Below are positions 1 through 64,000 of a stretch of DNA of 64,000 nucleotides, piece by piece. Position 1 is the stretch's first letter. Each line of letters starts with the position of its first letter. The position numbers were made by a program, and so were the translations under genes. This DNA comes from Caldicellulosiruptor acetigenus. Its GTDB lineage: Bacteria; Bacillota; Thermoanaerobacteria; Caldicellulosiruptorales; Caldicellulosiruptoraceae. A model generated the notes under the pieces. It ran no database searches. It saw only the letters and a list, made by a program, of their open reading frames with translations, and was not told the origin of the DNA. Where the stretch lies: positions 814,183 through 878,182 of the forward strand of contig NZ_CP113866.1 in the NCBI RefSeq assembly GCF_026914305.1, written 5' to 3'.

Positions 1-2
1 GT

Positions 3-170
3 GATGGTCAGGTGCTTGTGTGCTATGATATGCTTGGTATGTATGAAGATTTCAAGCCGAAGTTTGTAAAAAGATATGCTGAAGTGGGGAATATAATCAA
101 AGATGCTGTGACAAGGTACATTGAAGAGGTCAAAAAAGGAGAATTTCCAGGAAAGGAGCACAGTTACTGA
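3..170 (+). CDS. panB: Ketopantoate hydroxymethyltransferase, C-terminal end (partial)
   Basis: An open frame enters from the left edge and ends in TGA at 168-170, giving about 55 C-terminal residues that begin [13 protein letters not shown] and end in KEHSY. This fits the C-terminal end of PanB, which makes ketopantoate from 2-oxoisovalerate and methylene-THF in pantothenate/CoA synthesis. The stop codon shares a base with the ATG of panC (TGATG), so the two are translationally coupled, and panC and panD follow directly. The family assignment rests on this short tail plus the operon context. The bulk of the gene lies outside the window. Confidence 0.85.
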
Positions 171-1018
171 TGGTTGTTGTGCAAAAAATTCAGGAGATGA
201 AAGAGATTGTAAAAAGACTTAAAAAAGAAGGTAAATCAATAGGTTTTGTTCCAACAATGGGATATCTGCACGAAGGACATTTGAGCTTGGTAAGGCTTTC
301 TAAACAGCAAAACGATATTACCATTATGAGCATATTTGTAAATCCTATTCAATTTGGACCAAATGAGGATTATGACAGATACCCGCGCGACTTTGAAAGA
401 GATAAGAGCCTTGCCGAAAAAGAAGGTGTTGACTATATATTTTATCCATCGGTAAAAGAGATGTATCCCGAAGATTTTAAAACAGTTGTGTCAGTGAAGA
501 AAATAACAGAGATAATGTGCGGCAAGTCAAGACCAGGTCATTTTGACGGTGTTGCAACAGTCGTATTAAAGCTGTTTAACATTGTAAACCCAGACAGAGC
601 ATACTTTGGGCAAAAGGATGCCCAGCAGCTTGCTGTCATAAAGCAGATGGTAAAAGACCTAAATCTTGACGTTGAGATAATTCCATGTCCGATTGTGCGT
701 GAACAAGATGGTCTTGCAATGAGCTCAAGAAATGTATATCTTTCTGAAGAGGAAAGAAAATCTGCAGCTGTTTTGTACAGGGCTTTGAATTTGGCAAAAG
801 AGATGATTGAAAAAGGCGAAAAGGATGTATCAAGCATAAAAAGGGCTATGGAAGAGATGATTTTAAAAGAGAAGTACACAAAGATTGATTACATTGAGTT
901 TGTGAACAATGAGACGTTTGAGATAATCTCAAAGGTTGAGGGAAAGGTTTTGATAGCTCTTGCCGTTTTTGTTGGAAAGGCAAGACTTATAGACAACATT
1001 GTGGTGGAGGCGAAATAG
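170..1018 (+). CDS. panC: Pantothenate synthetase
   Basis: Pantoate-beta-alanine ligase (282 aa, normal length) joins pantoate and beta-alanine with ATP to give pantothenate in the cytosol. The N-terminal part has the nucleotidyl-transferase HIGH-like motif ([10 protein letters not shown], about residues 33-42), followed by the [18 protein letters not shown] segment, GQKDAQQ and the KMSKS-like segment LAMSSRN. The ATG overlaps the panB stop and has AGGAG about 13 bases upstream. panD follows after 5 bases, so panBCD is one operon. Confidence 0.97.
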
Positions 1019-1023
1019 CAAAG

Positions 1024-1410
1024 ATGTTCATTGAGGTTTTAAAGTCTAAGATTCACAGAGCAACCGTTACAGAGGCAAATCTAAACTATGTTGGTAGTAT
1101 TACAATTGATGAGGACTTGATGAAAGCAGCCGGAATATTTGAAAATGAAAAGGTGCAGGTTGTGAATATAAACAACGGCGAAAGGTTCGAAACTTATGTG
1201 ATAAAAGGTGAAAAAGGCAGTGGAACAATTTGCCTAAACGGTGCAGCAGCTCGCCTTGTGCAGGTGGGCGATAAGATAATCATAATGGCATACTGTCTTC
1301 TTACCATGGAAGAGTATTATAATCACAAGCCAAAGATTGTGTTTGTGGATGATAAAAACAAAATTGTAAGGCTTTCGGATAAAGAAGAGCAATCTGAATG
1401 TATTTGTTAA
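1024..1410 (+). CDS. panD: Aspartate 1-decarboxylase proenzyme
   Basis: PanD (128 aa) decarboxylates aspartate to beta-alanine, the second substrate of PanC. It is made as a proenzyme that cleaves itself between Gly24 and Ser25 to create a pyruvoyl group. The YVGSITID motif places that site exactly at G24-S25. Other family landmarks visible are Lys9 in [10 protein letters not shown] and the GAAARL segment. It closes the panBCD operon and is followed by a rho-independent terminator. Confidence 0.97.
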
Positions 1411-1424
1411 TTAATTTTGAGTTG

Positions 1425-1470
1425 CAAAGGTGGGGAGAAACAAATTTTCAATCCCCGCCTTTAATTTTTT
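1425..1470 (+). terminator. Terminator after panBCD
   Basis: An AAAGGTGGGGA arm pairs with TCCCCGCCTTT (one G-U pair) across a loop of about 14 bases and is followed by an AT-rich tract ending in six Ts. It lies 15 bases after the panD stop. Confidence 0.8.
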
Positions 1471-1533
1471 AATAAAATTTCTGGCTTTTGCATAAACTAT
1501 ATCTATTGAAGTGCTGAAATTGAAATTTTAAAA

Positions 1534-2205
1534 ATGAAGAGAAAAAATCAGCTCAAAGCTATACTTTCGATTTTAGTTATTCTAATACCTTTAATAGCCA
1601 TTTTAGGCATATCAAACTACAATAAAAATCCATATCTTATATATGTCTCAATTGATGACAGTAGGTTATATGTCTTTAAAGAAGGAATTTTGTACAAGTC
1701 ATATCCCATATCACCTGGGAAACCTTCAACTCCTACTCCAGTTGGCACATTCAAAATAATATCGAAAGACTACTGGGGTGAAGGATTTGGAGGAAGGTGG
1801 ATGGGTCTAAATGTCCGATATGGTAAATATGGTATTCATGGGACAATATATGAAAGTTATATAGGAGCTCATGTGAGCAAAGGCTGTGTCAGAATGCTGA
1901 ACAAGGATGTGAAGGAGCTCTTTTCATATATTCCTATTGGAACTACAGTAATAATTTCAGAAGGCATATATGGAGAGTTTAGAAACGGTTTTAGAACAAT
2001 TTACCCGGGTGATACTGGCGAGGATGTTATGGTAGTTCAAAGAAGGCTCAAAGAACTCGGATTTTATTCAGGGAGCATCGATGGCAAGTATGGAGCAGCA
2101 CTTGAATATGCAATTAATTTATTTCAGAAGAAAAACAAGCTTTCTGTGACCAACAAAATTACACCTTATTTGTTAAGAAAAATGGGTTTTTATTTATTTG
2201 AATAA
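1534..2205 (+). CDS. L,D-transpeptidase (YkuD) with C-terminal peptidoglycan-binding domain
   Basis: This 223-aa protein has an N-terminal membrane anchor (about residues 9-27) and then a YkuD catalytic domain (about 35-145). The YkuD signature is clear: IHGT, then SKGCVRM with the catalytic cysteine. The C-terminal 65 residues (DTGEDVMVVQRRLKELGF...) match the PG_binding_1 helical fold. It is expected to act outside the membrane, forming 3-3 cross-links or attaching proteins in the wall. Nearby coat-like genes hint at spore cortex or envelope work, but that is only proximity. No strong ribosome-binding site precedes the ATG. Confidence 0.9.
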   Translation: MKRKNQLKAILSILVILIPLIAILGISNYNKNPYLIYVSIDDSRLYVFKEGILYKSYPISPGKPSTPTPVGTFKIISKDYWGEGFGGRWMGLNVRYGKYGIHGTIYESYIGAHVSKGCVRMLNKDVKELFSYIPIGTTVIISEGIYGEFRNGFRTIYPGDTGEDVMVVQRRLKELGFYSGSIDGKYGAALEYAINLFQKKNKLSVTNKITPYLLRKMGFYLFE

Positions 2206-2289
2206 AAGAGGCTTAAAAATAAAAAAATAATCTGTGTAGCTTTTAAAGCACCAAGATGTAAAACTTCAAAAAAGGGAGGTTTTAAGAAA

Positions 2290-2490
2290 GTGGCTAACAT
2301 TACCTCAAAAGAGCTCATGTTTTTAGAAGACAATATCAAGATGATGCAAAATTCTATCAACTTTATTGCAGGCGTATCTGACCAGATTACAGACGTATCA
2401 CTTAAAAATCTGTGCCAGCAGTGTGTAAACCACCACAAAAGTGACATAAACATCCTGTCAAGATTTATTGAAAATCCAAACATTCAATAA
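2290..2490 (+). CDS. Small spore-coat-associated-like protein
   Basis: This 66-aa helical protein starts at GTG 2290, with a strong GGGAGGT at 2274-2280. The sequence has two predicted helices and a CQQCVNHH segment. It is immediately followed by a CotF-like gene with a similar two-helix layout. Small ferritin-like or coat-like pairs of this type are common in spore-forming clostridia. The assignment to a spore coat role rests on the neighbour and the helical pattern, so it is tentative. Confidence 0.6.
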   Translation: MANITSKELMFLEDNIKMMQNSINFIAGVSDQITDVSLKNLCQQCVNHHKSDINILSRFIENPNIQ

Positions 2491-2510
2491 CAGAAAAAGG
2501 GGTGATAGCC

Positions 2511-2792
2511 ATGAAGACACTTTCAGACAGAGATATTGCTTTTTCGCTTTTGAACTCTTTAAAGCTTCAGGCAACAGCTTTGACAAACTTAGTTTTAGAG
2601 AGCACAAACAATGCTCTCAGAAGAGAAGCTATGTCAGTTTTGACCAGGGTATTTGACCATCAGAAACAGATTTTTGATTTCCTCTCGCAAAAGGGCTGGT
2701 ACCCTGTTGAAATGGCAAAGCAAGAGGATATTACAAAGGCTCAGAGGGATGTTCAAACAATTCAGAACAATATCCAAATGGTTTCGATGTAA
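2511..2792 (+). CDS. CotF-like spore coat protein
   Basis: This 93-aa all-helical protein contains the layout of the coat protein F family: MKTLSDRDIAFSLLNSLK, then a second helix with REAMSVLTRVFDHQKQIFDFLSQKGWY, and a tail ending in QTIQNNIQMVSM. ATG 2511 is chosen over GTG 2502 because AAAAGGGGTG lies about 7 bases upstream of the ATG. It is probably cotranscribed with the preceding small protein and ends at a strong terminator. Its role in the spore coat is inferred from family resemblance. Confidence 0.75.
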   Translation: MKTLSDRDIAFSLLNSLKLQATALTNLVLESTNNALRREAMSVLTRVFDHQKQIFDFLSQKGWYPVEMAKQEDITKAQRDVQTIQNNIQMVSM

Positions 2793-2804
2793 AAACCTTC
2801 ATTT

Positions 2805-2850
2805 AAAGGGCAGACCTGCAAGTTTTTTAAAGTCTGCCCTTTTTGATTTT
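2805..2850 (+). terminator. Terminator after the coat-like pair
   Basis: A perfect GGGCAGAC/GTCTGCCC stem is followed by TTTTTGATTTTT. It ends where the convergent GNAT gene ends, so it may serve both strands. Confidence 0.88.
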
Positions 2851-3467
2851 TAAAAACTTTTTTTCATGACAATCCATTTGCCTTGAGGATCTCGTGACAT
2901 TCCAATTTGATAGAATCCAAATTTTTTGTATAGTTTTATAGCAGGCAGATTATCTGGTCTTACTTCTAATTTTACTTCTTTTACTCCTTTTGATTTTAAA
3001 AATTCAAGTCCTGCCTCAACAAGTTTTGTTCCAATGTTTTTTCCTCTGTAGCTTTTTAATGTACCAATAGAGAGAATTTGTGCGGAAATTTGACTTGCAT
3101 ATTTTGTCTGAAACCTAAAAAAGTCAATCTTGTTGGAAAGAATTTTCCATATTGGTCTTATGCCAAAACCGTACAGGCCCAAAAGCCATTTGATAGTCCA
3201 CTTTAAAAACGAAAGGGTCAAGATTGCAGCAATCCATACCTTTTTGATGTCTCTGACAACACATATATACCCTGCAATCTTTTTATTTTCTTCATCTTCA
3301 TAGACCAAGAAACCATGAGGTTCTGAAATGAGCACAACTTTGAATATGTCTTCTATAGCAGAGTTTTTGATTCTGTTCTCAAAGTAGAACTCAATGCTGT
3401 CAGAAAAAGCTTCTCTGAAAATTTGTGCTATCTGGGGAAGGTCAGAAAACTTTGCACATCTTATCAT
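2850..3467 (-). CDS. GNAT-family N-acetyltransferase
   Basis: This 205-aa protein starts at ATG 3467, with AAGGTGAG about 6 bases upstream. The longer open frame would run through two tRNA genes and is not credible. The acetyl-CoA-binding part is near the C-terminus: LSIGTLKSYRGKNIGTKLVEAGLEF resembles the V-x-P-x-x-RGxGIG/A motif, followed by KLEVRPDNLPAIKLYKKFGF. The middle contains a hydrophobic stretch rich in W, L and I (about residues 80-105), unusual for a soluble GNAT, so it may contact membrane. The substrate is unknown. Confidence 0.8.
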   Translation of the reverse strand: MIRCAKFSDLPQIAQIFREAFSDSIEFYFENRIKNSAIEDIFKVVLISEPHGFLVYEDEENKKIAGYICVVRDIKKVWIAAILTLSFLKWTIKWLLGLYGFGIRPIWKILSNKIDFFRFQTKYASQISAQILSIGTLKSYRGKNIGTKLVEAGLEFLKSKGVKEVKLEVRPDNLPAIKLYKKFGFYQIGMSRDPQGKWIVMKKSF

Positions 3468-3622
3468 ACGACTCACCTTGCTGAAATAACAAATCTTTTT
3501 TATATGCTTTGCTACGTTGTTATTTAAATTATACCCGTTTTTGAAGAAGAAAGAAAGAAAAATAAGAGTTTTGTAGGGGATACTTACCAAAATATTACAG
3601 CAAAAATTTTTTAAAAAGGATA

Positions 3623-3650
3623 TTGACAAAAAATCTTTTATAAGTATAAT
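3623..3650 (+). promoter_or_regulatory. Sigma-A-type promoter for the tRNA pair
   Basis: TTGACA at 3623-3628 and TATAAT at 3645-3650 are both consensus, with a 16-base spacer. The site is about 57 bases upstream of tRNA-Asn and reads into it. Confidence 0.85.
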
Positions 3651-3706
3651 AAATAATGTCGACGGCGGGAAACAGAAGACGCCGAAGACAAAAAAGAATG
3701 AGAGGT

Positions 3707-3781
3707 TCCTCGGTAGCTCAGCGGTGGAGCATCCGGCTGTTAACCGGAGGGTCGTAGGTTCGAATCCTACCCGGGGAGCCA
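3707..3781 (+). tRNA. tRNA-Asn (GTT)
   Basis: The acceptor arm TCCTCGG pairs with CCGGGGA. The D arm contains TAGCTCAGCGGT, the anticodon loop CTGTTAA carries GTT, and the T arm has GGTTCGAATCC. CCA is encoded, and the gene is 75 bases long. Confidence 0.95.
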
Positions 3782-3791
3782 ATTTTATTAA

Positions 3792-3867
3792 GGGCCTTTA
3801 GCTCAGCTGGTAGAGCGGCCGGCTCATAACCGGTTGGTCTGGGGTTCGAATCCCTAAGGGCCCACCA
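3792..3867 (+). tRNA. tRNA with CAT anticodon (Met, or Ile2 if lysidine-modified)
   Basis: This is a 76-base cloverleaf with acceptor GGGCCTT/AGGGCCC, the D arm, the anticodon stem CCGGC-TCATAAC-CGG, T loop TTCGAAT and encoded CCA. The CTCATAACC anticodon arm resembles tRNA-Ile2 of Bacillus as much as elongator Met. It could be either; it is not an initiator type. Confidence 0.92.
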
Positions 3868-3878
3868 ATTTCAAAAAT

Positions 3879-3916
3879 AAAAGCAAGTCTTCAAAAAGAC
3901 TTGCTTTTTTGTTTTA
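3879..3916 (+). terminator. Terminator after the tRNA operon
   Basis: A long stem AAAAGCAAGTCTT/AAGACTTGCTTTT with a short loop is followed by a T-run. A-runs on the other side let it also terminate the convergent minus-strand gene that ends at 3914. Confidence 0.88.
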
Positions 3917-4477
3917 TTCTTGGTCTTTTTCAGGCTCTTCATGATTTCGCGCTAAGTTTTCAAAAAGCAGTCTGTATACCGTCTCAGCATTTTTGTTCCA
4001 ATTTTTACAAATTCTTTTTGCAATCTCAACGTGAGGTACGTTTACTTTTATTTCAAACAAGATACTATTTCCTTCACGAAGAGAGCATATAACTATGTAT
4101 TCGGTAGGACTGAGTATTTTGTAATCAGAATAGATTTCTGTATTAAGTTTAATCTTTCTATAATTCTTCTTTATGTATTCTTCTACTTCCTCGACTGTAG
4201 CTTTTGGAAGCAAATCCAAAAGAATGTTTAAAACATCTCTGCCGGTTTGTGATATCTCAATGTATGTTCTAATCTCATCATCATATTTGTGGATTAGCTT
4301 TTGAGCCTCGAGTTCTTTGAGATACTGCTGGTATTCAAAAAAGTTCATGTACTTTGTTGAGAGGACAAACTCGTCAAGCTGCTGGATAGGAATGGGGATG
4401 TTTATCTTGCTCAAAAAAAGTAAAAGTATAAGCTTGTTTTGGGCAAGGGTATGTATTTCGTTGAATTCATCAGACAT
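3914..4477 (-). CDS. DUF4364-like conserved protein
   Basis: This is a 187-aa cytosolic protein. ATG 4477 is preferred over the upstream in-frame ATG because AAGGAGTGG lies 6 bases before it. The N-terminal half looks like a winged-helix fold (NKLILLLFLSKINIPIPIQQLDEFVL..., then YLKELEAQKLIHKYDD), and the C-terminal half is mixed alpha/beta. This matches what I know of the DUF4364 family in Firmicutes, whose role is not established; a DNA-binding regulator is plausible. The acidic tail ends EEPEKDQE. Confidence 0.7.
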   Translation of the reverse strand: MSDEFNEIHTLAQNKLILLLFLSKINIPIPIQQLDEFVLSTKYMNFFEYQQYLKELEAQKLIHKYDDEIRTYIEISQTGRDVLNILLDLLPKATVEEVEEYIKKNYRKIKLNTEIYSDYKILSPTEYIVICSLREGNSILFEIKVNVPHVEIAKRICKNWNKNAETVYRLLFENLARNHEEPEKDQE

Positions 4478-4505
4478 ATTTTTCCACTCCTTTTTTACTT
4501 TTAAA

Positions 4506-4536
4506 GCCGCCATATCGTGTTTGAAAATATGGCGGC
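4506..4536 (-). terminator. Hairpin between two minus-strand genes
   Basis: A perfect 10-bp stem GCCGCCATAT/ATATGGCGGC with an 11-base loop lies between the gene ending at 4570 and the gene starting at 4477. On the minus strand it is followed by only three Ts, so it may attenuate rather than end transcription, or act on RNA stability. Confidence 0.55.
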
Positions 4537-4569
4537 TTGTATATTTTGTCCTTTTTAAAAACTGGCATT

Positions 4570-4968
4570 TTACCTTAAGTTAAATTCTCCCAGTGTTTTC
4601 ATTCTCTCAATTTCTTTGATTATGATATCATACAGGTTCAAATCCAAAGTGTTGCAGATTGAGGCTAAATAAAATAATGTGCTTCCAATCTCTTTTTCAA
4701 TCAAATCTCTGCAATTTTCACAAAGATGTCCTTCAACATGTGTTTTGAGGTACTTTTTTGCTTCTTTCAAGCTCACATCTATAGGAATTTCCTGTTTTTT
4801 AGCATTTATTCTTATGCATCCACAGTTTGTGACCGATTTTATTATGCTTCTATTGACACGTGCTGCTGATTCGGAAAACTTTGTGAGGCTGTCAAGTATA
4901 CTTTTGTTTCGTATCAAAAGTTCATCAACGACATATTGGAAATCGTCTATAAAGATATCCTTCAACAT
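4570..4968 (-). CDS. Conserved hypothetical protein (possible MazG-like fold)
   Basis: This 132-aa helical protein has a CGC motif (about residue 49) and a CENC motif (about residue 83), which could bind metal. The C-terminal segment GSTLFYLASICNTLDLNLYDII resembles the last helices of all-alpha nucleotide pyrophosphohydrolases (MazG-like), but I do not see the full EExxE/ExxD signature. It has an ATG start with GGAGTG upstream. The function is not known to me. Confidence 0.6.
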   Translation of the reverse strand: MLKDIFIDDFQYVVDELLIRNKSILDSLTKFSESAARVNRSIIKSVTNCGCIRINAKKQEIPIDVSLKEAKKYLKTHVEGHLCENCRDLIEKEIGSTLFYLASICNTLDLNLYDIIIKEIERMKTLGEFNLR

Positions 4969-5115
4969 CTTTCACTCCTAAAAAACAACTTTAGTTTAAT
5001 TATAAATTTCTTCAAAATCAAATGTCAATAGAATTTTAAAGATGGCTTTTCATAACAAAAACAAAGTAGTAAAATATTAAAAACAGCATTTTTGCGAAGG
5101 AGGAAATACCATTTA

Positions 5116-5922
5116 ATGAAGATTAGCTTTTCAACAGTAGGATGTCCCAACTTTACCTGGGATGAGATCTTAGCTGCTGCCAAAGATTTTGGATATGACG
5201 GTATTGAACTGAGAGGACTTGGAGATGAACTTGAAGTATATAAAGCAGAACCTTTTTCTCCTGAGAACTTGCCATCGACAAAAAAGAGATTAAAAGAACT
5301 GAATTTAGAGATTTCGTGTTTGGCAACCTCATGTTATATATTTGATAAATCTTACCAGGAAAATACATTAGAGTCTGCAAAAGCGCACATTGAACTTGCA
5401 AAAGATCTTTCTTGCAAATACATAAGAGTTTTGGGAGACAGATGGATAACACCTGGGGAGGATGTCGATAGAGAATTTGTAAAAGACATGCTTTGCAATT
5501 TGTGCGACATGGCAAAGGAGTATGGTGTTGACGTTTTAATTGAGACAAATGGCGTGTGGGCAGAATCAAAAAGGCTTGCTGATTTGCTTGAAAAGGTGCC
5601 GTATAAAAATGTTGGTGTTGTGTGGGACATTCACCATCCTTTCAGGTTTTTTGAGGAGGATGTTGAGAAAACCTTTAGCAATTTGAAAGAGTATATAAAA
5701 CATGTTCATGTAAAAGACTCAAAAATTGAAAATGGCAAGCTTGTGTTTAAAATGATAGGCGAGGGTGATGTGCCTATTGAAAAGGCGATAAATCTTCTTT
5801 TGCGGCAAGGTTACAGCGGTTATATTTCTTTTGAATGGGTAAAAAGATGGTTTTCTGACCTTGAAGAGCCGGGAATTGTGTTTTTGGAGTTTATCAATAG
5901 AATCAAAAAGATGATTAAATAA
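5116..5922 (+). CDS. Sugar phosphate isomerase/epimerase-like TIM-barrel protein
   Basis: This 268-aa protein belongs to the xylose-isomerase-like TIM-barrel family. The start MKISFSTVGCPNFTWDEIL and the metal and sugar ligands characteristic of the family are visible: ETNGVW, VGVVWDIHHPF, HVHVKDS and the closing GYSGYISFEW. ATG 5116 is chosen because AAGGAGG lies at 5098-5104, about 11 bases upstream; an in-frame upstream TTG (5092) overlaps that site. It stands alone between a leftward gene and a bidirectional hairpin. The specific sugar cannot be read from sequence; myo-inositol or ketose epimerase-type activity is possible. Confidence 0.82.
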   Translation: MKISFSTVGCPNFTWDEILAAAKDFGYDGIELRGLGDELEVYKAEPFSPENLPSTKKRLKELNLEISCLATSCYIFDKSYQENTLESAKAHIELAKDLSCKYIRVLGDRWITPGEDVDREFVKDMLCNLCDMAKEYGVDVLIETNGVWAESKRLADLLEKVPYKNVGVVWDIHHPFRFFEEDVEKTFSNLKEYIKHVHVKDSKIENGKLVFKMIGEGDVPIEKAINLLLRQGYSGYISFEWVKRWFSDLEEPGIVFLEFINRIKKMIK

Positions 5923-5928
5923 AAAAGA

Positions 5929-5968
5929 AGAGGGGACTGGTAAATTACAACTTTGACCAGCCCCTCTT
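5929..5968. terminator. Bidirectional terminator between convergent genes
   Basis: AGAGGGGACTGG pairs with CCAGCCCCTCT with one bulged A. It lies between the isomerase-like gene and the end of aspartokinase, with T-rich flanks on both sides. Confidence 0.8.
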
Positions 5969-5975
5969 GCTTATT

Positions 5976-7205
5976 TTATTTCCCATTGCTGTTCAAAAGG
6001 TGAAGTTTGAACTTATCATGTATAGCTCTTACTGCCTTTTCAGCATCCTTTTCGTCAATCAAGACTGATATCTTTATCTCAGATGTCGAAATCATTTCGA
6101 TGTTGATACCTGCATCATAGAGTGCTTCAAACATCATTGCAGCAACGCCTGGATTGTTGACCATTCCAGCACCTACAATGGATACCTTTGCAACATTGTC
6201 AGCATATGTTATATCCTTTGCACCAATTACGTGCAGATTCTTTGTCAAAACATCAAGTGTCTGCTTTAAGTTGCTCTTTGACACTGTAAAGGATATATCC
6301 TTTGTCTTTTCTCTTCCAATTGATTGCAAAATTATATCAACATTTATATTCTCTTTTGCCAAAAGTGAAAATATCTGAAATGCCTTGCCTGGAACATTTT
6401 CAACTCCAATCACCGCAACCCTTGCAATGTCCTTATCACACGCAACACCGGATACTAAAAGCTTTTCCACCGAATTTACCTCCTTCACAATTGTTCCTTC
6501 ATTGTCGTTGAAAGATGACCTAACAACAAGAGGGATATTGTATTTTTTTGCAAGTTCAACAGACCTATTATGAAGTACCTTTGCACCAAGTGTGGCAAGC
6601 TCTAACATCTCATCATAAGAAATTTCTTTGAGCTTTGATGCGTTTGGAACAATTCTTGGGTCTGCTGTATAAACACCGTCAACATCTGTATATATTTCAC
6701 ATTTGTCAGCTTTCAAAGCTGCAGCCAGAGCTACGGCTGTTGTATCAGAACCTCCACGCCCCAGCGTGGTTATATCGTCATACTTATTTATTCCCTGAAA
6801 ACCTGCAACAACAACTATGTTCCTCTTATCAAGCTCTCTTTGGAGCCTTTCTGTGTCAATTTCAATGATTCTTGCATTTGAATAGTGGCTGTCTGTCTTT
6901 ATTCCTGCCTGCCACCCGGTCAGCGAAATGACAGGATACCCAAGCTTTTCAATTGCCATTGCCATGAGTGCAATTGAAATCTGCTCACCTGTGGAAAGAA
7001 GCATATCCATCTCTCTTTTTGAAGGGTTTTCGTTTATCTCTTTTGCCTTTTCAATAAGCTCGTCTGTTGTGTCGCCTTGAGCTGAGACAACAACCACAAC
7101 CTTGTTTCCTTTCTCATACTCGCTAATTGCCCGCCTTGCTGCCCGAAATATTCTTTCTTTGTCTGCAACAGATGTTCCACCATACTTTTGGACAACTATT
7201 CCCAA
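5976..7205 (-). CDS. lysC: Aspartokinase
   Basis: Aspartate kinase (409 aa) phosphorylates aspartate at the head of the Lys/Thr/Met pathway. The N-terminus carries VQKYGGTSV, then TGEQIS, then GRGGSDTTAVALAAAL and the DVDGVYTADPR segment. Two tandem ACT domains (about 265-409) would bind the feedback amino acid. The start is a TTG at 7205 with GGGAGGG about 8 bases upstream; the longer frame begins with residues that do not fit the family. It is the last gene of the homoserine/threonine operon, so feedback by threonine is likely. Confidence 0.95.
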   Translation of the reverse strand: MGIVVQKYGGTSVADKERIFRAARRAISEYEKGNKVVVVVSAQGDTTDELIEKAKEINENPSKREMDMLLSTGEQISIALMAMAIEKLGYPVISLTGWQAGIKTDSHYSNARIIEIDTERLQRELDKRNIVVVAGFQGINKYDDITTLGRGGSDTTAVALAAALKADKCEIYTDVDGVYTADPRIVPNASKLKEISYDEMLELATLGAKVLHNRSVELAKKYNIPLVVRSSFNDNEGTIVKEVNSVEKLLVSGVACDKDIARVAVIGVENVPGKAFQIFSLLAKENINVDIILQSIGREKTKDISFTVSKSNLKQTLDVLTKNLHVIGAKDITYADNVAKVSIVGAGMVNNPGVAAMMFEALYDAGINIEMISTSEIKISVLIDEKDAEKAVRAIHDKFKLHLLNSNGK

Positions 7206-7301
7206 GATATTTCCCTCCCATGTAAGTAATGTCAATGGTCTAAAATAAAATTTCACAAGACCATTTTGATACTATTATATTACACTTTTGAGTAGTTTGC
7301 T

Positions 7302-8225
7302 TTATCTTTTTAAACTTGTGCTCTGAACAGAAAAAACTGTTGCACCGCTATTGTCAGCTTCCAAAATCATAAAGTCCCAGTTAGCCGCAAGCTCCATGTT
7401 GGCAAGTGCGTTTTTGACGTTCTGTTCAAAGATCTCATAATTCTCATCAACAAGAGCTATTATAGAAGGTCCTGCACCAGACAAAAACGCTCCTTTTGCG
7501 CCAAACTCTAAAGATAGGTTAACAATTTTATCAAAGTCAGGAATGAGCTTTTTTCTGTACGGCTGGTGAAGCCTATCCTGTGTTGCAGCCGGCAAAAGCT
7601 CATAGTTTCCAGTTGTGATTGCACTTGCAAAAAGCGTTGCTCTGCCAATGTTAAACACGGCATCTTTGAACTCAATGTATTTTGGCAGAATATTTCTTGC
7701 ATATTCTGTTGACAGCTGAAAATCAGGGATGAACACTGCAAACTTGAGTCTTGCTGGTACAACAAACTTGATATAATTTACCTTTTTATCTTCCAGCACT
7801 GCAAACACAAGTCCACCAATCATTGCTGGTGTTGAGTTGTCCGGATGCCCCTCCATCTTTGCAGCCAAATAAATCATCTCTTCTTCAGAAAGTTTTCCGC
7901 CACTGAGTAAATTTGCAGCATAGATTCCGCCTGAGATACATGCGGCAGAAGAACCAAGCCCGCGCGTCAGAGGAATTTCGTTTATAAGGTTTATCCTAAG
8001 CCCTCTTGGATACCAGCCAACCTCATCAAACACCGTCTTCATAGCTTTGAACACAAGGTTATTTTCATCCTTTGCAATTGATGGGTCATCCGGGGATGAA
8101 GTAATTATAAGTCCTTTTTCAATTTCTTCAACTTCAATGATGTTGTAAAGCTTTAGAGCAACACCCATACAGTCAAATCCGGCACCAAGGTTTGCCGACG
8201 ATGCCGGAACCTTTACAGAAATCAT
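7302..8225 (-). CDS. thrB: Homoserine kinase
   Basis: This 307-aa GHMP-family kinase makes O-phosphohomoserine. The family start VKVPASSANLGAGFDCMG, the ATP loop PLTRGLGSSAACISG (about 88-102) and the C-terminal motif GAFLSGAGPSIIAL are all present. The ATG has TGGAGGT upstream. It lies between homoserine dehydrogenase and aspartokinase. Threonine synthase, which completes the pathway, is not in the window. Confidence 0.95.
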   Translation of the reverse strand: MISVKVPASSANLGAGFDCMGVALKLYNIIEVEEIEKGLIITSSPDDPSIAKDENNLVFKAMKTVFDEVGWYPRGLRINLINEIPLTRGLGSSAACISGGIYAANLLSGGKLSEEEMIYLAAKMEGHPDNSTPAMIGGLVFAVLEDKKVNYIKFVVPARLKFAVFIPDFQLSTEYARNILPKYIEFKDAVFNIGRATLFASAITTGNYELLPAATQDRLHQPYRKKLIPDFDKIVNLSLEFGAKGAFLSGAGPSIIALVDENYEIFEQNVKNALANMELAANWDFMILEADNSGATVFSVQSTSLKR

Positions 8226-8254
8226 TTTTTCAACTTACCTCCAGACATTTTAGC

Positions 8255-9511
8255 TTATATATTTTCATCGTATCTAACAATAGATAAGACCTTTTCTACA
8301 ACAGAAATCTTTTCAAGCTGAGAAATCTTTTCTCTGAACTCACTTTCTTTCAACTCATGTGTCACAAACGCAAATTCGTTTGTGCCTATTGGTCTATGTG
8401 TGTTTACTATCATGCAGTCATTGAATATGAGAGAAACAGCATCTTTTGCCTTGGTGTAGTCTTTGTATTTGACTCTTACAAAGAATCTGCAGGATGTATT
8501 TTCAATGTCCACAACTTCAATGTCCCCTGAGATTGCCCATGTGTAGACATAAGACTTGTCAATGTGTTTAACAATGTCTATGATGTCGCCAACAACAGCG
8601 CTTGCTGTTGGAAGCTTTCCAGCACCTTGGCCATAGAACATCACATCACCAATTGCATCGCCTTTTACCAGAATTGCATTGAACACGTCATCCACGTTTG
8701 CAAACGGGCTTTTGTAAGATATCATAAGGGGCGAAACTCTTGCAAACACTCTTTTGTCATCAATCTTTTTGCTCATTGCAATGAGCTTTATTGTGCAGCC
8801 AAGCTCTTCAGCATACTCCATATCTTCTTTTGTTATCTTTGATATCCCTTCTGTGTAAATGCTTTCATAGTTTACATAATGAGAGTATGCAATAGATGAG
8901 AGGATTGCAATCTTTCTGCACGCGTCATGACCCTCTATATCATTGCTTGGGTTTCTTTCTGCGTATCCTTTTTCCTGAGCTTCTTTTAGAGCATCTTCAA
9001 ACGAAAGTGAATACTTTTTCATCTGAGTGAGAATATAGTTTGTTGTACCATTTAAAATTCCTGCGATCTCTGTAATTTGATTTCCTGCCAAGCAGTTTTG
9101 AAGAGGTCTTATAATGGGAATTCCTCCACCAACACTTGCTTCAAAAAAGTAGTTTATATTGTTTTCCTTTGCAATCTTCAAAAGTTCTGGGCCGTGCTTT
9201 GCAACAAGTTCCTTGTTGGATGTTACAACGTGTTTCCCGTTTAAAAGAAGCTTTTTTGTATAAGTGTATGCAGGTTCAAGCCCGCCTATTGTCTCAATAA
9301 CAATTGAAACTTCGGGGTCATTCAATATAATATCAAAGTCTTTTATCATCAAATCTTTTGCAGGATGATCAGGGAAATCGCGAATGTCAAGAATGTATTT
9401 TACCGATATTTCTTCTCCTGCTCTTTTTGCAATTGATGATGCATTTTTTGTTAAAACTTCCCATACACCTGAACCAACAACGCCAAATCCCATTATTGCA
9501 ACCTTTGCCAC
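8255..9511 (-). CDS. hom: Homoserine dehydrogenase
   Basis: This 418-aa NAD(P)H enzyme reduces aspartate semialdehyde to homoserine. The N-terminus has the Rossmann motif MGFGVVGSGV, then TSNKELVAKHG, the catalytic-region EASVGGGIPIIRPL, GILNGTTNYIL and the DIEGHDACRK loop. A C-terminal ACT domain (about 340-418) should mediate threonine inhibition. The start is GTG with GGGAGGG upstream. It is the second gene of the four-gene minus-strand operon. Confidence 0.95.
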   Translation of the reverse strand: MAKVAIMGFGVVGSGVWEVLTKNASSIAKRAGEEISVKYILDIRDFPDHPAKDLMIKDFDIILNDPEVSIVIETIGGLEPAYTYTKKLLLNGKHVVTSNKELVAKHGPELLKIAKENNINYFFEASVGGGIPIIRPLQNCLAGNQITEIAGILNGTTNYILTQMKKYSLSFEDALKEAQEKGYAERNPSNDIEGHDACRKIAILSSIAYSHYVNYESIYTEGISKITKEDMEYAEELGCTIKLIAMSKKIDDKRVFARVSPLMISYKSPFANVDDVFNAILVKGDAIGDVMFYGQGAGKLPTASAVVGDIIDIVKHIDKSYVYTWAISGDIEVVDIENTSCRFFVRVKYKDYTKAKDAVSLIFNDCMIVNTHRPIGTNEFAFVTHELKESEFREKISQLEKISVVEKVLSIVRYDENI

Positions 9512-9540
9512 TTCTGTTTCCCTCCCTTTTCAAAACCTTT

Positions 9541-9993
9541 TTAGTACTCTTCTCTTCCCAGAATCTCAATCTTTTTAACACCATCAACCTTTTCAATCTC
9601 AAGGATCAAATCTTTAACAGACTTTGTCATCCCCGATGTTCTGATAGAAATTGAGACAGTTGCAATTCCACCAAGAGGGATGTTTTGATTGATTGTAAGA
9701 ATGTTTGCATTTGTTTCAGAAATAATGTTTAATATCTTTGACAAAATCCCAGGGATGTCTTTTAAAACAAGAGCAAGAGTTATAATCTTGCCATGGGAAC
9801 TCTCAAAAAAGGGAAATATACAGTCTTTGTATTTGTAAAAAGCACTTCTTGAAATACCCACCATCTTTACAGCTTCATTTACAGCTTTCACTTCACCCTT
9901 TTCTAATAGTTCTTTTGCCTTGACAACTTTCAAAAAGACTTCTGGCAGAACACTTTCTTCAACTATATAGTACGTGGCATCTTTCTTTAGCAT
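9541..9993 (-). CDS. ACT-domain protein of the PheB/UPF0735 type
   Basis: This 150-aa protein has an N-terminal helix-turn-helix-like stretch (AVNEAVKMVGISRSAFYKYKD) and a C-terminal ACT domain (HGKIITLALVLKDIPGILSKIL...). This two-part layout is that of PheB-like ACT proteins, often placed first in homoserine operons. The likely role is amino-acid-responsive regulation of the operon it heads, inferred from position. The ATG has AGGTGAAC upstream, and the upstream gap to the divergent gene is only about 90 bases. Confidence 0.85.
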   Translation of the reverse strand: MLKKDATYYIVEESVLPEVFLKVVKAKELLEKGEVKAVNEAVKMVGISRSAFYKYKDCIFPFFESSHGKIITLALVLKDIPGILSKILNIISETNANILTINQNIPLGGIATVSISIRTSGMTKSVKDLILEIEKVDGVKKIEILGREEY

Positions 9994-10122
9994 AGCTACT
10001 GTTCACCTATAAAAGACAAATGTCTTTATGGAATGGATTTTAGCATATGTTTTTAAAAAATTCAAGTATAAAAAGAAAATTTGTATTGCATATTAAGTGG
10101 TAGAAAGGAGAATTTGGGCAAG

Positions 10123-10317
10123 ATGATAAGGCTTTCGGATATCATAACAAAATACAGTATACTGATGTTTCTTCTGAGTGGCATTTTGATATTTTTGCTT
10201 GACGTAAAGGAACTAAAATCTAAAAACTTGCAAAGAGAAATGAGACTTGCAAGAATAACTGGAATTTTACTTGTGTGTATTGGGGTTTTCATGTATATTA
10301 TAAAACTTTTTATATGA
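10123..10317 (+). CDS. Small two-helix membrane protein before the ger operon
   Basis: This 64-aa protein has two hydrophobic segments (YSILMFLLSGILIFLL and ITGILLVCIGVFMYIIK). ATG 10123 has AAAGGAG 12 bases upstream; TTG 10114 is an alternative start. It lies 15 bases before the gerA-like gene and is probably in the same operon. Small membrane proteins of this kind (GerD-like partners or receptor accessory subunits) can accompany germinant receptors, but the role here is inferred from position only. Confidence 0.6.
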   Translation: MIRLSDIITKYSILMFLLSGILIFLLDVKELKSKNLQREMRLARITGILLVCIGVFMYIIKLFI

Positions 10318-10332
10318 AAGTGGTGAAGAACC

Positions 10333-11925
10333 ATGGGTTTTATTGAAATAATAAAACACAGAAGAGAAAGGAAAAGAAGTTATCAGCAGAAAGAGACAAA
10401 AACATTTGTTGAAGCCCAGGATAAAATCTTTCCATCTATTGATGAAAACATCAAGTACGTGAAAGAACTGCTTGTTGACAACGATGACATTGTAATAAGA
10501 AGGTTTTTTGCAGGCAATGTAAAATGTGCAACCATCTTTGTTGACGGGCTTGTAAACAGAGAAATAATTGACAGGGATGTAATAAAACATCTTATGGTAG
10601 AGATACAGCTTTTTAAAGAGGAGATTTCTCAAAAAGATGCGTATAGCAAAATTCTAAATACTCTTCTTGCAACATCTGATATAAAAGAGGTTACAAGCTT
10701 TAAAGATGCTATTTTAGATCTTCTATGCGGAGAGACACTTCTTTTTGTTGATGGGACTGACAGGATAATAAGAGTTTCTACAAGAAGCTTTCCCAACAGA
10801 GGTATTCAACAGCCAATCTCAGAGAATGCTGTAAGAGGTCCGCGCGACAGTTTCAATGAAGTTGTGAGGTTTTCAACAGCACTTATTCGAAGAAGGGTAA
10901 GGGACACAAGGCTTAGGATAAAGAACATGAAAGTAGGCAGGCGTTCCCAGACAGATATATATCTTGTGTATATCGACGACATCGTCGACAGAGATGTTTT
11001 AAATGAGGTAAAACAGAGGCTTTCAAAAATAGACATTGATGCTGTCATAGAAGCCGGGATGATAGAACAGCTAATTGAAGATGATATCTTTTGTCTATTT
11101 CCAACCATTCAGCACACAGAGAGGGTTGACACAGCAGTTGCCGCAATCTATGAAGGAAGAGTTGTGATTCTCTGTGACAATACAAACACAGCTTTGATTG
11201 TTCCGGCAACTCTTATGACACTCATCCAGCACGCAGAGGACTATTATGAAAGATGGCACATTGCAACGGTGATAAGAATCCTGAGGGTAATTGCAGCATT
11301 AATTGCTATGACGCTTCAGGGATTTTATATCTCTATATCATCATTTACACCCAGTATGATACCACCTGACTTAGGGCTTTTTATCGCAGCAACAAGAGAG
11401 GGTGTGCCAATTCCAGTGTTTGTTGAAGCGCTGTTTTTGGAGTTTATGCTTGAGCTTTTAAGAGAGGCTGGTTTGAGACTTCCAGGTCCAATCGGTCAGA
11501 CAATTGGGATTGTTGGTGGTCTTATAATAGGACAAGCTGCTGTTCAGGCGGGAATAATCTCACCTATAATGGTCATACTTGTTGCAACAACTGCAATTGC
11601 TTCATTTGCCATCCCTGCTTACAACTTTTCTATATCGCTCAGACTCTTAAAATTTATCTATATTGTTGTATGTGCAGCTTTGGGGCTTTATGGGTTTATT
11701 TTGCTAAGTCTTATTATTCTTAGCAATCTTGTAAAACTCAAAAGTTTTGGCGTGCCAATTTTATCACCTTTTGTTTCATTTGAGATAATGGACTACAAAG
11801 ACACTGTGGTAAGGCTTCCGACAAGGTATTTGTGGGCAAGACCAATATTTGCATCAACTTACCAGAAAATAAGAATGATGTATGAAAGAAATACTCTTCC
11901 AAGTTCGGCAGGTGATAGCAAATGA
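10333..11925 (+). CDS. Spore germination protein, GerA-type receptor A subunit
   Basis: This 530-aa protein has the GerA architecture: an N-terminal cytosolic region (1-290, with DIVIRRFFAG, DGTDRIIRVSTRSFPNRG and SRSFNEVVR-like GPRDSFNEVVRFSTALIRRR), then a cluster of 5-6 membrane helices (about 300-470), with PGPIGQTIGIVGGLIIGQAAV as the most typical stretch. It is the A subunit of an inner-spore-membrane germinant receptor. The next two genes overlap or abut it and encode the B and C subunits. The ligand is unknown; no promoter specific to sigma-G could be assigned with confidence. Confidence 0.93.
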   Translation: MGFIEIIKHRRERKRSYQQKETKTFVEAQDKIFPSIDENIKYVKELLVDNDDIVIRRFFAGNVKCATIFVDGLVNREIIDRDVIKHLMVEIQLFKEEISQKDAYSKILNTLLATSDIKEVTSFKDAILDLLCGETLLFVDGTDRIIRVSTRSFPNRGIQQPISENAVRGPRDSFNEVVRFSTALIRRRVRDTRLRIKNMKVGRRSQTDIYLVYIDDIVDRDVLNEVKQRLSKIDIDAVIEAGMIEQLIEDDIFCLFPTIQHTERVDTAVAAIYEGRVVILCDNTNTALIVPATLMTLIQHAEDYYERWHIATVIRILRVIAALIAMTLQGFYISISSFTPSMIPPDLGLFIAATREGVPIPVFVEALFLEFMLELLREAGLRLPGPIGQTIGIVGGLIIGQAAVQAGIISPIMVILVATTAIASFAIPAYNFSISLRLLKFIYIVVCAALGLYGFILLSLIILSNLVKLKSFGVPILSPFVSFEIMDYKDTVVRLPTRYLWARPIFASTYQKIRMMYERNTLPSSAGDSK

Positions 11926-13022
11926 CTATAAACGACAATGATAAGATTTCAAGTTTTCAGTGTTTTGTGTTGTTTGTTTCTGTAATGATAGGAATAGGAA
12001 TAATGTTCATGCCTGCATCTGTTGCAAAAACTACTGAGCAAAACGGGTGGCTTGCGGTGCTGCTTGGTGGGATGCTATCTTTTGCAGTATTTCTTTTAAT
12101 ATCTAAAATTACAATGTCAAATCCAGATGTCACTTTCATTGAACTTTTGAATGATGCGTTTGGCAAGATTTTAGGTATTTTCTTTTCGCTTATATATGTC
12201 CTATACTTTATCATCTTTTCGGCATTTGAAACAAGACTGATAGCAGAGACTGCAAAAGAGTTTTTGTTCAACCTCACACCAAATGAAGTTTTGATAATTA
12301 CATTTCTTCTCACATGTGCGTATATCTCCAGATATGGGATTGAGGTTATAGCAAGGATATGTGAGATATTGATGCCAGGAATTGTTGTAATTATTGTAGT
12401 TTTAAGTTTTTTTGTGTATCAGCGGCTTGATTTTTCAAACCTTCTTCCCATTTTGAACATTCCTTTTTTAAAACTGATTCAGGGGATTGGGACAACAATA
12501 TTTAGTTTTCTGGGATTTGAGGCATTCCTGTTTTTCATGCCTTATATAAGAAGAAAAGACAAGCTTATAAAAAGTGCGTTGTTCGGGTTTTTGGTCACAG
12601 TTTTGCTCTATGAAGTGATAATAATATTTGCAACAGCTGATTTTGGGGCAAAAGAGATGCAGACAATGATCTGGCCAACCTTGAACCTTTTTAGGGATGT
12701 GACAGTTTTGGAGGTTGTAATTGAAAGACCAGAGAGCATAATTGTTGCCCTGTGGATGATAACAACCTATACAACGGAGATTATTTTCTTGATGACAACA
12801 GGCTTGATTTTGGCGAGGATTTTCAACACCAAGGAGCACAACTTCTTTGTATTTTCACAGCTTCCTTTCATTTACATTCTTTCTTTGATCCCTCAAAATA
12901 TATCTGAGACACAGAAGCTTATGGACTATTTTAGCTACTTTTTTGCAACCTTTGTTGTTTTATTTTTGCCGCTTGTCACCTACACTGTCCTTTCTATTAA
13001 AAAGAAGGTGAAAAAGACATGA
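11922..13022 (+). CDS. Spore germination protein, GerB-type permease subunit
   Basis: This 366-aa protein has ten predicted membrane helices and belongs to the GerAB family of the amino acid permease superfamily. Characteristic are the first helix VSVMIGIGIMFMP and FSFLGFEAFLFFMPYI in the middle. It overlaps the A-subunit stop (ATGA, 11922-11925) and the C-subunit start (13019-13022), so all three should be made in fixed ratio. It probably binds the germinant, as is known for GerAB proteins. Confidence 0.93.
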   Translation: MTINDNDKISSFQCFVLFVSVMIGIGIMFMPASVAKTTEQNGWLAVLLGGMLSFAVFLLISKITMSNPDVTFIELLNDAFGKILGIFFSLIYVLYFIIFSAFETRLIAETAKEFLFNLTPNEVLIITFLLTCAYISRYGIEVIARICEILMPGIVVIIVVLSFFVYQRLDFSNLLPILNIPFLKLIQGIGTTIFSFLGFEAFLFFMPYIRRKDKLIKSALFGFLVTVLLYEVIIIFATADFGAKEMQTMIWPTLNLFRDVTVLEVVIERPESIIVALWMITTYTTEIIFLMTTGLILARIFNTKEHNFFVFSQLPFIYILSLIPQNISETQKLMDYFSYFFATFVVLFLPLVTYTVLSIKKKVKKT

Positions 13023-14314
13023 AGCCAAAAAAAAGAGCATTTTTAGCAATTTTAATAGTTTTCCTTGCATTTCTGTTATCAGGTTGCTGGGACAGGGTTG
13101 AGATAGAAGACAGAGGCTATATTCTTGCCCTTGGTGTTGACAAGTATGACCCGAGTGATTTGAACAAGTATGAAACCAGAGAGTATATTGACCTTGACAG
13201 AAAAACTCAGAAATTTTCTCCTGAACAACAAAAACCTGATATCAAGACAGACCAGAAAGGGATTGACCCACAGACAAAAAGAAAGGTAAAACCACCTCTT
13301 CCAAGCAGCAAAAATGAATACAAGTTTGCAGTGACAGTGCTTTTCCCAAACCTCAGAACCATAGGGAAGGATTCAAAGCCGGACGAGCAGATGAGATTTT
13401 TGTTTGTAAGACCCACAAATAATGTAATAGGCATCCGAAACTACCTTGAAAGAGAGATAAACAAAAGGCTGTATTATGGGTATTTAAAGGTTGTTGTGTT
13501 GGGAAGAGATTTAGTAGAAGAGCCAGGTTATGTGAGAGAGGTTTTGGATGCTCTCAACAGAGAAAGTGATATTCCTCAAAACACATTTTTGCTTGTGTCA
13601 GAGACAACAGCAAGAGATATTCTAAACACCATGCCTCTTGTTCAGCCTGTGACTGGCATTCATCTTTTTGAGATATCAAAAAATGCATCAATTTATGGAA
13701 GAATAATTGATACACCTTTAAGCCAGGTTGTAAATAGTTTTATAAATTCAAACTGCGCAGTTATATCGAGGGTGGAACCTGGGGTTGAAACCTTGAAAGT
13801 AGCTGGTGCTGCTGTGTTTAAGAATTTCAGGTTTGTTGGCTGGCTGGATGAAAAGCAACTTCAAATCTATAAGCTTCTCATGGGCAAGGCAAAACACACC
13901 TTTATTAACGATTTGAAATACAAGTCCACGTATGTTCCATTTATTACCACAGAGATTCAGACCAAAAAGAAAATAAAAAGCGAAAAAGGAAGATTAAAGA
14001 TTGTTTACAATCTGAGGATAGAAGGGGAGGTTATTGAGTTTGTGTTCAAAAGTGGGTACAAAGTCTTGAATGACCCTATGAGAAAGTATATTCAAAGTGA
14101 GCTAAATAAAATTATAAAGAAAAGAGCAGATGATCTTATTTATCTTTTGAAGTACCGATACAACGCCGATGTTTTGGGAATTGGGGATTTTATTTCAAAG
14201 CACAGACCAAAAGATTGGGAAAAGCTCAAGAAAAACTGGGATGATGAGTTCAAGAAAATAGATATAGAGGTTGTAACAGATGTAAGGCTAAGACGAAGCG
14301 GGACAATTTACTGA
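13019..14314 (+). CDS. Spore germination lipoprotein, GerC-type subunit
   Basis: This 431-aa protein has a lipoprotein signal (LLSGCWDRVEIEDRGYIL) with the lipobox cysteine at about residue 23; the CWDRxEIE start is the hallmark of GerAC proteins. There is an unusual insertion between about residues 45 and 105, rich in K, P and D, before the FAVTVLFPNLR segment. It is longer than most GerAC proteins (about 370-400 aa), probably because of that insert. It completes the A-B-C receptor operon. Confidence 0.92.
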   Translation: MKPKKRAFLAILIVFLAFLLSGCWDRVEIEDRGYILALGVDKYDPSDLNKYETREYIDLDRKTQKFSPEQQKPDIKTDQKGIDPQTKRKVKPPLPSSKNEYKFAVTVLFPNLRTIGKDSKPDEQMRFLFVRPTNNVIGIRNYLEREINKRLYYGYLKVVVLGRDLVEEPGYVREVLDALNRESDIPQNTFLLVSETTARDILNTMPLVQPVTGIHLFEISKNASIYGRIIDTPLSQVVNSFINSNCAVISRVEPGVETLKVAGAAVFKNFRFVGWLDEKQLQIYKLLMGKAKHTFINDLKYKSTYVPFITTEIQTKKKIKSEKGRLKIVYNLRIEGEVIEFVFKSGYKVLNDPMRKYIQSELNKIIKKRADDLIYLLKYRYNADVLGIGDFISKHRPKDWEKLKKNWDDEFKKIDIEVVTDVRLRRSGTIY

Positions 14315-14400
14315 AAAGGTTTTTCAGTATTTTTTATGTATAAATCTTGTTTTTTGAGTGAATGCTAAAAATAGAAATACTTTTGAGAGGAAAAGGGAGA

Positions 14401-15093
14401 ATGGTGCAAAAAATTCGACTTTCCAGAGCATACATTTTAGCAGCAGTTTTATCACTTTTGAGTTTTATTATGATTTACGAGTTTTTAAATTTCAAGCAGA
14501 TAGATGCTCTGCAAAAAGACTTGTCTGCCTCGGTTGTGAGACTTCATGTCATAGCAAATAGTAATTCAAAAGAGGACCAAGAGCTAAAACTTTATGTTAG
14601 AAACAAGCTTATGGAGTTTCTATCGCAAAACATAGATTATTCAAGAGGAAAGTTGCACGTTTTAAAAGAGATTGCTGATAAAAAATCCCAAATAGAATGT
14701 TATCTCAATCAAGCTTTAAAAGAAAAAAGAAAATCCTATGAGGTGAAGGTGGCTATTCAAAGGGATTTGTTTCCAAACAGGGTTTATAGCAATTTCCTTT
14801 TCCCATCAGGTATATATGACTGTGTTAAGGTTTTCATAGGCGATGGTAAAGGGAGAAACTGGTGGTGTGTTATATTTCCGCCACTTTGCATAGTAGATGA
14901 GGCAAAGCTTGAACTTCCAGCTGAGGCAAAAAAAGAGCTCAAAAGTTCACTTTCCAAAAAAGAGTATTTGATTGCAACAAGTTATGGCAGCATAGACAAG
15001 ATGCCTGTAAAGTTGAGACTCAAGATATATGAGATTTTGAAAACAAAATTTTATAAAGAGGCGTGGTTTAAACGTATTTTCAGGAGTATATAG
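14401..15093 (+). CDS. spoIIR: Stage II sporulation protein R
   Basis: This is about 230 aa from ATG 14401; an upstream ATG at 14362 would add 13 residues but has a weaker ribosome site. There is an N-terminal signal anchor (AYILAAVLSLLSFIMIYEF). The family signature VRLHVIANSNSKEDQELKL follows, then the conserved GxGxNWWCVIFPPLC segment (GKGRNWWCVIFPPLCIVD). SpoIIR is made in the forespore and triggers SpoIIGA to process pro-sigma-E in the mother cell. It lies just after the ger operon and before a strong terminator. Confidence 0.92.
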   Translation: MVQKIRLSRAYILAAVLSLLSFIMIYEFLNFKQIDALQKDLSASVVRLHVIANSNSKEDQELKLYVRNKLMEFLSQNIDYSRGKLHVLKEIADKKSQIECYLNQALKEKRKSYEVKVAIQRDLFPNRVYSNFLFPSGIYDCVKVFIGDGKGRNWWCVIFPPLCIVDEAKLELPAEAKKELKSSLSKKEYLIATSYGSIDKMPVKLRLKIYEILKTKFYKEAWFKRIFRSI

Positions 15094-15126
15094 GGCCGCA
15101 ATTACATTTTGAGAAAACTTTAAAAT

Positions 15127-15179
15127 GCTCTTTTAGCAAAGCTTTTTGTAAGCTTGCTGAAAGAGCTTTTTATTTTTTT
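15127..15179 (+). terminator. Terminator after spoIIR
   Basis: A long imperfect stem in which GCTCTTTTAGC...AAGCTT pairs with AAGCTTGCTGAAAGAGC is followed by TTTTTATTTTTTT. Confidence 0.85.
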
Positions 15180-15207
15180 GACATTTAGAGTATTTAAAAG
15201 TTATAGT
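15178..15207 (+). promoter_or_regulatory. Sigma-A-type promoter for apt-relA
   Basis: TTGACA at 15178-15183 and TATAGT at 15202-15207 are separated by 18 bases and lie about 60 bases upstream of apt. The -35 overlaps the T-run of the preceding terminator. Confidence 0.7.
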
Positions 15208-15269
15208 CTTTTTTGATATACTTAATAACGTAATAATCAAAAATCTTAAAGTAATAGGAGGAAGATTTA

Positions 15270-15797
15270 ATGAACCTGAAAGAGAAATTCAGACACGTTT
15301 TGAATTTTCCCAAAGAGGGTATAGATTTTATTGATATAACAACAGTTTTGCAGGACAAGGACGCATTCAAATACGCTATAGACTCTCTTGTAGATTTGGT
15401 CAAAGACCTTGACTTTGAACTTATTGTCGGGCCAGAATCGAGAGGGTTTATATTTGGCGCACCTGTTGCGTATGTGCTGAACAAAGGTCTTGTTCTTGTC
15501 AGAAAGAAAGGCAAGCTTCCTTACAAGACAGTCTCTGTTGAATACGAGCTTGAATATGGGAAAGATGTGCTTGAGATGCACATTGATGCTATAAAACCTG
15601 GTCAGAAGGTTGTGATAATCGACGACCTTTTGGCAACAGGGGGTACAACACTTTCAAACATAAAGCTTGTTGAGAAACTTGGTGGTGAGGTTGTGGGTAT
15701 TGCATACCTTGTTGAACTCACATACCTCAACGGAAGAGAGAATTTAAAAGGTTACGATGTCAGGTCTGTTGTACAGTTTGAATCTTCTTTGATATAA
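15270..15797 (+). CDS. apt: Adenine phosphoribosyltransferase
   Basis: Apt (175 aa, typical length) salvages adenine to AMP with PRPP. The hallmark PRPP-binding loop VVIIDDLLATGGTT is at about residues 114-127, with the N-terminal FPKEGIDFIDITT and VGPESRGFIFGAPVAY segments. GGAGGA lies upstream of the ATG. It is followed at 31 bases by relA; the apt-relA order is common in Firmicutes and links purine salvage to (p)ppGpp metabolism. Confidence 0.97.
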   Translation: MNLKEKFRHVLNFPKEGIDFIDITTVLQDKDAFKYAIDSLVDLVKDLDFELIVGPESRGFIFGAPVAYVLNKGLVLVRKKGKLPYKTVSVEYELEYGKDVLEMHIDAIKPGQKVVIIDDLLATGGTTLSNIKLVEKLGGEVVGIAYLVELTYLNGRENLKGYDVRSVVQFESSLI

Positions 15798-15803
15798 AAC
15801 AAG

Positions 15804-15823
15804 TGGACCTAAAGAGAGGTCCA
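15804..15823 (+). promoter_or_regulatory. Hairpin covering the relA ribosome-binding region
   Basis: TGGACCT (15804-15810) pairs perfectly with AGGTCCA (15817-15823) across a six-base loop AAAGAG. The likely Shine-Dalgarno sequence of relA (AGAGAGG, 15813-15819) lies in the loop and 3' arm, so folding would block it. Confidence 0.5.
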
Positions 15824-15828
15824 TCGAG

Positions 15829-18009
15829 GTGAAAAGAAGCTTGAGTGACAAATTAAATGAGCTGATAGAAAAGGTAAAAAAGTATGCCTCAGAAGAAGAT
15901 ATAAATCTTATCAAAAAAGCATTTGAATTTGCGCAAAAGTATCACGATGGGCAGGTGAGAAGCTCTGGCGAGCCATATATAGTGCATCCTCTCGAGGTTG
16001 CACTGATTTTAGCAGATTTGGAGCTTGACATTGCGTCAATTGTTGCTGGGCTTTTACATGATGTTGTGGAGGATACTTCTGCGTCTTTAGAAGATGTAGA
16101 GAGGGAGTTTGGGAAAGAGATAGCCGAGCTTGTAGATGGTGTCACAAAACTTGGCAAGCTTGAATTTACCAGTAAGCTTGAAAGACAGGCAGAAAACTAC
16201 CGCAAAATGCTCATTGCAATGGCAAAGGATATAAGGGTGATTTTGATAAAACTTGCAGACAGGCTCCACAATATGCGAACTTTAAAATACCTTCCACCTG
16301 AAAAACAGAGACAAAAAGCCCAGGAAACAATTGACATATATGCTCCGCTTGCCCATAGACTTGGAATTTCAAAGATAAAGTGGGAGCTTGAAGATTTGTC
16401 CCTGCGCTATCTTGACCCTGAAGGATATTATGACCTTGTTGAAAAGATTGCAAAAAAGAGGGTAGAAAGAGAAGAGTATATAAAGAAAATTATTTCGCTT
16501 ATCTCAGAAAAACTCAAAGAGGCAAACATTGAGGTGGGTCAGATAGACGGAAGGCCAAAACATTTTTATAGTATCTATCGCAAGATGAAAGAGCAGGGTA
16601 AAACTTTAGAGGAGATTTATGACCTTTTTGCTATCAGAATCATTGTAAATTCGGTGAAAGACTGCTATGGCGTTCTGGGAATAATTCATACACTGTTCAA
16701 GCCTATGCCGGGCAGGTTTAAAGACTACATTGCAATGCCAAAACCGAACATGTACCAGTCACTCCACACAACTGTGATAGGACCCGAAGGCGAGCCATTT
16801 GAGGTGCAGATAAGGACATTTGACATGCACAGGACAGCCGAGTATGGTATTGCTGCGCACTGGAAATACAAAGAGGGAAGGATTAAATCAACTGATGAGG
16901 ATGAAAAGTTTGCATGGCTGAGAGAGCTTTTGGAGTGGCAGAAAGAGCTCAAAGACGCAAAAGAGTTTATGGAGTCTTTAAAGATAAACCTGTTTTCTGA
17001 CGAGGTTTTTGTATTTACTCCAAAAGGAGATGTTATAAGCCTGCCACAGGGATCAACCCCCATTGACTTTGCATATGCAATCCACAGCGAAATAGGCAAC
17101 AAGATGGCAGGTGCTAAGGTAAACGGAAAGCTTGTCCCCATTGATTATGAGCTCAAAAACGGTGATATTGTTGAGATTATTACATCACCCAACGTCCATG
17201 GTCCAAGCCAGGACTGGCTCAAGATTGTCAAGAGTCCTCAAGCAAAGAGCAAGATAAACGCATGGTTTAAAAAAGAGAGAAAAGAAGAGAATATTCAAAA
17301 AGGCAAAGACATATTGGAAAAGGAGCTCAAAAAGTTGAATCTTCCTTTGCAATTTGCTCTAAAAGAGGATGTGCTGCAGGCAGTTTCGCAAAGATATGGC
17401 TACAGAACACCTGAAGACATGTTTGCTGCACTTGGGTATGGTGGTATTACAGCTACTAAAGTGGCTCTGAGGATAAAAGAGGAGATAAAGAAATACATCA
17501 AAGAAGATGGTGAAAAAGAACTTCAGATTGAAAAACCAAAGCCTGCGAAGGCTTCTTCAAATAACGGAATACTTGTAAAAGGTGTTGAAAATGTTCTTGT
17601 GAGGTTTGCAAAATGTTGCAACCCGGTACCTGGCGATGAAGTGATAGGATACATCACGCGGGGAAGAGGCGTTTCAATCCACAGGCGTGACTGTCCAAAT
17701 GTTGAGCAGTATTTAAAAGAGCCAGAGAGGATTGTTGAGGCTGAATGGAACGTGACAAAAGATGCAAAGTTTGACGCTACAATCAATGTTCTTGCAAACG
17801 ACAGGACAGGAATACTGATGGACATAACAAACTTGCTTGGTGAGAACAAAATTTCAGTAAAGGCTATACAGGGAAGGACCACACGAGACAGGATTGCCAA
17901 TATAAATCTTACTGTTGAAATAAGTTCGACAGAACAGCTTGAGAAGATTATAAGAAAGCTTAGAAAAATTGACAGTGTTTTTGAGGTCCAGCGTGTAAAA
18001 GGAGGCTAA
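15829..18009 (+). CDS. relA: Bifunctional (p)ppGpp synthetase/hydrolase
   Basis: This 726-aa Rel protein has all the expected domains: an HD hydrolase domain (about 20-180, with GLLHDVVEDT), a RelA/SpoT synthetase domain (about 230-350, with DLFAIRIIVNS and GRFKDYIAMPKPNMYQSLHTTV), a TGS domain (about 390-450, with VFVFTPKGDVISLPQGSTPIDFAY), the zinc-finger/RIS segment (RFAKCCNPVPGDEV) and a C-terminal ACT domain (about 650-726). It controls the stringent response. The start is GTG, with a hairpin over the ribosome-binding site, and dtd follows 6 bases after the stop. Confidence 0.97.
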   Translation: MKRSLSDKLNELIEKVKKYASEEDINLIKKAFEFAQKYHDGQVRSSGEPYIVHPLEVALILADLELDIASIVAGLLHDVVEDTSASLEDVEREFGKEIAELVDGVTKLGKLEFTSKLERQAENYRKMLIAMAKDIRVILIKLADRLHNMRTLKYLPPEKQRQKAQETIDIYAPLAHRLGISKIKWELEDLSLRYLDPEGYYDLVEKIAKKRVEREEYIKKIISLISEKLKEANIEVGQIDGRPKHFYSIYRKMKEQGKTLEEIYDLFAIRIIVNSVKDCYGVLGIIHTLFKPMPGRFKDYIAMPKPNMYQSLHTTVIGPEGEPFEVQIRTFDMHRTAEYGIAAHWKYKEGRIKSTDEDEKFAWLRELLEWQKELKDAKEFMESLKINLFSDEVFVFTPKGDVISLPQGSTPIDFAYAIHSEIGNKMAGAKVNGKLVPIDYELKNGDIVEIITSPNVHGPSQDWLKIVKSPQAKSKINAWFKKERKEENIQKGKDILEKELKKLNLPLQFALKEDVLQAVSQRYGYRTPEDMFAALGYGGITATKVALRIKEEIKKYIKEDGEKELQIEKPKPAKASSNNGILVKGVENVLVRFAKCCNPVPGDEVIGYITRGRGVSIHRRDCPNVEQYLKEPERIVEAEWNVTKDAKFDATINVLANDRTGILMDITNLLGENKISVKAIQGRTTRDRIANINLTVEISSTEQLEKIIRKLRKIDSVFEVQRVKGG

Positions 18010-18015
18010 AAGACT

Positions 18016-18465
18016 TTGAGAGCTGTTGTTCAAAGAGTGAAAGAAGCTTTTGTTGTGGTTGACGGCAAAGAGGTTGGAAGAATCCAAAAAGGTCTTTGTT
18101 TACTTGTTGGTGTTGCACAGGATGATACAGAAGAGGATGCTGATTATCTTTGTGAAAAGGTTGTAAACCTTAGAATATTTGAAGATGAAAATTCAAAGTT
18201 CAATCTTTCTCTTTTGGATGTAGGTGGCGAAGTTTTGGTTGTCTCAAATTTTACAGTTATGGGCGATGCAAGGAAAGGGAGAAGACCGAACTTCATGTTT
18301 GCAGCAGAAAAAGAAAAGGCAGAAAGGCTGTACAACTACTTTGTTGAAAGGCTTAAAGAGAAGGTTAAAAAGGTTGAATGTGGAGTTTTTCAGGCGCACA
18401 TGGAGGTAGGTATTTTAAATGACGGGCCTGTGACAGTTTTGCTTGACAGCAAAAAGGTTTTCTGA
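18016..18465 (+). CDS. dtd: D-aminoacyl-tRNA deacylase
   Basis: DTD (149 aa) hydrolyses D-aminoacyl-tRNA and so protects translation. The start is TTG ([11 protein letters not shown], the usual family N-terminus). Family motifs are [18 protein letters not shown] in place of the usual SQFTL-type motif, and LNDGPVTV near the C-terminus matching the NxGPVT motif. The first motif has N for Q, a mild departure. It sits in the conserved rel-dtd-MBL arrangement. Confidence 0.96.
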
Positions 18466-18502
18466 GCAGGCTTTTTTGAAAAAGTAGAGGGGGTAAAATT
18501 TG

Positions 18503-19099
18503 ATGTTTTTTAAATGCATTGAAGTTGGAGATGTTGTGACAAACTGCTATGTTTTTGGGAAAAAAGAGGTTGTCATTATTGACCCGGGAGATGATGCAAC
18601 AAGAATAGAGAGCATTATTGTGGAAAATGACCTTATTCCAAAAGCCATACTTTTGACACACGGACATTTTGACCACTTTTTAGGCTGCTGCTATCTAAAA
18701 CAGAGGTTCAAACTACCAGTTTACGCGCACAGAGACGAAAAAGAAGTCTTATCAAATCCAGCATATAACCTGTCGTATCTGATTGGTTCAGAGATAAAAA
18801 TAACCTGTGATGGATATTTTGAAGATGGAGATGTATTCGAATTTGCTGATTTTTCATTGAAAGTATTGCACACACCAGGGCACACACCTGGCTCGAGCTG
18901 TTTTTTGTACGATAATATCTTATTTTCGGGCGACACGCTGTTTAAAGACTCTTATGGCAGAGGAGACCTTCCGCTTGGGAATCAAGATAAGGTATTCGAG
19001 TCGATAAAAGAAAAGCTATTGGTCCTTCCAAGGGATACAAAAGTTTATCCAGGGCATGGTGTGCCAACTACCATTGGTGATGAGCTTAAAAATTTTTAA
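18503..19099 (+). CDS. MBL-fold metallohydrolase (glyoxalase II-like)
   Basis: This hydrolase of about 198 aa carries the metallo-beta-lactamase zinc motif THGHFDHF (about 53-60), then HTPGHTPGS (about 130) and FSGDTLF, and a late YPGHGV histidine. All five metal ligands of the fold are present. The start could be TTG 18500 or ATG 18503, with AGAGGGGG upstream. A gene of this type commonly follows dtd in clostridia. Thioester hydrolase activity is likely but the substrate is not known. Confidence 0.88.
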   Translation: MFFKCIEVGDVVTNCYVFGKKEVVIIDPGDDATRIESIIVENDLIPKAILLTHGHFDHFLGCCYLKQRFKLPVYAHRDEKEVLSNPAYNLSYLIGSEIKITCDGYFEDGDVFEFADFSLKVLHTPGHTPGSSCFLYDNILFSGDTLFKDSYGRGDLPLGNQDKVFESIKEKLLVLPRDTKVYPGHGVPTTIGDELKNF

Positions 19100-19110
19100 T
19101 ACATATGCTG

Positions 19111-19152
19111 ACTTATAGCACAAAATAATGCTATAAGTTTTTTATTTTATTT
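19111..19152 (+). terminator. Terminator after the apt-rel-dtd-MBL operon
   Basis: A perfect 10-bp stem ACTTATAGCA/TGCTATAAGT is followed by TTTTTATTTTATTT. Confidence 0.85.
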
Positions 19153-19191
19153 GGCTAAGAAATTATCTTTACAAAAGGGGTAGAGCACAGT

Positions 19192-20607
19192 TTGAGAATA
19201 ACATATTTTTCGAACAGCCAAAAGTTTTTGTATGATTTTCAACACATAATAAGAGCATTTTATCCTGGTGCGCAGGTAAAGTTTGGTCATGGTGGAGACA
19301 TTCATTTTGAGGCGTATTTTGAAGAAATGAAAGTAGTTTTAAAAATTCAAACACAGCACAAAACCGTTCAGAAAGAATTTGTGCTAGTTAGTGACGAACA
19401 TGAATCAAAGAGGATATTCGGTAGGAACCTTTATGACCTTTTAAAGGATGAGACAAAAAGAGAGCTTCCCTGGGGGATTTTAACAGGAATAAGACCCACA
19501 AAGATTGTGTACCCTTTGTTGGAGCAAGGGTTAAACGATGAGCAAATTTACAACTTCCTGCAAAAGGAATATTATATCTCTGATAAGAAATCAAAACTTC
19601 TTCTAAAGGTTGCAAAGAATGAAATGGACATTTTAAACAAGCTTGAGTCTTCTTCGGCTTGTTTGTACATAGGCATTCCAATTTGCCCGACTAAGTGTCT
19701 TTACTGTTCCTTTTCCTGCCACGAAATTACAAGGCAGGTAAAAAGTTTAATAGGAATGTATACAGATAGCCTCATTTGTGAACTTGAAAAGACATATCAA
19801 AAGATAGAAGAAAACAAAAACAGAATTGTTGCAATTTATTTTGGTGGTGGAAGTCCTGCAGTGTTGGGCATAGAGAACATAAAAAAGATTTTCACAAATC
19901 TATTTGAGAATCTTGAAAGGAAACATATTCAAGAAATCACATTTGAGGCAGGAAGGCCGGACACAATTGACGAAAAACTTTTGCAGTATCTATCAGAGAT
20001 TAACCAAGATTTGAATGTCAGGCTTTGTATAAACCCTCAAACCTCAAATGACAACACTTTGAAAATAATAGGCAGAAATCACTCTTTTGAAGATATAAAA
20101 AGAGCATTTGCGCAAGCTTACAAATATAGTTTTAAGAATATAAACAGTGACGTGATATTAGGGCTTCCTGGTGAAGATGAGAATGATTATAAAAGGACAA
20201 TTGATGATGTTTTAAAACTTTCTCCAGCTTCAATTACCGTTCACACACTTTCCATAAAAAGGGCAAGCCTTTTGAGGTTCAGATGGAATGAATATGAATT
20301 TATGGATGAGGAGACTGTAAATAACCTTCTTGATTGGACACAATATATCTTAGAGGAGCACGGCTACATTCCATACTACATGTACAGGCAAAAAAATATG
20401 ATAGGGAACTTTGAAAATGTTGGATACTGCAAAAGAGGGTTTGAAGGGCTTTACAATGTGATGATAATGCAAGAGAAGCACAATATCTATGCATGTGGTG
20501 CAAAAGCTGTGTCAAAGTTTGTGTATGAAGGCGACAGGATTGAAAGGGTTTTTAATCCTGCTGACATAAAGCTCTACATTTCAAGAATGCTCAGTGTTGA
20601 TGTTTGA
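19192..20607 (+). CDS. hemZ: Coproporphyrinogen III oxidase-like radical SAM protein (HemZ-type)
   Basis: This 471-aa radical SAM protein starts at TTG 19192. The SAM/iron-sulfur motif CPTKCLYCSFSC (CxxxCxxC, about residues 165-172) is intact. The region before it (1-160) carries the extra N-terminal domain with GILTGIRPTKIVYPLL typical of HemZ, and a C-terminal HemN-type domain follows. The name HemZ rests on that layout; true coproporphyrinogen activity is not shown, and many relatives are haem chaperone-like or of unknown activity. There is no haem pathway gene nearby. Confidence 0.85.
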   Translation: MRITYFSNSQKFLYDFQHIIRAFYPGAQVKFGHGGDIHFEAYFEEMKVVLKIQTQHKTVQKEFVLVSDEHESKRIFGRNLYDLLKDETKRELPWGILTGIRPTKIVYPLLEQGLNDEQIYNFLQKEYYISDKKSKLLLKVAKNEMDILNKLESSSACLYIGIPICPTKCLYCSFSCHEITRQVKSLIGMYTDSLICELEKTYQKIEENKNRIVAIYFGGGSPAVLGIENIKKIFTNLFENLERKHIQEITFEAGRPDTIDEKLLQYLSEINQDLNVRLCINPQTSNDNTLKIIGRNHSFEDIKRAFAQAYKYSFKNINSDVILGLPGEDENDYKRTIDDVLKLSPASITVHTLSIKRASLLRFRWNEYEFMDEETVNNLLDWTQYILEEHGYIPYYMYRQKNMIGNFENVGYCKRGFEGLYNVMIMQEKHNIYACGAKAVSKFVYEGDRIERVFNPADIKLYISRMLSVDV

Positions 20608-20626
20608 AAAGGGGGAGAGGGACTTT

Positions 20627-20857
20627 TTGCTTTCCCAGGAGCTTTTAACAAGCTGCAGAATATGTCCGCAAAAGTAGAGGGTAAATCGCAGTATTTTGAA
20701 TTTACATCAAAGTAAATATTAAAAATGTTTGAGCTTGTTGGAGATGTTGTAATAGAAAATGGTATAATGAAAAAAGGTGTCATACTATGGATACATTCAG
20801 GATTAAGAAGCAGCAACATACAAATATACACCTGATTTTGACTTAGAAGACATATGA
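20627..20857 (+). pseudogene. Remnant of a PflA-like radical SAM protein
   Basis: Three short pieces in different frames match in order the beginning, middle and end of the putative pyruvate formate-lyase-activating radical SAM family: LLTSCRICPQK (start, resembling the CRLCPRNC segment), VGDVVIENGIMKKGVI (middle) and YTPDFDLEDI followed by a stop (end). The full gene would be about 900 bases, so roughly three quarters is deleted. This is recognised from family memory, not a search. Confidence 0.6.
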
Positions 20858-20885
20858 AAATTACAAGAGAGGATGGGCATACTCA

Positions 20886-22043
20886 ATGATAAAGACACTC
20901 ATAGTTTTTGGGACAAGGCCTGAGGCAATAAAGATGGCACCGCTTGTGAAGGAGCTAAAGAAGGATTTTCACTTTGATGTCAAGGTATGTGTCACAGCAC
21001 AGCATAGACAGATGCTTGACCAGGTACTTGAGATTTTTGATATAAAGCCTGATTATGACCTTGACATAATGAAATACAACCAAAGCTTATTTTCTATAAC
21101 TTCTGATGTCCTTTTGAGATTTGAAAAGGTTTTGGAGAAAGAAAGACCAGACATTGTGCTTGTCCATGGCGACACAACAACCACATTTGCTGCAGCACTC
21201 GCAAGTTTTTATTTTAAAACAAAGATTGGACATGTTGAGGCAGGTTTAAGAACATACAACAAATATTCACCTTTTCCAGAGGAGATGAACAGAAAGCTCA
21301 CGGCAGCGCTGTGTGACCTTCATTTTGCGCCCACAAAAAGGGCGAAGTTAAATTTGATGGCAGAAGGAGTAAAAGAAGAAACCATATTTGTGACAGGCAA
21401 CACTGTGATTGATACACTTAAATTTACTGTGAAAGAAGATTACCTGTTCAAGGAAGATAGTCTAAACAATATAGATTTTTCAAAGAGGATAATTCTTCTT
21501 ACTGCTCACAGGAGAGAAAATTTTGGAAAACCGCTTGAAAATATTTTTGAGGCTGTCCTGAAGATTGCAAATGAGTTTGACGATGTAGTTTTTGTATACC
21601 CTGTACATCTAAATCCAAATGTCAAGGATGTTGCGCACAGGATTTTAAAAGACCATCCAAGGATAAAGCTTATAAACCCGATTGACGTTGATGATATGCA
21701 CAACCTCATTGCAAGAAGCTATTTGGTTTTGACAGACTCTGGTGGGCTTCAGGAAGAAGCACCGTCGTTGGGAAAACCTGTTGTTGTTCTGCGCGACACA
21801 ACAGAAAGACCTGAGGCAGTCTTGGCAAAGACGGTTGTGGTTGCAGGTACAAGCAAAGAAAAAATAATTCAGATTGTTACAAAACTTTTGGAAGATGAAC
21901 AAGAGTATCTTCAGATGGCAAGGGCTGTGAACCCTTACGGTGATGGAGAGGCTTCAAGAAGAATAAAAGATGCGCTTTTATATCATTTTGGAGAAAGCAG
22001 TAAAAAACCGGATGAGTTTCGCGGGAGCGATAAGTACGTATGA
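20886..22043 (+). CDS. wecB: UDP-N-acetylglucosamine 2-epimerase (non-hydrolysing)
   Basis: This 385-aa enzyme converts UDP-GlcNAc to UDP-ManNAc. Family motifs: FGTRPEAIKMAPLV at the start, HGDTTTTFA, GHVEAGLRTYNKYSPFPEEMNR, TAHRREN, and the C-terminal TDSGGLQEEAPSLGKPV. The product feeds teichoic acid-like or pyruvylated wall polysaccharides. Its position directly before three SLH/FN3 surface protein genes is suggestive, since SLH domains bind pyruvylated ManNAc-containing polymers. Confidence 0.95.
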   Translation: MIKTLIVFGTRPEAIKMAPLVKELKKDFHFDVKVCVTAQHRQMLDQVLEIFDIKPDYDLDIMKYNQSLFSITSDVLLRFEKVLEKERPDIVLVHGDTTTTFAAALASFYFKTKIGHVEAGLRTYNKYSPFPEEMNRKLTAALCDLHFAPTKRAKLNLMAEGVKEETIFVTGNTVIDTLKFTVKEDYLFKEDSLNNIDFSKRIILLTAHRRENFGKPLENIFEAVLKIANEFDDVVFVYPVHLNPNVKDVAHRILKDHPRIKLINPIDVDDMHNLIARSYLVLTDSGGLQEEAPSLGKPVVVLRDTTERPEAVLAKTVVVAGTSKEKIIQIVTKLLEDEQEYLQMARAVNPYGDGEASRRIKDALLYHFGESSKKPDEFRGSDKYV

Positions 22044-22130
22044 AAAGGTGCTTTAAAAATGCCATTCTGTTGCCGATTATTACTTTGAAAAATCCAAATT
22101 TTAAGTGCATTTTGAGGTGGGGATTAAAAA

Positions 22131-25100
22131 ATGTATAAAAACATGAAAAGAATAGCTTCCATTATACTTTTAATTTTATTTTTATTTTCTAATTCTAACC
22201 TTCAAATATTTTCACAAACCCTTTCAACTTCTTTGAATGTGACTGTGCAAAGAGATAATAGTGGAGTTTATAAAATAACAGAAAATTCAATTTCCATTAG
22301 ATGGAATGCTATTGAAGATGCAGTATCATATGAAGTCTACGCAGCGTCTTCAAATTCCCAGATAGATTTTCAAACGGTAACCCAAAATACATACTGCGAT
22401 ATGACAGGGCTCAAAAGCGCGACAGTGTATAAAATAACTGTCGTTGCTAAAAGTGAAGATAATCAGGTTATAACCTCTCAGTCAATTTATGTTATAACAG
22501 AGTTTAAGCTTTATGCCCAGCCAGAGCCTGACCCTGCAAAAGAAGAAGATGTTCCACTTGGCTCTGGTGGAGAGCATCCCAAGTTATTAATAACCTTTAA
22601 CAAAATCAATGTATCGGATGATTTTCAACCTGATATTGGTTTTAGGGGCTACAACGTTTTTGTAGGAAAAAGCCAAACAGCATCAGATGCTAACCAGTAT
22701 TATGTTGATAGCGTCACAAATGAGATTTATAAGTTCCAAAAAGAAAATAATGTCACAATTCCTATAAAGCTTTATAAAGACGGTCAAGAACAGCTTGCGC
22801 AGGAAATCAACCAAACAGTAAGCATGACCGTTTATGACAAGTACGATGGAATCGACTCATTTGAGCTTGTGCCTGGCACGATGTATTATATTTTAATGAA
22901 CCCTAAAATGGACAGCACTAAGGTAATTTACAAGCCTCTTACAAACATTGCATGTCCAACGCTTATGCAGGTCAGTGCTGCAAAGATAGGTGAGATTGAA
23001 AAAGACGGAAAGACTTTAGCTTTAGTGAGAGTGCAGTGGCGTGGTGTTGACCCTGGAAACTACAAACAGGATGAGATAAAGTATAGGGCTTATTACGCAA
23101 CAAGCGCGAATGAACTTCCAAGAGATAATCTGCCACCACAAAACATCTTTGCAACAACCTCATATAACCAGAACGAAGCATACATTCCCGGTCTTTCAAT
23201 GACGACAAAGTACTATTACATAAGAGTAGAAGCCGTTTTTGCAGATGGTACTAAGATTCCTTCTGCGCTTATAAAGGTTTCTGTGACAGAACTTGGTGAT
23301 ATCCCACCAACACCTAAAAACTGCAAAGCTGAAACCATTTCGCAGACAGAAATAGAGGTTTCGTTTGACAAGCCTGTATCAGATGACTCAAGTTATGTAT
23401 ATCAAATTTGGTTTTCAACCACATACCAAGATAGCCTTGATTCAGAAGGAAATCCTACTGTGTACAAGCTTGTTTACAGTACTTCTTCGTATAATCCAAA
23501 CACAGATGGTCTTTTGCCAAGTGATTTAATTTTAGATGGTACAAGGTACAAATATAGAATATCAAATCTTCTCCCGAACACTGTTTATTATTTCAAGATT
23601 AGAATAATAAATGCTGCCAATCAGAAAAAATCTGACTTTTCACTTGTATTTGTTGGGACAACAAAACCTGTTGCCGTTTTAAACGTGCCGCCTGTGGATG
23701 ACAATTTTGTAAGACAGATTGTGACTTCTGAGACAGGTATAAGGATTTATGTGTATCAGGACGATTTGCTTTCAAAGATTCATCAGGCAATAACAGATTA
23801 TGTGTATCAGTCAGCTTATTTTTCTGACAACTTGACAGTTTCTGAAAAGGTATACTATCGGGTGTACGTTTGTGAATCTTCTTGGGATGAAAAGAATGTA
23901 AAGGTTTACTTTGAACTGCCATCAGAGAGTATTTCAAATTACATTGATATATCAAACCTTAAAAGCAACACTCCTTATTATATCAGATTTAAAGTAAGAG
24001 TTTATCTTGACAAAGACTATCTTTCAGAATTTAGCAGGGCATATGTTGCTTTGACAAAACCTCAGCCGGTGCCGCCTACAATTTCACAACCCGAGATACC
24101 CAAAAATTTCATGGTTGCACCTGAGGATGATGCAGTGACCCAGACCTCTGTGAAGCTCAGATGGGATGCAAAACCGGGTCAGTCATATGTTATTCTACAA
24201 ACATCAAGAGCGCTTGAGGACAATAAACTAAGTATAAGTGAAGTTAAAGATTATTTTGTCAAAACCCTCAGACAAAAAGTAGAAATTTACAGACAAGTAT
24301 CTGCATCCACTTTTATACTTGAACAAACTATATATGATGTGAATACACAAAACTCTCCTGTTGGTGCAAGGATATATATTGATGTCACATCTCCTGTGAC
24401 ATTTAAAAACCTTGCTCCGAACACACTATATTATTTTTCTATAAAAGCCATAGAGAATGGCAGAGAGTCGCTTTGGGGAAGCATTGCAGTGACAACTTCT
24501 TCAATTGAAAAGCCTGAGAATTTGACAGTAATATCAAGAGATTCGAGCGGACACGGACTTACAATCCAGTGGAACGGCAATCCAAATTACGGTTATCAGA
24601 TTTTTGTAAAGCAAGAAAATAGCACTGTGTATACCTTGGTATATTCTGGTTCAATTTCGCCTGTTTCTGTAGTGTCGTCAAAAGTTGCTGTATATAAATA
24701 TTACATTGGGAATTTAAGTTCAAATACCCTGTATTACATCAGAGTAAGAAGCATTCATATACCAACTGGGAAGGTTTCAATTTTTACAGAGGTTTTAGCG
24801 CGGACAGTTTTTAACCAGAGCGATTTTGAAAATGAGCAGCAAAAGCTCAAAGAAGAAGAACAAAACAGAATAAGGGATGTCCAAAATCAGAAACAGGTTG
24901 CTATTGTGCTTGAAAATAGCTCTGATAAATATTATCTTTACATCAATGACCAGAACGCTTTAGATGAAATACAACGTACAAATTCGAACGAGTTTGTAAT
25001 AGACTTTACAAAAGCTATTTACTCTTCTGCTAAAGGGCAGGTTTTGTTCTCTTACAGGGTAGCAGATGCACTTGATAGGGCCCAAAAGAGTTTTGTTTTG

Positions 25101-25928
25101 AAATACAAAAGTAGTATATTAAAGCTTCCACCGGGTGCTTTGAATGTTTTTGAGGTTGAGAATATTTCAAAAAGATATGGAATTGACAAAGGCTTAGTAA
25201 TGATATTAATAGAACTTTCCTCAGCTTCTGTTTTGCCACCTTCATATAATTATGATATTGACTCTGATGTGATAGCACTTAAAGTAACGGCTAAGTATTA
25301 TCTAAATGATGAATTGGCTATTTCAACCTTTGCAAAACCTGTAAACATAACTTTGAAGTTGGCAAGCTTAGCTGGTCAGGCAGGTAAAACAAGAGCTGTA
25401 TATGATTTTTCGAATAGCGGCTTTGTAACCAATTTTTCAATTGACAGTCTTTCAAACAGTGCAACCTTTAATGTTGAAAAACCTGGCACATTTGGAGTGC
25501 TGAAAACTCAGACTGTGTCAAGTTACACTCTTAGCAAGTACAAAGACGATATAGTGTACATTGCTCAAAAATACAACTTAAATGAGCTTTACAGTGACTT
25601 TAATAAAACTCTTTCTCAGGATTATGCATCTAAACTTATAACAAGAGTGTTTGGTATTGATACTGAAAAGGTCAGAAGCGGAAATCTGACAAGGCAAGAA
25701 GCAATATATATCTTGGCAAGGGTGTATGAACAGAAGACAACATCTTCTATAGACAATGTTCTTATTACAAAATCAACAAGCTTTGTTCCTGATGGAAGAT
25801 ACAAAAAGTTTATCCTTAGCATGATGTCAATTGGGATTGTAGATACAGATTTAGACCCTTATGAGGAAATGAAGCTTGATGAGTTTGTTCACTATATTGT
25901 CAATCTTGAGAAGATTTTAAAATATTAA
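22131..25928 (+). CDS. Large secreted fibronectin type III protein with SLH-like C-terminus
   Basis: This 1265-aa protein has a signal peptide (RIASIILLILFLFSNSNLQIFSQ). It contains at least five FN3-like modules, recognised by repeats of the kind L.P.T.YY.I.V.A (for example at about 85, 365, 490, 620, 770 and 880). A helical linker (about 905-930) and a domain rich in TFAKPVNITL follow. The last 110 residues resemble degenerate SLH modules (NLTRQEAIYILARVY, and a final DEFVHYIVNLEKI). It is likely anchored at the surface. The next gene encodes a protein of the same design. Confidence 0.82.
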   Translation: MYKNMKRIASIILLILFLFSNSNLQIFSQTLSTSLNVTVQRDNSGVYKITENSISIRWNAIEDAVSYEVYAASSNSQIDFQTVTQNTYCDMTGLKSATVYKITVVAKSEDNQVITSQSIYVITEFKLYAQPEPDPAKEEDVPLGSGGEHPKLLITFNKINVSDDFQPDIGFRGYNVFVGKSQTASDANQYYVDSVTNEIYKFQKENNVTIPIKLYKDGQEQLAQEINQTVSMTVYDKYDGIDSFELVPGTMYYILMNPKMDSTKVIYKPLTNIACPTLMQVSAAKIGEIEKDGKTLALVRVQWRGVDPGNYKQDEIKYRAYYATSANELPRDNLPPQNIFATTSYNQNEAYIPGLSMTTKYYYIRVEAVFADGTKIPSALIKVSVTELGDIPPTPKNCKAETISQTEIEVSFDKPVSDDSSYVYQIWFSTTYQDSLDSEGNPTVYKLVYSTSSYNPNTDGLLPSDLILDGTRYKYRISNLLPNTVYYFKIRIINAANQKKSDFSLVFVGTTKPVAVLNVPPVDDNFVRQIVTSETGIRIYVYQDDLLSKIHQAITDYVYQSAYFSDNLTVSEKVYYRVYVCESSWDEKNVKVYFELPSESISNYIDISNLKSNTPYYIRFKVRVYLDKDYLSEFSRAYVALTKPQPVPPTISQPEIPKNFMVAPEDDAVTQTSVKLRWDAKPGQSYVILQTSRALEDNKLSISEVKDYFVKTLRQKVEIYRQVSASTFILEQTIYDVNTQNSPVGARIYIDVTSPVTFKNLAPNTLYYFSIKAIENGRESLWGSIAVTTSSIEKPENLTVISRDSSGHGLTIQWNGNPNYGYQIFVKQENSTVYTLVYSGSISPVSVVSSKVAVYKYYIGNLSSNTLYYIRVRSIHIPTGKVSIFTEVLARTVFNQSDFENEQQKLKEEEQNRIRDVQNQKQVAIVLENSSDKYYLYINDQNALDEIQRTNSNEFVIDFTKAIYSSAKGQVLFSYRVADALDRAQKSFVLKYKSSILKLPPGALNVFEVENISKRYGIDKGLVMILIELSSASVLPPSYNYDIDSDVIALKVTAKYYLNDELAISTFAKPVNITLKLASLAGQAGKTRAVYDFSNSGFVTNFSIDSLSNSATFNVEKPGTFGVLKTQTVSSYTLSKYKDDIVYIAQKYNLNELYSDFNKTLSQDYASKLITRVFGIDTEKVRSGNLTRQEAIYILARVYEQKTTSSIDNVLITKSTSFVPDGRYKKFILSMMSIGIVDTDLDPYEEMKLDEFVHYIVNLEKILKY

Positions 25929-25947
25929 AAAATGGGTGAGAAGAAAG

Positions 25948-28900
25948 ATGAAAGCTTTCGCAAAAAAAATATTTTCAGTTGTTATTTTGATATCTTTTTT
26001 AATTGCTTTGGTTCCTCAAAATCTAATAGCACAGCCTACGGTTGTTCTTCCCGCACCACAGAGTTTGAATATAGCGCTTGAAAATAATCTTCCGCGGATG
26101 GAAGTAGCTCAGGATGGGACTATAACCCTTTATTTTTCATGGCAGTACAACTATCCTGACTTTGACTACTTTGAGCTGTATCTTGGTGATGACCCTACAA
26201 GATTTCCTTATGGATATACCATATACAAAAACGACCCAAACCTCACAGGCTCAAACGGGAGCTATACCTATAAGGTTCAAAGTCTTCCAAACGGGCAAAA
26301 GATTCCAAGCGGGACAATTTTTTATGCCAAGATAAGAAGTGTGAGGGTTTTGCAGGATCAGACGGGAAGTGTTGTTTATTACTCTTCTTATTCAAACACA
26401 ATTGTGTTTTTGACACCTATCTTTGTTGAATGTTATACAAATGCTGAAGATGCCATTGACATAGTGTGGGACGATGTTTACTATTCTGGCAAGAGAATAG
26501 ATTATGACATATATGTATCAAAGGACGTAAGTTTTACAACGCCAACAAAGTATCAGATTGATGGTGACAGGATAACCCTACTTCAGAGCCAAAAACCGGG
26601 TGGAAGAGTTGAAATTTTGCCGGGCAGGAAACTCAAATACACAGCAGCAGGACTTTCGCCAAGCAGTCTTTACTATGTAAAAATTTTGCCGAGAAATTTG
26701 CCTCAAGAGGTAATCTGGCGTGATCCGCAGACATACACACCACCAAATATTAGGGTAATTGGTGAGGCGGCAACATACATTCAGGCAGAGGCTCAGAGGA
26801 TTGCTGAAAATGTTGTGTGGCTCAGATGGGCAAAAGTCTCAATAGCTGAGAATGAGTATGAGATTTACAAAGGTAGCAAAGACCAAATACCTACTTTGAT
26901 TGGTACGGTTTCGGCAAACGAGTTTTTTGCTGTTGTGAGCATAACAGAGGATGTATTTTTCAGGATACAGGTTGATGTTTTTGATAGTTTCGGTAGAAAG
27001 GTGTCTATCAGGTCAAAAGACCTGTATGTTCATCCATATACATTGCCTTTTGCACCACCTGCGGCAGAAGATTTAACAGCTTTCCCAAAGTCTCAAGATA
27101 CAATCTCTTTGCGGTTCAAAATCCCAACCGACAAAGAGGTTGTGTATGATTTTTATTACAAAAAATATTCGGATAGCAATGCTGATTTTTCTCTCTATGT
27201 ATCCAATTATCAGATGAAAAGTTCTGATGAGGAAAAGGACGAGAACAATCTTCCCACAGGATATTATAGATTTGACATCACAGGTCTTGAAAAAAACACT
27301 GTTTATGTTCTGAAGGTTGTGGTGAAGAAGAGATTTTACGATTATGAACAGGGGACATACATTTACAAAGAATCGACCCCTGCTTTGACAATTTCATATA
27401 CACTGTCAGGCGACATAACTCCGCCAACCACTCCAACCCTTTTGTCTGTTGTTTATACAACTTACGACTCTGTAAGTTTATCGTGGCAGCCTGTAACTAT
27501 TGCAGGTGTCCAGCCACCGACAGTGGACAGAAGCATCTTCTATGAGGTCAACTTTGCAGTGTACCAGGATGGAATGGATATAACTAATCCCGAAAATCTT
27601 GACACAGCAAGTTTTCAAAAGATAATACTTTCTGACTATCAGGTAGATCAATCGGGCAAGATAGTTTTCAGGGTAAGCAGTCTCTTGCCAAACACAAGGT
27701 ATGTATTTTTTGTAAGAGCGGTGAGAAAGATTGACAGTAGCGTTTATTATTCACTACCATCCAATGTTGTAATGGCAACAACGCTAATAAAGTATGAAGT
27801 GCCGCTGCCTTCTACTGTTCCAGTTGTTGAAAACTTGAGCGTTGTGACAACAACGTATAACTCTGCACTGCTTTCATGGAGCTACGTAGAGAATGTGTAT
27901 TTTGAAATTCAAGTATCAGAAGACATTAAAAACGCAAATGCTTGGCAGGTTGCATCTGACAGTTTTAAACCATCTATAAAAGAGGTTGATTATACCACCG
28001 GGCTTTGTTATTTCACAGTTCAAAACTTAAAACCTGATACGCTTTACTATTTTAGGGTTAGAGCATATATAATCAAAGACAATCAGAAAGTGTATTCAGA
28101 GTTTAGCAGTCCTGTTTTTGCCAGGACGCAAAAGGTTCCCCCACCGAAAACTCCAGTCGCTTTTGGTATAAAAGACTATGGGAAAGACTACGCCATTTTT
28201 GTTTGGGAGATTGCCGAGACAGGAAGAAGATATGTCATAGAGATAGCTGACAATATTTCATTTTCTAATTCCAAAAAGTACACAACCGACACAGATGCAA
28301 CAGAGTATAAAGTAACGGGCTTGAAACCCAACACAAGGTACTGGGCAAGACTTTTTGCTATAGCTTCTGATGGTCAGCTATCTCAGTCCACTGAAATTAT
28401 CTCTTTTGTTACCAAAAAGGATGTGAGCGAGTACACAGGCGTGTTTGATACTGTCCAGGACACAACTCCGCCATTTATAACAGTAGAGGACCCTGTAAGT
28501 GGCAGGATGATAATAGAGATTACCTATAGATATGTCAATGAGTCTTTGGACTCAAAGCCTGTTTTAATTGATTTTACAAAGAGAACAAGTTCATCTATTT
28601 TTCAGTTTGTGATAAAAATAAGATACGATGTTTTAAAAGCGCTGGTTAAGCTCAATAAAGATTGCATTGTCACATTAGATGGAGCATCTTCACAGTTCAA
28701 CTTTGCTGCCATCGACAGTAGCGACATAGATAAACTGACAGTGTCTGGCGTTTCACCCTCAAGTATCTATACTGAACTGACATTTATAAGAGCGTCTGAC
28801 AAATATAACGTTAAAGATGCTATCTCTGAAGTGTATGATATCAGATACACAGCTTCAAGCTTGACAAAGCAGGTAGGAATATCATATTTTCCAATGCCAA

Positions 28901-29553
28901 TTAAAATTTCGCTTGTAAACAGAGAACCATGGTCAGTTGCAATACCATATGTTTTTGATTTGACCTCTCTTTCATGGAAAGAGCCAGAAAACGCCGAGTT
29001 TGCAAGTGACAATAAAAGTGTGACTTTTAATTTGCAAACGCCTCAGGCAACTGTGATTGTAAGAAAAAGCTTTTATAGAGACATAATTTCGAGTAGCTAC
29101 GCAACAAAGCTTTACAATCTTTTTAAAACTATTGCCAGCGATGATACAAGCGATACAATAGGGATAAAAAGCGCTGTATCAAAACAGGAACTTGCCTCTT
29201 TTTTAGTATATTTTGCAGAGAAGAAAAGACTCTACAGGTTTGAGATAATTGACGATTATGTTAAAAAAGCGTACAAGGCAGGTATAATTGAAAATACCCA
29301 GGACAATTCTATTCTCACAAAAGAAGCTGCTGTAGATATGGTGGTAAGGTTTTATGAGATTTACACTGGCAATGAAATCTTAGCAGACGATGTTACATGG
29401 ACAAAACTTTCTGCAGATAGCAAATACATTTTATCATTGAAAAAAGCGTACAAGATGGGCTGGCTTTTTGACCATGTTACGTTCAATCCAAAAGAGACAG
29501 CAACAAGAGAATATGTTTTGGCCTTTTTCTATCACGTTGTTTCAAGTATGTAA
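25948..29553 (+). CDS. Large secreted fibronectin type III/SLH-like protein
   Basis: This protein of about 1201 aa starts at ATG 25948, with GGGTGAG about 8 bases upstream. There is a signal peptide (FSVVILISFLIALVPQNLIAQ). It carries a series of FN3 modules with the same LxPxTxYYFxVRA type of strand ends as its neighbour, and a domain with PMPIKISLV. The C-terminal 160 residues hold SLH-like modules: KQELASFLVYFAEK, KAYKAGIIENTQDNS..TKEAAVDMVVRFYE and KKAYKMGWLFDHVTFNPKETATREYVLAFFY. It is probably a wall or S-layer protein and is the second of three in tandem. Confidence 0.82.
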   Translation: MKAFAKKIFSVVILISFLIALVPQNLIAQPTVVLPAPQSLNIALENNLPRMEVAQDGTITLYFSWQYNYPDFDYFELYLGDDPTRFPYGYTIYKNDPNLTGSNGSYTYKVQSLPNGQKIPSGTIFYAKIRSVRVLQDQTGSVVYYSSYSNTIVFLTPIFVECYTNAEDAIDIVWDDVYYSGKRIDYDIYVSKDVSFTTPTKYQIDGDRITLLQSQKPGGRVEILPGRKLKYTAAGLSPSSLYYVKILPRNLPQEVIWRDPQTYTPPNIRVIGEAATYIQAEAQRIAENVVWLRWAKVSIAENEYEIYKGSKDQIPTLIGTVSANEFFAVVSITEDVFFRIQVDVFDSFGRKVSIRSKDLYVHPYTLPFAPPAAEDLTAFPKSQDTISLRFKIPTDKEVVYDFYYKKYSDSNADFSLYVSNYQMKSSDEEKDENNLPTGYYRFDITGLEKNTVYVLKVVVKKRFYDYEQGTYIYKESTPALTISYTLSGDITPPTTPTLLSVVYTTYDSVSLSWQPVTIAGVQPPTVDRSIFYEVNFAVYQDGMDITNPENLDTASFQKIILSDYQVDQSGKIVFRVSSLLPNTRYVFFVRAVRKIDSSVYYSLPSNVVMATTLIKYEVPLPSTVPVVENLSVVTTTYNSALLSWSYVENVYFEIQVSEDIKNANAWQVASDSFKPSIKEVDYTTGLCYFTVQNLKPDTLYYFRVRAYIIKDNQKVYSEFSSPVFARTQKVPPPKTPVAFGIKDYGKDYAIFVWEIAETGRRYVIEIADNISFSNSKKYTTDTDATEYKVTGLKPNTRYWARLFAIASDGQLSQSTEIISFVTKKDVSEYTGVFDTVQDTTPPFITVEDPVSGRMIIEITYRYVNESLDSKPVLIDFTKRTSSSIFQFVIKIRYDVLKALVKLNKDCIVTLDGASSQFNFAAIDSSDIDKLTVSGVSPSSIYTELTFIRASDKYNVKDAISEVYDIRYTASSLTKQVGISYFPMPIKISLVNREPWSVAIPYVFDLTSLSWKEPENAEFASDNKSVTFNLQTPQATVIVRKSFYRDIISSSYATKLYNLFKTIASDDTSDTIGIKSAVSKQELASFLVYFAEKKRLYRFEIIDDYVKKAYKAGIIENTQDNSILTKEAAVDMVVRFYEIYTGNEILADDVTWTKLSADSKYILSLKKAYKMGWLFDHVTFNPKETATREYVLAFFYHVVSSM

Positions 29554-29588
29554 TAAAAATGTTATGGTCAAGAAGGTGATAAAACAAG

Positions 29589-30422
29589 ATGAAAGGTTTT
29601 GTGAAAACTTTTATTTGCTTGATTTTAGCAGCAGTAATTTTATGGCAACCAAAGGTGTTTGCAGCAGATGTGTTTTGTAAGGTTGAATACTACTTTAATG
29701 GAACGAACAATATGCAAGTTGTGCTATATTCAAAGACCAACAAGAGCTACTATGTAAAGGGATTTACAAGAGATTCAGACAGACAGCTCACAGTTTATTT
29801 TTCTGACAAGAAAACTTTTTTGGCTGAGTCAAATTCGGTTTTGATTCCACAGAGCATGTTTATCCTGCCAGTTAGAGTAATTCTTATGCCTTCTGATGGT
29901 TCTTTGCTGTTTAATGACATTAAAAATTCACCGTACAAAGACCACATTCTTTTTCTTGCAAGCATTGGAAAGATTGATGGGTATAAAGATGGCACTTTCA
30001 AACCGAAAAACAATATAACCCGTCAGGAGTTTGTAAAGCTTTTTGTAAATGTGTTTGATATAAAAATAGAAAAGAACATCAAAAAGTATTCTTTTTCAGA
30101 CATTCAAAACTGCTGGGCAAAATCTGAGATAGAAACCCTTTATAAGATGGGAATTATCACAGGGATAAAAGATAAACAAAATAGGCTTGTTTTCAGGCCG
30201 AATGATGGGGTCACTTATGAGCAGGCATTTGCAATTTTGGCAAGGTATATTAAGCTTAAGTCCACCTCAAAAAATGATTATAAGTCGTGGGCAAACCAGT
30301 ATATAAATGCTTTTGTGGACAACCGACTGATAAGTCCAGATGAGGTAAAAAATTTAAAGTTAAATAGTTTTGCAACAAGAGAGTGGATTGCATATATTTT
30401 GAGCAAGGCTGTATTTAAATAG
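29589..30422 (+). CDS. Small SLH-domain secreted protein
   Basis: This 277-aa protein has a signal peptide (ICLILAAVILWQPKVFA) and three SLH modules (about 120-277): FNDIKNSPYKDHILFLASIGKIDGYKDGTFKPKNNITRQEF is the clearest, followed by a second with FSDIQNCWAKSEIETLYKMGIITG and a degenerate third. The first 100 residues form a short unassigned domain. It is a wall-attached protein that might complete a surface structure with the two large FN3 proteins just upstream, as the gaps are short. Confidence 0.85.
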   Translation: MKGFVKTFICLILAAVILWQPKVFAADVFCKVEYYFNGTNNMQVVLYSKTNKSYYVKGFTRDSDRQLTVYFSDKKTFLAESNSVLIPQSMFILPVRVILMPSDGSLLFNDIKNSPYKDHILFLASIGKIDGYKDGTFKPKNNITRQEFVKLFVNVFDIKIEKNIKKYSFSDIQNCWAKSEIETLYKMGIITGIKDKQNRLVFRPNDGVTYEQAFAILARYIKLKSTSKNDYKSWANQYINAFVDNRLISPDEVKNLKLNSFATREWIAYILSKAVFK

Positions 30423-30449
30423 AAACAATAATTTTGCTTAATTTTGATA

Positions 30450-30477
30450 TTGATAAAATTCAAAATGGGTGTATAAT
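30450..30477 (+). promoter_or_regulatory. Sigma-A-type promoter for the amino acid ABC operon
   Basis: TTGATA at 30450-30455 and TATAAT at 30472-30477 have a 16-base spacer, about 50 bases upstream of the binding-protein gene. Confidence 0.65.
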
Positions 30478-30525
30478 TATTAAGGTATGTTTATAAATTA
30501 AATCAACGAAAGGGGATATTTATAA

Positions 30526-31326
30526 ATGTATAAGAAAGCCATAGCATTGGTTTTACTAATAGCTCTTTTTATTCCGTTTTTAAGCGGTTGTTCGTCAAAT
30601 AACCAAAACATGACAACCTTAGAGAAGATAAAGAAGACCAAAGAGTTTGTGGTTGGCATGGACAACACATTCCCACCAATGGAGTTTACTGATGATAACA
30701 ACAACACAGTGGGGTTTGATGTGGACTTAGCAAATGAGATAGCTAAAAAGCTTGGTGCGAAGCTAAAGATTGTTGCTGTTGACTGGAGCGGAATCCAGAG
30801 CGCTTTAAAGTCCAAAAAGTTTGATGCTATTATTTCATGCTTTAGTATCACAGATGAGAGAAAGAAAGCTTTCAATTTAGCAGGCCCATATCTTTACATT
30901 CGTCAGGTTATTGCTGTGAAAAAGGGTGATAGCTCAATCAAAAGCTTTGAAGATTTAAAAGGGATTAAGATAGGCGTTCAAGCAAACACAACAGGTGACA
31001 GTGCTGTTCAAAAGATGAAGTTTATAAACTATGAAAAGGATGTCACACGATATGAAAGGATAACCGATGCTTTCAACGACCTTAACATTGGAAGAATAAA
31101 AGCAGTTGTGATAGACAGTGTTGTTGCTTACTACTATAAAAAACAAAATCCTGAAAAGTTTGATATAGCACCTGCTCAGCTTGAAAGAGAGCCTGTGGGA
31201 ATAGCCCTCAGAAAAGAGGACAAGGACCTGTACAATGAAATTCAAAAGATTTTAGACCAATTAAAGAAGGACGGGACAATTGCTAAAATATCTGAAAAAT
31301 GGTTTGGTGAAGACATTACAAAATAA
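30526..31326 (+). CDS. Amino acid ABC transporter, substrate-binding lipoprotein
   Basis: This 266-aa solute-binding protein of the SBP_bac_3 family has a lipoprotein signal with the lipobox FLSGC (Cys22). Family segments include the early FVVGMDNTFPPMEFTDDNN and later GFDVDLANEIAKKLG and the FDAIISCFSITDERKK stretch. It should deliver a polar amino acid (glutamine, arginine or lysine type) to the permease encoded next. The first gene of a complete three-gene importer. Confidence 0.93.
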   Translation: MYKKAIALVLLIALFIPFLSGCSSNNQNMTTLEKIKKTKEFVVGMDNTFPPMEFTDDNNNTVGFDVDLANEIAKKLGAKLKIVAVDWSGIQSALKSKKFDAIISCFSITDERKKAFNLAGPYLYIRQVIAVKKGDSSIKSFEDLKGIKIGVQANTTGDSAVQKMKFINYEKDVTRYERITDAFNDLNIGRIKAVVIDSVVAYYYKKQNPEKFDIAPAQLEREPVGIALRKEDKDLYNEIQKILDQLKKDGTIAKISEKWFGEDITK

Positions 31327-31343
31327 AATAGAGGTGGCATGAG

Positions 31344-32006
31344 TTGACAGACAGTGTCATAATAAAGTACTTTCCTGTTCTTTTAAAAGCAAGCGTTGTT
31401 ACAATTGAACTTACTGCAATTGCAGTTACAATCGGGCTTGTGTTTGGACTTATTGCAGCTCTTTTTAGAATTTCGAAAATAAAAGTTTTGAATTATATTG
31501 GCAGCTTTTATGTTTGGCTTTTTAGAGGAACGCCACTGCTTTTGCAGATATTCTTTATTTACTATGGTCTTCCCAAAATTGTTCCTGCTCTGACACTGCC
31601 AGCGTTTTTGGCTGGTGCAATTGCTCTTATTATCAACTCAGGTGCTTACACTGCAGAGATAATAAGGGCAGCAATTTTGTCAATTGACAAAGGGCAGTAC
31701 GAAGCAGCAAAGGCTCTTGGAATGACATACCTTCAGACCATGAGATATGTAATTGTTCCTCAAACGTACAAGAGATTGATACCACCAATTGGCAATGAGT
31801 TTATTGCGCTTTTGAAAGACTCATCGCTGGTATCAACAATAGGGATGGTTGAGCTTATGCGCGCTGCACAACTAAAAGCGTCTGCAACAGGAAGGGATGC
31901 AGAGATTTATATAGCTGCGCTTGTGATATATTTGGCTCTTACCACAGTTTTTTCTACAATATTCAATTGGCTTGAAAAGAGGCTGGGAAAGTATGAGCAA
32001 CAATAA
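31344..32006 (+). CDS. Amino acid ABC transporter, permease
   Basis: This 220-aa HisM/GlnP-type permease has about five membrane helices. The start is TTG 31344 with GAGGTGG upstream. The EAA motif contacting the ATPase is [21 protein letters not shown], and the amino-acid-type signature [16 protein letters not shown] is visible. The ATPase gene overlaps its end by 14 bases, indicating coupled translation. Confidence 0.94.
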
Positions 32007-32778
32007 TGCAATAAACAATAGAAAAATAATAATTGCAAAGAACATTGTTAAATATTTCGGGCACAATCTTGTGCTGGACAAGGTGTCCTTAGAGGTAAAC
32101 AGAGGAGAAGTTGTGGTTATAATAGGACCATCGGGGTCTGGCAAGAGCACTTTCTTGCGCTGCCTTAACCATTTAGAGAGAATCAATTCAGGGTATATTG
32201 AAATTGACGGATTTGTTATTGAAGACAAGGGGCTGCACGAAAAGCATAAAAAACACAGCTCAAAAGAGATAGCAAGATTTTGTTCACAAATAGGTATGGT
32301 ATTTCAAAGGTTTAACCTGTTTCCTCACATGACAGCGCTTGAGAATGTGATAGTTGGACCTGTTGTTGTGAATAAAATGAAAAAAGAAGAGGCAGTGGAG
32401 CTTGGGATGAAACTTCTTGAGAAGGTAGGGCTCAAGGACAAGGCAAATTCATACCCTGCACAGCTTTCTGGTGGACAGCAGCAAAGAGTTGCAATTGCCA
32501 GAGCTTTGGCTATGAAACCTAAAGTGATGCTGTTTGATGAACCGACATCTGCACTTGACCCTGAACTTGTGGGTGAGGTTTTGAACGTCATGAAAGAGCT
32601 GGCAAGGGAAGGCATGACAATGCTTGTTGTGACCCATGAAATGGGCTTTGCGAGAGAGGTTGCAAACAGGGTTGTGTTTATGGACAAGGGGAAGATTGTG
32701 GAGGAAGGGCTGCCTGAAGAGATTTTCACAAATCCAAAGCAAGAGAGGACAAGACAGTTTTTGCAAAAGATACTGTGA
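31993..32778 (+). CDS. Amino acid ABC transporter, ATP-binding protein
   Basis: This ATPase of about 261 aa starts at ATG 31993 inside the end of the permease. It has Walker [10 protein letters not shown], the Q loop region, the signature [15 protein letters not shown], Walker [15 protein letters not shown] and the His switch VVTHEM, as expected of the GlnQ/HisP group. A longer frame begins upstream, but the overlap start has a better ribosome site (GAGGCTGGGA). Confidence 0.95.
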
Positions 32779-32821
32779 TTGTGGAAAGATTAAAAAATGT
32801 ATATTTGAGAGCAAGCATAAG

Positions 32822-32859
32822 AGGGCTGTCTTTTAGGTTTTTAATGGCAGCCCTTTTTA
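32822..32859 (+). terminator. Terminator after the ABC operon
   Basis: An AGGGCTG stem arm pairs with CAGCCCT across a long loop and is followed by TTTTT. Confidence 0.72.
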
Positions 32860-32899
32860 GCTGCCAGAAAAGATTTTTATACAGAAAGGAAGAAAAAAC

Positions 32900-33805
32900 T
32901 TGAGTGAGAAACGAAAGATTTTAGCAGATGCCGTTTTGCTTTTTGTTACAATGGTATGGGGAAGTTCGTTTGTACTCATGAAAAACACGGTTTTAAATAT
33001 GAACCCAGTGGCATTTTTGGCTGTCAGATTTACACTTGCCTGGCTGATAGTTTTAGTAATATTCTGGAAAAATCTAAGAGGGTTGAAATTAAGAGAAGTT
33101 CTTTATGGTAGTATCATTGGATTTTTTCTATTTGTTGGGATGCTGTTGCAGATTATAGGCTTAAAGTTTACATATGCATCAAAATCAGCTTTTATAACTG
33201 GGCTGACTGTCATCTTGGTTCCTGTGTTTGTAGCTCTGATTGAAAGAAAGGTACCCAAAATTAACGTAACAGTTGGTGTAATATTGGCTTTTGCTGGGCT
33301 TTGGCTTTTAAGTGGTGCAAAGTTTTCAAATTTTAATTTTGGTGATTTTCTTACCCTTCTTGCTGACCTTGGGTTTGTGTTTCAAATTATCTTTATTGAC
33401 ATATTCACGGCAAAGGATAATATAAACACAATAAACATTGCAATTTTTCAGCTGATGAGTGCAGCGTTTTTATATGTGATGGTTTCAATGATATTTGGTA
33501 TTAACCTCATAAATGTTAAAATAAATCTTACAGCCATTATTACTATTTTGATAACAGGTATTTTAGGGACAGCATTGGCATTTACTGCTCAAGTTTTTGT
33601 CCAGAAATACACAACACCCACTCATACAGCACTCATTTTTTCTGCTGAGCCTGTTTTTGGTGCAATTTTTTCTGCCATAATACCGTCTGGGCCAAACAAC
33701 ACAACTGAGATTTTACCTTTGATTTCTTATGTGGGATGTGGTTTAATTTTAATTGGGATGATTGTAGCTGAGCTGAACCTCGATAAAAATTATAGTATGG
33801 AGTGA
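32900..33805 (+). CDS. EamA-family (DMT) transporter
   Basis: This 301-aa protein has about ten membrane helices in two repeats (each an EamA domain). The N-terminal MVWGSSFVLMKNTV and the second-repeat TPTHTALIFSAEPVFGAIFS are typical of the drug/metabolite transporter superfamily. The start is TTG 32900 with AAAGGAAG upstream. The substrate is unknown, though metabolite export is common. The nuclease gene follows after 10 bases, probably in the same transcript. Confidence 0.88.
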   Translation: MSEKRKILADAVLLFVTMVWGSSFVLMKNTVLNMNPVAFLAVRFTLAWLIVLVIFWKNLRGLKLREVLYGSIIGFFLFVGMLLQIIGLKFTYASKSAFITGLTVILVPVFVALIERKVPKINVTVGVILAFAGLWLLSGAKFSNFNFGDFLTLLADLGFVFQIIFIDIFTAKDNINTINIAIFQLMSAAFLYVMVSMIFGINLINVKINLTAIITILITGILGTALAFTAQVFVQKYTTPTHTALIFSAEPVFGAIFSAIIPSGPNNTTEILPLISYVGCGLILIGMIVAELNLDKNYSME

Positions 33806-33815
33806 AGCTTTAAAG

Positions 33816-36281
33816 ATGGAGATTGTATTTCTTGGTGGAGCCAAAGAAGTTGGCGCATCGTGCGTTTTAATAAAGGCTTGCAACAAAAATATACTCATTG
33901 ACTCTGGTATAAGAATGAAAGAAGACAAGCTCCCAAACTTACAGCTTCTTCGTGAGCTTGGTGGTGTTGATGTTTGTCTTATTTCGCATGCTCACCTTGA
34001 CCATATAGGAAGCCTTCCTCTTATTGCAAGAGAATATCCTCATATTTTCTTTTATGCAAATCAGCCAACAAAAGATTTGATAAAAGTGCTTTTGTATGAT
34101 AGCTTGAGGATAATGGAGATTGCAGAGGATGAAATACCTATCTATGCTGAGAAGAATGTAGAAGATTTGCTTGATAGAACTCTTACCTATGGATTTAACT
34201 ACACATTTGAACCCATTGAAGGGATTAAGGTGACATTTTTCCCGGCAGGCCATATCCTTGGCGCTTCCATGATATTTATTCAGACTCAAGAAGGCAGCAT
34301 ACTTTACACAGGCGACTTTTCAGCAGACAGACAGCTGACTGTCGACAAAGCTTCAGTTCCAAAAATTAGACCTGATGTTGTCATATGTGAGTCAACCTAC
34401 GGTGACAGGCTTCACACAAACAGAAGCTTTGAAGAAGAGAGGCTTTTTAACACAGTAGCAGAGGTTGTATCACAAGGTGGTAAAGTTTTAATTCCTGCCT
34501 TTGCAATTGGAAGAGCACAGGAGATTATTCTTATCCTCAGAAACTATATGAAAAAAAGAAAGGTTAGCTTCAATGTGTTCATTGATGGAATGGTAAGAGA
34601 GGTTATAAGAGTTTATAGAAATAACCCTACTTATTTGTCTTCAAGGTATTACAAGAGAGTGTTAAAAGGAGAAGAAATATTTTTAGCAGATAATATAAAT
34701 GTTGTATCTGATAAAAAACAAAGAGAGGAAATAGTTTCTTCTTCAGACCCATGTGTCATAATCTCAAGCTCTGGTATGCTCACAGGCGGACCTTCTGTTT
34801 TTTATGCTGAAAAGATTGTACAAAGTCAAAATGCCCTAATTGCAATAACAGGGTATCAGGACGAAGAAGCGCCCGGAAGAAAACTTCTCGAACTTGCCGA
34901 ACTTCCGGAAAACGAAAGAAAGATTGAGCTAAATGGCAAAGAATATGAAGTAAAGTGCAGGGTTGAAAAGTATGGGCTTTCGGCACATAGCGACAGAGAT
35001 AGAATACTTGGATTTTTGGCAACGTTAAAACCAAGGACGGTCATTTTTGCACATGGCAGTGAAGATGCAATTTCACAAATTTCGGATATGGCAGTAAAGG
35101 AGCTTGGAGCAAATATAATTGTTCCGCAAAATGGTGAGATAAATTCAATTTCAATTGATAAACCAAGAAAGCAGCTGTCATTTTTCAATGTTAGGAAGCT
35201 AAACAATCAAGAACTTTTAAATGAAGAGAACTTGAAACTTTTGTGGCAGTACCTTGTAGAGAATAAACAAGAGTCAAATCATATAACTGCTGAACATGCC
35301 ATTTTGATTTGGAATGGGAAAGAGTTCTTGGAAAGAGATGAAGTAAACAGGGTATTTGAACTTTTAAAGAAGTCGGTTTATTTTGAACAAAACCCCAGAA
35401 AACCCTACTTGTTTAGGATTTTATCTGCCCAAGAGGTAGAAGAAAGGTTAAAGCCAAAGCCTATGGAGCAGAACAAAATGAGAGAGCTTGCATTTGAAAT
35501 GTTTGCAGAATATGGACTGTACAAAGTTGGTATGGACATTGAAAACAAGGTGGTTACATTTTATTTTCATTTTCCAGAGGCAACAAAAAAGCTTGAAGAA
35601 AAAATAAGGGAATTTGAAAAGTTGACACTCTGGAAGGTTGACATAAATCCCAATATTAATCTGACGTATGCTTCAGAATATGTTAAAAATCTTCTCAAAG
35701 ATTATAACGTTAAGGTTATGAAATTTTCATACAATCCTGTAATAAATGCTATTGTGATAAGAATAAAAGAAGATTTTGAGGAAATGAAAAGTGTATCTGA
35801 AAAATTTTTAAAGGAAACTGGAGTTAGTCTAATATTTGATGTAGAGGACAAAAAACAAGAGGAAAAGGTAGATTTGCAAAAACCTAAGATGGAGCAGAAC
35901 AAAGCCCTTCTTTTGATTGACCTCTATTTTGAAAATGAAAAGGATAAGATTTATAAGAAAAGCATTAAAGAAGGAGGAAAATATATAGAACTTTCGTTTG
36001 TGACACCTTTTGTGGGCGAAAAGTATAAAGACAAGATTGAAGAGCTCTCAGCAAAAACCGGATGGGATATAAAAGTGTCTCAGTCAATAAATCAGGTTGA
36101 GATGATAAATATATTAAAAGAGATATTGTCAAAATATAATATAGAAATTCAAAAAAATCCCAGCATTTATCCTTCAGCAAGAGAGGTAAAGATAAAACTA
36201 AGTGAAGAGGTACAGGAAGAAATTTTGAAAAAAATATCAGATGAGTTTTTTGAACATACAGGGTTTTATCTGAAAGCATAA
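33816..36281 (+). CDS. Beta-CASP metallo-beta-lactamase nuclease with tandem C-terminal repeats
   Basis: This 821-aa protein has an N-terminal MBL domain (about 1-210 and 380-430) with HAHLDHIG, the GHILGAS histidine and GDFSADRQ, and a beta-CASP insert (about 210-380). ESTYGDR and the closing LSAHSDRDRIL complete the metal site, so it is probably an active RNA or DNA nuclease. The region from about 550 to the end is unusual: two similar segments each begin with a MEQNK motif (about 550-680 and 691-821), a tandem duplication without an obvious known domain name. Ordinary RNase J is shorter (about 555 aa). Confidence 0.85.
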   Translation: MEIVFLGGAKEVGASCVLIKACNKNILIDSGIRMKEDKLPNLQLLRELGGVDVCLISHAHLDHIGSLPLIAREYPHIFFYANQPTKDLIKVLLYDSLRIMEIAEDEIPIYAEKNVEDLLDRTLTYGFNYTFEPIEGIKVTFFPAGHILGASMIFIQTQEGSILYTGDFSADRQLTVDKASVPKIRPDVVICESTYGDRLHTNRSFEEERLFNTVAEVVSQGGKVLIPAFAIGRAQEIILILRNYMKKRKVSFNVFIDGMVREVIRVYRNNPTYLSSRYYKRVLKGEEIFLADNINVVSDKKQREEIVSSSDPCVIISSSGMLTGGPSVFYAEKIVQSQNALIAITGYQDEEAPGRKLLELAELPENERKIELNGKEYEVKCRVEKYGLSAHSDRDRILGFLATLKPRTVIFAHGSEDAISQISDMAVKELGANIIVPQNGEINSISIDKPRKQLSFFNVRKLNNQELLNEENLKLLWQYLVENKQESNHITAEHAILIWNGKEFLERDEVNRVFELLKKSVYFEQNPRKPYLFRILSAQEVEERLKPKPMEQNKMRELAFEMFAEYGLYKVGMDIENKVVTFYFHFPEATKKLEEKIREFEKLTLWKVDINPNINLTYASEYVKNLLKDYNVKVMKFSYNPVINAIVIRIKEDFEEMKSVSEKFLKETGVSLIFDVEDKKQEEKVDLQKPKMEQNKALLLIDLYFENEKDKIYKKSIKEGGKYIELSFVTPFVGEKYKDKIEELSAKTGWDIKVSQSINQVEMINILKEILSKYNIEIQKNPSIYPSAREVKIKLSEEVQEEILKKISDEFFEHTGFYLKA

Positions 36282-36355
36282 TTTTTCTCATAATTCCAAT
36301 TGCAAGCAGATTTACTTGATAATTTTAAAAGAATACAACAAAGAGGGCGATTCAA

Positions 36356-36475
36356 ATGGAAGCAAAAAAGCCCAAGGTTTACAACTATAATAAACTACCA
36401 ACACTCAAACTCTTTGAAAAAACTTGGCACGCCCGGGGGGAATCGAACCCCCGACCACAGAAGTTCTGTGAATGA
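36356..36475 (+). CDS. Short open frame running into the left attachment repeat
   Basis: A 39-aa open frame starts at ATG 36356 and reads MEAKKPKVYNYNKLPTLKLF before it enters the tRNA-derived repeat at 36425. The YNYNKLPTLKLFEK segment faintly resembles the start of the FtsK/SpoIIIE core (YxLPxLxLL), so it may be a cut-off DNA translocase fragment. No good ribosome site is present. It may be chance. Confidence 0.25.
   Translation: MEAKKPKVYNYNKLPTLKLFEKTWHARGESNPRPQKFCE
36425..36460 (-). repeat. Left attachment repeat (tRNA-Arg 3' fragment)
   Basis: This is the T arm, acceptor 3' strand and CCA of tRNA-Arg, with one A/G difference (36442 against 52412) from the copy in the intact gene at 52395-52430. 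No tRNA 5' half adjoins it. It is followed by a perfect inverted repeat CACAGAA-g-TTCTGTG (36456-36470) that may be part of the recombinase core site. Confidence 0.85.
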
Positions 36476-36579
36476 TAAATTACCAAATAACAGCCAGCCG
36501 TATATTGTTTGATTTTACTGCACTCACAGACTTCAAAATTGTATCTAATTGCCTTGAAAAGTATAAAATTTTATCCGTG

Positions 36580-36600
36580 TAGGTGTCAAATAGGTGTCAA
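36580..36600 (+). repeat. Tandem decamer near the left attachment site
   Basis: TAGGTGTCAA occurs twice, 11 bases apart (36580-36589 and 36591-36600), between the left att repeat and the integrase gene. That is where integrase arm-binding sites are usually found, but binding is not shown. Confidence 0.4.
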
Positions 36601-36662
36601 GTGCATGGTGTTCTTTTCGAACTGGTAATGAATATTCATGCATATGAATTTGATGGCGAACA

Positions 36663-37855
36663 TTAACCTGGACTGCCTGTATCTTCTTTTGAATACAAGA
36701 AAGATTTAAACAAGCTATCAATCTTTTTGGCAACCGATTCTTTCATCTCGGTTAACACGTGGGAATAAATATTGAGAGTGGTTGATATATCTTTGTGTCC
36801 AAGTATTTCCTGGATGACTTTTGGTTGTTCATTGCTCTCAAGAAGTCTTGTGGCAAATGTGTGCCTTAAAGCATGAAAGTTGATGTCCAGTTCTGCTTTT
36901 TTAATGATTCGATAAAAAGTCCTTTGAAAATTTCTCGGGTCAATTGGAGTTCCTACTGCAGTACAAAATACATAATCGTTATCTATGTATCCAGCACCTG
37001 CTTGTTCTTTCTCTTTCTCTTGTGCTTCCTTGTGCTTTTTTAGTTCTTCCAAAGTTATTTCTGCCAAGGGTACAATTCTGATACTATTAGGTGTTTTCAC
37101 TTCGTTCACTATAAGAGATGTTGTTGTTTCTGTGCTACCATATGTTCTGGCTCGTAATATGGTTCGTTTGACTGTCAGGATTTTTTTCTCGAAGTCAATG
37201 TCACTCCACTTGAGCGCTAATATTTCACCCAGCCTTAATCCTGTAGTAAGTGCCAGAACGAACGCTGGTTTTAACCGTTCCACTTCCAGGGCTTCTAAAA
37301 ATCTTCTTTCTTCTTCTAAAGTAAAACTTTTATTGTTTCTTTCTTTTTTGACTTCGGCAGTGTCACTGCTTCGCTAACATTTCTTGGTAGCAAACCGCTC
37401 TTGACGGCTTGTTTTAAAGCTGAGTGCAGGATTGTATGAATATGTTTAATCTTGCTGGTTGATAAACCTTCTTCCTTCTTTTGATTGTATAATTGTTTAA
37501 GATGTTCAGGTCTGATATCTTTAAGTTTTAAATTACCTATGTGTGGCACGATGTGGACTCTAATTAATTGTTTCATAGCTTTCAAAAGTGGAGATTTTTA
37601 TTTGGTTTCTTTTATATGTCCATAGCCAAATTTTTAGCCATTCGCTCAAAGTAATTTTACTGCTGTCAACATCAAAACCCTGTTCAATCTCGTTTAAGGC
37701 TTTTCTTATTTTATCAGCCACTTCTTGCCTTGTTCTGCCATAAAAGAATTTCTTTTTTGATTTCCTTTTTCATCATAGCCAACAGTAATAAAGCCACACC
37801 ATCTGCCATCTTTTCTTTTGAAAATGCTGCCTTCACCTTTACCGCGCCTTCCCAC
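36663..37855 (-). pseudogene. Tyrosine integrase, frameshifted
   Basis: Reading the minus strand from GTG 37855 gives a phage-type integrase of about 395 aa once three frameshifts are joined (near 37750, 37577 and 37310). Parts seen: AP2-like N-terminus (VGRRGKGEGSIFKRKDGRW), core-binding domain (ITLSEWLKIWLWTYK, then HIVPHIGNLKLKDI), and catalytic domain with TTGLRLGEIL, LRHTFATR, LGHKDISTTLNIYSHV. All catalytic residues (R, H-x-x-R, H, Y) are in the last open segment (36663-37283). Frameshifts elsewhere make the protein non-functional. Confidence 0.85.
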
Positions 37856-37984
37856 TCTTACATCTCTCCCAGTGAAAAATGTTTTACAATTTAAAATTTC
37901 TTACAAAAAATGATATCAGAAAGAATGTTCCTGTCAACCTCTCTTTCATCAACCAAAAATAAAAGAGTTTGTCTATAGCTTATT

Positions 37985-38020
37985 AAGGCAGAGGACTGAT
38001 TTCCTCTGCCTTTTTTTATT
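37985..38020 (+). terminator. Strong terminator upstream of the Rep-like fragment
   Basis: A perfect AAGGCAGAGGA/TCCTCTGCCTT-type stem (loop CTGATT) is followed by seven Ts. No gene reads into it on the plus strand in the region kept, so it may be left from a lost gene. Confidence 0.8.
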
Positions 38021-38055
38021 TTGAACCAAATTTTTTTTTGAGGAGGGTTAAGGGA

Positions 38056-38304
38056 ATGGTAAAGAATTATTTGATTACATTAACTTTGAAGAACAAATCT
38101 TTAGATGAAGTAAAATCATACAAAAAGTTAGCAAAAAATTTTTTAAATTCACTTAGAAATTTTTGTAAAAAAGAGAAAGTAAATTATGCAGTATGTTTTT
38201 CTTTTTCAAAATCAAAGATTGAAAATGGGATTAGAAGAAATTCGAGACTCCATTTTCATCTAATTTTGACAACAAATAAAATAAACAAGATAAAAATTTT
38301 ATAA
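38056..38304 (+). CDS. Fragment of a possible HUH-type replication initiator
   Basis: This 82-aa frame starts at ATG 38056, with GGAGG 10 bases upstream. Near its end is RLHFHLILTTN, which fits the HUH metal motif (HxH flanked by hydrophobics) of rolling-circle Rep or relaxase proteins. The reading continues in another frame from about 38301 (WKYGFVHFKNV), the next conserved Rep-like segment, so there is a frameshift near 38300. No active-site tyrosine is seen in the remains. The identification is tentative. Confidence 0.5.
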   Translation: MVKNYLITLTLKNKSLDEVKSYKKLAKNFLNSLRNFCKKEKVNYAVCFSFSKSKIENGIRRNSRLHFHLILTTNKINKIKIL

Positions 38305-38366
38305 CAAGGTATTGGAAATATGGATTTGTACATTTTAAAAATGTATCCTATTGTTTATTTGAAGCT

Positions 38367-38642
38367 ATGCGATACACTATTGCCCAAGAAGAATGGGCTT
38401 TTATTCAGGGGAACGACTGCGCATACAAAATGGAAATATTAAGCATTATTGAGAATAATTATAATTCATCTGAAAAGGAGATTGCATCTGTTGTTGAAAC
38501 TCAAAAAGGTGAGAAACTTGAATTGAAATTTAATAATATTAGGGATACTGGTAATATTGATAATCCTGGAGTATTCTACGACGTAGTTATTGTGTATGGT
38601 ATTCTTGTGCCACATAGGAAGTGGTATTATGATACAAGTTGA
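38367..38642 (+). CDS. Hypothetical protein following the Rep-like fragment
   Basis: This is a 91-aa frame from ATG 38367 to TGA 38640-38642, without a good ribosome site. The same frame is open upstream to about 38301 and includes the WKYGFVHFKNV piece, so it may be the second half of a fused or frameshifted protein. The C-terminal part (ENNYNSSEKEIASVV..., ending VYGILVPHRKWYYDTS) resembles no family I recognise. It may be a chimeric remnant. Confidence 0.35.
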   Translation: MRYTIAQEEWAFIQGNDCAYKMEILSIIENNYNSSEKEIASVVETQKGEKLELKFNNIRDTGNIDNPGVFYDVVIVYGILVPHRKWYYDTS

Positions 38643-38771
38643 TTTGTTTTAGGGGATAATTAGGTGTTTTAGCTGGTTGTTAATCAAAATTGTGATTTAC
38701 AAAAAACAGGATTAGCTGATAAGAACAGCAGGCTTTTCATGTGTTCAGGATTGTGCTAAAATAAGAGTGAA

Positions 38772-38850
38772 AGCTTCAGCAGGAGGCTTTTCGTTATTGC
38801 TCTCGGGAAGGGAGAGGTTTTTCGTTACTGCCTGCTGAGGCTGGTTTTTT
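38772..38850 (+). ncRNA. Structured RNA-like element with internal 16-base repeats
   Basis: A 12-bp outer stem (AGCTTCAGCAGG at 38772-38783 with CCTGCTGAGGCT at 38831-38842, one G-U) encloses two copies of AGGYTTTTCGTTAYTG (38784-38799 and 38815-38830), which flank a small CTCTC/GAGAG hairpin. The outer stem is followed by GGTTTTTTAATTTT. A weak promoter (TTTTCA-17-TAAAAT, about 38733-38761) precedes it. It may be a small RNA, a terminator or a replication/recombination structure. I do not recognise a known family. Confidence 0.45.
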
Positions 38851-39060
38851 AATTTTCAATTGGAGCAGTATTTCAGTTGATTTGGTGGTTGAATTTTAGT
38901 TTTTGTTGGATGGCTTAAAAGATTTGTATCCGACTCATTGAAAAGGACTCTGTCAGTGCAGAAGGTACGATAGAGAGATTTTTGAGATACGTGACGCTTT
39001 TGGTTTTAAGGGGAAAACAGGGGGATGGAAAGTTTTTGCTAATTCGACATTAATGGTTAA

Positions 39061-39092
39061 GGGGCAGGGTTTAAAACCCTGTCTTTTGTTTT
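39061..39092 (+). terminator. Terminator-like hairpin
   Basis: The inverted repeat CAGGGTTTAAAACCCTG (39065-39081) is followed by TCTTTTGTTTT. Confidence 0.6.
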
Positions 39093-39112
39093 AAGATGTT
39101 CTTGTTTGAATT

Positions 39113-39256
39113 TTGGTTTTTGATTTATCTGATGTCCTTTCGAAACAGTTCAAACAACCAATGAAGAAAATAATTCAGGAAGCTATTGCGGAGTACGTGA
39201 GGAAGGGTTATACTTTCAGTGACTGTGAAAAGCTTTTGGCCTTTTTAAAAAAATAG
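39113..39256 (+). CDS. Small hypothetical protein
   Basis: A frame of 47 codons from TTG 39113 (or 31 from ATG 39161) encodes a helical, charged peptide: FDLSDVLSKQFKQPMKKII at the start and a KLLAFLKK end. There is no strong ribosome site. It might be the tail of a lost plasmid or phage gene. Nothing identifies a function. Confidence 0.3.
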   Translation: MVFDLSDVLSKQFKQPMKKIIQEAIAEYVRKGYTFSDCEKLLAFLKK

Positions 39257-39815
39257 TAAGTTGTGGCAGAAAAAATTGAAGAAAGGCAGCTGTGGGAAAC
39301 CACATTGCAGGATGGGATTGAAAAATGAATCCACTTTGGGCTATATGAGTAGACCGGGGCAAGGGCGTACTGTCAGAAGAATGTTAATCTGCCGTAAGAA
39401 ACATACATGTATACTCGAAATTAGCCATAGCCAACTAGCGTTCATTATTAGAAATGGTTAAATTCAATGGTGAAGAAACTTGCAAATGTGTGTGAGAAAG
39501 CTAAATCAAAAGCTCAAATCAAGCATGGAGTATATCGCAAAGCCGTTGATATACCTGGATTTGTGGGGTAACAGACAAACCTGCAAATGGCTTTTGAGCC
39601 GGGGTAGGGTGTGGGAAATACCAAAAGAGTAGGGATAGGTGCTGTAAACGATTACATTAGAATTGTAAAGCTTGAAAGTTGCTGGGCGAGCAAAAAGCCA
39701 ACCAAAAAGAGCCAACTCAAGACTTGCGCCGGTAGTTGAAAACCTCGAGAGCACTGGCTTTTAAACTATTGCAAAAGTCTGAAATTGGATGTATACTTAA
39801 ATCGGAGTGATAATT

Positions 39816-39995
39816 ATGGAAAATAGTATAATGAGAGAGATTTACAATATTCAGGAAAAATTTTATGAAGAAACAAAAGATATGACTCTAAAAGAGTTTT
39901 TAGAATATATTCACAAAAGAGCTGAGAAGGTAGTGAGGGAGATAAAAGGAGTGTCAAAGGAAGAAAAACAGGATGGGACTATAAGATACTGCTGA
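39816..39995 (+). CDS. Small helical protein, paralog A beside hicB
   Basis: This 59-aa protein starts at ATG 39816 with GGAGTGA upstream. It is clearly related to the 56-aa protein at 40620-40790: both begin MENS/METS, then have an IxEKxYEET-like segment and an EFLEYIHKRAEKVVRE/EFIEYIRRKANKVREE segment. The two flank the hicB/hicA locus. The function is unknown; a toxin-antitoxin accessory or antitoxin-like role is suggested only by position. Confidence 0.6.
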   Translation: MENSIMREIYNIQEKFYEETKDMTLKEFLEYIHKRAEKVVREIKGVSKEEKQDGTIRYC

Positions 39996-40068
39996 ACAAA
40001 AGTTATAATAAAAACAGTTAGAGAAACTGTATTCAAAACGTGTCTATAGAAATGTAAAAATAGAAACT

Positions 40069-40099
40069 ACCACAGCAAAAGCTGTGGTTTTTGTTTTTT
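40069..40099 (+). terminator. Terminator between paralog A and hicB
   Basis: ACCACAGC/GCTGTGGT with an AAAA loop is followed by TTTTGTTTTTTG. Confidence 0.82.
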
Positions 40100-40156
40100 G
40101 TGTGGTATAATAAAAGTGTAAGTGAGAAATTTTCAAGTGTGAAAGGTGATTTTGTT

Positions 40157-40357
40157 ATGTTGTTTACAGTAGTAGTAAGCAAAGAGGACAATTGGTATAT
40201 AGCTAAATGCATAGAAAACAATGTAGCTTCACAAGGAAAAACTATCGAAGAAGCAATAGCCAATTTAAAAGAAGCTCTTGAACTTTACTATGAAGGAGAA
40301 GAGATACAAAAACCACAGATGCCACCGCTAATAACTACAATAGAGGTGGCAGTATAA
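40157..40357 (+). CDS. hicB: HicB-family antitoxin-like protein
   Basis: This 66-aa protein starts at ATG 40157 with AAAGGTGAT 6 bases upstream. It carries the HicB fold start: MLFTVVVSKEDNWYIAKCIE, then GKTIEEAIANLKEALELY, the usual degenerate RNase-H-like strand-helix pattern. It has no C-terminal DNA-binding domain. hicA follows directly but is broken, so the antitoxin has no partner here. Confidence 0.88.
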   Translation: MLFTVVVSKEDNWYIAKCIENNVASQGKTIEEAIANLKEALELYYEGEEIQKPQMPPLITTIEVAV

Positions 40358-40581
40358 ATGTCACCAAAATATCCTGTACTGAAGCCCCAGGAGATAATAA
40401 GAGCGCTCAAAAAAGCTGGGTTCAAGGAAGTATCACAAAGAGGCAGTCATCTCAAGCTAAAGAGATAAAATCCAACAAGGATTGTTATTATTCCTATGCA
40501 TGAAGAAGTTGCAAGGGGACGCTAAAAAGTATTTTGGAGCAGGCAGGAATAAGTCTGGAAGAGTTTTTGAAACTGTTGTAG
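40358..40581 (+). pseudogene. hicA: HicA-type mRNA interferase, broken
   Basis: The ATG at 40358 abuts the hicB stop. The frame gives the HicA start (LKPQEIIRALKKAGFKEVSQRGSHLKL, including the conserved G-S-H with catalytic His), then an in-frame TAA after about 37 codons. NPTRIVIIPMHEEVARG continues in the same frame, and the last part (KSILEQAGISLEEFLKLL) needs a frameshift. So a nonsense change and an indel have broken it. Together they rebuild the normal HicA length of about 74 aa. Confidence 0.85.
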
Positions 40582-40619
40582 GAAGTTCTGACACAGCGCA
40601 AGAGGAGAAGAGATAGAGG

Positions 40620-40790
40620 ATGATGGAGACAAGTGCAAAGAAGGAGCTGCACAGGATAAGAGAGCGAATATATGAAGAGACGGAAAACATATCTCGGGAT
40701 GAATTCATAGAATACATTAGACGAAAAGCCAACAAAGTAAGAGAAGAGACGAAAAGGTTCAGAGAAAAAACTGTTAACGAAATTAACTGA
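40620..40790 (+). CDS. Small helical protein, paralog B after hicA
   Basis: This 56-aa protein (ATG 40620 or 40623; GGAGAAG upstream) is homologous to the 59-aa protein at 39816-39995 (shared YEET, EFxEYI and KANKV/RAEKV segments). It ends KTVNEIN. The hicBA pair lies between the two copies, so the unit looks like a duplication that brought or bracketed the toxin pair. The function is unknown. Confidence 0.55.
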   Translation: MMETSAKKELHRIRERIYEETENISRDEFIEYIRRKANKVREETKRFREKTVNEIN

Positions 40791-40824
40791 AGCACAAGTT
40801 AATGTCAAGAGCCCATCACGCCTC

Positions 40825-41015
40825 TTTGCTGATTTTTTGTTCTAAAGAGCCAGCAAATGCGGACCAGGGTGGGACGGAAAAATCAAAAACTACTGGCAGG
40901 AGAAGGTGTTTGCCAAAGCAGGTTAGCGTGAGGTTGTCCGGGCAGTTGCATACTACGATGGGTGCGTTTTAAAAATTTCAGAAAGAGGGCTTGACAGGGG
41001 GATTAAGGTGTGGTA
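40825..41015 (+). pseudogene. Unidentified coding remnant with one stop codon
   Basis: One frame is open from about 40853 except for a single TAG near 40925: it reads KCGPGWDGKIKNYWQEKVF, then after the stop REVVRAVAYYDGCVLKISERG, and ends at a TAG by 41015. The composition is protein-like. I do not recognise the family. Confidence 0.3.
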
Positions 41016-42084
41016 GATATATTAATAAGTCGTATTATGCCTAAAAGGTTGTTAATACAAAAAGTTCATTTTTATTCGGTATTTTCGTTTAAAATAGTAA
41101 AAAGCAAAGCCACAGGTTATCAAAGGCCTGTGGCTTTATTTTTTTGTGGGGAATAGGTCACTTTTTGCACGGTGTGAGGTATAAATATTTATCAGAGAAA
41201 TATAGAAACGATGTACGAGGGATGCGTCGTGCAGCCTCTACTCAAGTAAATAGCAAAACTATTGTTTCCAAAAATACTTTTGAGTGTATTGATGTTTTGT
41301 ATTTTGGCATTACATTTTCATGCATATACCGTGGTCGGTAGTACCAGCAATGATGTAAGTAGTTTTAAACGGAAAGTTATTTGAGTCGGTTTTTAATAAT
41401 ATATCCAGCGCGTTTGAGCAAGTATACGAATTAAACACATCAGTTCGCATTTTGCAATGGGTTATAGAGCAATGTAAAATAACAAAGATTTTTAAGACGT
41501 AATATAAGTTGTCCAATCTAATTCGAATGATTTCTTACCAAGAAGGATGGTAAAATTTTAAATACACAAAATTATTTACACACTCAAAGCTAAAGCTAAA
41601 GGGGTGGGCATTCAGAATACCCACCCCAACTCTTGACAAAGAGCCGCTTTTTTGTTATTATCAATACTTTTTCGGTTCTTTCCTACCCTAGTTGAAATTA
41701 AATAATAAACCCTCATTTCTTAACATTCCAAAACTACAGCGGCTGTACTACATATGATTTAATAGTCTTTTTCTTATACTCGAAAAATAAAATTTATTCA
41801 ACTGGCTTCGGGAAGAACCCATTTTATGATATCATTATGCAACAGACACAATTTTATTTTAACATCCGGTGCTGCAATAGCTCATATTAAAAAAGGACCG
41901 CACATTTATTCATTGGAGTACAATCTCATGCGAAGAAATGCTTGATGATACAAAGAAAGCGGCAATATTTGAAGCTACTTGAGTAGGTGTTAATCCTGAT
42001 TTTGGAGAAATCGTTCATATAAAAAATGTTTCATTGGCTTATCTTTTTTTAATAATTTTCAAATGTTCAGTTTATGCGATTATA
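41016..42084. other. Gene-free island stretch
   Basis: About 1.07 kb without a credible intact gene. It contains a strong hairpin terminator at 41106-41145 and a GGGGTGGG/CCCACCCC hairpin at 41601-41627 that has no T-run on the plus strand but TTTAGCTTT on the minus strand. The short frames near 41140-41340 and 41880-42050 have stops and no family resemblance that I can see. Confidence 0.5.
41106..41145 (+). terminator. Strong terminator
   Basis: AAAGCCACAGG/CCTGTGGCTTT is followed by ATTTTTTTG. It shares the CCACAG/CTGTGG stem core with the terminator at 40069-40099. Confidence 0.85.
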
Positions 42085-42114
42085 TTGTTAACAATATCAA
42101 TTGAGTGCTATAAT
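42085..42114 (+). promoter_or_regulatory. Promoter for the transglutaminase/epimerase operon
   Basis: TTGTTA at 42085-42090 and TATAAT at 42109-42114 have an 18-base spacer, leaving a 5' leader of about 135 bases. Confidence 0.5.
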
Positions 42115-42256
42115 TTAGATAACCTAAAGAATAACTATATTTATTAGATTAATGGGTAAAAGTTCAGAAAAAGTAAAAGATGATTTGTGAAAGTGACAAA
42201 CTTTAGAAAAATAAGCTATACCAATTTTATTCTAAAAACAACAGGATGGTGAAATT

Positions 42257-43570
42257 ATGGATTTTCTTATATGCAAGATACCAGAAGAGATTGAAAGAGA
42301 AGAAAAGCGTGGTAATTTCGGTCTGGCTCTAAAATTGATAGAAAAATGGTTAGCTGATGAAAGAATAACTGAGATACAAAGAAAGCGTTTAATGTATGAA
42401 AAAGATAGAATAAACAAACTGCTCGAAAGCTATCCTTTTGATGAAGAAAGTGCTTTAAAGCAGGCAATGGAGTTAATTGATTCTTTTACTTATAGTGAAT
42501 TCTACCAACTTTTGGGGGAAGGCTATATTGATTACATAGTAGTTGAAGGAAAGAAGAAATTTGAAGAGCATTTTGTTCAAAATATAGGTTTTACTGTTCC
42601 AGCATACAGAGAAAGGATCAAGAAAGATCCTGTTTCAGAGAAGGCAAGAGAATTGCTCAACAAGAGATTAGAACAACTGACAGAGGGTAATCCTGCCAAA
42701 AGATACCGAGTACGAGCAAAGATAACTGTTACCATTAAAGACGATGCAGATAATTTTCGTGTTTGGCTTCCTTTTCCGAAAGAAGAGTTTCAGGTTTGCG
42801 ATGTAAAACTTGTTTCAGCAAGCCACAGAGACTATTTTCTTGCAGACAACCGAGCTGCTCAGAGAACTATTTACTTTGAAGGCAAAGAGAAAGAGTACTT
42901 CGTTGAGTTCGAATACACTATAAATGAGTGGATAAACAAAGTTGACCCGGAAAAGGTTGAAGAAAATGATTTAACTGAATTTCTTTGTGAGGAACCACCT
43001 CATGTGTTGTTCACACCATACCTGAAGCTTTTAACTAACGAAGTAGTTGCTGGCGAGGAGAATCCTTATTTAAAAGCGAAGAAAATTTACGATTGGGTTA
43101 CAACACATGTTAGGTACTCTTATGTTCGACCATATGCCACTTACGAGAACATACCACAATATGTTGCAGAGAACTTGAAAGGAGATTGTGGCTTTCAGGC
43201 TCTCCTTTTTATAACTATGTGCCGGATTGCTGGAATACCTGCTCGATGGCAGTCTGGGTGGTATGCGAATCCTTTGATGGCTTCTCCACACGACTGGGCT
43301 TTGTTCTACGTCAAACCTTATGGTTGGCTGCCGGCAGATCTTTCATTTGGTGGGGCAAGACGGGAGAATGAAAAACTTCGCAGTTTCTATTTTGGTAACT
43401 TAGATGGTTTTAGGATGGTCGCAAACTCAGACTTTATGAAAGAATTCGTACCCAAACCAAATTTCCTGCGATTTGATCCCACAGATAATCAACTTGGTGA
43501 AGCCGAATCCTCATTTGGGAAAGTTAAAACTAAAAGCAGGATTGAGATAATCTCTTTTGAAGAAATCTGA
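42257..43570 (+). CDS. Transglutaminase-like (cysteine peptidase fold) protein
   Basis: This 437-aa cytosolic protein (no signal peptide) has a helical N-terminal region (1-150), a beta-rich middle (150-240) and a transglutaminase-core domain (about 275-430). The catalytic triad is visible: Cys in KGDCGFQALLF (about 311), His in ASPHDWALFYV (about 345) and Asp in LPADLSFGG (about 361). In bacteria such proteins are usually cysteine peptidases. It is followed after 20 bases by a dipeptide epimerase, so it may release the dipeptide that the epimerase acts on. Confidence 0.88.
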   Translation: MDFLICKIPEEIEREEKRGNFGLALKLIEKWLADERITEIQRKRLMYEKDRINKLLESYPFDEESALKQAMELIDSFTYSEFYQLLGEGYIDYIVVEGKKKFEEHFVQNIGFTVPAYRERIKKDPVSEKARELLNKRLEQLTEGNPAKRYRVRAKITVTIKDDADNFRVWLPFPKEEFQVCDVKLVSASHRDYFLADNRAAQRTIYFEGKEKEYFVEFEYTINEWINKVDPEKVEENDLTEFLCEEPPHVLFTPYLKLLTNEVVAGEENPYLKAKKIYDWVTTHVRYSYVRPYATYENIPQYVAENLKGDCGFQALLFITMCRIAGIPARWQSGWYANPLMASPHDWALFYVKPYGWLPADLSFGGARRENEKLRSFYFGNLDGFRMVANSDFMKEFVPKPNFLRFDPTDNQLGEAESSFGKVKTKSRIEIISFEEI

Positions 43571-43590
43571 GGAGAGGGTGATATATTTCA

Positions 43591-44622
43591 ATGAGTAAGA
43601 TAGTAAATGTCAAATTCAATGTCAAATACTACGAGTATGATAAGCCTTTTCACATCACTGGAAGTATATCTTCTGAGACAAAAAATGTGGAAGTAGAAGT
43701 CACACTTGAAAGTGGTGCCAAAGGTTACGGTGAAGCTGCACCTTCATTTAGAGTCAATGGGGAAAAGGTTGAAATGATCTCTGCACTCGAGCCTTTTGTG
43801 AGAGATTCGCTTGTTGGACTTGATGTGCGACAGTATCGAAAGATCTTTGAAATAACTGATAAGCTATTTGCTGTTCCCAGTTTAAAGGCTGCTATTCAAT
43901 ATGCTGTTTTGGATGCATTGAGTGAAGAGACGAATATTCATGTCTACCAACTTCTTGGCGGAGCTTTGAAAGAGATTGAAACGGATAAAACAGTAGGGAT
44001 AGACACAATTGAAAATAGAGTTAGCGAAGCAAAAAAAATTTTTGACTCGGGCTTTAGGGTCATAAAGATAAAGGTTGGAGAAAATTTGAAAGAAGATATA
44101 GAAGCAATGCTTGAGATTTACAAGGTGACCAAAGGTGCAAAATACATTGTGGATGCGAATATGGGATACACACCAAAGCAAGCAGTGGAGTTTGCCCAGC
44201 AGATTTACAAAGCAGGAATAGACATAGCTGTGTATGAACAACCAGTTATTTCAAGTGATATCGATGGGCTCAGATTTGTCAGATTTCATGTTCCTTTTCC
44301 TGTTGCTGCCGATGAGTCTGCTAAGACAAAATTTGATGTCATGAGATTGATACGTGAAGAAGCTGTAGATTATGTGAATATAAAGCTGATGAAATCCGGA
44401 ATAAGCGATGCTCTTTCTATTGTAGAGCTTGCAAAGAGTGCTAACCTGAGGTTAATGATAGGATGTATGTCTGAATCAAGCGTCGGGATTAATCAGAGTG
44501 TTCACTTTGCCCTTGGAACTGGAGCATTTGACTTCCATGATCTTGACAGTAATCTAATGTTAAAAGAACCAAAGTTTAGAGGGAAATTCATTCAAAATGG
44601 AGCGAAGATGATAGGATATTAA
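43591..44622 (+). CDS. Dipeptide epimerase (enolase superfamily, L-Ala-D/L-Glu type)
   Basis: This 343-aa protein belongs to the muconate-lactonising subgroup of the enolase superfamily. The catalytic Lys is in KIKVGEN, metal ligands in VDANMGY, YEQP and AADESA, and the second base Lys in IKLMKSG. The DLDSNLML segment matches the DxD motif that marks Ala-Glu dipeptide epimerases. It would convert L-Ala-D-Glu from peptidoglycan to L-Ala-L-Glu for recycling. It is co-oriented with the transglutaminase-like gene, with GGAGAGGGTG upstream. Confidence 0.88.
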   Translation: MSKIVNVKFNVKYYEYDKPFHITGSISSETKNVEVEVTLESGAKGYGEAAPSFRVNGEKVEMISALEPFVRDSLVGLDVRQYRKIFEITDKLFAVPSLKAAIQYAVLDALSEETNIHVYQLLGGALKEIETDKTVGIDTIENRVSEAKKIFDSGFRVIKIKVGENLKEDIEAMLEIYKVTKGAKYIVDANMGYTPKQAVEFAQQIYKAGIDIAVYEQPVISSDIDGLRFVRFHVPFPVAADESAKTKFDVMRLIREEAVDYVNIKLMKSGISDALSIVELAKSANLRLMIGCMSESSVGINQSVHFALGTGAFDFHDLDSNLMLKEPKFRGKFIQNGAKMIGY

Positions 44623-44737
44623 GTGAAGTTTAGTAACAACAAAATTTGCAAAAAGATGCTACTTTTAATATTCCGATTTGGTTTAAAATTTTTATTTTTG
44701 TTGTAAAATTAAGTGCAATAGGGTAAGAAATATTGAA

Positions 44738-44809
44738 GCCATAGCTTCAAACTGTGTATGGTATTAGTTGAGAATACAAACACATACAAAGAAGGTTTGA
44801 AGCTATGGC
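44738..44809 (+). repeat. Inverted repeat before the IS30-type transposase
   Basis: GCCATAGCTTCAAAC (44738-44752) and GTTTGAAGCTATGGC (44795-44809) are perfect inverse complements. The right arm covers the transposase start codon (44805). It may be a hairpin that limits translation or part of the element end. Confidence 0.65.
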
Positions 44810-45528
44810 CTATGATAATAATACCAAAAAGAGAAGGAAATTTAAACACACAAGTAGAGCCGAAAGAGGAGCGATAGAAAAACTGATAGAGCTTGGTCTG
44901 ACCATAAGAGAAATAGCAAGAAGATTAGGCAGAAATGCAAGTACTATTTCACAGCAGGATAAAGCAAGGAACAACAACTCAAACGAAGAGTGATTTGAGT
45001 ACATTTGAAAAGTATTTAGCACCAACAGGACAAGCTGTGTATAACAAAAACAGAGCAAGGTACGGTAGAAAAAGTAAACTTTTAGAAGTGAAAGAATTTT
45101 TGAAGCTTGCAGAAAAGCTGAAAGATAAGTGGTCAGTCGATGCGGTGGTTGGATACTGCAGACAGGAACTTGGATTTAGCAAAGAAAGGATGGTATGTAC
45201 AAAGACATTATACAACTGGATAGGAAAAGGGTTTTTGAAAGTAAAGAACATAGATTTGCCAATTAGAGTTAGATTAAAGCCAAGGAAAGTAAGCAGAAAA
45301 GTAGCAAAGAATAAGCCAAAAGGCAAGAGTATAGAAGAAAGACCGTAGAAAGTAAATAACAGCGAAGAATTTGGACATTGGAAGATAGGTACTTTCGAAG
45401 CTTAAGCGTTCTTCAGCCAGTGTATTGGTTACTCTAACAGAGAGGTTAACAAGATTTGGTCTGATTTTTGTAATACTGAAAAAAATACCTGAGAATATTT
45501 ATCAGCAAGTATTTCATCAGGAGTTGCA
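44805..45528 (+). pseudogene. IS30-family transposase, broken
   Basis: The N-terminal segment (TSRAERGAIEKLIELGLTIREIARRLGRNASTIS) is the helix-turn-helix of IS30-type transposases. A frameshift near 44955 moves into the frame with KSKLLEVKEF and YNWIGKG; a stop at 45346-45348 breaks IEERP, but EEFGHWKIGTF continues, and a further piece (VLVTLTERLTRFGLIFV, with KKIPENIYQ) is out of frame again. The middle containing the first catalytic Asp region is shortened. No intact right-end repeat is visible. Confidence 0.8.
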
Positions 45529-45667
45529 GCTTTAATGAAAATATTGGGTGATATTCTTACTACTACATCTCTGTACTACTGCATGTTTACAAACTTACAT
45601 TGGAGTTTCAGGCTTTTTTCCAATTCCTTAATTCTAACTATGATGCAAATTTGACAAAACACATCAG

Positions 45668-46036
45668 ATGACTTTTTTTGAGGACGTTAGAATGGAAATA
45701 TTAAACCAGTTCGTAGAATACAACAAGATTCCTCGATTTATGTTCTGGGGGTATGGAAAGGGTACAGATGGAGTGAATTATGCAGAACCCGAGAAAGCTT
45801 TTGTGGATTGGTTGTACGTTCGTGGGCTGCGTCAGAAGTGGCCTTTTGAGAGGATTTGCTCTATGATGGAAGATATGTATCTAACTGACGAAGATTTCAG
45901 CTTGGACAAGGTGAGGGAATACATTAAAGAGATTGAGAACAAAGATTTAAGCAGCAGACTTTTAAAGCTGTTCGAAGATGCACTTAAGGATGTGTTTGAG
46001 AAGAACAAAAATAACCCATTCAGCAAGATTTTGTAG
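45668..46036 (+). CDS. C-terminal fragment resembling AbiEi-type antitoxin
   Basis: This 122-aa frame contains FMFWGYGKGTDGVNYAEPEKAFVDWLY, which resembles the segment F-x-G-x(n)-ATPEKALLDWLY of AbiEi-type regulators (type IV antitoxins). The N-terminal winged-helix half is absent, and the ATG at 45668 has no ribosome site. It is probably the truncated 3' part of an antitoxin gene. The cognate nucleotidyltransferase toxin is not nearby. Confidence 0.45.
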   Translation: MTFFEDVRMEILNQFVEYNKIPRFMFWGYGKGTDGVNYAEPEKAFVDWLYVRGLRQKWPFERICSMMEDMYLTDEDFSLDKVREYIKEIENKDLSSRLLKLFEDALKDVFEKNKNNPFSKIL

Positions 46037-46313
46037 TGGTAAGAAGCATGGTTGTGCCAAAGTTTTACAAGAAATTGGCTATTTTCATGGCTGAGATTGT
46101 TCTTGCAGTGCTTTGTTTTCTTGTTATAATGATAGTTAATTGTGGACTACCATCTACCTACAAAGTTAAACTGCCCTTATTCTCACAGGGTGGTTTACAC
46201 ACCCACTACTGAGTATCTGCTCTACAGTAGACTCATCAGGTTTTAGAGTTTATTGGCTTCAACCCAGCATAGTTATTAATCCTTCAGCGTTCAATGAATA
46301 ATGTACCTGCTCA
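46037..46313. other. Gap before vapBC with one small open frame
   Basis: No convincing gene is present. A 54-codon frame (46048-46212) is listed separately. The rest, including the stretch CCCACTACTGAGTATCTGC near 46202, shows nothing I recognise. Confidence 0.5.
46048..46212 (+). CDS. Possible small membrane protein
   Basis: A 54-aa frame from ATG 46048 contains one hydrophobic segment (IVLAVLCFLVIMIV). There is only a weak ribosome site. The position between an antitoxin fragment and vapBC makes it a candidate small toxin or just chance. Confidence 0.3.
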   Translation: MVVPKFYKKLAIFMAEIVLAVLCFLVIMIVNCGLPSTYKVKLPLFSQGGLHTHY

Positions 46314-46342
46314 TTGAAATTTTAAACTTCATGGATTATAAT
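46314..46342 (+). promoter_or_regulatory. Promoter for vapBC
   Basis: TTGAAA at 46314-46319 and TATAAT at 46337-46342 have a 17-base spacer and lie 34 bases before the antitoxin start. Confidence 0.7.
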
Positions 46343-46375
46343 AAACTCAGAACAATTGGTAGAGAGGTGGTTTAG

Positions 46376-46642
46376 ATGATACAGGCAACGTCAAAGATTA
46401 CTGGAAGGGGTCAAGTACAACTGCCAGCTGAGATAAGGAAAGTTATTGGTGGGGAGATAGGGGACACTGTACTTTTCACGATGCAGGACGACGGCAAAGT
46501 TGTAATTGAAGTGATAAAGAAGCGAAAACTATCAGAGCTTGGCGGTTCTCTGAAGTCATCAGTTGCGTTCACGGATTTGGAACATGAAGCAAATAGCACA
46601 AAAGAAATCTGGGTAAACAAGAGAGTGAAGGGGACACAGTAA
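46376..46642 (+). CDS. vapB: AbrB-type antitoxin (VapB-like)
   Basis: This 88-aa protein has the SpoVT/AbrB swapped-hairpin DNA-binding domain (SKITGRGQVQLPAEIRKVIG, then GDTVLFTMQDDG). The C-terminal tail would wrap the toxin. AGAGAGGTGG precedes the ATG. Its stop overlaps the first base of the toxin start (46642), so the pair is translationally coupled and should be autoregulated. Confidence 0.9.
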   Translation: MIQATSKITGRGQVQLPAEIRKVIGGEIGDTVLFTMQDDGKVVIEVIKKRKLSELGGSLKSSVAFTDLEHEANSTKEIWVNKRVKGTQ

Positions 46643-47052
46643 TGGAAAAGGTTTGGATTGATGCAAATGTTATTTTGAGATATCTTTTGCAAGACCACCA
46701 GGAGTTTTTCCAGAAAGCTCAGAAGATTATGCTCGAAGCGGAGCAGGGGAAGTTAAAACTGCTTGTTGTCCCAATCACGATTGCAGAGGTTGTATGGACT
46801 CTTGAGTTGTTTTATAAGATACCAAGGAAGGAGATAGCTGATGTTCTAAGTGCTTTCATATGCTCTGATGGTATTGAAGCAGAGGAAGCTGATGTTGTTC
46901 TTTTTGCACTCAAAAGCTACAAGGAAAGCAATGTTGATTTCATTGATGCATATCTTTCTCATCACATGGCAAAGTTGGGGAACAACAAGATCTTCACTTT
47001 TGATAAGAAACATTTTTCACGACTTGATGTAGAAATTTTGAGTACAGATTAA
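46642..47052 (+). CDS. vapC: PIN-domain toxin (VapC-like ribonuclease)
   Basis: This 136-aa PIN protein has the acidic active site: Asp7 in VWIDANVILRYLL, a Glu in ITIAEVVWTLE (about 49), Asp in VDFIDAYLSHH (about 99) and Asp in IFTFDKKHF (about 117). All residues expected of an active VapC-type RNase are present. It forms an intact pair with the AbrB-type gene immediately upstream, the only complete toxin-antitoxin system in the island. Confidence 0.9.
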   Translation: MEKVWIDANVILRYLLQDHQEFFQKAQKIMLEAEQGKLKLLVVPITIAEVVWTLELFYKIPRKEIADVLSAFICSDGIEAEEADVVLFALKSYKESNVDFIDAYLSHHMAKLGNNKIFTFDKKHFSRLDVEILSTD

Positions 47053-47063
47053 GAATAGTGAAA

Positions 47064-47388
47064 ATGGTTCCCATGGAACCGACTCCAGCACCCTTAAATG
47101 AACTCGATGATTTCTTTGGAGTAAGCATAGATTATCTGCTGTACAGGACTGATTGTGCGTGTCTCAGAAAAGCAAGATACAAAAAACAGTCAACTGCAAA
47201 CTCCAACAGATGCAAACAAAGAAACTGCCACTGACGATATAAAAGAGTTATTGCTTCTGGCTCAAAATCTGCAGGAGGAAGATTTGAAACTTTTAAAACA
47301 AATGGCAAAAAGGCTTGGGAGGCAATCTGCAATTTTCTATACCCAAGAATGCTGCCATTTAAGTCAAAAAAACAATTTGAAATTTTAG
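47064..47388 (+). pseudogene. XRE-family regulator, decayed
   Basis: The first frame reads ELDDFFGVSIDYLLYRTD, matching the last helix of an XRE helix-turn-helix domain, and a second frame from about 47155 reads VSEKQDTKNSQ, then LLLLAQNLQEEDLKLLKQMAKRLG, the usual C-terminal helix pair. The HTH N-terminus is missing, and a frameshift near 47150 splits the rest. It lies just upstream of hamAB. Confidence 0.6.
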
Positions 47389-47650
47389 GTTGCAGGTAAG
47401 GAAAGGAGTTTGTAGGATGTTAAACACAACTGCAAAAGATGAGGAGTAGAAATTTCTTAAATGCAATTGTGTTATAATAAAAAATTCCTTATAAACTTTG
47501 GAGATATCAAAATATTTAGGCTTACCAGAAGATATGGTATAATAAAGTCGAAAAACTTGAGTGGAAGAACGAAAACACATAAAATTGGGATATTATCTGC
47601 ATTGGGGTTACAAATGAGTTAGGCGTAAGTACAAATTGGAGATGGTGATT
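47389..47650. other. Upstream region of hamAB
   Basis: No gene is apparent. Two candidate -10 boxes TATAAT (47473-47478 and 47539-47544, the latter TGGTATAAT-like) could serve hamA, but -35 boxes are poor. Either may be the promoter. Confidence 0.4.
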
Positions 47651-48451
47651 ATGTCATCATTATCTTTAAAAATAGTATATGGGAATACTAATAGAAAAAC
47701 GGCATATGAAGGAATTGTTTTGCAAAATGGTTTCAACGAGTACTTATCTAAACGAGTAAAGAAAAGATTTTATGATATAGATGGTACTATGTTACTCATT
47801 AATGAGTTTGAGAATATAGCCTCAACAGGTTTTGAAAAATCTTTACTCGTTAATATATTTTCAATTTCACCACCTGCAGAAGACTGGAGAATTGGAGAAG
47901 CTTTAGCTGAATGTTATTTGGAAGATTTTGAGGGTACAAGATTTTATTACCCGCCTTTTAGAGATGCAAGGAATCCTAAAGCAAATCTTCAAGGAGCAGA
48001 TTTAGTTGGTTTTGTAGATATTGACGAAGAAAATACTATATTCTTATTTGGAGAAGTAAAAACATCTGAAGATAAAAATTCTCCGCCTCAAGTGATGTAT
48101 GGGAGATCAGGTATGATAGATCAACTTCGGAGTATACAAGGCGATCTAAACTTACAGAAATCACTAATTTCATGGCTTGGATTTAAGGTACAACCTTTGT
48201 TGGAAGAGGATCCATTTAAAAAAGATTATCTCAAAGCTTTAAAAACATACTTAAAGGAAGAAGCAGAGTACAAGTATTTTCTTTTTGGTGTATTAATTCG
48301 AGATACTGAACCAAAAAGTACAGACTTGAAATCGAGGTACGAATCCTTGAAAAACAACCTATCTAAGGGAGCACGATTAAAATTGATTGCCTTATATATT
48401 CCAATATCAATCAAAAATATGAAAAATTATATTGTTGATGAAGGTGGATAA
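47651..48451 (+). CDS. hamA: Hachiman defence protein HamA (DUF1837 nuclease-like)
   Basis: This 266-aa protein starts at ATG 47651, with GGAGATGGTGAT upstream. It has the layout of HamA/DUF1837: EALAECYLEDFEG, then LQGADLVGFVDID (about 115) and FLFGEVKTS (about 133-138). The D...ExK spacing fits a PD-(D/E)xK nuclease active site. In Hachiman, HamA forms a complex with the HamB helicase and is known to degrade DNA. HamB starts one base after its stop. The identification is from family memory and gene pairing. Confidence 0.8.
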   Translation: MSSLSLKIVYGNTNRKTAYEGIVLQNGFNEYLSKRVKKRFYDIDGTMLLINEFENIASTGFEKSLLVNIFSISPPAEDWRIGEALAECYLEDFEGTRFYYPPFRDARNPKANLQGADLVGFVDIDEENTIFLFGEVKTSEDKNSPPQVMYGRSGMIDQLRSIQGDLNLQKSLISWLGFKVQPLLEEDPFKKDYLKALKTYLKEEAEYKYFLFGVLIRDTEPKSTDLKSRYESLKNNLSKGARLKLIALYIPISIKNMKNYIVDEGG

Positions 48452-48452
48452 A

Positions 48453-51400
48453 ATGAATGAGATTGCTCACTGGATAATAAGTGAACTTCCAGAGGACATT
48501 CGAAGAAAAGCAGATGAAATAATTAACAAGAGAAAAATTGAAAATAAGTTATTTACTAAATCTACTTTGGTCCATGAAGAAAAAGAGTTACTTGAAAAAG
48601 TGTTGGAAATATACGAATTGGCGATAATAGATTTATGGGACAAAGAAGAAAAGAAAAATGAGTTTTCATTTTTAAATAAAAAATGCTTTGACATAATTCA
48701 AGTATTTCCTTTACCTCAAGATGATATTCCCAAAATTAAACATGTTTTGAAGTTGATAGGTTATTCATATTTAGGTGAGAAATGGGAAGATGGCAAAAGA
48801 TTTTTAATAGAAGAAAAGAATGCATGGTCAGTTAGTATTGATGATAAAACCACGTGGGATGAAAGGCTATTTAAGAAAACGTATTTAGCGATATTATATC
48901 TTGTTAAGAAAAACTCTTGGGAAGACCTCAGAAATGCAATAGATCTAATTAACAGTTTGCGAGATGAGCAAAAAGACTATGAAGAAAGATATTTGGAGTC
49001 TATAGATATAGAATTTAAAAAAGGTGCTGCTCTAGAACTAGCTTCATTCTATCACTTTGCTAAATCTATAGAAATATTGGGAGAATTTATGTTGGAGGGT
49101 GAACCTTCAAGTGATAAAGTTATAAGCGAATTAGAGTATCATTTAAACAAAGGAGTTTATTTTTGCGACTTTTCGGGAAATTTTGAATTTTCTCTTATTC
49201 TTCGACTTATGTTAGCAATGTTTAAAAAGATGGTATTCAATTCTATATGGCGTGTTTCAGAAAAAATTAATTCTAAAATAACTAGTTTTGTGAAAACTAT
49301 AACTAAAGCATCAAAGCCAGTATATGAACTGTTATATCCTCAAAGGGCTGCTATATTGGAAATGGGATTGTTGGATCCGGCCTCTCGTGGAATTGTAGTT
49401 AATCTACCGACATCAAGTGGAAAAACTTTAATCGCAGAGTTTAAGATTTTACAAGCTCTAAATCAGTTTGAAAATGGTTGGGTTGCTTATGCTGTTCCTA
49501 CTAGAGCACTGGTAAATCAAATAACCAATAGATTAATAAAGGATTTGGGGCATGAACCATTAAACCTAAAAGTAGAAAAGATGTCAGGGGCATTAGAAGT
49601 TGATTTTTTTGAGGAAAAACTAATTGAAGAGAAAGCTTTTGATATTCTAATTACCACTTATGAAAAATTAAATTTACTGATAAGACAAGGAATTGAAGAA
49701 AGATTAGGTCGTAAGTTGGTATTATTAATTGTTGACGAAGCACATAATATAGAAAGCCCAGACAGAGGATTAAACATAGAAATGCTCATATCTATAGTGA
49801 AGAGTGACTGCAAGTATGCAAATTTCTTGCTCTTAACTCCTTTTATTCCTAATTCTCGGGAGGTTTCTAAATGGATAAGTCCAGATAATCCGAAGTCCAT
49901 TGAAGTTCAATTACAATGGTGGAAACCTAATGATCAGATCGTAGGAGTTTATTACGCAGAGGGAGAAAAGCGGAAATGGAAAACTTATTTTGAGCCATTA
50001 ATTACAACACATTCTACAATCTTTTTCTCTGATAAAGTACAAATTGGCAGTTACAATGATCTTTTCAATGTTTCGCGTTCGAAACTTAATAATAAATCTC
50101 TTTTGACATCTATTGTTGCTAAACAGTTAGAAGATGTTGGATCTTTATTAATAGTTGCTAGAACAATAAATGAGACATGGGAGATTGCAGATCATCTTTA
50201 TAGTTATTTTGATAATGTAGAGGATGAAGATATTCTATTGGTCCAGAGATTTGTTGCCGCAGAACTGGGGGAGAATTTTCCATTAGTCAAATATTTATCA
50301 AAAGGAATAGGTATTCACCACGCAGGTTTACCTGATGAAGTAAGATATCTAATGGAATGGTTAATGGAAGAAAATAAACTGCGTGTTTTAGTTGCAACTA
50401 CTACTATAGCCCAGGGTATAAATTTCCCAGTTTCTGCAGTCTTAATGGCTTCATATAGCTATCCATTTGGAGAAATGCCTGTTAGGGACTTCTGGAACAT
50501 TGTAGGTAGAGCAGGAAGAATAGATCAAAAATCTCTTGGTATTGTAGGAATTGCTGTTAAAAATGAGAATGATAAACGTAAGATTATGGATTATGTACGT
50601 AAGCAAACGGGAGATCTTATTTCTATACTTGTAAAAATGGTTGATGAATTAGAAAATCTAGGACAAGAACTTGGAATGGAGTTAATTATTCGTTATCCAG
50701 AATGGTCAGCTTTTCTTCAATATATATCTCACTTGTATAAACAATATAATAATGTTTCTGAATTAATTACTAGACTTGAAATGGAGCTCAATAGAACTTA
50801 TGGCTATATAATTTTAAATCAGAGGAAAAAAGAAGTCTTGAAGAATGCTGTAAAACAGTATGTTGATAAATTAAGCGGTAAAGAATACTTGGTAAATTTA
50901 GCTGATCAAACAGGTTTCTCTCCTGATTCCATAGAAAGAGCAATATACAAAATAAGAGAGCTAAAGTTAAAACAATCTGATTGGTATAGCAGTAAAATGT
51001 TTAATAATGAAACAGGAATATTAAAAAAACTAATTGGAGTTATGCTCTCTGTTCCTGAAGTTAAAAAAAGTTTAGAAATTGATATACCAGGAGAAACAAA
51101 AACTTACTCTAAATTATCTCACTTGATTATAGATTGGGTGTCTGGAAAAGAGTTTACTGAAATAGCCAAAAATATATGGGGTAGCGACGATCCAAGAAAA
51201 ATTTCTGATTGCGTAAAAGCCATTTACCAAAAGGTTGTAAATGGTGCTACATGGGGATTGGCAGCTTTTTTGAGTATGCCTACATCTGGAATTAATTTTT
51301 CGCAACTTACAGAAGACGAAATAAGGAATCTGAAAAATATTCCTGCTATGGTATATTATGGTGTGAATACTGAAGAAGGTATTGTAATGAGAATAAATAA

Positions 51401-51593
51401 TGTTCCAAGATCTATTGCAAATAAACTTGGAGAAATATACAAAATGAAAAACGAAGATATATCTCCAAGATCTGCTTATGAGTGGTTAAAAAATATATCA
51501 ATTAGTATTTGGGATGAAAGCGTACCTTCAAATAAAAGTATCTCTGGTGCCGACTATAAAAGAATATGGGAAAAACTATCGGGAGAAAGATAA
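48453..51593 (+). CDS. hamB: Hachiman defence helicase HamB (Ski2-like)
   Basis: This protein of about 1046 aa starts at ATG 48453, with GAAGGTGG 6 bases upstream. An N-terminal region (1-300) is followed by a superfamily 2 helicase core: motif I PTSSGKT (about 318), DEAH box IVDEAHNIE (about 426), motif V ATTTIAQGINFPV and motif VI NIVGRAGRIDQ (about 680). Long loops (GIGIHHAGLPDEVRYLMEWL) are as in Ski2-type helicases. The C-terminal 300 residues are unassigned. All helicase motifs are intact, so the system may be active. Codon use is more AT-rich (many TTA, ATA) than chromosomal neighbours, which suggests transfer. Confidence 0.82.
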   Translation: MNEIAHWIISELPEDIRRKADEIINKRKIENKLFTKSTLVHEEKELLEKVLEIYELAIIDLWDKEEKKNEFSFLNKKCFDIIQVFPLPQDDIPKIKHVLKLIGYSYLGEKWEDGKRFLIEEKNAWSVSIDDKTTWDERLFKKTYLAILYLVKKNSWEDLRNAIDLINSLRDEQKDYEERYLESIDIEFKKGAALELASFYHFAKSIEILGEFMLEGEPSSDKVISELEYHLNKGVYFCDFSGNFEFSLILRLMLAMFKKMVFNSIWRVSEKINSKITSFVKTITKASKPVYELLYPQRAAILEMGLLDPASRGIVVNLPTSSGKTLIAEFKILQALNQFENGWVAYAVPTRALVNQITNRLIKDLGHEPLNLKVEKMSGALEVDFFEEKLIEEKAFDILITTYEKLNLLIRQGIEERLGRKLVLLIVDEAHNIESPDRGLNIEMLISIVKSDCKYANFLLLTPFIPNSREVSKWISPDNPKSIEVQLQWWKPNDQIVGVYYAEGEKRKWKTYFEPLITTHSTIFFSDKVQIGSYNDLFNVSRSKLNNKSLLTSIVAKQLEDVGSLLIVARTINETWEIADHLYSYFDNVEDEDILLVQRFVAAELGENFPLVKYLSKGIGIHHAGLPDEVRYLMEWLMEENKLRVLVATTTIAQGINFPVSAVLMASYSYPFGEMPVRDFWNIVGRAGRIDQKSLGIVGIAVKNENDKRKIMDYVRKQTGDLISILVKMVDELENLGQELGMELIIRYPEWSAFLQYISHLYKQYNNVSELITRLEMELNRTYGYIILNQRKKEVLKNAVKQYVDKLSGKEYLVNLADQTGFSPDSIERAIYKIRELKLKQSDWYSSKMFNNETGILKKLIGVMLSVPEVKKSLEIDIPGETKTYSKLSHLIIDWVSGKEFTEIAKNIWGSDDPRKISDCVKAIYQKVVNGATWGLAAFLSMPTSGINFSQLTEDEIRNLKNIPAMVYYGVNTEEGIVMRINNVPRSIANKLGEIYKMKNEDISPRSAYEWLKNISISIWDESVPSNKSISGADYKRIWEKLSGER

Positions 51594-51899
51594 ATGATAG
51601 TCTCCTTTGACCTAATGACAAGCAGACAGTTAAGCTTTACTTTATTCAAATTTGTTAAACTCCTCGTGCCATTGACCTTTAAATGTTGTATAATAAACTT
51701 ACAATTGTTAGCACCAATAGCATTAAAATGCATCTACAAAATGTAAAAATAAAATTCGAACATGTTCCAAAACAGCCCTGGGAGTCGAATTTCTCAGGGC
51801 TTTTTGATTTTCAGCTGATAGTTTCTGAGCGCAGGAATCTGGTTTTCCAATGCTCGGAACAGGTAACGATAAAGAAAGGACAAAAGAAAAGTACAAGCA
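51594..51899. other. Downstream of hamB
   Basis: No gene is seen on the plus strand. It contains the terminator at 51772-51808 and AT-rich sequence with a TATAAT at about 51689 lacking a matching -35. The minus strand may carry the most decayed end of the recombinase remnant. Confidence 0.4.
51772..51808 (+). terminator. Terminator downstream of hamB
   Basis: AGCCCTG (51774-51780) pairs with CAGGGCT (51795-51801) and is followed by TTTTTGATTTT. Confidence 0.72.
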
Positions 51900-52225
51900 T
51901 CTCATACTAGTGTTGGCTACCAAAATTGTCCCACCCTGATGTAAAGGCTTCTCGCCTGTGCATCTACGAAAAAGTTGAATCCAAAGCAGACACAGGACAA
52001 ACTTTAAAACCCTTGTGTTATTTACATTTTGCCATAGTAGGCGAACCTGAAAAGAGCTTTTCGGCAGGGTAAAAAGACAGCGCAACGGTAAAGGTCAAAA
52101 AAGTGTGTTACATGGTATTCATAGTCTCTAAGTGTTAATTCACTTCTCCCTTCAGCCCGTTTGTAAAACAGGAATTGCTGTAAAGCTTTTCGCCAATCCA
52201 TTTTGATAACGCTTCTTCTGGGCAT
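51900..52225 (-). pseudogene. Second tyrosine recombinase remnant (XerD-like)
   Basis: From ATG 52225 (GAGAGGTGG upstream) the minus strand reads MPRRSVIKMDWRKALQQFL and then FYKRAEGRSELTLRDYEYHVTHFF, which matches the N-terminal core-binding domain of XerD-like recombinases. The frame ends at 52022. A further piece in another frame (VSALDSTFS, then a stop, then REAFTSGWDN) resembles the box I region (LDTGxRxxEAF). Most of the catalytic domain is gone. It is unlike the first integrase in sequence. Confidence 0.5.
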
Positions 52226-52300
52226 AATAAAACCACCTCTCGCATTTTTCTTGCGATTGGTGGTCATGACTTGGCGTTTTGTAATCCAGTGGGGATATAC

Positions 52301-52338
52301 AAGTCCTATGGGACACATTTACCACAGGACTTGGGGTG
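52301..52338 (-). other. Stem-loop near the tRNA-Arg end
   Basis: CAAGTCCTATGG pairs with CCACAGGACTTG with one mismatch. On the plus strand it is followed by GGGTGTTTTT; on the minus strand there is no T-run. It lies about 57 bases beyond the tRNA-Arg 3' end and could be a transcript end or recombination structure. Confidence 0.4.
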
Positions 52339-52394
52339 TTTTTAAACCCATTTCCAAGTTTTTCTACTGCACTTAGTCCTTGATATATCTCATC

Positions 52395-52430
52395 TGGCAC
52401 GCCCGGGGGGAGTCGAACCCCCGACCACAG
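52395..52430 (-). repeat. Right attachment repeat (3' part of intact tRNA-Arg)
   Basis: These 36 bases are the T arm, acceptor 3' strand and CCA of the intact tRNA and match 36425-36460 with one mismatch. It marks the right boundary of the island and restores the tRNA gene. Confidence 0.85.
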
Positions 52431-52470
52431 GATTCGAAGTCCTACGCTCTATCCTCTGAGCTACGGGCGC
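52395..52470 (-). tRNA. tRNA-Arg (TCG), integration target
   Basis: This 76-base gene on the minus strand has the acceptor GCGCCCG/CGGGCGT with a G-U first pair, D arm GTAGCTCAGAGGATAGAGC, anticodon loop CTTCGAA with anticodon TCG, T loop TTCGACT and encoded CCA. Its 3' half is duplicated at 36425-36460. Confidence 0.95.
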
Positions 52471-52581
52471 ACGTCCTTTATAACACCAATTTAAATTATA
52501 AAATCAAATCAATGAATTTGCAACCTTTTTAAATATCTTAAAATATTGATATTAATCTTAATTTGCAAAACACCAAAATCA

Positions 52582-52610
52582 TTCAATCCAAAGAAAAGTT
52601 ATAGTATAAT
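52582..52610 (+). promoter_or_regulatory. Weak promoter before the esterase-like gene
   Basis: TTCAAT at 52582-52587 and TATAAT at 52605-52610 have a 17-base spacer, about 75 bases before the coding start. Confidence 0.5.
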
Positions 52611-52685
52611 AAGAACAAGCTCAATATTAATACAAACAGTGATACATTAATAAGGCATAAAAAAATGATATCTGAGGGGATAATG

Positions 52686-53810
52686 ATGTCAGAAATTTTT
52701 GAAAAATACTTTGGCAAACACAACAGCTCCTCTGAAAACACCAAGTGGGGAGAAGAGGTTTCAAATCAGAAAACTTTTAAAGAGCAAAGGAAAATTGTAG
52801 ATAAATTGGCGTCGCTTCTTTACCTGAATTTAAGCCTAATATTCAGGGAAGATAAAAAATTTGAGATTGACCATGGTGAATTTAAAGAAGAGATTATAGC
52901 TGGAAATTTAAATGGTATTCACTCAGAAGCTGTGTTTTTAAAACCAAGGGATTTGAATCCACCTTATCCTGTGGTGGTTGTTTTGCATGACCATGGTGGA
53001 TTTTACTACTATGGTAAAGAAAGAATATACAGGCAAGACAATACCCAGACTTTTGTCAATGAATACCAGAAAAAGTTTTACTCGTCATCACCTTGGGCGT
53101 TAGAGTTTGTAAAAAAAGGATTTGCTGTGTTTTCACCCGATGCATTTTATTTTGGGCAAAGAAGGCTTTCTGCTGAGTTAATTGAGCTTTTAACAGATGA
53201 CAATTCATTAGACGAGCTTTTGAATTATGAGGAAGGTTCATATGAATATATAAGGATTTTCAATAAAATATCCTCACAGCTTGAACCTATGATGTTTAAG
53301 AATATCAATCTATATGGTACAAACTGGCCAAGTATTTTGTTAAACGAAGACTTGGCATGGATTAACTACCTCTTGCAAAGAGAGGATGTAGACAAAAACA
53401 GAATTGGTTGCATGGGATTTTCCTTAGGGGGTTTTAGGACACTGTTTTTGAGCAGCCTCAGAAATGAAATAAAATGTAGCATCATCATTGCCTTTATGTC
53501 AGAATTTAAAAAAATGCTTGGCAAAACTGCAAGACATACTTTTATGGTTCATATTCCAGGTTTTACAAGGGTTCTTGACCTGCCTGATGTTGCAGCTTTG
53601 ATTGCTCCAAGAAAACTCTTTGTTATGCAGTGTGAGTATGATAGTCTCTTTCCAAAAGATGCAATGCATTCTTCTGTAGAGAGGATAAAAAGTTACTTTG
53701 TAAATTTTGACTGTGGTGAGCAGTTTGAATACAAATTTTATCCAAATGGGCATGAATTTAATTTAAATATGCAAAGGGATGCTTTGGAGTACATAGTAAA
53801 AAATTTGTAG
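52686..53810 (+). CDS. Alpha/beta hydrolase of the dienelactone hydrolase type
   Basis: This cytosolic protein of about 374 aa starts at ATG 52686, best spaced from TGAGGGGA; upstream in-frame ATGs exist. It has the nucleophile elbow GCMGFSLGGF (Ser about 246), an aspartate in FVMQCEYDSLFP (about 320) and a late histidine in YPNGHEFN (about 356), a complete catalytic triad. The oxyanion region is VVLHDHGGFYYYG. The context of a GH42 beta-galactosidase suggests an esterase that removes acyl groups from sugars (acetyl xylan esterase-like), but this is inference. Confidence 0.82.
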   Translation: MSEIFEKYFGKHNSSSENTKWGEEVSNQKTFKEQRKIVDKLASLLYLNLSLIFREDKKFEIDHGEFKEEIIAGNLNGIHSEAVFLKPRDLNPPYPVVVVLHDHGGFYYYGKERIYRQDNTQTFVNEYQKKFYSSSPWALEFVKKGFAVFSPDAFYFGQRRLSAELIELLTDDNSLDELLNYEEGSYEYIRIFNKISSQLEPMMFKNINLYGTNWPSILLNEDLAWINYLLQREDVDKNRIGCMGFSLGGFRTLFLSSLRNEIKCSIIIAFMSEFKKMLGKTARHTFMVHIPGFTRVLDLPDVAALIAPRKLFVMQCEYDSLFPKDAMHSSVERIKSYFVNFDCGEQFEYKFYPNGHEFNLNMQRDALEYIVKNL

Positions 53811-53838
53811 AATCTCAAAATGAGAGGAGGTAATTAAT

Positions 53839-54210
53839 TTGAAACATTTAGGGAAAAAAGTTTGGGTGATACCAGATGGTTACATTCCATCAGAAGGTTC
53901 AATGTCAATTCCTGGTCATGAGTGTTTGTGTATAGTAAACACAGGGGATAGCGACGCAAAAGTAAAGCTTACTGTGTTTTTTGAAGACAGAGAGCCAATT
54001 GAAAGTGACTATTTTGTTGTGAAAGCCCGAAGAACAATTCATGCATGGTTAAATAAGCCAGAGCTTATTGGTGGACTTGTTATTCCAAAAGAAGTTCCAT
54101 ATTCTCTTGTTGTTGAGAGTGACAAAGAGATTGTTGTTCAAATGTCACGTCTTGACACAAGACTTGGCAACATGGCGCTTTTGAGTGTTATTGGATTTCC
54201 AATTGAGTAA
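53839..54210 (+). CDS. Sensory rhodopsin transducer-like small protein
   Basis: This 123-aa beta-rich protein begins MKHLGKKVWVIPDGYIPSEG and contains PGHECLCIVNTG and VVKARRTIHAWL. This fits the ASRT (Anabaena sensory rhodopsin transducer) family, a tetrameric beta-sandwich found also in organisms without rhodopsin and often beside sugar-metabolism genes. No rhodopsin is present here. It starts at TTG 53839 with GAGAGGAGG upstream and lies between the esterase-like and GH42 genes, so a carbohydrate-related role is likely. Confidence 0.75.
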   Translation: MKHLGKKVWVIPDGYIPSEGSMSIPGHECLCIVNTGDSDAKVKLTVFFEDREPIESDYFVVKARRTIHAWLNKPELIGGLVIPKEVPYSLVVESDKEIVVQMSRLDTRLGNMALLSVIGFPIE

Positions 54211-54254
54211 AGCTCAAACAACCAATCTTGTATTTTAAAAGGGAGGCTTTGATA

Positions 54255-56294
54255 ATGGGCAAAATCAAGCTAAAAAAATTTTTGCACGGTGGAGACTACA
54301 ATCCTGACCAGTGGACAGAGGATGTGTGGGAAAAAGACATTGAATTTATGAAATACTATAATGTGAATGCAGTTTCTATGCCAATATTTTCATGGGCACA
54401 GCTTCAGCCAAATGAAGATGAATTTACATTTGAATGGCTTGATAAAATAATCAATAAGCTCTATTCAAATGGAATTCATGTCATCTTGGCAACACCTACA
54501 GCTTCTCAGCCAGCATGGCTTTCTAAAAAGTATCCTGATGTGCTTCCTGTTGATATTCATGGAAGAAAGAGAAAACATGGAGCAAGGCAGAACTACTGTC
54601 CTAACAGTCCAAACTTCAAAAATGCAGCAAGAAGAATTGTTGAGGAGATGGCAAAAAGGTATAAAGACCATCCTGCAGTTATAATGTGGCATATCAGTAA
54701 CGAATATGGTCCTTACTGCTACTGTGAAAACTGTGCAAAAGCCTTTAGAGAGTGGCTAAAAGAAAGATATAAAACATTGGATGAGCTCAACAGAAGATGG
54801 AACACAGCTTTCTGGGGACATACATTTTATGATTGGGATGAGATAGAAGTTCCATCGTATCTGAACGAAGAGTTTGAATATATGCCTGGAAGGCAGAAAA
54901 GTTCATTCCAGGGACTTTCGCTTGATTACAAGAGGTTTATGTCAGATAGCCTTCTAAATCTTTATAAAATGGAAGTTGAGATTATCAAAAAATACATGCC
55001 AGATATCCCTGTTACAACAAACCTGATGGGACCGTTTAAGCCTCTTGACTATCACAAATGGGCAAAACATATGGACATTGTATCATGGGACAATTATCCT
55101 TCGATAAAAGATGCTCCATCAACAATTGCCTTCAAACATGACCTTATGAGAGGGCTCAAAAGAGACCAGTCTTTCATATTAATGGAACAGACACCAAGCC
55201 AGACAAACTGGCAGTGGTACAACTCTGCAAAAAGACCTGGTATGATAAGGCTTTTGAGCTATCATGCAATTGCACACGGAGCTGATTCTGTGCTGTATTT
55301 CCAATGGAGACAGTCGATTGCTTCGTGCGAAAAGTTTCACTCTGCGATGGTTCCGCATGTTGGACACCTTGAGACGAGAGTGAGCAAGGAGCTTAAAAAG
55401 ATTGGCGACGAACTTTTGCGCTTAGATGAGATTTTGGAGTCAACAACTAAGAGCGAGGTTGCACTTTTATTTGACTGGGAAAACTGGTGGGCGCTTGAAG
55501 AGAGTATGGGATTTAGAAATGATATATCTTACCTTGAGCATATCGATGCGTACTATAGAGCACTGTATAAGCTAAAAACAAATGTGGATGTTGTTGACCC
55601 GAAAGAGGATTTAACAAGGTACAAGATTGTTGTTGCACCACTTTTGTATCTTCTTGACGAAGAAGGTGCAAATAACATAGAAAATTATGTAAAAAACGGT
55701 GGAATATTTATTACAACATATTTATCAGGTCTTGTAGATGAAAATGACAGAGTAATTCTTGGTGGCTATCCTGGATGGTTTAGAAAACTTTGTGGTATTT
55801 GGGTTGAGGAGATTGATGCGCTTTTTCCTGATATGAAAAATGCAATTATACTTGAAAAACCTATTGGCATGCTTGATGGCAAATACGAATGTGAATTTAT
55901 CTGTGACGTTATTCACCTTGAAGGTGCAAGGGCGCTTGCTTACTATGAACAGGATTATTACAGCGGGATGCCAGCAGTTGTTGAAAATGATTATGGAAAT
56001 GGAAAGGCAATTTATATTGGAACAAGACCAGAGCAAAGGTTTATAGAAGGCCTTGTTAAGTACTACGCTGAAAAGGCTGGTGTACAACCAATATTACCTG
56101 TGCCAGAAGGTGTTGAAGTAACAAAAAGAGAAAAGAATGGTAATGAATATGTGTTTCTTTTGAATTTCAATGGTTATGATGTAAATATTGAGCTTGAAGA
56201 TGAGTATTATGAGCTTATAACACAGAAGGTTTTAAGCGGAAAAGCTACTCTTGCATCCAAAGAGGTTATGGTACTAAGAGGATTAAAAGGTTAA
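54255..56294 (+). CDS. GH42 beta-galactosidase
   Basis: This protein of about 679 aa starts at ATG 54255, with GGGAGG 8 bases upstream. It has a TIM-barrel domain (about 1-390) with FHGGDYNPDQW-like HGGDYNPDQW, the acid/base Glu150 in WHISNEYG and the nucleophile Glu311 in ILMEQTPS. A cysteine cluster (CYCENC, about 155-160) may bind zinc, as in GH42. It is followed by a trimerisation-like domain (400-610) and a small beta domain. No signal peptide, so it acts on imported beta-galactosides or arabinosides. Confidence 0.94.
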   Translation: MGKIKLKKFLHGGDYNPDQWTEDVWEKDIEFMKYYNVNAVSMPIFSWAQLQPNEDEFTFEWLDKIINKLYSNGIHVILATPTASQPAWLSKKYPDVLPVDIHGRKRKHGARQNYCPNSPNFKNAARRIVEEMAKRYKDHPAVIMWHISNEYGPYCYCENCAKAFREWLKERYKTLDELNRRWNTAFWGHTFYDWDEIEVPSYLNEEFEYMPGRQKSSFQGLSLDYKRFMSDSLLNLYKMEVEIIKKYMPDIPVTTNLMGPFKPLDYHKWAKHMDIVSWDNYPSIKDAPSTIAFKHDLMRGLKRDQSFILMEQTPSQTNWQWYNSAKRPGMIRLLSYHAIAHGADSVLYFQWRQSIASCEKFHSAMVPHVGHLETRVSKELKKIGDELLRLDEILESTTKSEVALLFDWENWWALEESMGFRNDISYLEHIDAYYRALYKLKTNVDVVDPKEDLTRYKIVVAPLLYLLDEEGANNIENYVKNGGIFITTYLSGLVDENDRVILGGYPGWFRKLCGIWVEEIDALFPDMKNAIILEKPIGMLDGKYECEFICDVIHLEGARALAYYEQDYYSGMPAVVENDYGNGKAIYIGTRPEQRFIEGLVKYYAEKAGVQPILPVPEGVEVTKREKNGNEYVFLLNFNGYDVNIELEDEYYELITQKVLSGKATLASKEVMVLRGLKG

Positions 56295-56303
56295 AAAAAC
56301 GCG

Positions 56304-56390
56304 GATGCTGCCATTGATAACTACAATAGAGGTGGCAGTATAGGTGTCGCCAAATTATTCCGGTGTTGAAGCCATAAGAGATAGTAAGAG
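56304..56390 (+). pseudogene. Scrap of a hicB/hicA junction
   Basis: This segment aligns with the hicB end/hicA start at 40318-40404 with a 26-base exact match (56317-56342 against 40331-40356). It is mutated elsewhere, the hicA start codon reads GTG and no frame remains open. It lies outside the island, between GH42 and its terminator. Confidence 0.7.
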
Positions 56391-56438
56391 GCCCTTTTCT
56401 CTTTATAGCTGAGGGAGGAGGGTCTCTTAATTTTTTTC
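56386..56438 (+). terminator. Terminator after the GH42 cluster
   Basis: AAGAGGCCCT pairs with AGGGTCTCTT (one G-U) across a long loop and is followed by AATTTTTTTCTT. Confidence 0.75.
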
Positions 56439-56516
56439 TTGAAATAGAATATATATTCGGTTATTATATAGGTATAAATCAACTATACATAGTCTTTAAA
56501 AAAAGAAGTGATTTAG

Positions 56517-57764
56517 ATGGATATATTTGAAAAACTTGAGGTGCTTGGTGCTGCTGCAAAGTATGATGTTTCGTGTGCATCAAGCGGAAGCAAAAGGGAA
56601 AAACATTTTGGAATTGGCTCAACATTTTCTGCAGGTATTTGCCACAGCTGGACAGATGATGGGCGTTGTATCTCCCTTTTGAAAGTTCTATTTACAAATG
56701 AATGTATTTTTGACTGTGCTTACTGTATTAACAGAAGGAGCAATGATATAAAAAGAGCAACATTTACACCCCAGGAAGTTGCTGAGCTGACCATAAACTT
56801 TTATAAGAGAAACTATATAGAGGGTCTTTTTTTGAGCTCTGCCATCAAAAATTCTCCTGACTGGACAATGGAGATGCTTTTTCGAACAGTTTGGCTTTTG
56901 AGATATAAATACCAGTTCAATGGATATATTCATGTTAAGGCTATTCCCTATGCATCACTTGATTTAATAAGAAAAACTGGATTTTTGGCTGACAGAATGA
57001 GCGTCAATATTGAACTTCCATCTGAAAAGAGCTTAAGGCTTCTCTGTCCCAATAAAACAAAAGAGAGTATATTAAAGCCTATGGAGTTTATAACAAAAGT
57101 AGCTGAAGAAGAGAAAAATTTTGTATCGGCTGGCCAGAGCACTCAGATGATAATTGGTGCAACAGACGATAGTGATTATAAAATAATCAACTTAAGCCGG
57201 CACCTTTACAAGAAGTTTAAGCTCAAAAGGGTATACTATTCTGCATACACGCCTGTAAATCACGACCCAAGAATATTAAAAGTGGACAGTCCACCGCTTT
57301 TGCGTGAACACAGACTTTATCAGGCAGACTGGCTGATTCGTGTATACAACTTTTCTGCTGATGAGCTTTTTAAAAGTAAAGATGAGAACCTTGACCTTGA
57401 GGTTGACCCAAAAGTGATGTGGGCACTCAGAAATCTTGATAGGTTTCCTATTGAGGTGAACAGAGCAAGTTATGAAGAACTCATAAGAGTGCCGGGAATT
57501 GGCATAAAAAGTGCAAGGAGGATAATAAAAAACAGGATATTTCATTCTCTGGATTTTGAGGATTTAAAAAAGATGGGTGTTGTTCTAAAAAGAGCAAAAT
57601 ATTTTATAACTTGCAACGGCAAGACATTTGAAAGGTATTTAATTGATTTGCCACCTGAGAAAATAAAGCAAAAACTCATAGATAAAAATTCTTTGCAAAG
57701 GCCTCAACAGCTTTCGTTTTTTGATAGGGAAGTATTTACATCTGTGATAACAGGGGAGATTTAA
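56517..57764 (+). CDS. Radical SAM protein with helix-hairpin-helix (putative DNA modification/repair)
   Basis: This 415-aa protein has the radical SAM motif CIFDCAYC (CxxxCxxC, about residues 62-69), preceded by an extra cysteine-containing N-terminus (AAKYDVSCASSGSKR). The C-terminal part has a helix-hairpin-helix DNA-binding motif (ELIRVPGIGIKSARRIIKNR, about 320). This matches the family annotated as putative DNA modification/repair radical SAM protein. The partner gene follows after 3 bases, as usual. Substrate DNA lesion is unknown; a spore photoproduct lyase-like reaction is conceivable. Confidence 0.88.
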   Translation: MDIFEKLEVLGAAAKYDVSCASSGSKREKHFGIGSTFSAGICHSWTDDGRCISLLKVLFTNECIFDCAYCINRRSNDIKRATFTPQEVAELTINFYKRNYIEGLFLSSAIKNSPDWTMEMLFRTVWLLRYKYQFNGYIHVKAIPYASLDLIRKTGFLADRMSVNIELPSEKSLRLLCPNKTKESILKPMEFITKVAEEEKNFVSAGQSTQMIIGATDDSDYKIINLSRHLYKKFKLKRVYYSAYTPVNHDPRILKVDSPPLLREHRLYQADWLIRVYNFSADELFKSKDENLDLEVDPKVMWALRNLDRFPIEVNRASYEELIRVPGIGIKSARRIIKNRIFHSLDFEDLKKMGVVLKRAKYFITCNGKTFERYLIDLPPEKIKQKLIDKNSLQRPQQLSFFDREVFTSVITGEI

Positions 57765-57767
57765 AAG

Positions 57768-58511
57768 GTGTACAAAATATTTTTGTATGACGGGACATTC
57801 GAAGGTTTTATGTGTGCGGCGTTTCACATTATTTCTGAAGGTATAGATAAAGATAGGGCTATAATTGTTTCAAAAGATGAGTACCAACCGATGTTCATAG
57901 ATAGTGTAAGAGAGATTCAAAATGATTTCAAAACGTTTTTGGAAATGAGGAAAGGCATAATTGAAAAAGCTGACAGCAATGTTTTCAAAAAGATTTACTA
58001 TGCATTTTTATCAGATACTAAGGACAAAGAGGGTTATATTTTGAGATATCTATTTTTGTTACTTACCCATGGCAAAAAGATAAAGTATCTTTACAGCAAT
58101 GATATAGTAAACGCAGTTGAAAAGATGGCAAAAAACGTTAGCAGGGAAATAGGAAAGTACATGGGGCTTATGAGGTTTTGTGATACAGATGAAGGATTTC
58201 TTTATGCAAAGTTTGAACCCAAAAACGACATCATAAAACCAATTGCGTATTTTTTTAAAAATAGGCTGAATGAATTTTGCTGGGTTGTGCACGATGTAAA
58301 GAGAAACAAGATTGCTATTTACGATAAAAAAAGAGTCCAATTTTTAACTTGTAGCAATCTCAAATTAGAAGCAACTCAACAAGATGAGATGTTTCAAATG
58401 TTGTGGAAGACCTATTTCAAAGCAATGGCAATTGAAGAGAGGAAGAATCTAAAACTTCAGCAGCAGAACATGCCCAAAAGATACTGGAAGTATCTTGTAG
58501 AAAAAAATTAG
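57768..58511 (+). CDS. TIGR03915-type putative DNA repair protein
   Basis: This 247-aa protein starts at GTG 57768, 3 bases after the radical SAM gene, with AGGGGAGA upstream. Its start VYKIFLYDGTFEGFMCAAF and the C-terminal WKTYFKAMAIEERKNLKLQQQNMPKRYWKYL are the family features: the latter ends with the invariant (M/L)PxRYW. It always accompanies the preceding radical SAM protein, and the pair is thought to repair or modify DNA. The function has not been proven as far as I know. Confidence 0.88.
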   Translation: MYKIFLYDGTFEGFMCAAFHIISEGIDKDRAIIVSKDEYQPMFIDSVREIQNDFKTFLEMRKGIIEKADSNVFKKIYYAFLSDTKDKEGYILRYLFLLLTHGKKIKYLYSNDIVNAVEKMAKNVSREIGKYMGLMRFCDTDEGFLYAKFEPKNDIIKPIAYFFKNRLNEFCWVVHDVKRNKIAIYDKKRVQFLTCSNLKLEATQQDEMFQMLWKTYFKAMAIEERKNLKLQQQNMPKRYWKYLVEKN

Positions 58512-58550
58512 GTGTACATCCTTCTTTTTCGGATGCACACCCTTTTGTTT
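58511..58550. terminator. Bidirectional terminator
   Basis: GGTGTACATCC pairs with GGATGCACACC (one mismatch) and is followed by CTTTTGTTTT. It sits between the convergent DNA repair pair and the coiled-coil gene. Confidence 0.78.
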
Positions 58551-58569
58551 TGAGCTTAAATTTAAAATC

Positions 58570-59616
58570 TTATTTTTTCTTTCCTTTTTGAGGCTGCTGA
58601 GGATTCTTTTTTATTTCTATTTCTATTTTAGAATTACCTTTGCCGGGAATTGTGATTTTCTTTTCTTGCATTGGCTGAATATACTTTTTAGGCATGTTGA
58701 GGGAGTTTTTGACGATGTTTTCTATCTTAGAAAGAATATCTGTGTAAAGATTTTTTATTTCGGAGATAGTATTGACTTTAGTTTGATACAAACTTACAAC
58801 TTCATTCAATATACTTACCATTTTGTTATAATCGCTGGTTTTAGCTATCTGATGATATTCATAGAGTTTGACTTTTATCTGCTTATCGATGGTATTTATC
58901 TGGTATACCTTTTGACTTACTGTTGGTTGTATCTGGTCGACAAACTGTTTTATTTGATATACAGCCTGGTCAACTGCTTGTTGCTGCTGGTTTTTATAGA
59001 CTTCTTCATACACTTTTAGTTCGTTGAGTTTTTGGTTAAGTTGATTGTTGAGCTCTGCTACCTTTGAAGATGAGTAGTTCTTTTTATTAAGTTCCTTTTG
59101 AAGTTGGGATATAGTTTTGTTTACCTCGTTAATTATCTTGTTCATTTCCTGAGTGAAGAAATTCTTATCATATCTTTTTGCAGCTTGGATGTAAGCATTT
59201 ATCTTTGCCCTCAGATGATTTACATCGGCATTAATCTTGTTAAACTTTGCCTTTAGCTGATTTATTTGCAAAATGAGATTGTTAATAGTCTTTTTCTGCT
59301 CTTTTGTAAGTTTCTGTGGCTCTCGGATATTTACATTATCATTTGAAATGGGTGGAATCACTTCGGTGGTTGAATTTGTACTATATGTCGAAGAATATGT
59401 TGTGGTTGTGGTTGTCGAATTTTGAGTATTGTAAGTCTGGGAGTAGGTAGTATCTTGTGTAGTTTGATAAGTTTGTGCTTGGGTTGTGTCATAAGCTGAG
59501 CTTGTGACAGTTTGAGAAGATGAAGTAGTTGATGCATTTTGGTCAGCATATGCTGGCAACAATAAAGCTAAAGTGAAGATAAAAACTAAAATTAAGCTTA
59601 TCAGTTTTCTTTTCAT
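58570..59616 (-). CDS. Secreted coiled-coil protein with Thr/Ser/Gln-rich linker
   Basis: This 348-aa protein has a signal peptide (LISLILVFIFTLALLLPAYA). Residues about 27-95 are low-complexity T, S, Q and Y (TTQAQTYQTTQDTTYSQTYN), which looks like a flexible wall-spanning linker. The rest (about 100-320) is a long coiled coil with many K, Q and N heptads, and the tail is basic (PQQPQKGKKK). AAGGAGGC precedes the ATG. No anchor motif is seen. It is of unknown function, and no family is recognised. Confidence 0.7.
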   Translation of the reverse strand: MKRKLISLILVFIFTLALLLPAYADQNASTTSSSQTVTSSAYDTTQAQTYQTTQDTTYSQTYNTQNSTTTTTTYSSTYSTNSTTEVIPPISNDNVNIREPQKLTKEQKKTINNLILQINQLKAKFNKINADVNHLRAKINAYIQAAKRYDKNFFTQEMNKIINEVNKTISQLQKELNKKNYSSSKVAELNNQLNQKLNELKVYEEVYKNQQQQAVDQAVYQIKQFVDQIQPTVSQKVYQINTIDKQIKVKLYEYHQIAKTSDYNKMVSILNEVVSLYQTKVNTISEIKNLYTDILSKIENIVKNSLNMPKKYIQPMQEKKITIPGKGNSKIEIEIKKNPQQPQKGKKK

Positions 59617-59794
59617 TTTTTTACTTGCCTCCTTGTAAATTTTTTCTTCTACTTTTATAATACCTCGTTTATTTAGATTTTTCGTTTCTCAATTATTAAA
59701 AAAGTGTGTAAATTTTTAATAGACAAATTCTCTTATTTGGTGTAATATTTCAAAGGGGATTTTTAATTTTGCAAAAAGCAAAAGGGTGAAGGAT

Positions 59795-61183
59795 ATGAGC
59801 ACAGTTTATGATGTCATTATTGTAGGGGCAGGACCATGTGGGATATTTACGGCATATGAGCTTGTGAAAACTTCTTCTGCGGCAAAAGTTGTGATATTTG
59901 AGAAAGGAAGGGACATTGAGTCGAGAGAGTGCCCAAAGAGAGTTACAAATGTTTGTAGCGGCTGCAAACCCTGCAATATAACAACTGGATTTTCGGGTGC
60001 AGGTGCGTTTTCTGATGGGAAGTTGTCGCTATCACCAAACGTTGGTGGCAGAATTCAAGAATTTGTTGGGCAAAGCAAGGCAGTAGAGCTTATAAAGTAC
60101 GTAGATAGCATATACCTTGAAAATGGAGCAGACACTAAGGTATATGGTACAAATAGTCAGGTGATTGAGGAAATAAAAAGGAAGGCAACTGTTGCAAACC
60201 TCATGCTTGTTGAAAGTCCAATAAGACATCTTGGCACCGAAGAGGCAAAAAAGATATACAAAAGACTCCAGGATTTTCTCCTTAGCAATAACATTGAGAT
60301 AAAATTCAAAACACCTGTAAAAGACTTGATTGTGGAAGACGGAAAAGCGGCAGGGGTTGTTGCTGAGGATGGCAGTATATACCGTGCAAAAAATGTTGTT
60401 ATATGTGTGGGACGTGAGGGTGCGAGCTGGCTTTCGAAGATAATAGAAAAGTACAATATCCCGTGCGAAAATAACAGGGTTGACATAGGAGTGAGAGTAG
60501 AGACGCCAAATCATATATGGAAGGGGATAACAGAACATCTTTATGAGAGCAAGTTCATATACTATACAAAAACGTTTGATGACAAGGTAAGAACATTTTG
60601 CATGAACCCGGGCGGGTATGTTGCTGTTGAGCACTATGACAACCTGGCAGTAGTTAACGGTCACAGCTACAAAAATATAAAGAGTGACAACACAAACTTT
60701 GCTCTGCTTGTATCAAAACACTTTACAGACCCATTCAAGGACAGTATAAAGTATGGCAAGTACATTGCAGAACTTGCAAACATGCTCTCTGGAGGCAAAG
60801 TACTTGTTCAAAGGTATGGTGATTTTATAAGAGGTAGAAGATCAAACGAGGAGAGGATAAAAAGAAACTCTGTTGTACCAACGCTTACAGATGCTGTTGC
60901 CGGTGACTTGAGCTTGGTTTTGCCTTACAGGATAATGCTTGATATAAAAGAGATGATTGAAGCTTTGGACTATGTCGTGCAGGGAGTTGCATCGTTTGAC
61001 ACGCTGCTTTACGGTGTTGAGGTTAAGTTTTATTCAAACGAGGTAAAAGTCAAAAATAATTTTGAGTGTTTGACAATTCAAAACCTTTATTTTGGTGGCG
61101 ATGGTGCAGGAATTACAAGAGGACTTATGCAGGCGAGCGTGAACGGAGTTTTGATTGCCCGCGAGATTGCAAGCAAATTATAA
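59795..61183 (+). CDS. FAD-dependent dehydrogenase
   Basis: This protein of about 462 aa starts at ATG 59795, with AAGGGTG 6 bases upstream; GTG 59786 is an alternative. It has the FAD motif VIIVGAGPCGIFTAYEL at the start and the second nucleotide motif KNVVICVGREGASWL. A four-cysteine loop is visible near residues 47-65 (CPKRVTNVCSGCKPC), then FSGAGAFSDGKLSLS. It belongs to the family annotated NAD(P)/FAD-dependent oxidoreductase (uncharacterised FAD dehydrogenase). The C-terminus has GGDGAGITRGLMQASVNG, which closes the FAD site. Confidence 0.88.
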   Translation: MSTVYDVIIVGAGPCGIFTAYELVKTSSAAKVVIFEKGRDIESRECPKRVTNVCSGCKPCNITTGFSGAGAFSDGKLSLSPNVGGRIQEFVGQSKAVELIKYVDSIYLENGADTKVYGTNSQVIEEIKRKATVANLMLVESPIRHLGTEEAKKIYKRLQDFLLSNNIEIKFKTPVKDLIVEDGKAAGVVAEDGSIYRAKNVVICVGREGASWLSKIIEKYNIPCENNRVDIGVRVETPNHIWKGITEHLYESKFIYYTKTFDDKVRTFCMNPGGYVAVEHYDNLAVVNGHSYKNIKSDNTNFALLVSKHFTDPFKDSIKYGKYIAELANMLSGGKVLVQRYGDFIRGRRSNEERIKRNSVVPTLTDAVAGDLSLVLPYRIMLDIKEMIEALDYVVQGVASFDTLLYGVEVKFYSNEVKVKNNFECLTIQNLYFGGDGAGITRGLMQASVNGVLIAREIASKL

Positions 61184-61200
61184 GTTCATTTAAGTTTTTT

Positions 61201-61240
61201 AGGTGGTCTTAAAAGAGCAAAAAGGCCACCTTTTTGTTTT
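61201..61240 (+). terminator. Terminator after the FAD dehydrogenase
   Basis: AGGTGG pairs with CCACCT across a 19-base loop and is followed by TTTTGTTTTG. Confidence 0.65.
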
Positions 61241-61294
61241 GTTAATTTATTAAGTTTAAGATATAATAAATAGAGAAAGGAAGTGCTGCTCAGA

Positions 61295-62134
61295 ATGGTT
61301 GACCTTCATGTTCACACAACATTTTCGGATGGAACGCTTACTCCTCAAGAGGTTATAAAGCTTGCCAAAGAAAAAGGGCTTTTTGCTATTGCAATAACCG
61401 ACCATGATACAACAGATGGTGTAATACATGCCATCGATGAGGGAAACAGGCTTGGGATTAAGGTAGTCAGCGGTGTTGAGATAAGCGCTGATTTTGAGAT
61501 AGAAATGCACATTTTAGGGCTTTTTGTAGATATTAACAATGAATTCTTGCAGCAAAAGCTAAAGATGCTTGAAAGGTTCAGGAAAGAAAGAAACCCTAAG
61601 ATAATTGAAAAGCTCAGGAAAATGGGATATGACATTTCGATAGATGAAGTAGAAAAGTTATCTTCGGGTGAGATGATAGGAAGACCTCATATTGCCCAGG
61701 TGCTTGTCAAGAAAGGATACTTTTCCACCACAAAAGAGGTGTTTGAAAAGCTTTTAGGTTTTGGCAAACCTGCTTATGTGAAAAAGGATAAGTTAAAGCC
61801 TCAGGAGGCTATTGGGGCAATAAAAAAGGCAGGCGGGCTTGCTATTTTGGCACATCCTCACAAGTATTTGTATCTGGATGAGGGAAGTGAAAACGTATTT
61901 TTGGAACTAAAAGAGTATGGGCTTGACGGGCTTGAGGTTTTCCACTCGGACCACAGCCAAAAAGAAACAAATATGCTTTTGGAGATTGCTAAAAAACTTG
62001 ACCTTGCTATCAGTGGTGGAAGCGACTTTCACGGGGAAAACAAACCAGAGATTTGTATAGGAGTTGGAAAGGGAAATTTAAAGATAGATGATGAAATTTT
62101 CTACATGTTAGAAAGCAGGGTACTCAAACCATGA
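61295..62134 (+). CDS. PHP-domain metal-dependent phosphoesterase
   Basis: This 279-aa protein starts at ATG 61295, which gives the usual family beginning MVDLHVHTTFSDG; the upstream in-frame GTG adds 4 residues. It has the four PHP motifs: HVHTTFSDG, AITDHDTTDG, a histidine in LAILAHPHKY and ISGGSDFHGE, so metal binding is intact. Relatives act as 3'-5' nucleases or 3',5'-nucleoside bisphosphatases (TrpH/RNase AM type), so RNA-end or cofactor turnover is likely. Its stop overlaps the start of comEC. Confidence 0.9.
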   Translation: MVDLHVHTTFSDGTLTPQEVIKLAKEKGLFAIAITDHDTTDGVIHAIDEGNRLGIKVVSGVEISADFEIEMHILGLFVDINNEFLQQKLKMLERFRKERNPKIIEKLRKMGYDISIDEVEKLSSGEMIGRPHIAQVLVKKGYFSTTKEVFEKLLGFGKPAYVKKDKLKPQEAIGAIKKAGGLAILAHPHKYLYLDEGSENVFLELKEYGLDGLEVFHSDHSQKETNMLLEIAKKLDLAISGGSDFHGENKPEICIGVGKGNLKIDDEIFYMLESRVLKP

Positions 62135-64000
62135 CAAGAAAGGCGTTATTTGTTGCCGGTTTTATGATGATAGGAATTGTTCTGGGCAGAAATATAAAAG
62201 AAATTGAGGCACTTGTATTTTGCCTTTTGCTAATTTTAGGAGTGTTTTGCGCAGCCTACTATTTTCTTCCTCAGTACTTTAAAAAAGAAAAACTTTTGTT
62301 TATTTTAGGTTTTCTTTTTCTCACGCTGCAGCTTTTCAGGACTTATTACATTTTCAATATCCTTGAGCCTCAAAAAAATCTGGATGGGAAACATGTTTAT
62401 ATTGTTGGCAATATCTGCTCATTTCCCGAGATAAGCGATAAAAAGACTTCCTTTTACCTTAAAACAAAGCTAAATTCAAAGGCTGTTGCTATTAGAGTCA
62501 CAACAGAGTCTAAAAAAAGTATTTTTTATGGAGATACTGTAAAAGTTTCTGGAAAACTTAAAATTCCAAAAGGAAAGACAAACAGATTTGGATTTGACTA
62601 CAGAGAATATTTGAAAGGCAAAGGTGCTATTTATACACTTTACTCAAAAGATGTAGAGGTTATTTCTCAAGGCAAAAATGTTCTCAGTCTTCTCAATAGA
62701 TTTTCTGCAATGCTAAATAATCTCATAGATAGGTCTTTTAAAAATGATATATCTTCACTTTTGAAAGGTCTAATTCTTGGCAACAAATCCACAATTCCAG
62801 ATGATGTGTACAAAGATTTTCAGCGAAGCGGACTTGCTCACCTTCTTGCGGTCTCTGGTGGAAATGTAGGAGTGCTTTGCGCTTTTGTTGAAATTTTGTT
62901 CAGAAGAATATTAAAGGTTTATGGTAAGGGAGTGAACTTTTTAATAATAGGTGTCATAATTGTTTTTGCTATCGTCACAGGTATGTCGGCATCTGTTGTT
63001 AGAGCTTCGATTATGGCGGCAATCTTCTATACTGGAAGGATTATTTACAGAAATCCTGATACCCTCAACAGCTTGGCAGTATCAAGCGCTTTGATGCTGC
63101 TTGTAAATCCGCTTTTTCTTTTTGACATTGGGTTTCAGCTGTCTTTTTTGAGTGTTCTTTCAATAATTCTGTTTTATAAACGGATATATGAGTATTTTGC
63201 GAAGTTAAAGATACCAAGAGGTGTATCTTCACTTATTGCAGTTTCAATCTCTGCTCAAATTTTAATATTGCCATTGATGGCTTATTATTTTTCTGAGGTC
63301 TCAGTTATTTCTTTCTTGACAAATATAGTTGCTGTGCCAGTTGCAGGTGCTGTTGTGCCGGCTGGACTGATGTATTGTCTATTTTTGGTTTTCAATGCGA
63401 ATGTACTACCACTTAAATGGTTTTTAGAAATCTGTGTGAAAATGCTAATGTACCTTTCAAAATTATCTCATGTAGGGTTTTCGCATGTGAAATTCATTTT
63501 ATGGGATGAGAAGCTAATATTTTGTTACTATCTTGTTGTAGCTTATTTAATTTTTAAAAGCTTTATGAGCAGGCAACTAAAATATGTGATTTATTTGAGC
63601 ATTGGTGGGTTACTTGTAGCATTCATTTTCCAGATGCTCCTAAATTACAATAGGCTCATCATAAACGTAATAGATGTAGGACAGGGAGACAGTACCCTTA
63701 TTACATACAAAGGGTTTTCAATGCTGATTGATACAGGACCTGAATATGAAGATTTTAGCAGCTTGAAAAGAGTTGTTCTTCCGTATATACTCAAAAGAGG
63801 AGTAGCAAAACTTGATATTCTGGTCTTGACACACAAGCACAGTGACCATATTGGAGACTTTGATTATCTGCTCGATGAGATGAAAGTTGACAGGATTGTA
63901 ACATCAAAAGAAGTCTATCTTGAAAATGCTCAAAAGCTCAAAGAACAAAAGGTTGTGTTAGTAGACAACTTGAAAGTTTATCGCTACAAGGATTTAAAAG
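62131..64000 (+). CDS. comEC: ComEC/Rec2 DNA uptake channel (partial, cut by window end)
   Basis: An open frame of over 620 codons starts at ATG 62131 (overlapping the PHP stop by 4 bases) and runs off the right edge. It has N-terminal membrane helices, an OB-like domain (about 90-200), the competence domain with LKGLILGNKS and SGLAHLLAVSGGNVGVL, about eight further helices, and then the MBL domain start NVIDVGQGDSTLI...THKHSDHIGD (about 510-570). It is the channel for single-stranded DNA import. The remainder lies outside the window. Confidence 0.93.
   Translation, partial: MTRKALFVAGFMMIGIVLGRNIKEIEALVFCLLLILGVFCAAYYFLPQYFKKEKLLFILGFLFLTLQLFRTYYIFNILEPQKNLDGKHVYIVGNICSFPEISDKKTSFYLKTKLNSKAVAIRVTTESKKSIFYGDTVKVSGKLKIPKGKTNRFGFDYREYLKGKGAIYTLYSKDVEVISQGKNVLSLLNRFSAMLNNLIDRSFKNDISSLLKGLILGNKSTIPDDVYKDFQRSGLAHLLAVSGGNVGVLCAFVEILFRRILKVYGKGVNFLIIGVIIVFAIVTGMSASVVRASIMAAIFYTGRIIYRNPDTLNSLAVSSALMLLVNPLFLFDIGFQLSFLSVLSIILFYKRIYEYFAKLKIPRGVSSLIAVSISAQILILPLMAYYFSEVSVISFLTNIVAVPVAGAVVPAGLMYCLFLVFNANVLPLKWFLEICVKMLMYLSKLSHVGFSHVKFILWDEKLIFCYYLVVAYLIFKSFMSRQLKYVIYLSIGGLLVAFIFQMLLNYNRLIINVIDVGQGDSTLITYKGFSMLIDTGPEYEDFSSLKRVVLPYILKRGVAKLDILVLTHKHSDHIGDFDYLLDEMKVDRIVTSKEVYLENAQKLKEQKVVLVDNLKVYRYKDLK

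Follow-up and report, generated by a model that had tools for sequence, protein, structure and literature searches.

Which defence system, if any, do two adjacent open genes in a decayed genomic island encode, and how did they come to be there? The question arises in the window, that is, the whole stretch of 64,000 nucleotides analysed here, whose initial annotation had read the genes at 47651-51593 as an apparently intact Hachiman system, a DUF1837-like nuclease coupled to a Ski2-like helicase. The reading that we favour, with a probability of about 0.78, is that the pair is a real, intact and divergent two-gene anti-phage system of Hachiman type, belonging to the PDC-M23 lineage, with a function that we infer.

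The two genes and their translation signals

The features of the pair are listed below with their positions in the window.

47651..48451, + strand: predicted HamA-type nuclease gene (PDC-M23A), ATG 47651, TAA 48451, 266 aa
47999 / 48053 / 48059, + strand: predicted catalytic residues D117 / E135 / K137 of the nuclease, from motif reading
48441..48447, + strand: AAGGTGG, Shine-Dalgarno-like, for the helicase gene, within the 3' end of the nuclease gene, read from the sequence
48453..51593, + strand: predicted HamB-type Ski2-like helicase gene (PDC-M23B), ATG 48453 as best start, 1046 aa
51774..51801, + strand: terminator-like stem AGCCCTG...CAGGGCT followed by a T-run, about 180 bp 3' of the pair; weak, such sites being no commoner than chance

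The claim of two coupled open genes holds well. The frames 47651-48451 and 48453-51593 are both open, and the 3.9 kb that they cover are free of stops and frameshifts. Reading of the sequence places GGAG at 47638-47641, ahead of the nuclease ATG, and finds further in-frame TTG/ATG starts for the helicase upstream, from 48432 on. Since the helicase ATG lies 1 base past the nuclease stop and AAGGTGG lies inside the nuclease gene, the two genes are predicted to be translationally coupled. The gene arrangement at the closest relative (L004) is the same, and the identical two-gene order recurs in relatives of several phyla and in viral contigs; this recurrence and the PADLOC E values given below put the pair well outside what chance would produce.

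Fold and ancestry of the two proteins

Do the two proteins belong to Hachiman? The motifs on which that identity had been based are in place: the nuclease has GADLVG (D117) and FGEVK (E135, K137), i.e. D117...E135-x-K137, which contains the GEVK noted before, and the helicase has the full set, with PTSSGKT (Walker A) at 49407, DEAH at 49734, TTTIAQG at 50397 and GRAGR at 50505. Profile searches then assign the pair to a family of its own. The best model for the nuclease is PDC-M23A of PADLOC (294 bits, E 1.9e-88, full length), and that for the helicase is PDC-M23B (1315 bits, E 0, full length), followed by HamB1 models at 227 bits. The Pfam HamA model (PF08878) gives the nuclease 20.2 bits (E 6e-4) against a curated cut-off of 25, and no NCBIfam model matched this protein. 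Because the nuclease falls below the Pfam HamA cut-off and the best models are those of PDC-M23, profiles do not place the pair within canonical Hachiman. The initial annotation had itself offered a profile search for HamA and HamB as its test, and by this rule of its own the canonical identity falls, with the HamA model under its cut-off and HamB1 at 227 bits against 1315. By sequence profile PDC-M23 is thus a separate branch, a candidate family in PADLOC. PDCs are putative defence candidates obtained from "guilt by embedding" and are mostly unvalidated (PMC12988326). Embedding in another defence system is how PDCs in general were discovered (PMC12988326), and it is not required of each PDC copy. 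In the literature searched, neither the name PDC-M23 nor an activity measurement for any PDC-M23 pair was found.

For the nuclease, sequence comparison with solved structures, by single sequence and by a profile of 8 close family members, returned no solved HamA and nothing useful. An AlphaFold2 model was built from 7 sequences (mean pLDDT 83). In a Foldseek search of this model against the PDB, HamA chains alone fell below E 0.001 (2.2e-6). VIA-align gave Z 15.7 to E. coli HamA 8vx9_A over 238 residues, and 13.7 and 12.4 to the Hachiman chains 8vxy_A and 8zue_A, the latter from another E. coli Hachiman structure. The best fold outside Hachiman was the type IIS enzyme PaqCI, at Z 6.6; the fold closest to HamA, according to the Hachiman authors, is that of the type IIS enzyme from Paucibacter aquatile (PMC12278908). 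D117/E135/K137 correspond to D119/E138/K140 of ECOR31 HamA when paired by motif, and the alignment agrees. The nuclease is DUF1837-like in its predicted HamA fold with a D-(G)ExK site, and its match to PF08878 lies below the curated cut-off.

The helicase is harder to place: single-sequence scores of its core against the PDB are similar for HamB, Hel308, ASCC3 and Brr2. Because such scores leave HamB and Hel308/ASCC3 unseparated, a rooted tree and a full-length fold comparison were used. The structure model (mean pLDDT 75) consists only of helices in its N-terminal part (21-293), continues with two RecA domains and is again purely helical from there to its C-terminal end. The top three Foldseek matches are HamB chains (4.5e-22), with Hel308 at 9.9e-17. 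The model aligns with HamB (8vxa/8vx9) across residues 7-1053, over 934-968 residues, whereas nearly all other chains listed align only from about residue 265 onward. This N-terminal bundle is common to HamB orthologues, is missing in related Ski2 helicases and forms part of the HamA-binding surface (PMC12278908). Structural Z scores are tied (HamB 22.2, Hel308 22.1) and core scores are alike, so the separation of HamB from Hel308 rests on the bundle, the tree and the partner. The E. coli HamB chain past about residue 1088 of 1174, where a C-terminal OB-like barrel should lie, is unmatched by the model; the barrel is not known to be universal. Taken as a model, the helicase has the predicted HamB architecture: a helical bundle at the N terminus, a pair of RecA domains in which every motif is present, and a helical C-terminal region.

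The core tree was built from same-phylum PF08878-positive and PDC-M23 pairs, L004, L005 and the ECOR31 HamB core, the outgroup being Hel308, ASCC3 and SLH1. All HamB and PDC-M23B sequences form one clade against the outgroup (support 100/99), and within it PDC-M23B forms a clade of its own (100/100). ECOR31 HamB clusters with a HamB1 pair of PADLOC (L083; support 93/97) that matches both HamB and HamA of 8vx9 directly. Because the base of the clade admits both arrangements (AU p 0.29 for nested versus sister), PDC-M23B may be nested within HamB or be its sister. There are also intermediate pairs that score with PDC-M23 and HamA/HamB models alike, e.g. L072 (in G075), which exceeds the PF08878 cut-off and also matches PDC-M23A. 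Fold comparison and rooted tree together point to a deep lineage of the HamAB kind; thus the Hachiman identity first proposed stands by predicted fold and descent, though not in its canonical form.

How does the pair compare with systems already known? It shares with Hachiman of ECOR31 (PDB 8VX9, 8VXA, 8VXY; PMC12278908) the nuclease-helicase gene pair, the predicted HamA fold with its D...ExK residues in corresponding places, and the HamB succession of N-terminal helical bundle, RecA1/RecA2 and helical C-terminal region. It differs in that the structural alignments have only 12-17% identity, the window helicase ends in helices with E. coli residues beyond about 1088 of 1174 unmatched, and the nuclease stays under the Pfam HamA cut-off. 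With PDC-M23 (M23A/M23B of PADLOC-DB) it shares the best full-length profile for both genes, and close relatives have the same order and length; no sequence difference was found that separates the window pair from this family. Unlike several relatives, which lie inside type I restriction operons, the window pair is free-standing. AbpAB of E. coli also joins a nuclease to a Ski2-like helicase; it has been proposed as a Hachiman variant with an added N-terminal nuclease, and its activation by DNA damage is reported (PMC12278908). In AbpA an additional nuclease domain, of Cap4-like type, accompanies a HamA domain that is catalytically dead, whereas the window nuclease is a single 266-aa domain with its catalytic residues present, and the AbpAB identity was dropped for want of a fused extra N-terminal nuclease domain.

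Genomic surroundings of the pair and of its relatives

The neighbours in relatives raise a further question, whether PDC-M23 works by itself. At L088 the order is hsdM, PDC-M23A, PDC-M23B, hsdR, the four genes abutting or overlapping by a few bases; at L089 it is hsdM, hsdS, PDC-M23A, PDC-M23B, hsdR; and hsdM-, hsdS- and hsdR-like genes surround the pairs at L101/L066 and L102/L067. From these operons one could argue that PDC-M23 evolved as an accessory module to type I restriction-modification which senses DNA ends or restriction failure and either works alongside HsdMSR or backs it up; the window copy would then be an orphan, with a different action or perhaps none. We consider this improbable, for in the stretch read around L004, the closest relative, and around L068, L070 and L090 no type I genes were found. 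The L090 pair, which comes from a viral contig, follows BrxL, the L068 pair adjoins Cmr1, and the L004 pair precedes ThsA-like and DUF262-like genes. Moreover, the DNA similarity between the window and L004 covers 47633-51598 and nowhere else, exactly the two genes, so that the unit common to both is the pair alone. Among the island genes of the window, no hsd, BREX or CRISPR gene was recognised, and the defence-like genes closest to the pair are an AbiEi-like fragment and the PIN/AbrB genes. The association with defence genes in relatives is strong, and it may mean joint action with type I restriction or mere co-travel. A bolder proposal on the Hachiman-type reading itself, which we hold possible but unlikely, is that PDC-M23 is a functionally distinct Hachiman branch which became a specialised partner of type I restriction, responding to cut ends or to failed restriction, and which has several times broken away to exist by itself, as in this probable thermophile.

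Where did the pair settle in the window genome? The island has the following features.

36425..36460, + strand: 36-bp direct repeat of the tRNA-Arg 3' end with one mismatch, degraded far attachment site, left boundary
36663..37283, - strand: C-terminal catalytic fragment of a tyrosine integrase, beside the far repeat (PF00589, 114 bits)
44805..45348, + strand: IS30-family transposase, broken, in two overlapping frames and truncated
46376..47052, + strand: gene pair of an AbrB/MazE-like antitoxin and a PIN-domain toxin
52022..52318, - strand: N-terminal remnant of the tRNA-Arg-adjacent integrase (309-341 aa in congeners)
52395..52470, - strand: tRNA-Arg(TCG), integration target, right island boundary

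The left flank is the gene of a beta-CASP metallo-beta-lactamase protein, ending at 36281. With two integrase remnants, a reduced far repeat, IS30 debris and the AbiEi-like fragment, the earlier description of a decayed island is correct. What lies between these two flanks varies among the congeners examined, its size ranging from about 0.7 kb (G011) to about 13 kb (G010). Three of them (G010, G004, G007) carry an apparently intact integrative element of 8-10 kb at the same tRNA, with 48-bp tRNA-end repeats, a tRNA-adjacent integrase of 309-341 aa and a DnaG-DnaB-like fusion protein. Other candidate defence genes occupy the hotspot in further congeners (PDC-M24B in G001 and G006, PDC-M04A in G009), and the region of the antitoxin/PIN pair, 46269-47336, is shared with one congener at 89% identity. 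The tRNA-Arg site is a recurrent variable hotspot.

Into this hotspot the pair is horizontally acquired. None of 11 congeners searched carries the nuclease gene, and PDC-M23A occurs in 10 of 398 genomes sampled from the phylum. Third-position GC of the pair (GC3 0.23) is the lowest among window ORFs of at least 250 aa (mean 0.34, sd 0.04). Elsewhere, the helicase alignment, run as a profile against viral contigs, recovered seven relatives and the nuclease alignment none that could be confirmed, plasmids gave two distant relatives only (26%), and a large-sample search of two other phyla added two further pairs only. L004 is located on an 8.1-kb contig of a Desulfobacterales MAG, so that its placement in that phylum may reflect a binning error; horizontal transfer into the window genome is independent of that.

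Is the pair still alive? Compared with L004, DNA identity is 79% for the nuclease and 81% for the helicase (protein 75% and 83%), dN/dS (NG86) is 0.17 and 0.09, and changes are mostly at third positions. Both genes are under purifying selection. The surroundings full of remnants, and a relative (L069 in G020) whose helicase frame is split in two, might suggest a dead remnant, i.e. intact frames whose function was recently lost in a decaying island. This we think very improbable given 3.9 kb with every motif kept and the low dN/dS with its third-position changes, a ratio that averages both branches, so that a very recent loss would escape it. As for a pair kept open while its carrier decayed, the low ratios are compatible with it, and the lowest GC3 in the window means that the pair may equally have arrived later than the surrounding debris. 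A further reading, in which the helicase would serve DNA repair in the manner of Hel308 and a nuclease of restriction-enzyme fold would stand next to it by chance, is hardly credible and was dropped: the core scores similarly to Hel308, ASCC3 and Brr2, but the two-gene order is constant in the relatives examined, the core tree groups the helicase with HamB, HamB matches cover the N-terminal bundle, no other fold comes near HamA as a match for the nuclease, and the nuclease gene is absent from 11 of 11 congeners.

Proposed mechanism and its meaning

If the pair is a Hachiman-type system, how might it act? The HamAB complex of E. coli surveys DNA, with the helicase engaging 3' ends or damaged stretches; hydrolysis of ATP then switches on the nuclease, and this destroys all of the cell's DNA (PMC12278908). 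All parts needed for this appear to be present in the window pair, and by analogy its mechanism is probably the known one. Nuclease and helicase would associate 1:1, the nuclease being held and kept in check by the N-terminal bundle of its partner. On patrol along DNA, the helicase would engage 3' ends or damage arising in the course of infection; its ATP hydrolysis would activate the nuclease, which would cut phage and host DNA alike, and the infected cell would die and yield no phage. The host of this system is probably a thermophile, as already supposed: the IVYWREL estimate from 14,638 window residues puts its growth temperature at about 65 C.

The interest of the finding lies in the fact that a PDC-M23 candidate is tied to Hachiman by predicted structure, a tie that is new as far as the searched literature shows. 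The candidate family would thereby gain a concrete identity and a testable mechanism, and Hachiman would be extended by a deep lineage that goes undetected with the standard HamA profile. The embedding of relatives in type I restriction operons suggests that restriction and genome-integrity sensing cooperate. The pair itself would offer a HamAB for structural work, one that is probably heat-stable.

Toxin- and antitoxin-like genes in the window

Two features were recognised:
45668-46036, 122-aa AbiEi-like frame
46376-47052, AbrB/MazE-like and PIN-domain gene pair
The first is similar to the AbiEi antitoxin in its C-terminal half (E 6e-9 for the match to that half), and no AbiEii gene was recognised downstream of this frame. 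The second is probably a toxin-antitoxin module, and it is also present in the congener G006 with a DNA identity of 89%.

PDC-M23 pairs in relatives

In genome G020 the helicase gene (PDC-M23B, L069:1814-5030) is split into two frames of 257 and 813 aa; the adjoining nuclease gene is intact. At another locus (L100:5754-14623) the PDC-M23 pair is present with a nuclease-gene frame of 415 aa; its neighbours are large genes, one frame being of 943 aa, and an OLD-like ATPase gene lies upstream.

Elements and cargo at the tRNA-Arg gene

Apparently intact integrative elements of 8-10 kb each are found at the tRNA-Arg of three congeners:
L029:2477-11762
L030:7131-17287
L034:8518-16667
All three have 48-bp att repeats. 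Each carries a gene for a tyrosine integrase, another for a fusion protein of the DnaG-zinc-finger/Toprim/DnaB type, and further genes of small size.

The cargo of this hotspot (window 36281-52395; same place in 11 congeners, L028-L038) differs between the species examined, and at the congener loci it includes other candidate defence genes, PDC-M24B and PDC-M04A.
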